The position numbers and the translations under genes were made by a program. From a virus, in the IMG/VR virus record IMGVR_UViG_3300032236_001344, positions 1-36,001 of that record: a DNA stretch of 36,001 bases; one strand, 5' to 3'. Within the stretch, counting starts at the first letter, position 1. The number at the start of each line of letters is the position of its first letter. Positions 1 to 36,001 of the stretch are shown piece by piece. The notes below the pieces were generated by a model. It was given only the letters and a program-made list of their open reading frames with translations, was not told the DNA's origin and searched no databases.

Positions 1-123
1 ACGAAGTACTATGTGAAGGTCGTGCGCGGCGTCTGCAATTACACGCAAAGCAAGTTCCCATTCAGTCCCAAGACCACGGGCGTCGCTAGCATCGACCCTG
101 ACGAGGAAGGCTGCCCGGTCTAT
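1..123. repeat. Terminal direct repeat, left copy
   Basis: These 123 bases are identical to 35879-36001. They lie inside a structural gene whose frame continues unbroken across the join, so the repeat is best read as the overlap of a circular or circularly permuted assembly, not as a biological terminal repeat. Confidence 0.95.
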
Positions 124-819
124 CAGAATGAATGCCTAATCACGGATTACGCAGTCTACCCTTCCGGGTCTTACCGCGAAGGAACGGATTCGACTTCAGA
201 TTTCATGGGTGGTGACGCGGCTATCCAAATCAAGAATGCCGCTGATGGTGGTTCTAATACTTGGTATGTGACGGTCTCCAAGATGGACTGGTGGAACAAG
301 CTCAACTGGAACGACGCCGACAAGATTCAAGACAGCGAGCGGCCTTGGGTTTCCGTGTTCGCCAAGGACTCGGAAGCCTGGACGAAGACCCTGACGACGA
401 CCCAGAACAGCCTGTCCCAGCGCAAACTCGTCCTTCCCGGCCCTGTCCTTGTCGATGGGGTTGCCACCCCTGTCTCGGGCGACACCTCGTGGGGCTTCTG
501 CATCGCCAAGACCATCGGCTACAATGTGAAGAAGGTGGCCGCGCTGGACTGGAACGCCACGGACGGCAGGTGGGATGTCACCCAGTACATCCTGCACCAA
601 GTGGAATTGCCCATCAATTATCAGGAACTGACCCGCTGGTGGGACCACATCTACGATTTCCCGACCTACAACGAATACGACTATTATGTTGATGCCCAAT
701 TCGCCGGAGCCATCGACAACCTAGACCTTCGCACGGGCTTCGCCTCCATCTCGGGTTATACCATCAATACGGACGACTGGTGGTACGATTTGGCGGGTAC
801 AAGCATCGAAAGACCCTAG
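1..819 (+). CDS. Tail-tip or structural protein, C-terminal part (gene continues from 35624)
   Basis: This is the 3' part of a gene that starts at ATG 35624 and crosses the join; base 1 equals base 35879 and is a codon start in the same frame. The joined product is about 357 residues. It is rich in Trp, Tyr and Asp and contains long beta-strand-like stretches, with no signal peptide or membrane segment. It lies downstream of the tape measure gene and upstream of the tail fibre, so a tail-tip, baseplate-like or host-contact structural role is inferred from position. I do not recognise a specific family. A GTG at 13 is an internal codon and not a start. The gene ends with TAG at 817-819, just before a regulatory-looking element at 833. 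Confidence 0.85.
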   Translation, partial: TKYYVKVVRGVCNYTQSKFPFSPKTTGVASIDPDEEGCPVYQNECLITDYAVYPSGSYREGTDSTSDFMGGDAAIQIKNAADGGSNTWYVTVSKMDWWNKLNWNDADKIQDSERPWVSVFAKDSEAWTKTLTTTQNSLSQRKLVLPGPVLVDGVATPVSGDTSWGFCIAKTIGYNVKKVAALDWNATDGRWDVTQYILHQVELPINYQELTRWWDHIYDFPTYNEYDYYVDAQFAGAIDNLDLRTGFASISGYTINTDDWWYDLAGTSIERP

Positions 820-832
820 TCTCTGGCCCGGA

Positions 833-852
833 TTGACATAGGGCTAAACCCA
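833..852 (+). promoter_or_regulatory. TTGACA / GGCTAAACCCA element, copy 1
   Basis: TTGACA at 833-838 is followed after three bases by GGCTAAACCCA at 842-852. The ATG of the next gene lies 13 bases further on, in ACCCTATG. No sigma-70 -10 box sits 16-18 bases after TTGACA. The same element recurs at 26285, 29259, 30765 and 32521, always at a rightward gene start. Confidence 0.6.
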
Positions 853-865
853 AACGGCGAACCCT

Positions 866-1186
866 ATGTCATGTCCCGATATTACCGACTTTAAGAAAGG
901 GCAGACCTTCGTGGGGGTCGCCGTCTACACCCCCGAGACGGGGTGGCCTGCCGACCTTTCCGGGGTGACCATCCAGACCGCGCTGCGGGATCAGCGTACC
1001 CACCTCCATTACTTCAATGTGACGGTCGATTCCCCCACCCAGTTCACCGCCCGCTCTGACGAGACCGAAAAGTGGGCACCGGGCACGGCTTACATGGATA
1101 TCAAGTTCAGCCAGGGCGATGTGGTCTTCTACTCCTCGACCCACCTGCTGAACATCATCCCGAATGTAACCCCCAACAAATCTTAA
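866..1186 (+). CDS. Small tail-associated structural protein
   Basis: The product is 106 residues with no membrane segment or signal peptide. It reads as a compact beta-rich domain with alternating hydrophobic strands and the segments YTPETGWPADLSG (about 22-34) and YMDIKFSQGDVVFYSS (about 76-91). That layout is common in small proteins encoded just before phage tail fibres and baseplate proteins, where they serve as adaptors or fibre-attachment parts. The start at ATG 866 follows regulatory element copy 1 and has no Shine-Dalgarno sequence. The tail fibre gene begins one base after its stop, which suggests joint expression. Function is inferred from position and size. Confidence 0.8.
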   Translation: MSCPDITDFKKGQTFVGVAVYTPETGWPADLSGVTIQTALRDQRTHLHYFNVTVDSPTQFTARSDETEKWAPGTAYMDIKFSQGDVVFYSSTHLLNIIPNVTPNKS

Positions 1187-1187
1187 C

Positions 1188-3749
1188 ATGGGACTCACCT
1201 TCAGCATCAACGGCGCGGCGGCATTCAACATGACGGTGGGCGTCCCCGGCCCTGCCGGCTCGCCCGGGGCACAAGGCCCGCAGGGGCCGGCTGGCCCAGC
1301 GGGAGCAACCTTCACGGGCGGTGCCATCACTTCGCCGATTACTTATACCTCCGGCAACATCGTCACCGTTTTTGAGAACGGGGATATCTACGCCCAGGAC
1401 AATTCGACGAATGCCTACGGTGCGGTTTTCATCAACGGATTCCAAGCCTACAACGGTACGCAGACCTTGACGGCTACGGCGGAAGGCATCACTTTCGGTG
1501 ACAGCACAACCCAGACGACCGCCTTTCCTGGTTCGTCTTATTTCTACCCCCGCACGGGCAACCCAGACGGTTTCGCCACGCAGGCTTGGGTGACGGGCCA
1601 GAACTATCTGACGGTCGGCTCTCTCGCATCCTATGCGACGATGAGCTATGTCAACAATGCGCTCGTGCCCTACGCGACGCAATCCTACGTCACCGATCAC
1701 GCCTATCCGCTGACAGGCAATCCTTCAGGCTTCATCACGTCTTCGGCGCTGACCGGGTACGCGACGCAGGGCTGGGTCGGAACCCAGCTCGCCAATTACG
1801 CGACCCTGTCCTACGTCAATACGAGCTTCTACGGCATCGACAACCCTTCGGGCTTCATCACGTCGGCCGACCTGACGAATTATGCGACGAAGACCTACGT
1901 CAATTCCCAGGGCTTCATTACGTCTTCGGCGCTTACGCCGTACCTGACCTCGGCCACGGCTTCGGCGACCTATCAGACCCTGTCTGGAATGTCGTCTTAT
2001 CTGGCAAAGGCTGATAATCTTTCCGGCCTTTCCAACACCGGAGTCGCCCGAAACAACCTCGGTCTCGGTTCCATCGCCACCCATTCGACAACCGAATACG
2101 CCGTCACCAGCCGTGGCCTTCCGTCGGGCGGTACCTCAGGGCAGGTTCTTTCCAAGTCTAACGGGTCTGATTATAATGTCACCTGGTCCACGCCTATCAC
2201 CGGCGACCGTTATCTGACGACCTCGACGACCTCCCTGACCGTCAGCAACGGAAACAAGACCCTGACCGTCGGCACGGGCCTTTCGTACACGACCCAGCAG
2301 GATGTGACTATCGCTTACGACGCCGCCCATCATATGCATGGCGTTGTCACTTCGTACAACTCCTCGACCGGTGCGATGGTGGTCGATGTCCAGAATAACA
2401 CCGGTAGCGGAACCTATACTTCGTGGACTGTAAATGTCGGCGGAACCGTTCCCCTCACCTCGGTCACTTGGGGTTCAATCACGGGGACGCTCGGATCGCA
2501 GTCCGATTTGTCCTCCGCGCTGAACGCCAAACTGGCTATCACGACCGCCGCAGCCGTCTATCAGACGCAGGCGGATATGTCGAACTATCTGACCAATGCG
2601 GCGGCGGCTTCGAGCTATTATCCCCTTGGAGGTAACCCTTCGGGCTTTATCACGGCATCGGCCCTGTCGCCCTATCTGACTAGCTCGACAGCCGCCTCGA
2701 CCTACTATCCCCTCACCAACCCCGCCGGTTATCTGGCCGCCGGCAACGGTGGCACGGTTCCGACGGGCGGCACGACGGGGCAGGTGCTTGCGAAGGCCAG
2801 CAACAGCGACTACTCCCTGGTCTGGACGACGGCAAGCGGCGGCTCATTCGACGGTGGCGCGGTCACCAATCCGATCACCATTACCGACGGCACTTATGAA
2901 GCGGATTTTTCCGCCACCAGCGTCAAAGTCTTCGATGTCTCCAATCCCAATAATCTCGGCGAAGTCGGATTCAACCAAATCAGGGTAAGCCAATCGGGGA
3001 CGGCGGAAGCCCAGGTCAACAACTGGGGTTTCTCGGCCGCCGACCTGACCTCCAGCGGCTCCATCGGAAGCACCCTAGATTACGCCGGACTTAACATCTT
3101 CAACGGCACAGACGCCGGCCTCGTCAGCCCGAACAGCGTCACGACGAACCACTCCGAAACCGATTCCTACGGAACGCAGAATTACTCGACGCAACTCACG
3201 GCCCAGCAGACGACTCTTTACTTGTCTGGCTATGACGCCAACGGAAGCACGACCGGGTCCGGGGTCTTGAATTATGGCGGGATGAGTTTCTCTTTCAGCA
3301 GCACGACGCAGTCTGGAACCGGCGGCGTGAGCTACAACGGCGCAAGCGGAAGCATCACTAATTACGGCACAAGCCAATCGTGGAGCGTCGGCCCTTCTGG
3401 TTTGTCTTGGAGCAACGGAACGGTCTACGGCACTTTTGATTCCAGCGGCGTCCGTTTCCCCGACGGATCGGTGCAGACCACGGCCTACACCGGCAGCAGC
3501 GGCTGGTCGTACAACTTCGCGCAGATCGTTCAGGACCTTACAAACAATTATTATTCAACGAGCGTCTCCGGCTCGCCGTCCAACGGTCAGGTCCTGACCT
3601 TCAACGCCGGCGGGAACAATCTCTATTGGAGCAGCCCCGGAGGCGCACCTTACTCCAATGCAATCTGGTACGGTGGGAATTGGTACGCCGCCAATGTCTC
3701 GACCGTCTACGATTCCATGTCCTCTTACATCAATGTCCTCTCCTTCTAA
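1188..3749 (+). CDS. Collagen-like tail fibre protein
   Basis: This 853-residue protein is the longest in the genome. Residues about 18-40 form a collagen-like Gly-X-Y run (GVPGPAGSPGAQG and onward), typical of trimeric phage fibres. Residues about 120-280, and again near 490, carry degenerate repeats of the form NPSGFITSSAL followed by YAT and SYV blocks; the DNA is repetitive too (around 1728, 1850, 1910 and 2641). The rest is rich in Ser, Thr, Gly and Tyr, as in beta-structured fibre shafts, and contains the fibre-type segment DGSVQTTAY near residue 764. It most likely forms the host-recognition fibre, with the C-terminal 100 residues as the likely tip. The start ATG 1188 has an A-rich leader without Shine-Dalgarno. 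No intramolecular chaperone domain was recognised. Confidence 0.92.
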   Translation: MGLTFSINGAAAFNMTVGVPGPAGSPGAQGPQGPAGPAGATFTGGAITSPITYTSGNIVTVFENGDIYAQDNSTNAYGAVFINGFQAYNGTQTLTATAEGITFGDSTTQTTAFPGSSYFYPRTGNPDGFATQAWVTGQNYLTVGSLASYATMSYVNNALVPYATQSYVTDHAYPLTGNPSGFITSSALTGYATQGWVGTQLANYATLSYVNTSFYGIDNPSGFITSADLTNYATKTYVNSQGFITSSALTPYLTSATASATYQTLSGMSSYLAKADNLSGLSNTGVARNNLGLGSIATHSTTEYAVTSRGLPSGGTSGQVLSKSNGSDYNVTWSTPITGDRYLTTSTTSLTVSNGNKTLTVGTGLSYTTQQDVTIAYDAAHHMHGVVTSYNSSTGAMVVDVQNNTGSGTYTSWTVNVGGTVPLTSVTWGSITGTLGSQSDLSSALNAKLAITTAAAVYQTQADMSNYLTNAAAASSYYPLGGNPSGFITASALSPYLTSSTAASTYYPLTNPAGYLAAGNGGTVPTGGTTGQVLAKASNSDYSLVWTTASGGSFDGGAVTNPITITDGTYEADFSATSVKVFDVSNPNNLGEVGFNQIRVSQSGTAEAQVNNWGFSAADLTSSGSIGSTLDYAGLNIFNGTDAGLVSPNSVTTNHSETDSYGTQNYSTQLTAQQTTLYLSGYDANGSTTGSGVLNYGGMSFSFSSTTQSGTGGVSYNGASGSITNYGTSQSWSVGPSGLSWSNGTVYGTFDSSGVRFPDGSVQTTAYTGSSGWSYNFAQIVQDLTNNYYSTSVSGSPSNGQVLTFNAGGNNLYWSSPGGAPYSNAIWYGGNWYAANVSTVYDSMSSYINVLSF

Positions 3750-3750
3750 A

Positions 3751-3936
3751 ATGGTCATCCCGGTGGAAGCCGGAAAGGTCGGTGTTTATTACGACCCGGT
3801 CACCAAGGTCATCTCGCATTATGCGACCTACCCTTACAAGGGCAATATCATCACCGCCATCCCCGTGATCGTGGCCGATAATCAGGAAGCCCTGAAAGAA
3901 GCCATCGCCAAGGCCGGACTCATCGAACGCAAATGA
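3751..3936 (+). CDS. Small protein downstream of tail fibre
   Basis: This is a 61-residue protein starting at ATG 3751, one base after the fibre stop codon. An upstream in-frame ATG at 3658 lies inside the fibre gene and is less likely. The protein has an N-terminal beta-rich part (IPVEAGKVGVYYDPVTK) and a C-terminal helix (ALKEAIAKAGL). No catalytic motif is visible. It may be a fibre-associated protein or assembly factor, but this rests only on position. Its stop overlaps the next start as ATGA. Confidence 0.7.
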   Translation: MVIPVEAGKVGVYYDPVTKVISHYATYPYKGNIITAIPVIVADNQEALKEAIAKAGLIERK

Positions 3937-4058
3937 TCGTCGCCATCATCTCCCTGCTCGTCGGATTCGCCGCAGGCTTCTACGCCGGCGTCAAGAACGC
4001 CTCCTCGTCGAAGGTCGCCAAGGGTCTCGACATCCTCAAAGCCCTGAAGGGCAAGTAA
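3933..4058 (+). CDS. 41-residue single-pass membrane protein
   Basis: The start ATG 3933 overlaps the preceding stop by four bases (ATGA), and the stop TAA is at 4056-4058. Residues 2-20 form one hydrophobic segment (IVAIISLLVGFAAGFYAG), followed by a Lys-rich amphipathic tail. It opens the lysis cassette, with the spanin-like gene, HExxH gene and holin behind it. It could be a small holin or antiholin, or a modulator of lysis. Its size, overlap and hydrophobic segment make it a credible gene; the role is inferred. Confidence 0.7.
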   Translation: MIVAIISLLVGFAAGFYAGVKNASSSKVAKGLDILKALKGK

Positions 4059-4061
4059 GCC

Positions 4062-4769
4062 GTGCGCGTCGCCCTCCTAGCCTGTCTCGGACTAGTGGGG
4101 TGTGCCACGCTCTCCGACCCGCCGCTGCCCAAGCAGCCGGACGCCCCGACCTCCGCCGGCGTAGTCCAAGCCGCCGTAGCCGCCCAGGACAAGGTTGACG
4201 GGAAGGTTGCCGCCGCCGTCACCGTCGCCAAGGAGAACGCCGATAAGCCCCATGTGGTCGATAGCGAGCTGGGCGTCGCCCTGTCCCTCCTCGACAAGCC
4301 GTCCGACGCCGAACTGGCCCTAGCCCGCCAGCGATCAGAGAAAGCCTCCCCAGCCGACTACGAGGCCGCCCGCAAGTTCGGGGCGAAACTGCTGGCCTCC
4401 CTCGACGCCGCCCAAGCCAAGATAGAAGCAGACCAGAAGGAGGCCGTGCGGATATCTCGGCTCAAGGACGACCGCATCGCCAGACTGGAATCCGACATCG
4501 TCCGCATCAAAGCCGAAGGTCCGCGCAACATGGTCCTCGCATCCGCAGGGGTGTGCTTCGTCGCCTCGCTGGTCATGGCCCTCATCGGGCAGTATATCCG
4601 CTCCGGGGTCGCCTTCGGCATCGGTTCGCTCCTTTCCGCCCTTCCGTTGCTTTTCGATTCCAAGTGGTTTCTCCCCTCCCTAGGGGGCATCCTCCTGCTG
4701 GCCGTCGCCGTCGAACTATTCTTCCTCATCAAACCTTGGCTATCCCATGAGCAAAAGCCGAAAGAGTAA
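4062..4769 (+). CDS. Lipoprotein with coiled coil and C-terminal membrane segments, candidate unimolecular spanin
   Basis: The start is GTG 4062, three bases after the previous stop. The 235-residue product begins with a lipoprotein signal: residues 1-13 are hydrophobic and end in the lipobox LVGC, with Cys14 as the lipidation site. The next residue is Ala, not Asp, which favours outer-membrane sorting. Residues about 32-152 are Ala/Lys/Glu-rich and predicted helical or coiled coil. Residues about 157-177, 182-199 and 203-224 are hydrophobic membrane segments. An N-terminal lipid anchor joined to a C-terminal inner-membrane anchor by a periplasm-spanning rod is the plan of unimolecular spanins such as T1 gp11. 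T1 gp11 has one membrane segment and is shorter, so this would be an enlarged variant. A holin-like role is the alternative. Confidence 0.7.
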   Translation: MRVALLACLGLVGCATLSDPPLPKQPDAPTSAGVVQAAVAAQDKVDGKVAAAVTVAKENADKPHVVDSELGVALSLLDKPSDAELALARQRSEKASPADYEAARKFGAKLLASLDAAQAKIEADQKEAVRISRLKDDRIARLESDIVRIKAEGPRNMVLASAGVCFVASLVMALIGQYIRSGVAFGIGSLLSALPLLFDSKWFLPSLGGILLLAVAVELFFLIKPWLSHEQKPKE

Positions 4770-5028
4770 GGTCGTCTGGCGTCACCTCGGGCGCGAGAAG
4801 GCTTGGGGTCAGGCGACCATCGGGGAGGGGTTGATTGAAATCGACCCCCGCCTCGGGGCCAAGCGTCAGCTCGAAGTCCTCTGCCACGAGCAGGTCCATC
4901 TCACCTTCCCCGAGATGTCGGAAAGGGAAGTTGACCGTGCCGGAAAAGACCTCGCCGCCGTCCTTTGGGATCAGAACTACCGTCGAGTCCTGCTCGAACC
5001 CAACGCCAAGCCCCCGCGCATCTCGTGA
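4747..5028 (+). CDS. HExxH mini-protein, possible zinc metallopeptidase
   Basis: This 93-residue protein starts inside the 3' end of the spanin-like gene (23-base overlap). It contains HEQVH at residues 47-51, the zinc-binding HExxH pattern, followed by an acidic helix with Glu61 and Asp63 that could supply the third ligand. The N-terminus is basic. It is much shorter than characterised zincin proteases and may consist only of the helix pair carrying the zinc site. Its place in the lysis cassette suggests action on the envelope or on a lysis protein, but the substrate is unknown. SprT-like and M78-like families are possible relatives. Confidence 0.7.
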   Translation: MSKSRKSKVVWRHLGREKAWGQATIGEGLIEIDPRLGAKRQLEVLCHEQVHLTFPEMSEREVDRAGKDLAAVLWDQNYRRVLLEPNAKPPRIS

Positions 5029-5357
5029 GTGCCTTGCCTTCCCCCCCCTCCCCCGATGATGTCCCCGTGTCCCTGCGGGATGTGAGCATCGGCATCGCCA
5101 TCGGTTCCGTCTCCTGGCTGGTCCGCTACTTCTGCTCGACCGAGAAGCACAGCCTAGGCTACATCGCCCGCCGTACCGTGACCGCCGGCCTGACCTCCCT
5201 TCTGGTGGGTATGGCCACCAAGGGGTACTTCAATTCGGAAGCCGTCGGATTCGGGGCGGCAGGCTGCGCGGGCTACGCCTCCCCAGAACTGGTCGATTAT
5301 GCCCTTCTGTGGCTTCGGAAGCACGCTGGCAAGGGTAGGACACCCCCTAGGGAGTAA
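5025..5357 (+). CDS. Putative holin
   Basis: The start is GTG 5025, overlapping the previous stop as GTGA; no in-frame ATG fits. The 110-residue product has a short polar N-terminus, then hydrophobic segments at about residues 20-36, 52-68 and 74-97, and ends in a basic tail. Size, two to three membrane segments and place at the end of the lysis cassette fit a holin that forms inner-membrane lesions and times lysis. No muralytic enzyme is encoded in this cassette; the likely one is the leftward transglycosylase at 18600. The gene is the last of the rightward arm and converges with the primase-helicase gene 29 bases away. Confidence 0.7.
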   Translation: MSALPSPPSPDDVPVSLRDVSIGIAIGSVSWLVRYFCSTEKHSLGYIARRTVTAGLTSLLVGMATKGYFNSEAVGFGAAGCAGYASPELVDYALLWLRKHAGKGRTPPRE

Positions 5358-5386
5358 ACGGGCCTCCTAGGGCATCCTAGACCCCT

Positions 5387-7375
5387 TTACGCCTCGTACT
5401 TCGTGCCTTGGTAGTACAGGGCCGCCCCCACCTTGCGGGGTTCGATGATGCCGTTGGTGACCATCGCCTTGATGAGGGACTCCGCCTGGTCTCTCTGGAG
5501 CTTGTGGTCGGCCACCAGTTCCTCCAGCAAGGCACCCCGGCTAATCCTCGGCTTAGACTCGAAATGGCGGTACTGCTGCCCGACCTTGAGCAACTCAAAG
5601 CCGCCGGCCAAGGGGGCCACTTCCCAGAAGACCCGATCGTCGGCGTGTTTCAGTTTAAGGGTCAGGGTAGGCTTGCCGTCGGGCGTCCGCATCCCAGCCT
5701 CCTTGCCGCGCTTGGACAAATTGAATGAGAAGACGGGCAAGTCCTTCGACTCCCTGCGGATGTTCAGGACGGCGCGGACGTAGTTCACAAGTTCCGCACC
5801 CCCGGTCCCGCTATACATCATGTCCGAGAAGGTCTGGCCATCCGTGACCTCCTTAGCCTTCGGCTTGCCTTCGTGGTGGATGATGATGGCGATGCACCCC
5901 GTTTCCTTTAGCATCGGCTCCAGCAGCCCTCGGCAAAAGTTCGTGACATCCACGTTGTCATTGATGTTGCCGCCGATGTACGCCATCAGCGGGTCCAGCA
6001 CGATGACGTCCAACTTGTGCCGGACGACGATCTTGCGGGCCAGCTCGATGATGTCCTCGCCGCGCTTCGACGATTCGTTGAAGAAGTGCAGGTTCTGCCT
6101 GACCATCGCCTTCTCGTCGTTGTTGAGCCTCATGCCCGACATCACGCCTTGAAAGGACTGGGCCATGTCGCCGACGTCGCCTTCGGCCTGAAGGACGCCC
6201 ATCTTCAGCGGATGTTTAGCCGGGATGCCGAACAATTCCCGACCGCAGGCCCACGACATCGCCATCTGCATGGCGAAGGACGACTTGCCGATGCCCGACT
6301 GTGCCGTGATGAGCAGCGAGCCGCCCTTCTGCAACCAGCGTCCATGGCCGATGACCGTGTTCGGATCGTTCAGGACGTCGTAGTTCTCAAGGATGTCGGT
6401 CGTGACTTCCTCGGGGAAGTCCTGAGCCTCGCGCCACGCAAGGAACTCGCCCCAGTCCCCCGCCCCGATTTTGAAGGCGACGATCTTCTGCTCCGCTTCC
6501 CCGCGCATCACCCCGCCGAGACGAGACCAGCGGGACGGGTTCTTGTTCTGCGGGTCAGGCTCGTGGTCGGCCAAGAAGTCATAGACGACGTTGCGACGCT
6601 CCTCCCATTGTTCCTTGGACTCGGCATCGACCCGGACCCAGGCGTGTACGGACTTGCCGCCCGAATCGACGAGGAGGGAGATGGGCAGGTTCGACTGCTG
6701 GAAGATGGCCACCTGCTCGTCCTTCGGCTTCTTGTCGAACTCGACCAAGACGTGTCGGTAATCCGAGACCGAGCCGTCCGTCCCCGTGAAGTCGTCCTTC
6801 GTGAACGGATTGATGCGAATCCAAGCCCCCGACTCCGTGCCGGCGAACTTCGCAGCCCCGACGGCTCCGGGGCCGAAGAACTTGGTGATCCACTCGGCAC
6901 GGGTCAGGAAGATGCCCTTGGAGGCGGGGAACCATTTGCCCTCCTCGGTCTGGCCGGCCTCGTTCGTGATGCAGATGACATCATCGTCACGGAAGCAGTT
7001 CAGCAGTACGTCGGCGGTCGTGAAGGGGGTCTGGGCGTCGGCAAGCTCGGCGACACGGCTGGGGTCGAAAACGAAGCGACCATTTGCGCCGACCCTGCGT
7101 TCCGTACCCTTGGCAAGCCAGCCCTTCTGGCGTTCATGGGGCTTCACATAGGCGTCGTTGAGTTTGTGCCGCAGGTCTTTCTCCGACCAAGGCGGCGAGC
7201 AGCGGAGGTTGTACTCCTGAAGCAGGCTCCATGCGTCCGACCACGGCAGGTCGAAACCGTTGGCGAGGATGCTGGCGGCGCGGTAAGTGGCGGGATGCCC
7301 GCCCTGGCCGGCTACGGCGGGGGGCAGTTTGGCGAGATAGGCTCTCGCCCCGGCGATACGATCTTGGGTGGTCAT
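5387..7375 (-). CDS. Primase-helicase (AEP-like primase plus RepA-type AAA helicase)
   Basis: The product has 662 residues, starting at ATG 7375; the frame is open further upstream but that part overlaps two other genes and is not coding-like. Residues 1-90 resemble a PriCT-type helical domain. Residues about 200-300 carry archaeo-eukaryotic primase signatures: VEFD (Glu212, Asp214) and SGGKSVHAW (His244). Residues about 340-555 form a RepA-like hexameric helicase: Walker A at 358-365 (AQSGIGKS) and Walker B LDVIVLDP ending at Asp461. The C-terminal 60 residues look like a winged helix. Such proteins prime and unwind DNA at phage or plasmid origins. With no DNA polymerase in the window, it would recruit host polymerase. 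It is the last gene of the leftward arm. Confidence 0.9.
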   Translation of the reverse strand: MTTQDRIAGARAYLAKLPPAVAGQGGHPATYRAASILANGFDLPWSDAWSLLQEYNLRCSPPWSEKDLRHKLNDAYVKPHERQKGWLAKGTERRVGANGRFVFDPSRVAELADAQTPFTTADVLLNCFRDDDVICITNEAGQTEEGKWFPASKGIFLTRAEWITKFFGPGAVGAAKFAGTESGAWIRINPFTKDDFTGTDGSVSDYRHVLVEFDKKPKDEQVAIFQQSNLPISLLVDSGGKSVHAWVRVDAESKEQWEERRNVVYDFLADHEPDPQNKNPSRWSRLGGVMRGEAEQKIVAFKIGAGDWGEFLAWREAQDFPEEVTTDILENYDVLNDPNTVIGHGRWLQKGGSLLITAQSGIGKSSFAMQMAMSWACGRELFGIPAKHPLKMGVLQAEGDVGDMAQSFQGVMSGMRLNNDEKAMVRQNLHFFNESSKRGEDIIELARKIVVRHKLDVIVLDPLMAYIGGNINDNVDVTNFCRGLLEPMLKETGCIAIIIHHEGKPKAKEVTDGQTFSDMMYSGTGGAELVNYVRAVLNIRRESKDLPVFSFNLSKRGKEAGMRTPDGKPTLTLKLKHADDRVFWEVAPLAGGFELLKVGQQYRHFESKPRISRGALLEELVADHKLQRDQAESLIKAMVTNGIIEPRKVGAALYYQGTKYEA

Positions 7376-7413
7376 AGGTGGCGGATTCGTTATTCCGCCC
7401 GGTCCTGCATCCG

Positions 7414-7641
7414 TCAACCGTAAAAATATTTCATCTGGATGCGGCGTCCGTCGAAGAATCGCAGGCGAAGTTTCCTGACCTTGCCGGCCTTCTCCAACTG
7501 CATCACCCATTCCCGGGCAGTCGTCCGGTGGACTTTCCATTCCTTGGCCAAGGTGTCCACATCCTTGAAACCCTTCGGGACAGGCTCCGCCTTGCGGGCC
7601 TTGATGCCCCAGAGTTTCTTCAACACATCGTTGGCCTTCAT
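7414..7641 (-). CDS. Small winged-helix DNA-binding protein
   Basis: The start ATG 7641 overlaps the upstream stop as ATGA; another ATG at 7656 is possible. The 75-residue product has a helix-turn-helix of the form DVDTLAKEWKVHRTTAREWV (residues about 28-47) followed by a helix and a basic strand pair (KLRLRFFDGRRIQMKYF) that looks like a wing. It probably binds DNA and regulates early genes or helps at the origin, as it lies just before the primase-helicase. The target is unknown. Confidence 0.75.
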   Translation of the reverse strand: MKANDVLKKLWGIKARKAEPVPKGFKDVDTLAKEWKVHRTTAREWVMQLEKAGKVRKLRLRFFDGRRIQMKYFYG

Positions 7642-8360
7642 ACGGGTAGAATCCATTCATCGATGCCGTGGGGCTGCTCATGCACCCAAGGGACGAGTTT
7701 GTCGTCGGTGTAGTACCCGAAGGCCATGCCCTGCGACCAGGCGAAGGTGGCTCTGCGCGTATTGGCATAATCCATGGCCCCCCGGCGGGTCAGGGTGCCG
7801 ACGCTGATGCCCGTCGGACTGTCGTCCCGGCGTCCCGTCATGCGACCGACCTTATGGGTGTGGGCGAAGATCACATTGCCGTACATCTCCGCCATGTCCC
7901 TCGGGGCGTTCTCCCCGTAGACCGTGCCATGGGTGAACTTGTAATTGGCCAACTGGTAAGCCTGCCAGATGCCGTCGTATTCGACGAAGGTGGCCTTCCG
8001 CTTGCGGCAATGCTCCTTGATGTCATTGATGAGGCGGATGGCATAGCCGGAATAGACCTCGTCGGAGGATTCGGCCTCGCGCCAGAGCCTGACTTCATGG
8101 TTTCCGGCCAGCACGACATTCGGGCGGAGCTGGTCGAGGAACTTCAGCCCCCCGCCGATATCGGGTTCGACCTCACCCCCCTTGCCCCGGGCGGAAGACA
8201 TGAACGGGGTCATGTCCACGAAGTCGCCGAGGTGGATCGTCGTGTGCGGGGCGAAGCGTTCCTTGAACCTCAACACCCCCTCCACGGCCTTGGGGTCGGC
8301 GTACATCCCGTGGGAGCAGCCTACCGCCATGAATCGTTTCCAGCCTTTGTTGATGTTCAT
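7638..8360 (-). CDS. Calcineurin-like metallophosphoesterase with altered first motif
   Basis: The 240-residue protein carries the metallophosphoesterase pattern: GCSHG (residues 14-18), GDFVD (Asp46), AGNHE (Asn87, His88), a later His at 144 and AHTHK (His167, His169). In the usual first motif DxH, the Asp is replaced here by Cys15 while His17 remains, which could change metal use or lower activity. Length and motif order are normal for the family. Phage members can be nucleases or phosphatases acting on nucleic acids or nucleotides; the substrate is not evident. Both ends overlap neighbours by ATGA, placing it in the leftward operon. Confidence 0.85.
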   Translation of the reverse strand: MNINKGWKRFMAVGCSHGMYADPKAVEGVLRFKERFAPHTTIHLGDFVDMTPFMSSARGKGGEVEPDIGGGLKFLDQLRPNVVLAGNHEVRLWREAESSDEVYSGYAIRLINDIKEHCRKRKATFVEYDGIWQAYQLANYKFTHGTVYGENAPRDMAEMYGNVIFAHTHKVGRMTGRRDDSPTGISVGTLTRRGAMDYANTRRATFAWSQGMAFGYYTDDKLVPWVHEQPHGIDEWILPV

Positions 8361-8554
8361 TTTCGGATGAGATGTGGATGGACGGGCTGACGACCATACC
8401 CGGTCCAGACGAAGGCCAGCTTCATGCGTCGGGCGGCCTCCTGCACGGCACGGATGCTATGGTTGTACTCGAAAGCGGTCTCTTTGCAAGTCAGGCCGCG
8501 CTTCATGCCTTCGACGACGGCCAGTCGGGCCGGCTTGAGGGGACGGGTGGTCAT
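8357..8554 (-). CDS. Small helix-turn-helix protein
   Basis: The start ATG 8554 overlaps the upstream stop as ATGA. The 65-residue product has one helix-turn-helix (residues about 18-40, ending in NHSIRAVQEAARRM) with a basic N-terminus. It belongs to a run of four to five tiny proteins of this kind between 7414 and 9325. It may be a DNA-binding regulator. Its size makes the call tentative, but the overlaps at both ends support it. Confidence 0.7.
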   Translation of the reverse strand: MTTRPLKPARLAVVEGMKRGLTCKETAFEYNHSIRAVQEAARRMKLAFVWTGYGRQPVHPHLIRK

Positions 8555-8799
8555 CGGTTGAGCAGGTTGACCGCCTGGTGATCGCCGTTGTGCAGTTCCC
8601 AGAATTCCACATTGGAACGCTTGAGGGTGGGCAGGACATTCCGCTTCCACTTGGCCATCTCGGCGTCGAACTCGTCCCGGGAGTAGGCCACGAATTCGGG
8701 ATGCTCGACCTTGCCGCCGTCGAGGATGACCAGCAGGGCGTGGCAACGGCGCGGCATCTTGTGGGTGTATTGGGTGAGGTTGATGGGTGGTTTTCTCAT
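8551..8799 (-). CDS. Small protein of unknown function
   Basis: This 82-residue protein is flanked by ATGA overlaps on both sides. It has a basic N-terminus, a short hydrophobic strand (HALLVILDGG) and a helix with EFDAEMAKWKRNVLPTL. No helix-turn-helix is obvious, unlike its neighbours. No family was recognised; it may be a partner of the adjacent DNA-binding proteins. Confidence 0.7.
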   Translation of the reverse strand: MRKPPINLTQYTHKMPRRCHALLVILDGGKVEHPEFVAYSRDEFDAEMAKWKRNVLPTLKRSNVEFWELHNGDHQAVNLLNR

Positions 8800-9134
8800 T
8801 TTTTATGTTTTGAGTAGGTGAGATAGATGCCGAGGGATTTGGCGGTGCAGTAAAGGCTGGAACGCTTCGCCCCGGTCATCGCCTGGGCGTCGGCGTAGGT
8901 CAGACCCTTCTCGTGGCACTCGATGATGGCCCGCTTGAGGGAGCCGTGGGGCTTGTTCGTCCTCATGCCGGGGAGCTTGAGTTTGAGACGGTACAGGCAG
9001 TACCAGATATTCGTTTTTGGAATATTGAACCGGGCCACGGTCTCATCCATCGTCAGACCTTCGGCGACGGCTTGCAGCACGATGGCCTTCACCGATCCGA
9101 AGGGACGCTGTCCGGGTATGGTCTTGCGGCTCAT
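8796..9134 (-). CDS. Protein with two tandem helix-turn-helix motifs
   Basis: The 112-residue product has two similar segments: residues about 14-53 (VLQAVAEGLTMDETVARFNI and onward) and about 66-104 (AIIECHEKGLTYADAQAMTG and onward). Both follow the resolvase or sigma-like pattern of a helix, a GLT turn and a recognition helix. A Lys/Gly-rich linker joins them. It probably binds two half-sites on DNA. Overlaps at both ends place it in the operon, next to one-domain relatives that could have arisen by duplication. Confidence 0.75.
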   Translation of the reverse strand: MSRKTIPGQRPFGSVKAIVLQAVAEGLTMDETVARFNIPKTNIWYCLYRLKLKLPGMRTNKPHGSLKRAIIECHEKGLTYADAQAMTGAKRSSLYCTAKSLGIYLTYSKHKK

Positions 9135-9325
9135 AGGCGGCTTCCCTTGTTCTTGTACTCCCCCCAGCCGGCCTTGCGGAAATTGACCTTGTACCGCTGG
9201 GACAGGGAATAGACGGTGGCGATGCTGGTTCCGAGGTGGCGCGCCGCCTGGAGCGGGGTGAACTTGGATGCGTCCATCTCGATCATCCTGACCTTGAGGT
9301 CACCCATGTTATGCTTGCGGTTCAC
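9131..9325 (-). CDS. Small helix-turn-helix protein
   Basis: The 64-residue product has a clear helix-turn-helix: FTPLQAARHLGTSIATVYSL (residues about 22-41), followed by a basic tail (SQRYKVNFRKAGW). The start ATG 9325 overlaps the stop of the upstream coiled-coil gene. The pattern matches its two-domain neighbour at 8796, so the group looks like a duplicated family of small DNA-binding proteins. Confidence 0.75.
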   Translation of the reverse strand: MNRKHNMGDLKVRMIEMDASKFTPLQAARHLGTSIATVYSLSQRYKVNFRKAGWGEYKNKGSRL

Positions 9326-9804
9326 GACTGGGGCTTGCCCTCCTTGGCGGCTTCGTCTGCGGCTCTGTTTCGTTCTTCAATTTTCCATTGTTCCTGTATC
9401 GATGGAAATCCCTTTTTTGCTCGAAGCCATTCATCACTTGCATCGAAATGTCTGTTTCCTGAGAGAAAGCTGATATGGCAAGCAAGGTAATCGCCGGCCT
9501 TGGTCAGCCGCTCGACATCTTCACGGAGAGAGGTGATTACATTCTGTCCGTATTTGTGATGCTCCTCATATTGGCTGTTTTCGAGGGTCAGCCGCTCGAC
9601 CTCGTCTTTAAGTTGAACCACATTAAGCGACAAAGAGTAAATGCCCTTATGAAGATGAGCGTTCTCTATTCCAAGCCTTTCGACCTCGGCCTTGAGGCGG
9701 GCGTTCTCGGCTTCCAGCTCTTTTGCCATATCGCGCTCGATGGTGTAACAACGCCATAAATCAATGACGGCTTCGCTAATTTTGAAAGCATCAGGCTCAC
9801 TCAT
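9322..9804 (-). CDS. Coiled-coil protein, paralogue set member
   Basis: The start ATG 9804 overlaps the upstream stop as ATGA; an earlier in-frame ATG at 9834 lies inside the upstream gene. The 160-residue product has a long coiled coil (residues about 20-110) with repeated units such as ENARLKAEVERL and KDEVERLT. The C-terminal part continues after TKAGDYL, recalling TKAGDDL in the gene at 18079. It shares DNA-level repeats with the genes at 10280 and 10534. Function unknown; a structural or scaffolding role in host takeover is possible. Confidence 0.75.
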   Translation of the reverse strand: MSEPDAFKISEAVIDLWRCYTIERDMAKELEAENARLKAEVERLGIENAHLHKGIYSLSLNVVQLKDEVERLTLENSQYEEHHKYGQNVITSLREDVERLTKAGDYLACHISFLSGNRHFDASDEWLRAKKGFPSIQEQWKIEERNRAADEAAKEGKPQS

Positions 9805-10244
9805 AGTCCACGATCCTCTCCGGGGTTCTTCCATGCCAGGTAGTCGGCCCGCAGCGCATCGAGCTTGGCGTGCGTCTCGGACGCCCCTCCCTTGCAGTTG
9901 TGGGAGTAAAGGATCCAGTCAAAGCGGCTCATGAAGTCATAGAGCGTCTGGGCTTCGTCGGAGTGCTCTTCGATTTCCTCTTTAAGCCTGGCAATCTCCT
10001 CGTCCTGCCCGCCGATGTGGTTCAGGTCATGGACGCGCTCAAAGCGAAGATGCCGGGCCGCGGCGGCTTGTTCCAGCAAATCCCGCTTAAGTGCCTCAAT
10101 CTGTAGGTTTTGCTCGTGAATGGTGTCCCGCAGCGCACGGGTGCAACCCGGCTTGGAGCATCCCCTGGAGCAAGTATGAATGCCGTCGTGCGGAGATTGC
10201 GGAGGGTTAATCTCCGCATTTTTGCGTAGTTTGCGTTTGGTCAT
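9801..10244 (-). CDS. Cysteine-cluster coiled-coil protein
   Basis: The 147-residue protein starts at ATG 10244, 35 bases after the previous stop. It has a Cys/His cluster CSRGCSKPGC (residues about 25-34), which could bind zinc, then a coiled coil (residues about 40-100, with IARLKEEIEEHSDEAQTL), and ends in a polar tail. It resembles the neighbouring coiled-coil proteins in build but lacks their exact ENARLKAEVERL unit. No family was recognised. Confidence 0.7.
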   Translation of the reverse strand: MTKRKLRKNAEINPPQSPHDGIHTCSRGCSKPGCTRALRDTIHEQNLQIEALKRDLLEQAAAARHLRFERVHDLNHIGGQDEEIARLKEEIEEHSDEAQTLYDFMSRFDWILYSHNCKGGASETHAKLDALRADYLAWKNPGEDRGL

Positions 10245-10279
10245 AATTGCTTAATGTGGTTGAGTATCTGGGGTATAAG

Positions 10280-10537
10280 TTAAACCGCCGTAGGTGGCGT
10301 GTTAGGGTCGGAGTCGGGCTTTAATGCGTCACGCTTGGCGTACATTTTTGCCACCTCAAACTTACAATGGTATTCCCAAGCATCGTTGGAGTCCCATCCT
10401 TCACGATGAACCTCAATTTCAAATCTGAGGCGGGCGTTCTCGGCTTCCAGTTGCTTAATCTTGTCGTGAAGGTCAGCAAACTTGGATATTGGAATTACCA
10501 CAATCATATTTCCAGCATCATATGGGTAAAGGGTCAT
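10280..10537 (-). CDS. Short coiled-coil protein, paralogue set member
   Basis: The 85-residue product starts at ATG 10537, overlapping the upstream stop as ATGA. It has a central heptad stretch (KIKQLEAENARLRFEIEVH, residues about 26-44) that matches the repeats of its neighbours, and a polar C-terminal tail rich in Asp and Pro. It looks like a shortened relative of the proteins at 9322 and 10534. Function unknown. Confidence 0.7.
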   Translation of the reverse strand: MTLYPYDAGNMIVVIPISKFADLHDKIKQLEAENARLRFEIEVHREGWDSNDAWEYHCKFEVAKMYAKRDALKPDSDPNTPPTAV

Positions 10538-11163
10538 GGCTGGCCCTTGTCCTCCTTGGCGGCGTTCAATTCGTTAACATTCATATGTTCATCTTTCAGT
10601 TTCACCATGAACGCAGTAAAATCATCCTTTGGTTTTTGGGCGATACGCTCAAGACATAAACTAGCAACTTGCTCACGGAGCGTCTTTATGTCCTGCGATG
10701 CAATCAGATACCTAGAAGTCGCAAGGGCGTTTTCCTTGGTCAGCCGCTCGACCTGTGCTTGCAATTCCTCGTTCGGGATGATGGTGCGGGTGGTGAAGGC
10801 CGTCAGCCGCTCGACCTCGGCCTTGAGGCGGGCGTTCTCGGCATTCATTTCGTCGTAAGTGGCGTAAGGCAATCCAACAAACATCTTGGCATCAATGTTA
10901 GCCTTGAGGCGGGCGTTCTCGGCTTCCAGCAGGTTCGCCCGGACAAGGTGCGGACAGGTGTCGTCGTCGTGCGGCATGGCCTTGAGACGCTCATTCTCGT
11001 CCATGATGGCCATCGCCTCCCGCCGCATCTGCCCGATCGTGTCAGCCTGGTTCGCGCAACGCAGCTCGGCACTCTTGCAGGCTTTCTGCCAGAATTCCGT
11101 CTCCGAGGCGGCCTTGACCATCTCCGCCCACAACTCGGGGTCCACAGGGATGAATTTGCTCAT
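10534..11163 (-). CDS. Long coiled-coil protein, paralogue set member
   Basis: The start ATG 11163 overlaps the upstream stop as ATGA; the open frame continues upstream but reads as the shadow of another gene. The 209-residue product has a short N-terminal helical domain and then a coiled coil of about 130 residues with three ENARLKA-type units. At the DNA level these are near-exact repeats at about 10811-10843 and 10902-10926. The set may vary in length by repeat gain or loss. Function unknown. Confidence 0.75.
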   Translation of the reverse strand: MSKFIPVDPELWAEMVKAASETEFWQKACKSAELRCANQADTIGQMRREAMAIMDENERLKAMPHDDDTCPHLVRANLLEAENARLKANIDAKMFVGLPYATYDEMNAENARLKAEVERLTAFTTRTIIPNEELQAQVERLTKENALATSRYLIASQDIKTLREQVASLCLERIAQKPKDDFTAFMVKLKDEHMNVNELNAAKEDKGQP

Positions 11164-11396
11164 CGCTTGATGATCCTTTCGTGGTACTTGAAACCCTCGC
11201 CCGGGATGTAGGCGCGGACGAGAATCTGCGTCGAGTCGGCGGCGAATGTGGCGATGATGGTCGCACCCTGCTTCTCGTAGGTCATCTGCGTGACGCCCCC
11301 CCACGGCAGCTCGCCCGTGCAGTTCATTATGAGATTATCAGCCCAGGTCTCGAAACCCAGACGGTTGACCTGATCCATATCGACGATGTCGTTCAT
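11160..11396 (-). CDS. Small protein of unknown function
   Basis: The 78-residue protein is flanked by ATGA overlaps with the coiled-coil gene and the dNMP kinase gene. It looks like a single alpha/beta domain, with strands TIIATF and ILVRAYIPG toward the C-terminus. No motif was recognised. Its tight placement suggests co-translation with the kinase. Confidence 0.7.
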   Translation of the reverse strand: MNDIVDMDQVNRLGFETWADNLIMNCTGELPWGGVTQMTYEKQGATIIATFAADSTQILVRAYIPGEGFKYHERIIKR

Positions 11397-11986
11397 GCTC
11401 GGTAGAAGTGGGAGAGTTCGGAGGCTATGGCCTTCACCCCGGCGGGGTCAATAGCGGAACGGGTATGGAGAATCTGCATCGAGGCCATCATGTCGGCCAG
11501 ACTCCACTCCTCCTCCTCATTCGCCGGCCCGAAGCCCGGACGCTGGATTTCCACCGTCACGAACCTGGCGTCGATATGCGTCGAGAGGAAGGAGTACTCG
11601 TTCAGGTACCGCCAGTCCGAGACCAAGGCCACCGGGCGGACGCCCAGCGGGCAGTAGTCGAAGAAACTGTGCAGCGAGGCGTTCAGGTGCCGTGCAAAGA
11701 TGTCCTTGTCTATCCCCCGGAGGGTGCGGCCAAGTTCGACCAGGAAGGCGCGGTTCCTGACCTTGAACTCCTCGGCGTGGAAGTCCCGCTCGCCGGCCTT
11801 GTAGACCCCCATCGCCCGAAGCACATCATTCGCCCTGTCCTTGAGGACATCGGCGAACTTGAAGACCTCGCAGCGGTCGCCCGACCGGGTCATGTTATCC
11901 ATCATGCAAGCGGCGAAGGTGTCCTTCCCCGCGCGAGCTACCCCGGTGATCATGAAGACCAGCGGCTTGGTGTTTTTCGTATTCAT
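11393..11986 (-). CDS. Deoxynucleoside monophosphate kinase
   Basis: The 197-residue protein has an N-terminal P-loop GVARAGKDT (residues 15-23), the pattern of phage dNMP kinases related to T4 gp1, followed by FADVLKD and an Arg-rich region (LGRTLRGIDKDIFARHL) that would form the lid and NMP-binding site. It would convert dNMPs to dNDPs for phage DNA synthesis, using ATP. The start overlaps the helicase stop as ATGA. Adenylate-kinase-like activity on another substrate is an alternative. Confidence 0.8.
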   Translation of the reverse strand: MNTKNTKPLVFMITGVARAGKDTFAACMMDNMTRSGDRCEVFKFADVLKDRANDVLRAMGVYKAGERDFHAEEFKVRNRAFLVELGRTLRGIDKDIFARHLNASLHSFFDYCPLGVRPVALVSDWRYLNEYSFLSTHIDARFVTVEIQRPGFGPANEEEEWSLADMMASMQILHTRSAIDPAGVKAIASELSHFYRA

Positions 11987-13464
11987 CGTGGAAAAATGCG
12001 ACCGTAGATTGGGTGGGGGTTCTGAATTTTAGCACCCGACCCCCCGGAAATACGCCAGTCCGAACCAATCGCCTTCGAGGCTTGGTCCTTGGTCAGGCGG
12101 TCGGCACCGCGCACCCCGAACTGCTTCAGTTTGCGGACCTGCTTGAGGGTGGCCAATCCGAGGGCTTCCCGTGCCTTCAGGCGCCCGATCATCCAGTCGG
12201 CTTGGTCTGCCGTCATGGCCGTGGCATAAACGCCGTAGCGGGCAAGCTCGGTGGCCTGGTAACCGAACATGGAGGAGTCCGAGGTCGAAGCCGGCAGGAC
12301 GAACCCGAAGACTGCACAGGCCACGGACAGGTCGATGAGACCCCTTTCCTTGGCCTCCTTGGCCGAAGCCTTGGCCTCCTCGGCGGCGATGCGGCGGAGC
12401 ATGACCTCCTCGGCGTTGCGGTCGTGGGCCTCGGCGGCTTCGAGCGGGTCGTGCGACCCGGAGATGGCGGCACCCTTGGCCTGCGGGTGGACCGTGAAGG
12501 CGTCCGCCGGCGTGAAGGAATTCTCCCCGCTGATCCACATGGGGTCGAGGATGAGGCAATCGGTCTTGCCGGGGGCGGTGCGGAGGCCACGCCCGATCAT
12601 CTGGCACCAGAGGGCGCGGGACTGGGTCGGACGCAGCAGGATGACGCAATCGGTCTCCGGGGCATCGAAGCCTTCGGTGAAGAGGTTCACATTGCACAGC
12701 ACCCGGAGGTCGCCGCGCTTGAAGGCTTCAATCGTGCCGGCACGGAATTTGCCCGTGCTGCCGTCCACATGGCCGGCCTCGACGCCGCGCTGACGGAGGA
12801 GGGAGACCAGGCGGATGCTGGTGTCCACCTCGGGCAGGAAGGCGATGGCCTTCTTGCGGTCCCAGCGGTTCAGCTCGGTGACGATGGAATCGGCCACGGC
12901 TTCGAGGGCGTCGTCGTAACCACGCAGGCGGATCATGGACATCTCGACGGGCATCTTCTGGGCCATCGGGCGGACAAGGTGTCCGGCCTCGATGAGGGTG
13001 CGGATGGCAATCTCGTAGGCGACGGTGAAGCCCACGGTCTCCAGACGCTGGCGGTCGAGGCGGTCGGGGGTGGCCGTCACGGCGACCTTCGGCCCGGTGA
13101 AGATGGCGTTGAACTTCTCCCACGACGAGGCGACGGCATGATGGGCCTCGTCGAAGACGATCAGCGCGGTGGCCTTGTCGGCTGCGGAGATGTGGTCGAA
13201 GTCGGAGGAGAAGACGGACAGGGCTTCGCCGACCACGCCGGCACGGGTCATGGTCGCCTGGGCCTGCTCGATGAGTTCCTTGCGGTGGGCGACGAAGTAG
13301 CACTTGCGCGTCGAACCCACCTGCCAGCGGTGCATGATGGCCGAGGCGATCACGGTCTTGCCGGCACCCGTCGGGGCGATGATGAGGGGGTTGACGCCGT
13401 TGGCGACAAACGAAAGAGCCGCCGTGACGGCGGACTCTTGGTAGTCTCGGAGCTTCAGTTCCAT
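11983..13464 (-). CDS. DEAH-box superfamily 2 helicase
   Basis: The 493-residue product starts at ATG 13464, one base after the previous stop. Motifs in order: Q-like MELKLRDYQ at the N-terminus, Walker A APTGAGKT (residues 30-37), DEAH at 105-108, TATP at 130-133, and motif VI QMIGRGLRT in the second RecA domain. A Lys/Glu-rich helical region and a C-terminal tail follow. This is the UvsW/RecG-like or type-I-R-like SF2 helicase build common in phage recombination modules, where such enzymes unwind branched intermediates. It lies next to the exonuclease, annealing-protein and resolvase genes, which fits that role. Confidence 0.88.
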   Translation of the reverse strand: MELKLRDYQESAVTAALSFVANGVNPLIIAPTGAGKTVIASAIMHRWQVGSTRKCYFVAHRKELIEQAQATMTRAGVVGEALSVFSSDFDHISAADKATALIVFDEAHHAVASSWEKFNAIFTGPKVAVTATPDRLDRQRLETVGFTVAYEIAIRTLIEAGHLVRPMAQKMPVEMSMIRLRGYDDALEAVADSIVTELNRWDRKKAIAFLPEVDTSIRLVSLLRQRGVEAGHVDGSTGKFRAGTIEAFKRGDLRVLCNVNLFTEGFDAPETDCVILLRPTQSRALWCQMIGRGLRTAPGKTDCLILDPMWISGENSFTPADAFTVHPQAKGAAISGSHDPLEAAEAHDRNAEEVMLRRIAAEEAKASAKEAKERGLIDLSVACAVFGFVLPASTSDSSMFGYQATELARYGVYATAMTADQADWMIGRLKAREALGLATLKQVRKLKQFGVRGADRLTKDQASKAIGSDWRISGGSGAKIQNPHPIYGRIFPR

Positions 13465-13465
13465 G

Positions 13466-13798
13466 TTAGCGGATGACTTCGACCTTGCCGCCGAGGAGGC
13501 TCGTCGGGCCTTTGCCGGTGATGGCGTCGGCGACGGATTTGGCGAAAGCCTGATAGGCTTCGTGCAGTTCGACGGCCTTGGCGACGGCGGAGTCCTTGTC
13601 CGCGCAGCGGGCGTTGAAACCACGGCTGCGGGAGAACTTCGGCGAGTCCTGCCGGCTGACGAGCCAGTCGGCGGAGTCGTCCTTCTTGGCGATCAGCGCG
13701 ATGACCTTCGCATCCTTGCGGACGAGATGGAACTGGACGCCGATGTAACGGCCTGCGGGGATTTCGTTGACGGTGATGTTGGCGGTGTTGTTGCTCAT
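13466..13798 (-). CDS. Small protein before the helicase, function unknown
   Basis: The 110-residue product starts at ATG 13798; an upstream in-frame ATG at 13864 overlaps the terminator-like hairpin and is unlikely. It has a beta-rich N-terminal half (VNEIPAGRYIGVQFHLVRKD) and a helical C-terminal half. It is the first gene after the hairpin at 13865-13889, so it probably has its own promoter. No family was recognised; single-strand DNA binding or helicase partnership are possible. Confidence 0.7.
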   Translation of the reverse strand: MSNNTANITVNEIPAGRYIGVQFHLVRKDAKVIALIAKKDDSADWLVSRQDSPKFSRSRGFNARCADKDSAVAKAVELHEAYQAFAKSVADAITGKGPTSLLGGKVEVIR

Positions 13799-13835
13799 GG
13801 GTATGATTAGGTGGCAACGACACTTTGGTGTATGT

Positions 13836-13844
13836 TGTGGATAA
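13836..13844 (-). promoter_or_regulatory. Consensus DnaA box
   Basis: On the minus strand this reads TTATCCACA, the consensus DnaA box. It lies in the short intergenic gap before the small gene and helicase. A single site is not proof of an origin, but it is in one of the few non-coding gaps of the replication arm. Confidence 0.5.
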
Positions 13845-13864
13845 ATGCCAGCAAAATCTTGCAC

Positions 13865-13889
13865 AAAAAAAGGGGGGCCGTAGCCCCCC
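13865..13889 (-). terminator. Rho-independent terminator (minus strand)
   Basis: A GGGGGGC stem at 13872-13878 pairs with GCCCCCC at 13883-13889 around a CGTA loop. On the minus strand it is followed by seven T residues (complement of 13865-13871). It sits just after the DUF669-like gene ending at 13914 and would split the leftward transcript. Confidence 0.8.
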
Positions 13890-13913
13890 GTCTTTTACGA
13901 GTATTTTACCCCT

Positions 13914-14363
13914 TTAGAAGGGGTTGACCTCGGGGCCACCGGGCAGGCGGGTGAAGAAGGACGCCTGGTAGGCCACCCCCTCCGTGCCGTCCTTCTTGGT
14001 GTACTTACGCTCGGTCACGCGCACCTTGAGGCTTCGACCCTTGGCACGGGCCAGAATCTTCTCGAGGAAGGTCTCATCGACCTCCAGCTCGCCGCCGGCG
14101 ACATACTCTTTGATCTCGGCGTCGGAGGCCGTGGCGGCCAGAAACTGCTCCAGACGCTCGTGTCCGCCGTTCTTGTCCGGCTTGGCGAACAGGTCGCCGA
14201 AGACCGTCTCGCCCTCGCTGGTCACGAAGGTGATGCGGGCGTACAGGTCGGCGCGGGGCGGGAGGTAGTCCTGCTTCGCAGCCTGCACGGTCGCCGTGTA
14301 GGTGCCGGCCTTGGTCACATACTTGCGATCCTCGGCGGCGTTGGGGTTGAACTTGAATGCCAT
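13914..14363 (-). CDS. DUF669-like protein, probable single-strand DNA-binding partner
   Basis: The 149-residue product begins MAFKFNPNAAEDRKYVTKAG and has the beta-barrel-like layout typical of DUF669 proteins, which sit in phage recombination and replication modules and are thought to bind single-stranded DNA. Here it lies between a RecE-like exonuclease and the helicase, in keeping with that. The C-terminal segment ends in LPGGPEVNPF. It ends just before a strong minus-strand terminator. The leader is A/C-rich with repeated AACCCATAACCCA and no Shine-Dalgarno. Confidence 0.75.
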   Translation of the reverse strand: MAFKFNPNAAEDRKYVTKAGTYTATVQAAKQDYLPPRADLYARITFVTSEGETVFGDLFAKPDKNGGHERLEQFLAATASDAEIKEYVAGGELEVDETFLEKILARAKGRSLKVRVTERKYTKKDGTEGVAYQASFFTRLPGGPEVNPF

Positions 14364-14404
14364 GATGGTATCTTGTTTTTTGGGTTATGGGTTGTGGGTG
14401 GAAA

Positions 14405-15190
14405 TTAGGAGGCCCACTTGGGGAGGGCCAGCGTCAGGATGTCCTTCGGGTAGCCCGGGAACTGCTTGAAGGTGTTGCATTGGCGGAAGGTCTCGACCGC
14501 CGACAGCATCAGGGCGACGCCCTTCGTGTGGCCGGCCTCGTCGAGCGTGTAGATGGCCCATTCATTCGGGGCGTCCTTCTCGACGGCGATGAAGTAGAAA
14601 CCGTCGGCCTTTGCCAGGGTGGTATACCACGCCTGCTGGAGGTAATACTTGAAATTAGCGATATCCCTGCCGAAGGATTCCGCGCCGGCGTCCTGCGTCG
14701 TCTTCACATCTACGACATACCGCTTGCCGTCCTTGGCCAGCAGCACGGCGTCGAGCCTGCCCTTGATGAGGGTGCCGTTGATGCTCCCCTCCAGCGGGAC
14801 TTCGACGCATTCGACCACGGCGTCCAGTTGCGAGCAGAGCTTGTCCAGGGCGTCCTTGGCGGCGATGCTCACATTCGTGATCAGGTCGCCGTCCTTGGCC
14901 GTGATGGCCTCCTGCCCGGGCTTGAGCGATGACTGGAAAGCGGCCCAAATCTCTTTGCCCTCCTTGGTGCGTTTATCGCATTCCGGGGCGATGACGATGG
15001 TGGCGTCGAACACATCGGGCTGGAGCGTCGCAAGGTGGACGAGCGTCCCGATGCGCTGGGCAGGCGTCTGCTCGTCACGGTCACGCTCAAGGTACGCCTT
15101 GAAGTGGGCCGGCGACCGGAGAATCTCCTTCGCGCCGCTCTGCGACAAGCCAGGGTGGTCATTGTAGTTTTCTTCCTTGATGATCTTCAT
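14405..15190 (-). CDS. RecE-like PD-(D/E)XK exonuclease
   Basis: The 261-residue product shows the PD-(D/E)XK core of exonuclease VIII-type (DUF3799) phage nucleases: GTLVHLATL (His52), GRLDAVL (Asp147), VVDVKTT (Asp161, Lys163) and a Gln-rich helix QQAWYTT. It would resect double-strand ends 5' to 3', leaving single strands for the RecT-like protein encoded nearby. The pair forms a phage homologous recombination system. The start follows a tiny membrane-protein gene by two bases. Confidence 0.85.
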   Translation of the reverse strand: MKIIKEENYNDHPGLSQSGAKEILRSPAHFKAYLERDRDEQTPAQRIGTLVHLATLQPDVFDATIVIAPECDKRTKEGKEIWAAFQSSLKPGQEAITAKDGDLITNVSIAAKDALDKLCSQLDAVVECVEVPLEGSINGTLIKGRLDAVLLAKDGKRYVVDVKTTQDAGAESFGRDIANFKYYLQQAWYTTLAKADGFYFIAVEKDAPNEWAIYTLDEAGHTKGVALMLSAVETFRQCNTFKQFPGYPKDILTLALPKWAS

Positions 15191-15192
15191 GT

Positions 15193-15282
15193 TCAGCGGT
15201 TGTTGAGGATGAATCCGAGGACGATGAAAGCGACGACGACCTCGACGGTGTCGCAGATTTCGTGGATGGAATGTTCGCTCAT
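15193..15282 (-). CDS. 29-residue small membrane protein
   Basis: The start ATG 15282 lies one base after the preceding stop, and its own stop is two bases before the exonuclease start. Residues 14-26 are hydrophobic (EVVVAFIVLGFIL). The tight fit between two genes in the same operon supports a real gene, though it is too short for a firm call. It could be a single-pass membrane peptide. Confidence 0.5.
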   Translation of the reverse strand: MSEHSIHEICDTVEVVVAFIVLGFILNNR

Positions 15283-15283
15283 G

Positions 15284-15562
15284 TCAGTTGAGGGTATTGG
15301 AGTGGAGGTCTTTCCAGTTGTCCTGGGCTTCACGGTCCGTGATGCTCCGCAGGTACATCAGCTCCGCTTCGAGGGCGACGCGCTGCTCCCGCAGGTCGTT
15401 CAGTTCGAGGCGAATCTCGAAGTTCGTCTGGCTCATCTGGTGAACGATCTGCGTGAGTGCCTTCACCTGTTCGACCGGGGTGCGGTCGGGCAGGGGGCGG
15501 AACTCATGGACGGGGGCGACGGTCTTCGACGCCTTCTTGGTTTTGGGCTTTTGGTGGCTCAT
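15284..15562 (-). CDS. Small coiled-coil protein
   Basis: The start ATG 15562 overlaps the RecT-like stop as ATGA. The 92-residue product has a basic N-terminus (HQKPKTKKASK) and a long helix from about residue 30 to 80 (LNDLREQRVALEAELMYLR). It sits between the annealing protein and exonuclease genes and may be an accessory factor of the pair. No family was recognised. Confidence 0.65.
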   Translation of the reverse strand: MSHQKPKTKKASKTVAPVHEFRPLPDRTPVEQVKALTQIVHQMSQTNFEIRLELNDLREQRVALEAELMYLRSITDREAQDNWKDLHSNTLN

Positions 15563-16320
15563 AGGGAAATATGCTGCTCGACGGCGGTGAGGAATGGGCC
15601 GGACTTCTTGGCCAGGGTCTCGGCCAGTTCGGGGCTGATGTCTGCCCAACCCTGCTGGGGAGTCAAGTGGCCGACCTGCCGCAGGACTTCGACGGCGGCG
15701 TCCCGCTTGGCTTCTGGGACGAGTTCGTCGAGGGTGAAAGTGTTCTGTCGGGCGAAGGGCTTCGAGGGCGTGGCGTCCAGTTCCTCGACGGTGTAGGTGC
15801 CGAAGCAGCACTCCGGGGCGATGAGGCGGACGCCCTCGCTGATCGCACGGGCGGTCAGCATCCGGCGCGGCCACTTCCGCCAGTTGTCCTTGGGCTTGCC
15901 GTCCTTGCCTAGGGCGGTGCCGTTGCCGACATACTCCTTCATGTCGGCCACGATGACGGCGGACGACGACCCCTTGCGGAATTCGGCGACCACCTTCTCG
16001 TCGGTACGCTCCTGCCAGGCGACCGTGCCGCCGGCCTGCTGGAACTTGGCCAGAAGGGCGTCGGAGCGGATGGCGAGCTGGCCTTGGATGAAGTGGTAGG
16101 TCCGCGCCAGTTCCAGCGGGGACTTCTTCTCGACCATGCATTGCATGGCCAGAATCTCGCCCTGCTCTGGCTTCTCCAGTCCGAAGATGCCGGACTTGAA
16201 GATGGCCAGTCCGAGGGTCTTAATCGCCGACATGGGGTCGGAGATGCGATCGTAGACTCCGGAGGCGGCGGAGAGTTCGTGCGCGGGTTGCGTGACGGGG
16301 ACGAGGTCGTTGTTTTCCAT
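15559..16320 (-). CDS. RecT-like single-strand annealing protein
   Basis: The 253-residue product starts at ATG 16320, overlapping the SPFH stop by one base; the frame is open further upstream but that part lies inside the previous gene. The body has features seen in phage RecT-type recombinases: a segment with YHFIQGQLAIRSDALLAKFQ, a WRKWPRRMLTARAISEGVRL helix, and a Pro-rich then acidic C-terminus. It would anneal single strands made by the exonuclease encoded next to it. Family assignment is from overall pattern. Confidence 0.75.
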   Translation of the reverse strand: MENNDLVPVTQPAHELSAASGVYDRISDPMSAIKTLGLAIFKSGIFGLEKPEQGEILAMQCMVEKKSPLELARTYHFIQGQLAIRSDALLAKFQQAGGTVAWQERTDEKVVAEFRKGSSSAVIVADMKEYVGNGTALGKDGKPKDNWRKWPRRMLTARAISEGVRLIAPECCFGTYTVEELDATPSKPFARQNTFTLDELVPEAKRDAAVEVLRQVGHLTPQQGWADISPELAETLAKKSGPFLTAVEQHISL

Positions 16321-17105
16321 TATCGGGAGACTTCCACGGTGGGGGTTACGGAGCCGTTGGGCAAGACAAGGGATTGAGGAGCCTTGCCGTCCCACTTCTT
16401 GACGGCCTCCATGAGCGTCACATTGGGGGACTTGGCAAGTGCTTCGCCGGTGATGCGAATCGCTTCGGCTTCGCCCTTGGCTTTCTCGATTGAAATCTCG
16501 GCATCCTTCTTTGCTGCGACGAGGTCATATTCCTTGGCCAACGCCTTCTGCTCGGCGACCTGCTTGCCTTCGATGGCCTTTTCAAGCATATCGGTAAGGT
16601 CGATGTTCGTGATTGGTAGGTCGGAAACGATGACGATACCTTCAAGTTGCTTGCGGACTTCGGCCAAAGCGGTGGCCTTGACCATTTCGCGCTGTTTGAC
16701 AATGGCTTCGGCGGTCAGCGTGGCCGAGGCGAGCTTGATGGCTTCCTCGATGCGCGGGACTACCAGCGACTCGTAAGGGTTGCCGGCGTACTTCTGGAAC
16801 AAGTCGAGTACCTTGCTCTCGGGGATGGAATACATACAAGAGTAGGTAATCTTGACCGTTTGAAGGTCTTTAGAAAAACATTCGGTCTTTCCAATCATAG
16901 TCGTCTGCTTAATTGCCACTCGCTTCACCTTGGCCCAAGGCGCGTTGAAGTGGACGCCTTCGCCTAGCACATCCTTGGACATGGAGCCGAGGTTGACGAC
17001 GACGCCACGATCTCCAGGCTCGATGACCGAGCAAGATGAGAGCAGCAGGATGACGCCGGCCAAAGAAAGGACGGCGACGGTGATGATGGGTTTTTCGTTT
17101 TCCAT
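16320..17105 (-). CDS. SPFH/prohibitin-like lipoprotein
   Basis: The 261-residue product has an N-terminal hydrophobic segment with lipobox LSSC (Cys25), then an SPFH domain (residues about 30-190, with EPGDRGVVVNLG at its start) and an Ala/Glu/Lys-rich helical tail (AKGEAEAIRITGEAL) as in prohibitins and HflC/HflK. Host HflKC controls the FtsH protease, which in lambda affects the lysis-lysogeny decision. A phage copy might modulate host membrane proteases, block superinfection or organise membrane domains. It sits among recombination genes, which is unusual. Start and family are clear; the function is inferred. Confidence 0.85.
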   Translation of the reverse strand: MENEKPIITVAVLSLAGVILLLSSCSVIEPGDRGVVVNLGSMSKDVLGEGVHFNAPWAKVKRVAIKQTTMIGKTECFSKDLQTVKITYSCMYSIPESKVLDLFQKYAGNPYESLVVPRIEEAIKLASATLTAEAIVKQREMVKATALAEVRKQLEGIVIVSDLPITNIDLTDMLEKAIEGKQVAEQKALAKEYDLVAAKKDAEISIEKAKGEAEAIRITGEALAKSPNVTLMEAVKKWDGKAPQSLVLPNGSVTPTVEVSR

Positions 17106-17109
17106 AAAA

Positions 17110-17319
17110 TCAGGCGATCTCCTTGGCGGCTTCGAGCAGGCGACGACCGGACAGCCGGCGGAGCTTCCCGTCGATGTTCACATTATAATACGGATGGTCG
17201 TTGACCACCGTGGGTTTCAGGCGGCGGGCCACCGTGCCGTCCGAGAGGACGACATACTCGGTGTCCGAGATGAGGGCCAGCATCCGTGCCGGCGGGACTT
17301 TCGTGAGTTTCTTGATCAT
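17110..17319 (-). CDS. Small protein resembling an HNH-associated N-terminal domain
   Basis: The 69-residue product starts at ATG 17319 after an A/C-rich leader (CCCAAACCCAAACAGCC). It has a short strand-turn pattern (YVVLSDGTVARRLKP and YYNVNIDGKLRRLSGRRLLE) like the small domains found before HNH nuclease motifs, but no HNH residues are present. It may be a remnant or a stand-alone DNA-binding domain. Confidence 0.6.
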   Translation of the reverse strand: MIKKLTKVPPARMLALISDTEYVVLSDGTVARRLKPTVVNDHPYYNVNIDGKLRRLSGRRLLEAAKEIA

Positions 17320-17339
17320 GGCTGTTTGGGTTTGGGAAG

Positions 17340-17774
17340 TCAGAGGTTGTGCTGCTGCGCGTGCGAGAGCAAGCAAAATGCGTCAGAAGTTTTGAGCGTG
17401 ATTTTTTCCACGAAAGGGAAGCGACGCTGGGCCTCCGCCTTCAGCTTGTTCTTCCAGACTGTCGTCGTCGCGCCGTCCTTCTTCCCGATGCCCAAGGTCT
17501 TCTGCCACTCCTGCGGCGTCACCAGCACGACCTTGAACCCACGCCCCTGGAACAACCCTACGATCCAGCCGTAGGAGTAACCCAGTTTGAAAGACGCCGA
17601 AGCCGGGATAGGGCCGACGAAAGCCGGCACCTTCTCGATGACCACCGTCGTGTCGGGCGTCGGGCATAGGTCGATGAGTTCGTCATTGCCTCCCTGCATG
17701 AACGCACCGTCGCCGTGCATCTGGTACGCCCAGCCGCCGTTGGCACCCGGGTCGATGGCGAGGTAAGGCTTCAT
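17340..17774 (-). CDS. RuvC-like Holliday junction resolvase
   Basis: The 144-residue product shows the RNase H fold motifs of RuvC-type resolvases: IDPGANGGWA (Asp8), VVIEKVP (Glu47) and TSDAFCLL (Asp131); a fourth acidic residue is not evident. It would cut four-way junctions and branched DNA before packaging. It lies in the recombination arm and overlaps the upstream stop as ATGA. Confidence 0.85.
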   Translation of the reverse strand: MKPYLAIDPGANGGWAYQMHGDGAFMQGGNDELIDLCPTPDTTVVIEKVPAFVGPIPASASFKLGYSYGWIVGLFQGRGFKVVLVTPQEWQKTLGIGKKDGATTTVWKNKLKAEAQRRFPFVEKITLKTSDAFCLLSHAQQHNL

Positions 17775-18082
17775 GCTTTTCGAGTATTGAGGACTACGGT
17801 GTTCATGGTTACAACACGATATCCATTGGTTATGGTGCCACGATCCAAATCTTCAATTCTTTGAATCTGGCATTGGGAAACCATCAAAGGACCACGCATT
17901 GGCGTATCAGTATGGATGATGGCGTAACCGTTCTTGTCATGGTCGAAACAAGTACCGATTATCTCGTGGAATTGGAAGTTAATCGTGTCGCCAGGCTTCG
18001 GTTTGGTTTCGGATTCTTTCTGCCACTGCGTGATTGTCAGCATGTTAATCCTATCATCCATTCTCGGGTAGCTCATGGTCAT
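17771..18082 (-). CDS. Small beta-rich protein of unknown function
   Basis: The start ATG 18082 overlaps the upstream stop as ATGA; a second ATG at 18076 is possible. The 103-residue product has Lys-rich and beta-rich segments (GDTINFQFHEIIGTCFDHDKNG) and no known motif. Overlaps on both sides support it as part of the operon. Confidence 0.7.
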   Translation of the reverse strand: MTMSYPRMDDRINMLTITQWQKESETKPKPGDTINFQFHEIIGTCFDHDKNGYAIIHTDTPMRGPLMVSQCQIQRIEDLDRGTITNGYRVVTMNTVVLNTRKA

Positions 18083-18603
18083 TCGGATTGTTTGGCTTCG
18101 TTCCAGGCTTTGGCAAGGGCGCATTCGGCGGCCCATAAGGGCTTATCTTCGTCTTTCACTTCATTTGCAAAATCATCCGGAAAAAGTGATTCGCATAGAT
18201 CGTCTCCAGCCTTGGTCATACGCTGGACTTTTTCGTGAAGTTTCAACGAAAGGAAATAATAATTGCTGGATTGAATCATCTTCGTCAGTCCTTGAACCTC
18301 CTTTTTCAATTGTTCGATTTGAAGCAGTTCCGGTATGACAGATTTACCACACGACGCACTGGCAGTGATCATGTAATCGACGGAATTAAGACGCTCTACT
18401 TCGGCTTTGAGGCGCTCGACTTCGGCGGTTGATTCTCGGAGATGCTGGAGGATTTCCCTACCAGATTCCTTTACCTTTGCGTAGTCTTCATATGCAACCC
18501 ACTTGCCGTCATCTTCGACATAAAACTGCACAGCAGCTTCGGCCTTGTAATGGGAAAAGACCTGAAGAAAGGGCGAAAAGTTGTATCGTTTAGGGTCGCT
18601 CAT
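18079..18603 (-). CDS. Coiled-coil protein related to the 9322-11163 set
   Basis: The 174-residue product has a coiled-coil stretch (residues about 42-75, with EVERLKAEVERL) and a C-terminal half with TKAGDDLCESLF, matching the TKAGD segment of the 9322 product. It may be a distant member of the same paralogue set moved upstream. The start overlaps the transglycosylase stop as ATGA. Function unknown. Confidence 0.7.
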   Translation of the reverse strand: MSDPKRYNFSPFLQVFSHYKAEAAVQFYVEDDGKWVAYEDYAKVKESGREILQHLRESTAEVERLKAEVERLNSVDYMITASASCGKSVIPELLQIEQLKKEVQGLTKMIQSSNYYFLSLKLHEKVQRMTKAGDDLCESLFPDDFANEVKDEDKPLWAAECALAKAWNEAKQSE

Positions 18604-19067
18604 TTGACCAGGGAGTTGTAGACCTCGGCGACACGCTCGGCGGCGTCCCGCTTCTTGTCAGGCGCTCGGACCAGCGAATGGGCGATGTCGGCGAAGGCCG
18701 TCGGCCCCATCGCAAAGGCCAGATAAATCTGCTCGGGCGAAGGGTGCTTGATGCCGTCAGCCAGCAGCCGCTCCCGGCACCAGTTGACATAGGCGAAGGC
18801 GATGGCCCGCTGGTTGTCCGGCACCTGCCACAGCGACCGCTTGATTTTCGAAAGCCCGTGGGCCTCGCGCCATTGATTGGCCATGATCCAGGCGGCGATG
18901 TGCATCTGCCACGCTCCGAGGGCGGCACCCCGGTCGCCGACCGCTTTGTAGTTCCCACCCGATTCAATCTGGCCGATGGTGTTGGTGAGGATCATCAGCT
19001 CGGCGGCTTCACGCTCCGGCGGGGTCATCGAGGCGAGGGCAATCGCCAGCATCTTTAGTTTGTCCAT
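18600..19067 (-). CDS. Lytic transglycosylase-like muralytic enzyme
   Basis: The 155-residue product has the SLT-type catalytic segment IGQIESGGNY, with Glu35 as the likely catalytic acid, then GAWQMH (residues 51-56), and a helical body. Length fits small phage transglycosylases that cleave peptidoglycan. It is the only muralytic enzyme seen, so it may be the endolysin or a virion-associated entry enzyme, though it lies at the head of the leftward arm, far from the holin. No signal peptide is clear. It is the first gene of the leftward arm. Confidence 0.8.
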   Translation of the reverse strand: MDKLKMLAIALASMTPPEREAAELMILTNTIGQIESGGNYKAVGDRGAALGAWQMHIAAWIMANQWREAHGLSKIKRSLWQVPDNQRAIAFAYVNWCRERLLADGIKHPSPEQIYLAFAMGPTAFADIAHSLVRAPDKKRDAAERVAEVYNSLVK

Positions 19068-19560
19068 AGACCCAGAGGGGTACCGTCCCGAAAAACAAAG
19101 GCAATGAAAAACTTTATACCCCAGGGGGGGAAATCCTCCCGAAAAATAAAAGGGAGCGCAATATTTCAAGGTGGTCTCTTTTCTGGCTGCGATATATCGG
19201 CCAGTCTTCGCCGGAAGATATCGAGCCGTTATTCGCCCGTGTTAATTGGCCGAAGTATTGTTAACGCAGTATGCCCGCCGTGTTGATCCCCGCAAGACGG
19301 CGGCGATTTTGGCCCATTATTTTAGGCAAAGTTTTCGGCCCGCGCTGCGTAAAAAATTCGAGCCACGCCGGCCATGAAACTTTTTTCCTATTAGAATTTT
19401 CTGAAAATTTTTAGGGGGGGATGGTTATGAGTCGTCCTCCCGATTTTTAGCAAAATGCCCAAAATCGTCGTAATATGATTGTAACAATCGTAACATGATA
19501 ACATTAGTCATGTTTAAATCATTACCCGGCAACCCGGGATTTGAATGAAAGGCAAGTTAG
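19068..19560. other. AT-rich intergenic region with repeats, candidate operator or origin
   Basis: No gene longer than about 60 residues is credible here. The region has runs of A and T, the direct repeat CGTAAYATGAT at 19469-19479 and 19489-19499, the palindrome GATTGTAACAATC at 19477-19489, the inverted repeat ACATGA/TCATGT at 19493-19498 and 19508-19513, and two minus-strand GGGAGGA/TCCCCCC pairs (about 19117-19143 and 19415-19447). It lies upstream of the leftward arm and probably holds its promoter and operators, but no clear -35/-10 pair was found. Confidence 0.6.
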
Positions 19561-19883
19561 TAACCTATGTTTCGTAAACCCCTATTCTATTGCCGGCAAT
19601 CCTAGCGGTGCCGGCGGCACCGGCGGGCGGTTGTGACCCTTCCGGGGCGGCACGGTGCCGGCATCGGGCCGGCGGCAAGGGGTAGGGCAGCACCAGGCGG
19701 GCAAATGCCGGCACGGGGCAAGGCAAGCGGCACGGTGATCACAAGCCCGCGCGGCAGTGGTCTAGTTTGCCCTAGGCGGGGCGGCACGGCACGGGGCAGG
19801 AAAGGGGAAGGGGTTGCCGGCAAACCGGCGGCATAGCACGGCACAGGGGCTTGTGCGGGGCGGTTGAACGGCAAAGCACTAGG
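19561..19883. other. GC-rich low-complexity non-coding DNA
   Basis: This stretch is made of loosely repeated GGCACGG, GGCAAGG and CCGGC words and contains the 10-bp palindrome TTGCCGGCAA at 19590-19599 and 19814-19823. No gene is supported. It is similar in texture to 21840-22135 and unlike the rest of the genome. Confidence 0.6.
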
Positions 19884-19914
19884 CAAAAGAAAAGCCCCGG
19901 GGCTGCCGGGGCTT
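19884..19914 (-). terminator. Rho-independent terminator (minus strand)
   Basis: AAGCCCC at 19892-19898 pairs with GGGGCTT at 19908-19914 around a nine-base loop. On the minus strand it is followed by a T-rich tract (TTTTCTTTT). It ends the accessory cassette, 26 bases after the gene stopping at 19940. Confidence 0.75.
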
Positions 19915-19939
19915 GTAAGGGTTGACGGTTGCCGGGGCT

Positions 19940-20485
19940 TCATGCCGGCAAATCCCGGGGCGGAGGCACCGGCTTACTTTCCTCAAATCTGATAAAGCCC
20001 GCTTGCTTATCAAAAAATCGTGCCAGGCGCGGCAGCTCCTCCGGCGGCAACCGTTTAATGATAGCCACGGCGACATATCCCAAATAACACGGGCTAACCC
20101 CCGTTGCCATTAAACGGCAAGCGCCGGCCAGGGCGCCCGCATGATCCGCCCCACTGTCCCAAATGTATCCCGGCGCGCCGCGCCCATATGCCGTTGCCTT
20201 AATCAAACGCAAGGCAAGCTTGGCCAGGCGGGGCTTGTGCCCGGTCCACGGGATAAAGACATGATTAGACCTATATAAATAAGCTCGAAAGCAAACTGTC
20301 CCGCCCTGGTCATAGGACAAATAACCGGCAACCGTCCGACGATTGCCGGCAACGGTAACTTGCACGGCAGCAGGGAGGTAAAAGCATGTTTCAGGGTGAC
20401 CGGTAATAATGGCCGATCTCTTAATCCCATCCCGGCAAAGCGCGCTTACCCTATCCCCTTGAATCAAATAATTTGGATTACGCAT
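19940..20485 (-). CDS. Accessory cassette protein of unknown function
   Basis: The start ATG 20485 overlaps the stop of the gp88-like gene by eight bases (ATGCGTAA), so the two are probably co-translated. The 181-residue product has a beta-rich N-terminal half (VQVTVAGNRRTVAGYLSY), a central PGYIWDSGADHAGALAGAC segment and a C-terminal helical part with PPEELPRLARFF. No family was recognised. Base use is more GCCGG-rich than in the phage arms. Confidence 0.7.
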   Translation of the reverse strand: MRNPNYLIQGDRVSALCRDGIKRSAIITGHPETCFYLPAAVQVTVAGNRRTVAGYLSYDQGGTVCFRAYLYRSNHVFIPWTGHKPRLAKLALRLIKATAYGRGAPGYIWDSGADHAGALAGACRLMATGVSPCYLGYVAVAIIKRLPPEELPRLARFFDKQAGFIRFEESKPVPPPRDLPA

Positions 20486-21341
20486 GAGAAGCAAAAGCTG
20501 CGGCAGCGCGGATAACAAACCCGGATTTGTCGGCCCGGGCTTTGCCTTTTGCCTTAAGGATTCCAATCCGTCCTTTGCCGTCATTCCCCTTGCGGTCCAG
20601 AAAGCGGAGATCATGCCGGTCCGCGCTAAAGGTGGGGCGGGCTTCCGTCATTCCAGGCAAGGCAAACCGTTGCCCCACCCTTACCCCTTCGGCCACGGCT
20701 GCGATATTCACGCCGGCGGCCAAGGCGATTCCGGCGGAAACGGCATTAGACTCGGAAAGGGAAAAGGTAATATGATAATTGGCGGGCATCTCGCCTTTTG
20801 CGTAAGCTATGGCCCGGCGAAAACTTTTTGTATAATCATAAAAACGGACCTTATGGAATTCGGCGAATAACTCCGGGGCTAACTTTTCCCACGGCAAATC
20901 CGAGGTTCCGTTAAGACGCACAACGGGCCGGAGTCCGCGCCGTTCGGCCGATCGCATAAGGGCGGCAATCTCTCCTTTAAGGGCGGCAATAAATCCGGCG
21001 CGGTTGTTATGTAGGAAACGGGTACGCATGACACGGGCAGCGTTAACCGCCTCGAAAATGCCGGCACGACCCGCCGTAAACAAACAAGCGGCCAGGCAGC
21101 CGGCGGACGCATGGGGGCAAAGGTTGCCAAGGCCGGCAAGCTGCCCCGGGGCAAGGTATAGAATCCCGGTCAAGTAACCGGAGGCCGTGCCTTTGTCCGT
21201 CTTTGCGTCCGCTTCTACGGAGAGTAGATAGGACGGCATTTTAAACGGCAGCAGCGCGGCCTGGTGAATCACCGGGGCGGGAAGCTTAAACGCGGGATTT
21301 TTTCCAAAGGGCAGCGCGGGCGGGCAGTGGTTTGTTTTCAT
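20478..21341 (-). CDS. gp88-like phage protein with CX6CX3C cluster
   Basis: The 287-residue product starts at ATG 21341 after the leader CCCTCCCCTGAC, like other cassette genes; an ATG six codons upstream is less likely. It resembles the 'gene product 88' family known from mycobacteriophages and other phages. Visible motifs: CPHASAGCLAAC (Cys75, Cys82, Cys86), RLNGTSDLPWE (residues 142-152), FYDYTK (167-172) and TFSLSESN (192-199). The three cysteines and the regular strand motifs recall a metal- or iron-sulfur-binding alpha/beta barrel, perhaps a nucleic acid or nucleotide modifying enzyme, but this is inference. It is paired with the gene at 19940. Confidence 0.75.
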   Translation of the reverse strand: MKTNHCPPALPFGKNPAFKLPAPVIHQAALLPFKMPSYLLSVEADAKTDKGTASGYLTGILYLAPGQLAGLGNLCPHASAGCLAACLFTAGRAGIFEAVNAARVMRTRFLHNNRAGFIAALKGEIAALMRSAERRGLRPVVRLNGTSDLPWEKLAPELFAEFHKVRFYDYTKSFRRAIAYAKGEMPANYHITFSLSESNAVSAGIALAAGVNIAAVAEGVRVGQRFALPGMTEARPTFSADRHDLRFLDRKGNDGKGRIGILKAKGKARADKSGFVIRAAAAFASHA

Positions 21342-21355
21342 GTCAGGGGAGGGAA

Positions 21356-21667
21356 TCAAAGGGAATGGGATTGAGCGCGGACTATGATAGAATCCGCGGC
21401 ATGTTCCAGGGCGCCGGCGCTTTCATGTCCAAGGGAAAACCGGGGGAATTCCCTCCGGCAAAAACGGGCGGAGGCATAAAGCTTTGCAACGGCATCCACC
21501 TGGAGGAGATCGGCCAAGCAAATGCAACCGGCGACCGCATCCAAGTCATTCAAAACGAAAACGGCAGCGTCCGGAGCGTCCGGTTCCAGCGTATTAGCAA
21601 AGTTATCCGCTTCAATGGCGGCAACTTGGATCACCTCGGAAACGGTCAAAAGATTAGGTGTTTTCAT
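21356..21667 (-). CDS. Small acidic accessory protein
   Basis: The 103-residue product starts at ATG 21667 after CCCTAAT, the same kind of leader as its neighbours; an upstream in-frame ATG exists but overlaps the tiny upstream gene. It is helical and Ala/Asp-rich (LNDLDAVAGCICLADLLQVDAVAKLY reads as one amphipathic region, given here in part). Function unknown. It lies 14 bases before the gp88-like gene. Confidence 0.65.
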   Translation of the reverse strand: MKTPNLLTVSEVIQVAAIEADNFANTLEPDAPDAAVFVLNDLDAVAGCICLADLLQVDAVAKLYASARFCRREFPRFSLGHESAGALEHAADSIIVRAQSHSL

Positions 21668-21677
21668 ATTAGGGAAA

Positions 21678-21764
21678 TTAGAGGGAGAGAATAAGCACGG
21701 CGGTTGCGTAGAGAAGCACGGCGAACAATAGGCCGGCGAGCGCATCAAGTAGGGTTTGTTTCAT
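21678..21764 (-). CDS. 28-residue single-pass membrane protein
   Basis: The frame runs from ATG 21764 to TAA 21678-21680. Residues 8-28 are almost entirely hydrophobic (ALAGLLFAVLLYATAVLI and onward). Its leader CCCTAATCCCTAAC followed by ATGAAA matches those of the next two cassette genes, which supports it as a real first gene of the cassette. It could be a toxin-like or membrane-targeting peptide. Confidence 0.55.
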   Translation of the reverse strand: MKQTLLDALAGLLFAVLLYATAVLILSL

Positions 21765-22231
21765 GTTAGGGATTAGGGTTGCGAGATAAGACAAAGGGAA
21801 GCCCGGCCTAGGTCAATACCCTTTTACTAAATAAGTTTGAACCCCTTTGTTAGATCGGGCGGGCGGTTGACCAGGCGGGCGGGATAGGCGGGCGGGCGGC
21901 CCTAGCTCATTAGGCAAGCGGCACGGGATCATGCGCGGCACGGCAACCGCAAGCCCCAAACCCATCCAAGGCAAAGCCCGCGCAGCCTTGCCACCGGCGG
22001 CAACGGCAAGGCAAGGCACGGCAACCGCCGGCCCTTCCGACTGGACAAGCCCGGAAGCCCTGGCCCGCCGGCAATCGGCCACAAGCGGCGCGGCAATGGC
22101 AACGGCACGGGCCAAAAGCCCCGCAGTTTAATGCCCGAAACAAAAGCGGTTGACCTATCTTTTTTTTAAATATGACCCTTCAATACATGATAAAAATACT
22201 CATGATTCGACCCCCTGGAAGGAAATCTATT

Positions 22232-22263
22232 CCCCCCCTCCGCCACGGGGGGGGCGAAGCCCC
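22232..22263 (+). promoter_or_regulatory. Mutually exclusive hairpins in late leader
   Basis: Seven C at 22232-22238 can pair with eight G at 22247-22254, or the same G run can pair as GGGGC (22251-22255) with GCCCC (22259-22263). The two forms cannot coexist. No T tract follows, so it is not a simple terminator. Confidence 0.5.
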
Positions 22264-22306
22264 GCCGACCCCATTGAAAACTCGGGGGTAAACCGTTCAA
22301 AACCAT

Positions 22307-22465
22307 ATGTATTGCTACTATGTTTGTCTAGGCAACCACAGTAGCAATCACAGTAGCAAGACATATAGACAATACATTTACTTTGTATCCCCTTTCAGGG
22401 GATAAGACAAAGTAAGTAATGGCCAAGCCATTATTGGCTTTACGCTTGGAAGCGTAGCCATAATG
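22307..22465 (+). promoter_or_regulatory. Highly structured leader before the late genes
   Basis: Successive inverted repeats: ATGTATTG/CAATACAT (22307-22314 with 22370-22377), ATTGCTACT/AGTAGCAAT (22311-22319 with 22340-22348), TTGTCTA/TAGACAA (22324-22330 with 22366-22372), TTACTTTGT/ACAAAGTAA (22378-22386 with 22407-22415) enclosing ATCCCC/GGGGAT (22387-22392 with 22398-22403), TAATGGC/GCCATTA (22417-22423 with 22427-22433), and CATTAT..ACGCTT/AAGCGT..ATAATG (22429-22447 with 22450-22465). A direct repeat CACAGTAGCAA occurs at 22337 and 22349. Confidence 0.65.
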
Positions 22466-22473
22466 TCTGGCCA

Positions 22474-22854
22474 ATGAGCCAACCCTTTCGCCCCTTCTTC
22501 CGCCGCCGGCGCGCCGCCGGACAGCCACCGATCACCCGCAAGGTCGAGTCGCCTTGGGCGAGGGCGTGGCGTCTGTCGCCCGAGCGGATGAAGCAGCACA
22601 TCGCCGACCTGAACGAGGCCAGGACGGCCAAGTCGGAGGAGGCGGCCCAGCTCGTCCAGGCGGTGATCAACCTCATCCCGGCGGACAAGACCTACCGCGC
22701 CCACGAACTGCGAGACCTCTTCGCCGACGAGTGGGGTCGGTGCTACGACGAACCCCTGACCAAGAAGGCCGCATGGAACAAGGTTCGCAAGGCCATGCGT
22801 CACGGGATGCTCGGGCGGGATGAAAAAGGTTTGATATATCCACGGCATGGGTAG
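22474..22854 (+). CDS. Small helical protein, first late gene
   Basis: The 126-residue product has a strongly basic N-terminus (RPFFRRRRAAGQ) and a helical C-terminal half with a winged-helix-like segment (LTKKAAWNKVRKAMRHGML). It probably binds nucleic acid. The start ATG 22474 overlaps a four-codon upstream frame as ATGA and lies just after the structured leader. It may regulate late expression or take part in packaging. Confidence 0.7.
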   Translation: MSQPFRPFFRRRRAAGQPPITRKVESPWARAWRLSPERMKQHIADLNEARTAKSEEAAQLVQAVINLIPADKTYRAHELRDLFADEWGRCYDEPLTKKAAWNKVRKAMRHGMLGRDEKGLIYPRHG

Positions 22855-22859
22855 CCGGG

Positions 22860-23141
22860 TTGACTTGTGAACAAGTTGGGCATAACGATGGCGGTGTGGT
22901 CAACTTCGACGAACACCTGCCGGACGATGACGAATTCAAGGAACTCGCCAGCGAGCTGGCCGAACTCCGCCGCATCGGCGCGCTGAACATCGTCCGGGCC
23001 TCGCACATCGCCGACATCAACGGCGACAACGAGGTGGCGTGGCTGCTGGTGCGGGAGGCGTCCGTGATGATCTCGGTCGCCACCAAGGTCGAGGAACTCA
23101 TCGGGGTCGAACCTCCGGAAAACAACGATGTCAATCTATGA
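22860..23141 (+). CDS. Small acidic helical protein
   Basis: The start is TTG 22860 or GTG 22896; no ATG is available, so the N-terminus is uncertain. The 93-residue (or 81-residue) product is acidic and helical (DDDEFKELASELAELRRIG). It overlaps the next gene by 14 bases. A short inverted repeat (22863-22876) lies in its first codons. Function unknown. Confidence 0.6.
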   Translation: MTCEQVGHNDGGVVNFDEHLPDDDEFKELASELAELRRIGALNIVRASHIADINGDNEVAWLLVREASVMISVATKVEELIGVEPPENNDVNL

Positions 23142-23691
23142 CGAATACAAGAGGTTCTGGAAGATGCTGTCGAAAGAGCAGAGGGAAGCTTTGTCGAAAA
23201 ACGGCTTCGACCCCATGCGACCGGGAGACGACGGGGTGCCGCTCGCGCACCGTCACTTCGGCGGAGAGCCGCCCGACAGCGGCGACGGCGGAGCGGAAAC
23301 GGACGCCACGCACATCTTCAACAAGAACTGGGGCATGGAGTATGACATCAATTTCAGACAGATGGCCCTATGGCGGAACAAGGAAAACGAAGCCGAGGAG
23401 CAAGAGATGACCAGCCGCACCTACACCCACGAGGAGATGCTCGATGTCCTGCGGAAGGTTCTCTCCGTCCTGGGCAACTCGCTCGAATGCACCTGCCTGC
23501 GGCTGGCCCTCGGACTGCCAGATCAGCCGACGATGACTGCGGTGGCCGAGACGCACAACCTGACGAGGGCTGCGGTGTCGGCCCGGGTGAAGACCATCCA
23601 GCGTCGTTTGAAACTTCCTCCTTCGCTGTACATGAAGTCGGAACACGCCTGCAAAAAACTGTCCAACGCCCGGAGGAACAAACTCAAATGA
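23128..23691 (+). CDS. Helix-turn-helix protein before the terminase genes
   Basis: The 187-residue product has an acidic, Gly-rich N-terminal half and a C-terminal helix-turn-helix of sigma region 4 or resolvase type (PTMTAVAETHNLTRAAVSAR, residues about 133-152, followed by VKTIQRRLKLP). It probably binds DNA, as a late regulator or packaging-site factor. The next gene starts inside its stop as ATGA. Confidence 0.75.
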   Translation: MSIYDEYKRFWKMLSKEQREALSKNGFDPMRPGDDGVPLAHRHFGGEPPDSGDGGAETDATHIFNKNWGMEYDINFRQMALWRNKENEAEEQEMTSRTYTHEEMLDVLRKVLSVLGNSLECTCLRLALGLPDQPTMTAVAETHNLTRAAVSARVKTIQRRLKLPPSLYMKSEHACKKLSNARRNKLK

Positions 23692-24320
23692 GCGCGGATA
23701 AGGTCCGACCCATCGACCTAGCCGGACGCTTCGGCGTCACCAAGCAGGCCATCAACAAGTTCATCAACCAGGGGATGCCCATCGACTCCATCGAGTCCGC
23801 CGAGGCTTGGTACATGGCACGGGGACAAGGTCGCATGGGTTCGAGCGTACGCCCAGACAAGGACTTCAACGAGACCGTCGAGCGTCAGCGCGAACTGAAG
23901 GCTCTGGCCTATCAGCAGTATCTGGACGACCTCGGCAGCAATTCGCCCGAAGCCAGCAAGTCCTATGCGACCTACGACAAACTGGTGAAGACGCTGGTGA
24001 CGCTGGAGAAGGAACTCCAGGCCCGCCAGATTGCCAGCCGTGAATACATCCGCACCCAGACCGCCATCGAAAGGTTCGGTCGGGTTTTCGCGCAGGTGCG
24101 TGAGGAGGTCTCACAACTCGGCACGAAACTGGCGTCGAGGGTCAACCCCGACAATCCCGGTCGTGCCATGAAGGCCATCGATGACGAGGTGAAGAAGATG
24201 CTGGAGCGTCTGTCATCAGCCGCCGGCTATGCGGAGCAGGCCGTCGTGAAGGAAGCCGACACCGAAGACCCGATTGAAACCACGGGCGACGACGAAGAGG
24301 CCGTCGATGAGGTCGAATGA
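23688..24320 (+). CDS. Terminase small subunit
   Basis: The start ATG 23688 overlaps the upstream stop and has GGAGG twelve bases ahead; the frame is open upstream but that part lies over another gene. The 210-residue product has an N-terminal helix-turn-helix (IDLAGRFGVTKQAINKFINQ, residues 9-28) like Nu1-type subunits, and a helical body. It would recognise the packaging site and recruit the large subunit, whose gene follows with a 4-bp overlap. Confidence 0.85.
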   Translation: MSADKVRPIDLAGRFGVTKQAINKFINQGMPIDSIESAEAWYMARGQGRMGSSVRPDKDFNETVERQRELKALAYQQYLDDLGSNSPEASKSYATYDKLVKTLVTLEKELQARQIASREYIRTQTAIERFGRVFAQVREEVSQLGTKLASRVNPDNPGRAMKAIDDEVKKMLERLSSAAGYAEQAVVKEADTEDPIETTGDDEEAVDEVE

Positions 24321-26182
24321 TCATCGACCCGCAGACCGTCGAGACCTTCGAGGCTCATATCCGGGCGATGATGACGCCCGACCCGGAAGGCGACATCGTC
24401 GAATGGCTGGAGGCCAATGTGCGCGAAGTACCCGGCTCTCCGCAACCCGGGCCGTTCCGTGTCGAGTCCACGCCTTTCCTCGCTCCAATCCTGCGGGCCT
24501 TGACCGACCCGGAAATCACGACGGTGGTCGTCATGGGTGCCGTGCAGATGGGCAAGTCATCCCTGCTGGAACTGTGGTCAACCTTCATTCCCGCGCGCTC
24601 GCCCGGGCCGACGCTGCTGCTTCAGGACATCGACGACAACGCCCAGGACTGGCAGAAGGATCGCCTGCGTCCGATGTGGGAGGCCACGCCATCCACGCTC
24701 GCCAAGATGGAGGCGGCGGAACGCAATCAATGGAAGAAGACCCGCTTCGAGCGGAACACCGTCTGGGTGCTGGGTGCGAACAACAAGAAGAATCTCCAGC
24801 GTCGTTCCATCCGTTTCCTTGGCGGCGACGAAGTCTGGCTATGGCCAAAGGGTCACTTGAACGAAGCCCTTGCCCGTCGCACGGCTTTCATCTGGCAGGG
24901 CAAATCCCTGCTCGTCTCGCAGGGCGGCGTCGAAGGCGACGACATCACCGACCTGTGGAATCAGTCCGACCGTCGGGAGTGGACTTTCAAGTGTACGCAA
25001 TGCGGCACACGCCAGCCTTGGGAATGGGAGCAGCTCATCTACCCGGAGGACGCCCGTGAACCCAACGGTTGGAACATCGACAAGGTGAAGGCAGGTTGCA
25101 CCTACGAGTGCAAGTCGTGCAAGCACCGTTACAAGGATTCCTTCGAGGTACGCAGCGAGCTGAACCTGACCGGCGAGTACATCCCCATGAATCAGAACGC
25201 CCCGAAGGGCGTCGTCGGATTCCATTGGAACTCGCTCTGCGCGCAATGGGGTCTCGACTGGGGGACGCTCGCCGAGATGGCGATCCGCGCCAAGCAGGCT
25301 TTCGAGGAACACGGCGACGATGTCTCCCGCCGTGAGTTCAAGCAGAAGCGTCTGGCCCTCTCCTGGTCCGACGACCCGGACGACGGCGGCGGCGAGGTGC
25401 TTCCGCAGGGCTACAAGATGCTCGACCAATGGGACGACGAGGGCTTCATGGTGGACAGCCGTCTGGCCGAACCTCCGTTCAAGGACGAGTACAAGAAAGC
25501 CAAGCAGTTCGCACGGCTCCGCTTCATGGCGGTCGATGTGCAGCGGAAGGGATTCTACTGGATCGTGCGGGCTTGGTCGCTCGACGGCAAGTCACGCATG
25601 GTGCAATGGGGCTACTGCGAGACCGAGGAGCAACTGCGCGAGGCCCAGAAGAAACTGGATGTCGCCGACTTCTTCGTGTTCGTGGACTCGGGCGACGGAC
25701 CTAACACCGACACCGTCTACCGGATGTGTGCGAAGTACTCATGGAACGCCACCAAGGGTTCCGGCCAGAACGAGTTCCCCTGGCGTATCCAGACGCCCTA
25801 CGGCATCAAGGTGGCCTATCGACCCTACGCCCGGGCCAAGGTCATCCAAGTCGGGCAGACATCCTGCAAACTCTACCTGTTCTCGAATCTGTACTTCAAG
25901 GATTCCATCACCCGCCTCCGCCGCGCAGGCCATCACACCTACCCGGAGGATGCCGGCGACGAGTACCGAAAGCAGATGCAGTCCGAACATCGCACCAAGA
26001 CCGCCAACGGCCAGGCCGTCTGGCTTCCCATCGGAGACCGGGCCAATCACCTCTGGGACGCCGAGATCATGGGACTGGTGCCGGCCATGATGGCCAAGCT
26101 CATCGGGCGCGGTAAGAACAAGCACGGCAAGCCGGCGGAGGAAAACAAGACCCCAGACGAGAAAGCCGAGGAAACCGCTTGA
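24317..26182 (+). CDS. Terminase large subunit, GpA family
   Basis: The 621-residue product has the full lambda gpA-like layout: Walker A GAVQMGKS (residues 74-81), GGDE (169-172) in the Walker B position, a zinc-finger-like pair CTQC (226-229) and CTYECKSC (Cys261, 265, 268), and nuclease acidic residues in AVDVQ (Asp407), FVDSGD (Asp457) and DAEI (Asp581). It pumps DNA into the prohead and cuts the concatemer. GpA-type enzymes usually work on cohesive-end (cos) genomes, which suggests cos packaging, though no cos site could be located. Confidence 0.95.
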   Translation: MIIDPQTVETFEAHIRAMMTPDPEGDIVEWLEANVREVPGSPQPGPFRVESTPFLAPILRALTDPEITTVVVMGAVQMGKSSLLELWSTFIPARSPGPTLLLQDIDDNAQDWQKDRLRPMWEATPSTLAKMEAAERNQWKKTRFERNTVWVLGANNKKNLQRRSIRFLGGDEVWLWPKGHLNEALARRTAFIWQGKSLLVSQGGVEGDDITDLWNQSDRREWTFKCTQCGTRQPWEWEQLIYPEDAREPNGWNIDKVKAGCTYECKSCKHRYKDSFEVRSELNLTGEYIPMNQNAPKGVVGFHWNSLCAQWGLDWGTLAEMAIRAKQAFEEHGDDVSRREFKQKRLALSWSDDPDDGGGEVLPQGYKMLDQWDDEGFMVDSRLAEPPFKDEYKKAKQFARLRFMAVDVQRKGFYWIVRAWSLDGKSRMVQWGYCETEEQLREAQKKLDVADFFVFVDSGDGPNTDTVYRMCAKYSWNATKGSGQNEFPWRIQTPYGIKVAYRPYARAKVIQVGQTSCKLYLFSNLYFKDSITRLRRAGHHTYPEDAGDEYRKQMQSEHRTKTANGQAVWLPIGDRANHLWDAEIMGLVPAMMAKLIGRGKNKHGKPAEENKTPDEKAEETA

Positions 26183-26284
26183 CCGAACTCCTCACATGGG
26201 CAGAGTGGTTGCAAGCCGGCTGGCCCTATTGGAAGCAACACAGGTGGCTCTTGTGCAGGTTCATGGGTGGGGTCAGCCGGCCCT

Positions 26285-26304
26285 TTTACACGGGGCTAAA
26301 CCCA
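26285..26304 (+). promoter_or_regulatory. TTGACA / GGCTAAACCCA element, copy 2
   Basis: TTTACA (one mismatch) at 26285-26290, then CGG and GGCTAAACCCA at 26294-26304. The ATG of the gpW-position gene starts two bases after the element. No Shine-Dalgarno is present. The 100 bases before it, after the terminase stop, hold no clear gene. Confidence 0.6.
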
Positions 26305-26305
26305 A

Positions 26306-26572
26306 ATGGCACGCCCTCAAGGAGTATTCCTCATTTTCGAGATTTGCGACATCAAGGAAATCGTGGCCACGGCTTTGGCTCTCCTGAAGCAGGGCAAGAC
26401 CATGATGGAATACGGTGACTCCGGCACCTCCGTGGTGAAGCAGTTCCCGATGGACATCAACACGGTCCTCATCGAAGCCCGCTACGCCCTGATGGTCAAA
26501 GACCCCCAGACCTACGGATCCATCGACCGTGTCAGGGTGATCAATATGCTCAATAACTTCCGAGGATTCTGA
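26306..26572 (+). CDS. gpW-position head-tail joining protein
   Basis: The 88-residue product lies between terminase large subunit and portal, where lambda encodes gpW. It is mostly helical, with a C-terminal part ALMVKDPQTYGSIDRVRVI like small connector proteins. Identity rests mainly on position and size. The start follows element copy 2, and its stop overlaps the portal start (TGATG). Confidence 0.7.
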   Translation: MARPQGVFLIFEICDIKEIVATALALLKQGKTMMEYGDSGTSVVKQFPMDINTVLIEARYALMVKDPQTYGSIDRVRVINMLNNFRGF

Positions 26573-28179
26573 TGAAAAAGCCCGCCACCAAGAAGCCTGC
26601 CGTCCCGCAGGTGAAGAAGCCCAAGACGCCGACGGTGGCCCGCAATGCGGCCCCGCAGAAGGTCGCATCGGGCGGTGGCAGCGGCCCGGGCATCTTCTCG
26701 AACTTCGAGTCCGCCAAGTTCAGCAACAAGCGTTCTTGGATTTGGTCGTCCTGGCCGCAGGACTTCAAGAAGACCATGACGGTCTTCGACCGCATGGAGA
26801 CCACGCGCAAGATGCGCTGGCTGGAACTCAATGCGGGACTCATCAGGCAGGTGCTGGCCGACATGGCCCTGTACACCGTCGGCAACGGCATCAAGCCGCA
26901 GGCCCAGTCCGGCGACGAGATGTGGGATGACGCCGCCGAGGCTTACTTCAAGCGTTGGGGTTCCCGTGCCTGCGATATCACGGGTCGTTTCTCTTTCTTC
27001 GAACTTCAACACATCTGCTGCCGCCTGATGGACCGTGACGGCGAGGTCTTCATCATCAAGACCCGTGGACCCGGAGGCGAACCCCGCCTCCAGATCATCG
27101 AATCCCACCGTGTCGGCAATTCGTCGAACAATGAAGTGCCTCCGGGCATGGTGGACGGCATCCTCTTTGGACCCTACGGCCAGCCCATCTCCTACAATGT
27201 GATCCGCTCTGACGGCTCAAGCCGTCTCGTACCCGCAAATGCGGTCATCCATCTGTTCGAGCCGGAACTCGCCTCGGGTGCGCGGGCTTACAGCCCCCTC
27301 CAGCATTCCATCAATAATCTGGTGGATATGCTGGAGATTCTTTCGCTGGAGAAACTGGCGGTCAAGACCAGCTCGGACATCACGCGCACCATCAGCCGTG
27401 AGAACCCGCAGTTCGACGGTTCGCAGTCCGACTTCGAGGCGTTCGGCATGAAGCCGCAGGACTACGGCGACGGCATGACCGACCCCAGCGAGGCTTCGAC
27501 CTTCCTCGGCGGCAAGGTTCTCGCCCTGGCTCCCGGTGAGAAACTCGAGTCCTTCGAGTCCAACCGCCCCAACAAGACCTTCGACGGGTTCATCGAACAC
27601 CTTGAGCGTGACTCGCTGGCGGGGATGCTTCCCTACGAGTTCGTGGCCAATCCCACGAAGGCCGGCGGTGCCGTCATGCGTTTCGTCGTCGCCAAGGCCG
27701 ACCGCAAGTTCTCGCACCGTCAGGCCATCATGGTCCAGCGGGCCTTGACCCCCATCTGGGGTTACATCATCGGTTCGGCGATCAAGGAAGGCTACCTTCC
27801 CGCCAACGAGTACTGGTACAATGTCTCGTGGACGACTCCCCGCCGTGTCACCGTGGACGCAGGACGGGACTCGCAGCAGAACCGCATGGACATCGAGTCC
27901 GGACTCAAGAGCCTCACGGACAACTATCTCGAAGAGGGTCTCGACCCGAAGGAGAAGATGCGCGAGAACGCCGCCGAGAAGAAGTACCTCATGGAACTAT
28001 CCGAGGAGTTCGGCGTCCCGTTCTCCCTGCTCTACAAGCCGCAGAATGTCGCCCCGTCGGACATCAACGCATCCGTCGCCCAGAAGCCCGAGGAGCCTGC
28101 GATGGACGACGGCGCGAAACTGGTGGACGACGACGGCGAAGATGTCGATCCGGACGACCCCAACACCTCGAACAAATAA
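26572..28179 (+). CDS. Portal protein, lambda gpB type
   Basis: The 535-residue product has a Lys/Pro-rich N-terminal tail (residues 1-30), a core with RQVLADMALYTVGNGI, LMDRDGEVFIIKTRG and IHLFEPE segments typical of lambda-type portals, and an acidic Pro-rich C-terminal tail (about 500-535). It forms the 12-mer ring through which DNA enters and leaves the head. The start has GAGG seven bases upstream. It is followed three bases later by the head protease. Confidence 0.92.
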   Translation: MKKPATKKPAVPQVKKPKTPTVARNAAPQKVASGGGSGPGIFSNFESAKFSNKRSWIWSSWPQDFKKTMTVFDRMETTRKMRWLELNAGLIRQVLADMALYTVGNGIKPQAQSGDEMWDDAAEAYFKRWGSRACDITGRFSFFELQHICCRLMDRDGEVFIIKTRGPGGEPRLQIIESHRVGNSSNNEVPPGMVDGILFGPYGQPISYNVIRSDGSSRLVPANAVIHLFEPELASGARAYSPLQHSINNLVDMLEILSLEKLAVKTSSDITRTISRENPQFDGSQSDFEAFGMKPQDYGDGMTDPSEASTFLGGKVLALAPGEKLESFESNRPNKTFDGFIEHLERDSLAGMLPYEFVANPTKAGGAVMRFVVAKADRKFSHRQAIMVQRALTPIWGYIIGSAIKEGYLPANEYWYNVSWTTPRRVTVDAGRDSQQNRMDIESGLKSLTDNYLEEGLDPKEKMRENAAEKKYLMELSEEFGVPFSLLYKPQNVAPSDINASVAQKPEEPAMDDGAKLVDDDGEDVDPDDPNTSNK

Positions 28180-28182
28180 ACC

Positions 28183-29262
28183 ATGTACGCCCTTTCCAAC
28201 GCATTCAAGACCTTCATGCCGATGCTCATCGAGCCGGCGAAGGCCAAGGCATATCTCGACAAGGTGGCCGAACTCTCCCCGACCGACCTGAAGGCGGGCG
28301 ACGACCTGGAAGACATGATGGAGATGCTGTTCGGGCCGCGCCCGATGCTCATCAAGTCCGGCGACATCGCCGTCATCCCCGTGAAGGGCGTCATCGGTTC
28401 CGGCCTCACGGAGCTGGAAAAGATGATGGGTGCGACCGATGTCGAGGACATCCAAGAGATGCTCGAAGACGCCGAGCGTGACCCTGGCGTCGAGATCATC
28501 ATCTTCGACTTCGACACCCCCGGAGGCACCGTCACCGGCGTACCCGAGATGGCTGCCCGCATCCGCAACTGCAAGAAGCGGACCATCGGCTGGACCTGCA
28601 AGCAGTCCTGCTCCGCCGGGATGTGGCTGATGAGCCAATGCGACGAGGTCTATGTCAGCCCGTCGTCAATCGTCGGCTCCATCGGGGTCTACATCCCGAT
28701 CTACGACATGAAGGCCGCCTATGCCGAGGAAGGCATCACGGTCGACCTCATCAAGGCAGGCTGGGCGAAGGGGGCTGGTTACACCGGCACCTCCATGACC
28801 CCTGAGCAGCGGAAACTCTTCCAGGACGATGTCGATGAGATGCACAAGTGGTTCATCGGCGACATCAAGGCCGTCCGTACCTATGCCGACGAGGCCGATA
28901 TGCAGGGTCAATGCTGGTCCGGCAAGAAGGGGGCTGAAAAGAACCTCGTCTCCGGCCTCATGGATACCTTCGACGACCTGCTGATGGCCATCGACCCCGA
29001 GGAATACGCCATCTACGAGCGCGCGGAAAAGCAGGTTCCAATCGGTGGCCCCGCAAACTATGCCAAGGCCGCCGATGTGTCCCCGGAGCAGGGCGACGGA
29101 CCGGAGCAGGAAGTCGAACCCGTCACCGACGGCAAGAAGAAGAAAAAGAAGAAGAAGCCCGACGGCACGGATTCCGAAGAGGACGAAGACGAAGGCGAGG
29201 AGATTCCCGAAGACCCCTCCGTCGAGCCTATTCAGACCGATCCGCAGAAGCCCAAAGTTTGA
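28183..29262 (+). CDS. S49-family head maturation protease
   Basis: The 359-residue product has the SppA/gpC fold: IAVIPVKGVIG, FDFDTPGG (residues about 108-115), catalytic Ser144 in SCSAGMW, and Lys196 in GWAKGAG, 52 residues later, the same spacing as the Ser-Lys dyad of Bacillus SppA. Residues after about 285 form a tail rich in Lys then Asp/Glu, including a run of eight Lys. In lambda the protease gpC shares its frame with the scaffold Nu3; here the scaffold frame follows in the same frame after one TGA stop. It would degrade the scaffold during head assembly. Confidence 0.9.
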   Translation: MYALSNAFKTFMPMLIEPAKAKAYLDKVAELSPTDLKAGDDLEDMMEMLFGPRPMLIKSGDIAVIPVKGVIGSGLTELEKMMGATDVEDIQEMLEDAERDPGVEIIIFDFDTPGGTVTGVPEMAARIRNCKKRTIGWTCKQSCSAGMWLMSQCDEVYVSPSSIVGSIGVYIPIYDMKAAYAEEGITVDLIKAGWAKGAGYTGTSMTPEQRKLFQDDVDEMHKWFIGDIKAVRTYADEADMQGQCWSGKKGAEKNLVSGLMDTFDDLLMAIDPEEYAIYERAEKQVPIGGPANYAKAADVSPEQGDGPEQEVEPVTDGKKKKKKKKPDGTDSEEDEDEGEEIPEDPSVEPIQTDPQKPKV

Positions 29263-29277
29263 CACTTGGCTAAACCC
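29259..29277 (+). promoter_or_regulatory. TTGACA / GGCTAAACCCA element, copy 3
   Basis: TTGACA at 29259-29264 contains the protease stop TGA (29260-29262), then CTT and GGCTAAACCC at 29268-29277, directly followed by the scaffold ATG. No Shine-Dalgarno is present. Confidence 0.6.
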
Positions 29278-29739
29278 ATGACGCTCGAAGAACGCCTCAA
29301 TTCGCTGAAGGAAGCCTTCACCGGCAAGACCGCCGAGGTCGAAGCCAAGGCCAACGAAGTTTCCTCCCTGACCGCCAAGGTCGAAGAGCTGAACGCCGCC
29401 ATGTCCGCCAAGGATGCGGCCATCGTCGAGTTCACCGCCAAGGTCGAAGACCTGACCGCCAAGCTCGCCGCCGCCGAAGAGATTCGTGCCAAGGCCGAAG
29501 CCCAGGCTGCGACCATCGCCGCCTCGCAGGAAACCGCCGGCAAGAAAGCCGCCGTCATCGCCGCCTCCGTCGGCGTCCAGCCCCTTGAAGTCACCCCCTC
29601 CGAGGTCGCCGCTTCTTCCAAGAGCGACGCAGAGATCTCCGAGGAGTGGGTGGCCCTGAAGCAGAAGGACGCCAAGGCGGCCTCCGAATTCTACGGCAAG
29701 AACCGTCCGGCCATCCTCCGTGCCGCCGGTCTTCGCTGA
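29278..29739 (+). CDS. Coiled-coil scaffold protein
   Basis: The 153-residue product starts at ATG 29278 directly after element copy 3; a TTG at 29266 in the same frame is an alternative. Residues about 1-90 form a long coiled coil (EERLNSLKEAF, KVEELNAAMSAKDAAI). The C-terminal segment ALKQKDAKAASEFYGKNRPA probably contacts the capsid protein. Position between protease and major capsid matches lambda Nu3. It is in the same frame as the protease, separated by one stop codon. Confidence 0.8.
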   Translation: MTLEERLNSLKEAFTGKTAEVEAKANEVSSLTAKVEELNAAMSAKDAAIVEFTAKVEDLTAKLAAAEEIRAKAEAQAATIAASQETAGKKAAVIAASVGVQPLEVTPSEVAASSKSDAEISEEWVALKQKDAKAASEFYGKNRPAILRAAGLR

Positions 29740-29770
29740 TTCCACTCTCCCCCAACCCTAACTCACAACT

Positions 29771-30685
29771 ATGTCTAACAGCATTGGTGGTTTGACCCTC
29801 CAGCTCGTCGCTGAAGAGTCCCTCCGCACCCTCGTCCCCGAACTCGTTCCCCTGACGGAAATCGCCGTCACCGATTTCGGTAATTATGTCGCCGAGCGCG
29901 GCACCACGGTCCACACCCGTTACGCCGACTCGTTCACCGCCACCACCTTCGACCCGGCCAACGGCTTCGTGCCTGCCAATGCCGTCTCGACCGATGTCCC
30001 GGTGACCATCGCCGACCTCAAGTATGTCGATGTCGCCTTCAGCGACTACGAAGCCTCCACGCTCTCGCTGGAACGCCTCCGTCGTCTGTTCTTCGCGCCG
30101 ATCGCCAACGCCGTCCAGAAGTCCCTCTTCGACGATGTCCTCTCCAAGGTGACCAGCACGAACTTCACGACCGCCGCCTACTCGGGTGCCAAGTCCGGCT
30201 TCAACCGTGTGGCCATCGCCAACGCTGCGACCGCCCTCACCAAGGCCAACCTGCCCCACGCCGACCGCAAGCTCCTCCTCTCCCCTGATGCGATGGGCCA
30301 GCTCGTCCAGGATGCGTCCGTTGCCCAGACCTTCTCGTACGGCAACAGCGATGTCATCCAGAACAACGCCATCAGCAAGAAGCTCCACGGCTTCTCTGTC
30401 AGCGAGTACAACGGCTTCCCCTCCTCGGGCGACGCTTACAGCCAGGGTCTCAACGGCGTGGCCTCCTGCAAGGAAGGTCTCGTCATCGTGACCCGTGTTC
30501 CTGCCACCCCGACCACGGGCGGTGGCGAGCAGATGATCGTCCAGGACCCGGACAGCAAGTTCTCCTTCGCTCTCCGCTACTGGTACAACTGGCAGGCCGG
30601 TAAGCACAATATGTCGGCCCTCTGGCTCGTCGGTTCGGCTGTTGGTAACCCCAACGCCCTCCAGCGCATCGCCTTCACCTCGTAA
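29771..30685 (+). CDS. Major capsid protein
   Basis: The 304-residue product begins MSNSIGGLTLQLVAEESLRT, with SPDAMGQLVQDAS and KLHGFSVSEYNGFP segments typical of coat proteins. It follows the protease and scaffold genes. Codons are strongly biased (GTC, ACC, AAG), as for a highly expressed gene. The leader is A/C-rich (CCCAACCCTAACTCACAACT) without Shine-Dalgarno. It belongs to the HK97-fold group; sub-family is uncertain. Confidence 0.88.
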   Translation: MSNSIGGLTLQLVAEESLRTLVPELVPLTEIAVTDFGNYVAERGTTVHTRYADSFTATTFDPANGFVPANAVSTDVPVTIADLKYVDVAFSDYEASTLSLERLRRLFFAPIANAVQKSLFDDVLSKVTSTNFTTAAYSGAKSGFNRVAIANAATALTKANLPHADRKLLLSPDAMGQLVQDASVAQTFSYGNSDVIQNNAISKKLHGFSVSEYNGFPSSGDAYSQGLNGVASCKEGLVIVTRVPATPTTGGGEQMIVQDPDSKFSFALRYWYNWQAGKHNMSALWLVGSAVGNPNALQRIAFTS

Positions 30686-30691
30686 GTTTTC

Positions 30692-30711
30692 GGGGGAGTT
30701 TAAAATCCCCC
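30692..30711 (+). other. Hairpin after the capsid gene
   Basis: GGGGGA at 30692-30697 pairs with TCCCCC at 30706-30711 around GTTTAAAA. It lies seven bases after the capsid stop and may protect the mRNA end or act with the terminator that follows. Confidence 0.6.
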
Positions 30712-30728
30712 AAAGCGACAATGCGAAG

Positions 30729-30765
30729 CCCTCTCCCCGCGCCACGGGGGGAGGGTTTCTTATTT
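30729..30765 (+). terminator. Strong rho-independent terminator after major capsid
   Basis: CCCTCTCCCC at 30729-30738 pairs with GGGGGGAGGG at 30746-30755 (one G-T pair) around a seven-base loop, followed by TTTCTTATTT. The stem loop resembles that at 22232. Genes after it must have their own promoter or depend on partial readthrough. Confidence 0.85.
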
Positions 30766-30783
30766 TGACAATGGGCTAAACCC
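30765..30783 (+). promoter_or_regulatory. TTGACA / GGCTAAACCCA element, copy 4
   Basis: TTGACA at 30765-30770 is followed by ATG and GGCTAAACCC at 30774-30783, directly before the ATG of the next gene. ATGGG and CCCAT here could form a small hairpin with a CTAAA loop, placing the start codon at its foot. No -10 box is seen. Confidence 0.6.
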
Positions 30784-31122
30784 ATGTCGGGAATCACGGA
30801 AGAATGGGCCTCAGACGCCTCGGAAATCCTTTCCGAGATTCCCAAGGCCGTGACCGTTAAAAACGTCCCAGGCGGCTCGCCAGTGGCCCTTAACGCCCTG
30901 ATGTCGCAGCCGGCCATCATGCAGGACTTGGAAACGGGCGGTTTCCTGAACCATACGTCCTTCGACATGAAGTTCCTGCGGACGGACGCCGTCGCCAATC
31001 CGGGGCTTATCGCCTTCGGGAATGTGGTGGCCTATCAGGGTCAGGAGTACCGGATTATGACCGTTACCGACCGCCCGCCCTCGGCTTGGGTGATCTGCAA
31101 GGTCCAGACCAAGGTCCAGTAA
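30784..31122 (+). CDS. Head-tail connector or head completion protein
   Basis: The 112-residue product starts right after element copy 4. It has a C-terminal half (YQGQEYRIMTVTDRPPSAWV) with the strand pattern of small connector proteins of the gpFII type. Position after the capsid gene supports a neck role. Family not certain. Confidence 0.75.
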   Translation: MSGITEEWASDASEILSEIPKAVTVKNVPGGSPVALNALMSQPAIMQDLETGGFLNHTSFDMKFLRTDAVANPGLIAFGNVVAYQGQEYRIMTVTDRPPSAWVICKVQTKVQ

Positions 31123-32084
31123 TGGCCGATGTGGTCACAGTAGCGAAGGGAGTAAAGGTAGACTATACCGAACTCTCAAGGCACCTGGCCGTTTATGCTT
31201 TGGTGATGCGTATGAATATGCACGAAGTAATTGAGCAGCAGGCTCGATACTTCGCCAAGGATATGTGCGATTACACCCCGCCCTTCTCCGGAGCTGGCCC
31301 GCAGACCACCAAGGGCGGCGAAGGCGGCTTCGGAAGCAAGGCTAGGGATAAGGGTAAAGCAGCCGTCAGCCGGGATGTCCGCAAGATTTTCGCGCCATTG
31401 GCCCAAGCCCCGGCTACTGCGATTGCTGCCTCAAATCAATTAGGCATTCTTTCGGCATGGATGACCGAAAAGATGAAACTCCCCGCCCCCCATGAGCCTG
31501 AATATATTTTCAAGATGGCTGAAAAAAGGGGGTTCATCGGACAGGGAGAATTCGATTATTTCCAGCGCGTCGAATCCAGAAAAGGAGGATCACCTTCCGC
31601 TGTTTATCTTGGAATCACCGAAGGAACCGTAAAGTCCATCCATCAACTGCGAAGGGGTGGTCCATCCTATAAGGTCAACAAGACCGAAAAATCCCTTGTC
31701 AATTATGTCGATGACTGGAAGGTCGTTGAACGGTATATCAAGCGTGTCCAGCAGCGCGTCGGAAAACTGAAGTCAGGCTGGTACTATGCCGGCCTTAAGC
31801 TCGGCAAGATGCCCACCTCCGCATGGATTGCCAATCAAGGCAACAACACGATGGTCTATTATACCAAGTACGAAGGCCCATACATGACCATTCGTCTTGG
31901 ATCAACCATCGGTCGCAATTACAGCCAGGGCTACCACTTCATGCGGATGGCCATGAATCACCGGGCTTATGCCCTTCGCATCGCCATGCTTAATGTCCTC
32001 AAAGGGCCGCGCAACCAAGGCAGGCTTCAAGATGTCATCCGTCGCCTTCAGGGCGGTTTCAATTTAAAAAACACCACCGAATAA
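31122..32084 (+). CDS. Neck or tail completion protein
   Basis: The 320-residue product starts at ATG 31122, overlapping the previous stop (TAATG); an upstream in-frame ATG lies inside the previous gene. It has an N-terminal helical part, a Gly-rich loop (TKGGEGGFGSKARDKGK), and later GAYY- and Tyr-rich segments. Position suggests a gp10-like or gpZ-like tail completion role, but no family is clear. It is unusually long for that role. Confidence 0.65.
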   Translation: MADVVTVAKGVKVDYTELSRHLAVYALVMRMNMHEVIEQQARYFAKDMCDYTPPFSGAGPQTTKGGEGGFGSKARDKGKAAVSRDVRKIFAPLAQAPATAIAASNQLGILSAWMTEKMKLPAPHEPEYIFKMAEKRGFIGQGEFDYFQRVESRKGGSPSAVYLGITEGTVKSIHQLRRGGPSYKVNKTEKSLVNYVDDWKVVERYIKRVQQRVGKLKSGWYYAGLKLGKMPTSAWIANQGNNTMVYYTKYEGPYMTIRLGSTIGRNYSQGYHFMRMAMNHRAYALRIAMLNVLKGPRNQGRLQDVIRRLQGGFNLKNTTE

Positions 32085-32524
32085 TGAGCATCAATCTTTA
32101 TAGTTTCCGCACTATCCTAGAGGAGAAGGTGGCCGGCTATCTGGCCTCCAAGTTCCCCGGCCTCGCCGTGCATAAGGGCGTGACCGATGAACTCCGGGTG
32201 CTGCCGATCATCATCGCCCACGCCGAGTCCTCAAACATGGTTCCTGACCTTGGTGCCAACAACCTTGGCAATTACACCGCCGTCCTGAAGGTCTATGTCT
32301 ATTCCAGCGCGGACGACGAGACCCTGGACACCCACCGTCTCCGGGTTACCGAGGTGATCGGTGCCATGACCGATATTGAGGCACTCAAAGCTCTCTGGAA
32401 TCCGACCGACGACGGCCAGCTCTACAACCTCTGGATTCAGAACGACGAGGAAGGCATGAGCCAGCGGCGGTACGGTAATGTCATTGAATTCGTAGTCTGG
32501 GGTGTCCTACCCCCCGCCCCTTGA
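32084..32524 (+). CDS. Tail terminator-like protein
   Basis: The 146-residue product overlaps the previous stop (TAATG). The layout of an N-terminal helix (EKVAGYLASKFP), strands (AVLKVYVYSS) and a helix (THRLRVTEVIGAM) resembles gpU-type tail terminators that cap the tail tube. Its stop TGA lies inside element copy 5. Confidence 0.75.
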   Translation: MSINLYSFRTILEEKVAGYLASKFPGLAVHKGVTDELRVLPIIIAHAESSNMVPDLGANNLGNYTAVLKVYVYSSADDETLDTHRLRVTEVIGAMTDIEALKALWNPTDDGQLYNLWIQNDEEGMSQRRYGNVIEFVVWGVLPPAP

Positions 32525-32540
32525 CACTTGGCTAAACCCA
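32521..32540 (+). promoter_or_regulatory. TTGACA / GGCTAAACCCA element, copy 5
   Basis: TTGACA at 32521-32526 contains the previous stop TGA; CTT and GGCTAAACCCA (32530-32540) follow, and the next ATG is seven bases further on. Same form as copy 3. Confidence 0.6.
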
Positions 32541-32547
32541 TACGACT

Positions 32548-32889
32548 ATGGCCGATACCGAAACCCAATTTGGTGTAGCTCACTTTTACGGGCTATATGA
32601 TGACCGCACCTACATGACCGTGCAGTCCGACTCCCTGTCCGATTCCTACAAACTTGATGTCGAAGTTGCGGACGAAGTGGGTCGTGTCATCACCGACCGT
32701 CTTGACGACAAGTTCAAGGAAATCACCTTGGAAGGCGTGATTCTCGCCGAAGGCGTTATCCCGCTCATCGGCAGCACCTTTGAATATCACAGCGTGACCT
32801 ACATCCTGAAGTCCCTTGAGAACAAGGGTACTAACAAGGATTTCCGCAAGCTGACCGTCAAGGGCGTCAAGTACCAAGAAATCGCCTAA
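32548..32889 (+). CDS. Small tail protein, possible tube component
   Basis: The 113-residue product is beta-rich (KEITLEGVILAEGVIPLIGS, HSVTYILKSLENKG) with no membrane segment. It lies between the tail terminator and the chaperone-like gene, where tail tube proteins are encoded. It is shorter than most tube proteins, so a small-tube or tube-associated role is inferred. It follows element copy 5. Confidence 0.65.
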   Translation: MADTETQFGVAHFYGLYDDRTYMTVQSDSLSDSYKLDVEVADEVGRVITDRLDDKFKEITLEGVILAEGVIPLIGSTFEYHSVTYILKSLENKGTNKDFRKLTVKGVKYQEIA

Positions 32890-32905
32890 ACCGGCGGCAT
32901 CCCCG

Positions 32906-33499
32906 ATGGATGCTCGCTATCTACAGGCCACGACCGTCCTGCCCCGCCAAGATAAGGTGTGCGGCAGGACGCTTCGTCCTTTCTGCCTGCGTCACCGGGT
33001 GGCACTCGAAGCCATCTCTTCTCCCTTCATGAACATGAAGGACATGAAGTTCGACCCTATCAATGTTGTCATTGCGGCGAGGATTCTTTCGACCTATGAC
33101 AAGGAGGAGATGGCACGACCTCTGTCATTCATTGAAAAACTTTATGTAGCCCGAATGACTTTCGACAGGAAGTACTATTCGCGCTGCATCGGTATGATCG
33201 TCGGCTGCATTCAGGTTTCCCTTTCATATCCGAAGTTCTGGCAGAAGGATGAGAACAACGAGAACCGCCAGTTCGAAAAAATCCCGTTCCCGCTCGCCTG
33301 CGTAGCCAATCTTGCGCGCAATGGCGTGAGCCTTGAGGAAGCCTGGACCATGCCGGAAGGCGAGGCCGTCTGGATGTCCGTCGCCAATTCAATCCACGAC
33401 GGTGCTAAAATCGACATCCTTTCAACCGACGAGGAAAATGATTTGGAGAACTTCAACGAGCGAATCGAAGCCTATAAGAAGGCCAAGAATCACAACTGA
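32906..33499 (+). CDS. Tail assembly chaperone-like protein
   Basis: The 197-residue product lies just before the tape measure gene, the usual place for tail assembly chaperones. It begins MDARYLQATTVLPRQDKVCG, with a Cys- and Arg-rich start, then a helical body ending in an acidic and Lys-rich tail. No slippery site or second overlapping frame like the lambda G/GT pair was seen, so it may act as a single product. Confidence 0.7.
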   Translation: MDARYLQATTVLPRQDKVCGRTLRPFCLRHRVALEAISSPFMNMKDMKFDPINVVIAARILSTYDKEEMARPLSFIEKLYVARMTFDRKYYSRCIGMIVGCIQVSLSYPKFWQKDENNENRQFEKIPFPLACVANLARNGVSLEEAWTMPEGEAVWMSVANSIHDGAKIDILSTDEENDLENFNERIEAYKKAKNHN

Positions 33500-33504
33500 C
33501 GACA

Positions 33505-34692
33505 ATGGCTGAACTATCAATCGGGATCGCAATCGACCAGACCGAGTTTGAAAAAGGACTCGCCAATGTAGGCCGTTCAATCGGCAAGATGAGCAAGGAG
33601 TTGAACTCCGGTACGAATCCGTTCCAGGCCACCGCCAACAAGCTCGGCTCCGGCGCGGGAATCGGAGGTCTCCTTGCAGGTCCGATGGGTGCCTTGCTTG
33701 GATCGTTCTTCGATGCCTTCGGTTCGATGATCAGTTCGCTGATGTCGAAATTGAAGGAGTTGATGGATTATGCCAATCAGCTCCGACGCATCGCAATCTC
33801 GACCGGATTGAGCATGAGCCAGGTGAAAAGCATGGAGGCTCTTTCACAGAGTTTCGGGGTAAGCCTGAACACGATGGCCAACGGAATGGTCGAGTTCAAC
33901 AAGCGCATGGGCGAGGCGCGAATCAAGGGCGGTGAAATCCCCAATCTTCTTGCGAAGATGGGCGTCGGATTGGATGAAGTCGCCAAGGGAACCTTCAACG
34001 CCAACCAGGCGATGCTGATGCTGGCCGAGGCTTATGCCGCCGGAACGGATGAGGCCACGCTCCTCTATTACGGCACAAAACTTTTCGGCGACAGTTTCAA
34101 GGAGATGCTGCCGATTATCAAGGCAGGCTCGAAGGCCATCAAGGAGGCTTCTGATGATTATATCAAGGCCGATGAGGAGGCGATGGGTGCATTGGCTCGT
34201 CTCGGCGTCGATTGGGATAATTATGTACGCAGTTTCAAGAATGGAATCCTAGACCTTGTCGGTGCGTTTTTCTGGATGATCGAAAGAATCCATTTCAAAC
34301 TCAACAATGTCTTCTCTCCGGGTTTTTGGAATCCTTTTGAAAGTGTCGAAGGAAAGACAAAGCGTTGGTATGAGAACGCTCCGAAATACATGACGGATAA
34401 TGAAATCCGTTCGATGGTTAAGCAAGAGTTCACCGATCCGGAGGAACAGAAGCGAGCCATGAAGGAGCTGGATAAACTTTTCTCCGGAGGAAGGGGTAAG
34501 ATTCTTTCTCCCTTCGGACTCTCGGAAGCCGGCGCGGCATCCCAGATGCAGCAGATGGGCGGCGGCGACATCTTCGGAGCCGTGGCCTTCAGCCCCCTTG
34601 AACGGATCGCAAATGCGACCGAAGAGACAGCCAAGAATACCCGACCCGGTATCGTTCCCGAAGAACGCAAACCTGACACCGTTTTACGATAA
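33505..34692 (+). CDS. Short tape measure protein
   Basis: The 395-residue product has a Gly/Ala-rich hydrophobic segment (GIGGLLAGPMGALLGSFFDA, residues about 52-71), then helices with LSMSQVKSMEALSQSFG and LFGDSFKEMLPIIKAG typical of tape measure proteins. At about 0.15 nm per residue the tail would be near 60 nm, so a short siphovirus tail is expected. It overlaps the next gene by one base (TAATG). Confidence 0.8.
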   Translation: MAELSIGIAIDQTEFEKGLANVGRSIGKMSKELNSGTNPFQATANKLGSGAGIGGLLAGPMGALLGSFFDAFGSMISSLMSKLKELMDYANQLRRIAISTGLSMSQVKSMEALSQSFGVSLNTMANGMVEFNKRMGEARIKGGEIPNLLAKMGVGLDEVAKGTFNANQAMLMLAEAYAAGTDEATLLYYGTKLFGDSFKEMLPIIKAGSKAIKEASDDYIKADEEAMGALARLGVDWDNYVRSFKNGILDLVGAFFWMIERIHFKLNNVFSPGFWNPFESVEGKTKRWYENAPKYMTDNEIRSMVKQEFTDPEEQKRAMKELDKLFSGGRGKILSPFGLSEAGAASQMQQMGGGDIFGAVAFSPLERIANATEETAKNTRPGIVPEERKPDTVLR

Positions 34693-35624
34693 TGACTTCT
34701 GCCTCCACTACTGTTGAGAAATTCGGTGATAATCTACAAAATCCCATCCCCCAGTCCGGGTGGCAGGTCGAGGCTGATGGCTTCGGTCTGTTGCAGGCAC
34801 AGGTGAAGTTCAAGTGGGATATCAGCAAGCGCGGGGACTTCACTACTAAATTCAAAAAGGGAGACAAACTTTCGACCTTTATCGACGGGGTCGAAAATGC
34901 CTACAAGGACATGACGCTCTGGAAGGCGAACATGACCACGGATAAGACGAATGTCCTGACTATCACGGCTGATTTCGCCGGCATTGATCCTGGCGTAAAC
35001 GGAGGTCTCAAGACCAATACGCAGGTAGTAATGACAGGTTCCACCTCCGCCGAACCCATCGAGCATCATCCTAACTTCCTCAAGCTGAACTGCCCTACAG
35101 GAGCTCCTGCTTTGAGTGCTATTCTTGCAGGATTCCCTCCGACGAGCGGATGGGATCCAGACACAGCCACGAATCCGAACCGCGCACTTTGGACGCCCAA
35201 GGTGGCCAACAACGGTGCCACGCAAGGTCAGCAGTTCGTTGGATTCCTTCCGAATCAAAGCTCGACAGAACCTCTCAACATCAAGGCCGGCATCAAGAAT
35301 TATTACAAGCCAACCAATACACTTCGCTGCTTGTTCTATGTGAACAATGAAACGAATGCGGTTACTTATGCATCATATGTCGGCTGGTACACGAATGGGG
35401 CTTTGATTGAACTACCCGCAGCATATCGTGGATTAGCCACGGGGGATTATGGAGGTTGTTTCATCTGGTCTACCGAATGGGCAAGCAAGATCAACAAAGG
35501 ATTCCTCATCACCAACTGCTCCGTCGAACAATTCGGAGGTATCTGGAAGATTACGGCAGACCTGATGCTTTCAGGCATCTCCGGTTGGGATAAGGACATC
35601 TATCCTCACATCGAAGGATACTGA
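34692..35624 (+). CDS. Tail-tip structural protein
   Basis: The 310-residue product follows the tape measure gene, where distal tail and tail-tip proteins are encoded. It is beta-rich, with Asn, Gly and Trp/Tyr throughout (KANMTTDKTNVLTITADF, ILAGFPPTSGWDPDTA). No specific family was recognised. Its stop overlaps the next start as TGATG. Confidence 0.75.
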   Translation: MTSASTTVEKFGDNLQNPIPQSGWQVEADGFGLLQAQVKFKWDISKRGDFTTKFKKGDKLSTFIDGVENAYKDMTLWKANMTTDKTNVLTITADFAGIDPGVNGGLKTNTQVVMTGSTSAEPIEHHPNFLKLNCPTGAPALSAILAGFPPTSGWDPDTATNPNRALWTPKVANNGATQGQQFVGFLPNQSSTEPLNIKAGIKNYYKPTNTLRCLFYVNNETNAVTYASYVGWYTNGALIELPAAYRGLATGDYGGCFIWSTEWASKINKGFLITNCSVEQFGGIWKITADLMLSGISGWDKDIYPHIEGY

Positions 35625-36001
35625 TGAAATCCATATCCGGATTCAATTCTAGTTCGGTCAACGGATCATTCTCCCCAGGCGAACCTATCTTTGCGTCGTC
35701 ATTGAACAAATTGGCCACGGGGATTGAACTGACCCGTACCATGATGTCGAATGATGTCCAATATCAGTCCAACACGGGCGGTACTGCGTACTCGCTTGGC
35801 CAGCAGTTGTATACCGGCGGAAGCGGTAAGCTCGTACCGTGGACAACCATCGTATCTCCGGAAGTCGTCGATGGCGTAACGAAGTACTATGTGAAGGTCG
35901 TGCGCGGCGTCTGCAATTACACGCAAAGCAAGTTCCCATTCAGTCCCAAGACCACGGGCGTCGCTAGCATCGACCCTGACGAGGAAGGCTGCCCGGTCTA
36001 T
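35624..36001 (+). CDS. Tail-tip or structural protein, N-terminal part (continues at 1-819)
   Basis: The start ATG 35624 overlaps the previous stop. The frame is open to the end and continues at base 124 (equivalent to base 36002). The 119 residues or so encoded here are Ser/Gly/Thr-rich (FNSSSVNGSFSPGEPIFASS). See the entry at 1-819 for the rest. Confidence 0.85.
   Translation, partial: MKSISGFNSSSVNGSFSPGEPIFASSLNKLATGIELTRTMMSNDVQYQSNTGGTAYSLGQQLYTGGSGKLVPWTTIVSPEVVDGVTKYYVKVVRGVCNYTQSKFPFSPKTTGVASIDPDEEGCPVY
35879..36001. repeat. Terminal direct repeat, right copy
   Basis: Identical to bases 1-123; shows that the sequence closes on itself with a unit of 35,878 bp. Confidence 0.95.

Follow-up and report, generated by a model that had tools for sequence, protein, structure and literature searches.

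The closest described look-alikes of the element analysed here are the start-associated sequences (SAS) of cluster K mycobacteriophages, which are 13 bp long, contain an AGGAG able to pair with 16S rRNA, typically lie 3–7 bp from the start codon, and mark non-structural genes in the right half of the genome (PMC3203893). The late promoters of phage T4, which are used by host RNA polymerase with gp55/gp33, provide a precedent for the combination of a host core enzyme with small sigma-like phage parts (PMC2988020); those of the AR9/phiKZ group (AACA-N6-T(A/G)) are short and end in a pyrimidine–purine start (PMC5312081). The nearest cultured relative of the phage studied here, P8625, infects Verrucomicrobia, and its genome paper makes no mention of promoters (PMC4642752). 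Judging from sequence, the five element copies described below are probably compact, phage-specific late promoters, which extend from −19 to +1, give leaderless or short-leader mRNAs, and are used by a host RNA polymerase that is probably redirected by a phage factor.

The window, i.e. the whole stretch of DNA analysed (36,001 nucleotides; IMG/VR record IMGVR_UViG_3300032236_001344), is one whole terminally redundant phage contig, with a unit of 35,878 bp and a 123-bp repeat (the last 123 bases equal the first). PHROGs/Pfam scans place primase/helicase, helicase and exonuclease genes in a leftward block. The rightward, presumably late, arm runs from ~22.4 kb through terminase, portal, protease, head, connector, tape measure and fibre genes, and continues across the contig ends to ~5.4 kb; three small genes open it, 5′ of the terminase genes and of the first element. 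A search for near DNA relatives among cultured phages found none; only P8625 is close by head protein (28.6%), and it is also among the best, but distant, terminase matches (24%). No prophage relatives were found by terminase in GTDB genomes; one P8625-like contig is present in an Opitutae MAG.

All five copies listed in the preliminary description (at 833, 26285, 29259, 30765 and 32521) proved to be exact, on the + strand and confined to the rightward arm, to which the copy at 833 also belongs because the window is a whole terminally redundant contig. At up to three mismatches there is no sixth match on either strand of the window; shuffled sequences gave a mean of 0.35 matches at this threshold, and no shuffle reached five. 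For the full 20-mer, TTKACA-N3-GGCTAAACCCA, the expectation over both strands is ~5e-6.

Each copy precedes the first gene of what would be a late transcription unit, also on the + strand. Copy A (26285–26304; TTTACA-cgg-GGCTAA-acc-C-A) has a predicted transcript start at 26304 and a 2-nt leader before the ATG at 26306 of a gene encoding an 88-aa protein of unknown function (26306–26572), which is followed by the portal and head protease genes. The predicted start of copy B (29259–29278; TTGACA-ctt-GGCTAA-acc-C-A), 29278, is itself the A of an ATG, such that the transcript would be leaderless; the gene is scaffold-like by position (29278–29739), and the major head protein gene follows (29771–30685; phrog_283). 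Copy C (30765–30784; TTGACA-atg-GGCTAA-acc-C-A) likewise ends on the A of an ATG (predicted start 30784, leaderless), that of a gene encoding a 112-aa protein of unknown function (30784–31122). Copy D (32521–32540; TTGACA-ctt-GGCTAA-acc-C-A; predicted start 32540) would give an 8-nt leader to the ATG at 32548 of a 113-aa gene (32548–32889), which is placed in the tail region by position and leads to the tape measure protein gene. Copy E (833–852; TTGACA-tag-GGCTAA-acc-C-A; predicted start 852) would give a 14-nt leader to the ATG at 866 of a 106-aa gene (866–1186), followed by a long fibre-like gene. The gaps from CCC to the start codon are 0, 0, 2, 8 and 14 nt, in close agreement with the 0–13 bases given originally, and in copies B and D the TGA of the upstream gene (ending at 29262 and 32524, respectively) does lie within TTGACA, as first described.

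The element does not resemble a host-type promoter. Promoter-like matches in the region are no more frequent than in shuffled sequences and none uses these copies, which bears out the earlier remark that a −10 box at sigma-70 spacing is absent; there is no TATAAT-like hexamer 16–18 bp from TTGACA, and a sigma-70 promoter is rejected. Counted from the initial T of TTGACA, a sigma-70 start would be ~36 nt away, and the fixed A described below is at only 19 nt; as start codons lie 0–14 nt past CCC, a sigma-70-spaced start would be internal to most of the genes. With SAS the element shares more: both are short, asymmetric, one-orientation repeats directly before, or within a few bases of, start codons, neither is common in the host, the upstream stop is sometimes inside, and some copies have GGG...CCC outer letters. 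Unlike SAS, it marks late structural genes and is followed by a fixed Y-A, and its sequence differs from the 13-bp GGGATAGGAGCCC-like repeat, which excludes it from that class; it also lacks a Shine-Dalgarno core, GGCUAAA having no purine core for the CCUCC of 16S rRNA, and its 0–14 nt gap is not the 5–9 nt of a Shine-Dalgarno site, so that this assignment is rejected too. A small RNA hairpin (GGG-CTAAA-CCC) was rejected since no covariation links the base preceding GGC to the triplet that follows, and no known RNA family or tRNA was found. A possible weak sixth copy before 22860 (TTGACTgggGGCTAAgg in one relative) was dropped, as it is without the fixed A.

Conservation before the same genes in relatives, proposed in the preliminary description as support for a genuine signal, was found in eight long genomes and ~200 distinct contexts. 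The IMG/VR scans on which this is based gave over 118 stretches that match the motif exactly, along with 80 head-protein relatives and 80 terminase relatives. The eight long relatives (32–37 kb; 67–93% terminase identity) represent three lineages and carry 4–6 copies, usually five, at the same gene junctions and on the late strand only; a reversed control pattern had no match in them. One relative (G002) has a sixth copy at G002:21351. Another (G008) has four, and tblastn detected no homologue there of the protease or scaffold genes, which are those flanking copy B. In 177 genomes of an Opitutae order (a host group inferred from P8625, and which may not be that of the host) the three matches to the motif do not exceed those of the reversed control. 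We regard the element as a conserved phage signal with near certainty.

Comparison of 206 distinct contexts, and of 53 sites in 13 representative contigs, refines the element to TT(G/T)ACA-N3-(G/C)GC(T/A)AA-N3-Y-A. The spacer length was preset by the search pattern; nonetheless, the recurrence of the five-per-genome count at the same junctions shows a single spacer length to be in use. Position 20, which lies outside the search core, is A in 200 of the 206 contexts, and position 19 is C or T in 204; where that A is not the A of an ATG, it is present at 172 of 173 sites. Nearly all of the listed exceptions to Y-A are contigs with chance-like, unrelated matches outside this gene setting. Information is limited to about −19 to +3, and since columns −64 to −20 carry at most 0.40 bits, there is no −35 element at normal spacing (the set used for the upstream columns was selected for A at position 20, and the A statistic rests on the 206 contexts instead).

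The ATG begins exactly at the fixed A in 28 contexts from several lineages (at copies B and C in the window lineage, and at A, B or C in others). In the other contexts it lies at least 2 nt past the A, mostly by 2, 3, 8 or 11–14 nt, and it is never upstream. This last observation is supportive of a transcript start at the A, rather than decisive, as conservation of the element already forbids some upstream positions.

The two halves of the element evolve differently. The first is nearly invariant, whereas the second varies by lineage, and it does so in concert: in nine lineages, the triplet at positions 16–18 (−4 to −2) tends to be common to the copies of one genome (ACC, AAA, AGG, ACT, TTC, TAG etc.). 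The triplet shows on average 0.66 mismatches between copies of one genome, but 2.05 when a given site is compared from genome to genome, and none of 5000 permutations gave a value as low; these figures come from a table compiled by hand in which two contigs were merged for some lineages. The second hexamer follows the same within-genome pattern; the N3 spacer shows no such concert and drifts by site. The pattern is less strict in some of the window's close relatives, which have ACGC, AACC or ATCC at single sites. Concerted change of triplet and hexamer points to a lineage-specific trans-acting factor, and is what would be expected if one evolving factor read the whole promoter set.

Copy C stands directly behind an intrinsic terminator (30725–30759, + strand), which follows the major head protein gene and whose T-run runs into the element. 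Every lineage has, in the interval from the head gene to copy C, a hairpin of ~11–16 pairs with a T-rich tail that ends 2–9 nt before the copy or runs into it, the stem itself varying in sequence from one lineage to another. The remaining four copies showed nothing comparable ahead of them. RNA polymerase halted at the terminator before copy C cannot deliver the downstream genes, and the arrangement is simply explained by transcription beginning anew at the element.

These observations bear on whether the element could instead act in translation, as a start signal within long late mRNAs, in the manner proposed for the cluster K SAS. Its constant location just before start codons on the coding strand, with an upstream stop sometimes inside, would suit such a role, as would the absence, by eye, of a Shine-Dalgarno sequence from most genes of the window phage. 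We nevertheless consider this unlikely: the start gap is spread over 0–14 nt, unlike that of ribosome-pairing elements, the spacer is free and there is no conserved stem, the triplet changes in concert, and copy C is in all lineages immediately preceded by a strong terminator.

P8625 is without the window element, but at the corresponding junctions it has a different repeat, TTGNCA or TTGCAA exactly 36 nt before the ATG. This distance is found for 6 of 52 genes (one of the six depends on choosing ATG 9656 over the annotated TTG 9620), whereas each of the remaining distances between 20 and 60 accounts for one gene at most. By sequence, these repeats look like sigma-70-spaced leaderless promoters, a pattern which supports two points: that promoters lie at the junctions, and that leaderless starts occur in the host group. 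The two phages thus resemble one another in the junctions used, in having start codons at the predicted transcript start, and in the terminator arrangement before the copy that follows the head gene; P8625 differs in that its TTGACA is at −36 (normal sigma-70 spacing), in having an internal palindrome, and in that no homologue of the window's candidate factor (below) was detected.

That palindrome (TATCCA-N5-TGGATA) forms a clear dyad within the P8625 promoter-like sites, at about −21 to −5. It lends some weight to the idea that the window element serves solely as an operator for a dimeric phage regulator, its weak dyad (TT..C.NNN.G..AA) lying over host promoters that are otherwise unrecognisable; the helix-turn-helix (HTH) candidate considered below could be such a dimer. 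This appears quite improbable, given that no host −35 or −10 is found around the copies, that the Y-A at fixed distance belongs to the conserved unit, and that the symmetry is poor, with the first half nearly invariant and the second lineage-variable. If a nuclease cut a long late transcript immediately 5′ of position 20, releasing individual leaderless mRNAs, the fixed Y-A 5′ end and the leaderless starts would also be accounted for. Such processing is very unlikely, however: little RNA is left for it at copy C, which a terminator immediately precedes; recognition by the nuclease would have to extend over unstructured RNA as far as 19 nt 5′ of the cleavage point; and the corresponding P8625 junctions have promoter-like elements.

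The suggestion in the preliminary description of a phage-specific start or transcription signal is therefore supported in its transcriptional sense, and disfavoured as a signal for translation; the former is preferred because of the invariant Y-A 19–20 nt from the first T, the terminator directly upstream at one site, the concerted second half, and the parallel promoter-like set of P8625. On this evidence the element is likely a promoter with its transcript start at position 20. Its parts would be TTKACA (−19 to −14), a free 3-bp spacer, (G/C)GC(T/A)AA (−10 to −5), a genome-specific triplet (−4 to −2), and the start itself, Y(−1)A(+1). Following early transcription, genes at 22.4–26.2 kb (an upstream middle operon) would make at least one factor that redirects host RNA polymerase; each compact promoter would then drive one of five late units (portal/protease, scaffold/head, connectors, tail, and fibres/lysis), with mRNAs beginning at the A of the AUG or 2–14 nt upstream of it. 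The terminator after the head gene may let the abundant head product be made separately from the connectors. A literature search on leaderless late phage promoters and Verrucomicrobia start sites returned nothing matching.

It is probably the host enzyme that is redirected, because PHROGs and Pfam scans of the window proteins, which covered all the large ones though not every small ORF, revealed no phage RNA polymerase, including the single-subunit T7 type. A candidate late factor is encoded upstream of the terminase genes (23128–23691, + strand; 187 aa), and has a C-terminal HTH like sigma-70 region 4. It is kept in all eight long relatives and was not detected in P8625. The predicted model has modest overall confidence (pTM 0.39), with the C-terminal HTH more confident and the N-terminal half poor; for residues 99–162, region 4 of sigma-70/A is the top match with both Foldseek (probability 0.99, E 0.24) and VIA-align (Z 5.4, below 8), a weak resemblance. 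A family profile search of PDB sequences found no match, and comparison with Pfam and PHROGs gave weak HTH-type matches only. Where the candidate protein is known from lineages with GGCAAA for GGCTAA (L321 and the L232/L184 group), its recognition helix is changed in both, with NRA.ISY.VKRIQ in place of TRA..S.RVK.IQR, although this may represent one shared event. We tentatively suggest that this protein reads the element; counting against this, a sigma-4 domain in a normal holoenzyme would not bind at the −19 position that TTGACA occupies. A second candidate regulator is the product of the first gene of the rightward arm (22474–22854, + strand; 126 aa), which is winged-helix-like (generic matches only in a fold search) and conserved with the element.

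Precedents for such an arrangement are partial. As in T4 late transcription, recognition would occur near the melting region without a sigma-4 contact to a −35, and several late units are involved; the element differs in reaching −19, in not being AT-rich, and in having no known link to a sliding clamp. A family search found no homologue of gp55 or gp33, gp55-like proteins being highly diverged. The AR9/phiKZ-group promoters are similarly short with a pyrimidine–purine start, but differ in sequence and distance, have long leaders in AR9, and are assigned to a phage multisubunit RNA polymerase, none of which was found among the scanned window proteins.

The element may perhaps represent a new phage promoter class, extending from −19 to +1 and combining TTKACA with a second half tuned to each genome. 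In that case it would be read by host polymerase with a small phage protein bearing a lone sigma-4-like domain, and the late mRNAs of this phage group, which occurs in many metagenomes, would be leaderless or nearly so. If true, this would provide a transcription map for a widespread and essentially uncharacterised group, the nearest cultured relative of which infects Verrucomicrobiota, with five late units marked at single-base precision and a testable phage factor named. Leaderless late mRNAs would explain how virion genes are translated without Shine-Dalgarno sequences, and the concerted second half would offer natural promoter–factor pairs for studying the joint change of a promoter and its reader.

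The window is the whole phage genome, closed on itself, with a terminal direct repeat at 1-123 and 35879-36001. Its two arms are separated by a control region (19200-22400) of skewed composition and low complexity, in which GCCGGCA and GGCAAGGC words are numerous and which contains a GP88-family gene (20478-21359, minus strand).

Three small, adjoining HTH-like early proteins (8357-9325, minus strand) are alternative candidates for the factor, the proposed phage protein redirecting host RNA polymerase to the late elements. One of these (8796-9134), which seems to contain two HTH repeats, is present, at low identity, in all eight long relatives carrying the late element.

The nearest cultured relative, Verrucomicrobia phage P8625 (NC_029047.1), has its own late-junction element, in which a TTG-type hexamer is followed by an ATG exactly 36 nt downstream (5412-5448, 9620-9656, 10736-10772, 15558-15594, 17505-17541 and 22406-22442); several copies include the palindrome TATCCA-N5-TGGATA. 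This promoter-like element contains the annotated TTG start of gp13 (9620), for which the ATG at 9656 is the likelier start. Sites resembling the P8625 element also lie near 2661, 6868 and 7984 of an Opitutae MAG contig (L276).

A CGCTAATTCCA element is present in IMGVR_UViG_2579778730_000008 (L349). The names of this contig and of IMGVR_UViG_2914150438_000003 (L323) suggest single genomes rather than metagenomes, and their source organisms could be informative as to the host.
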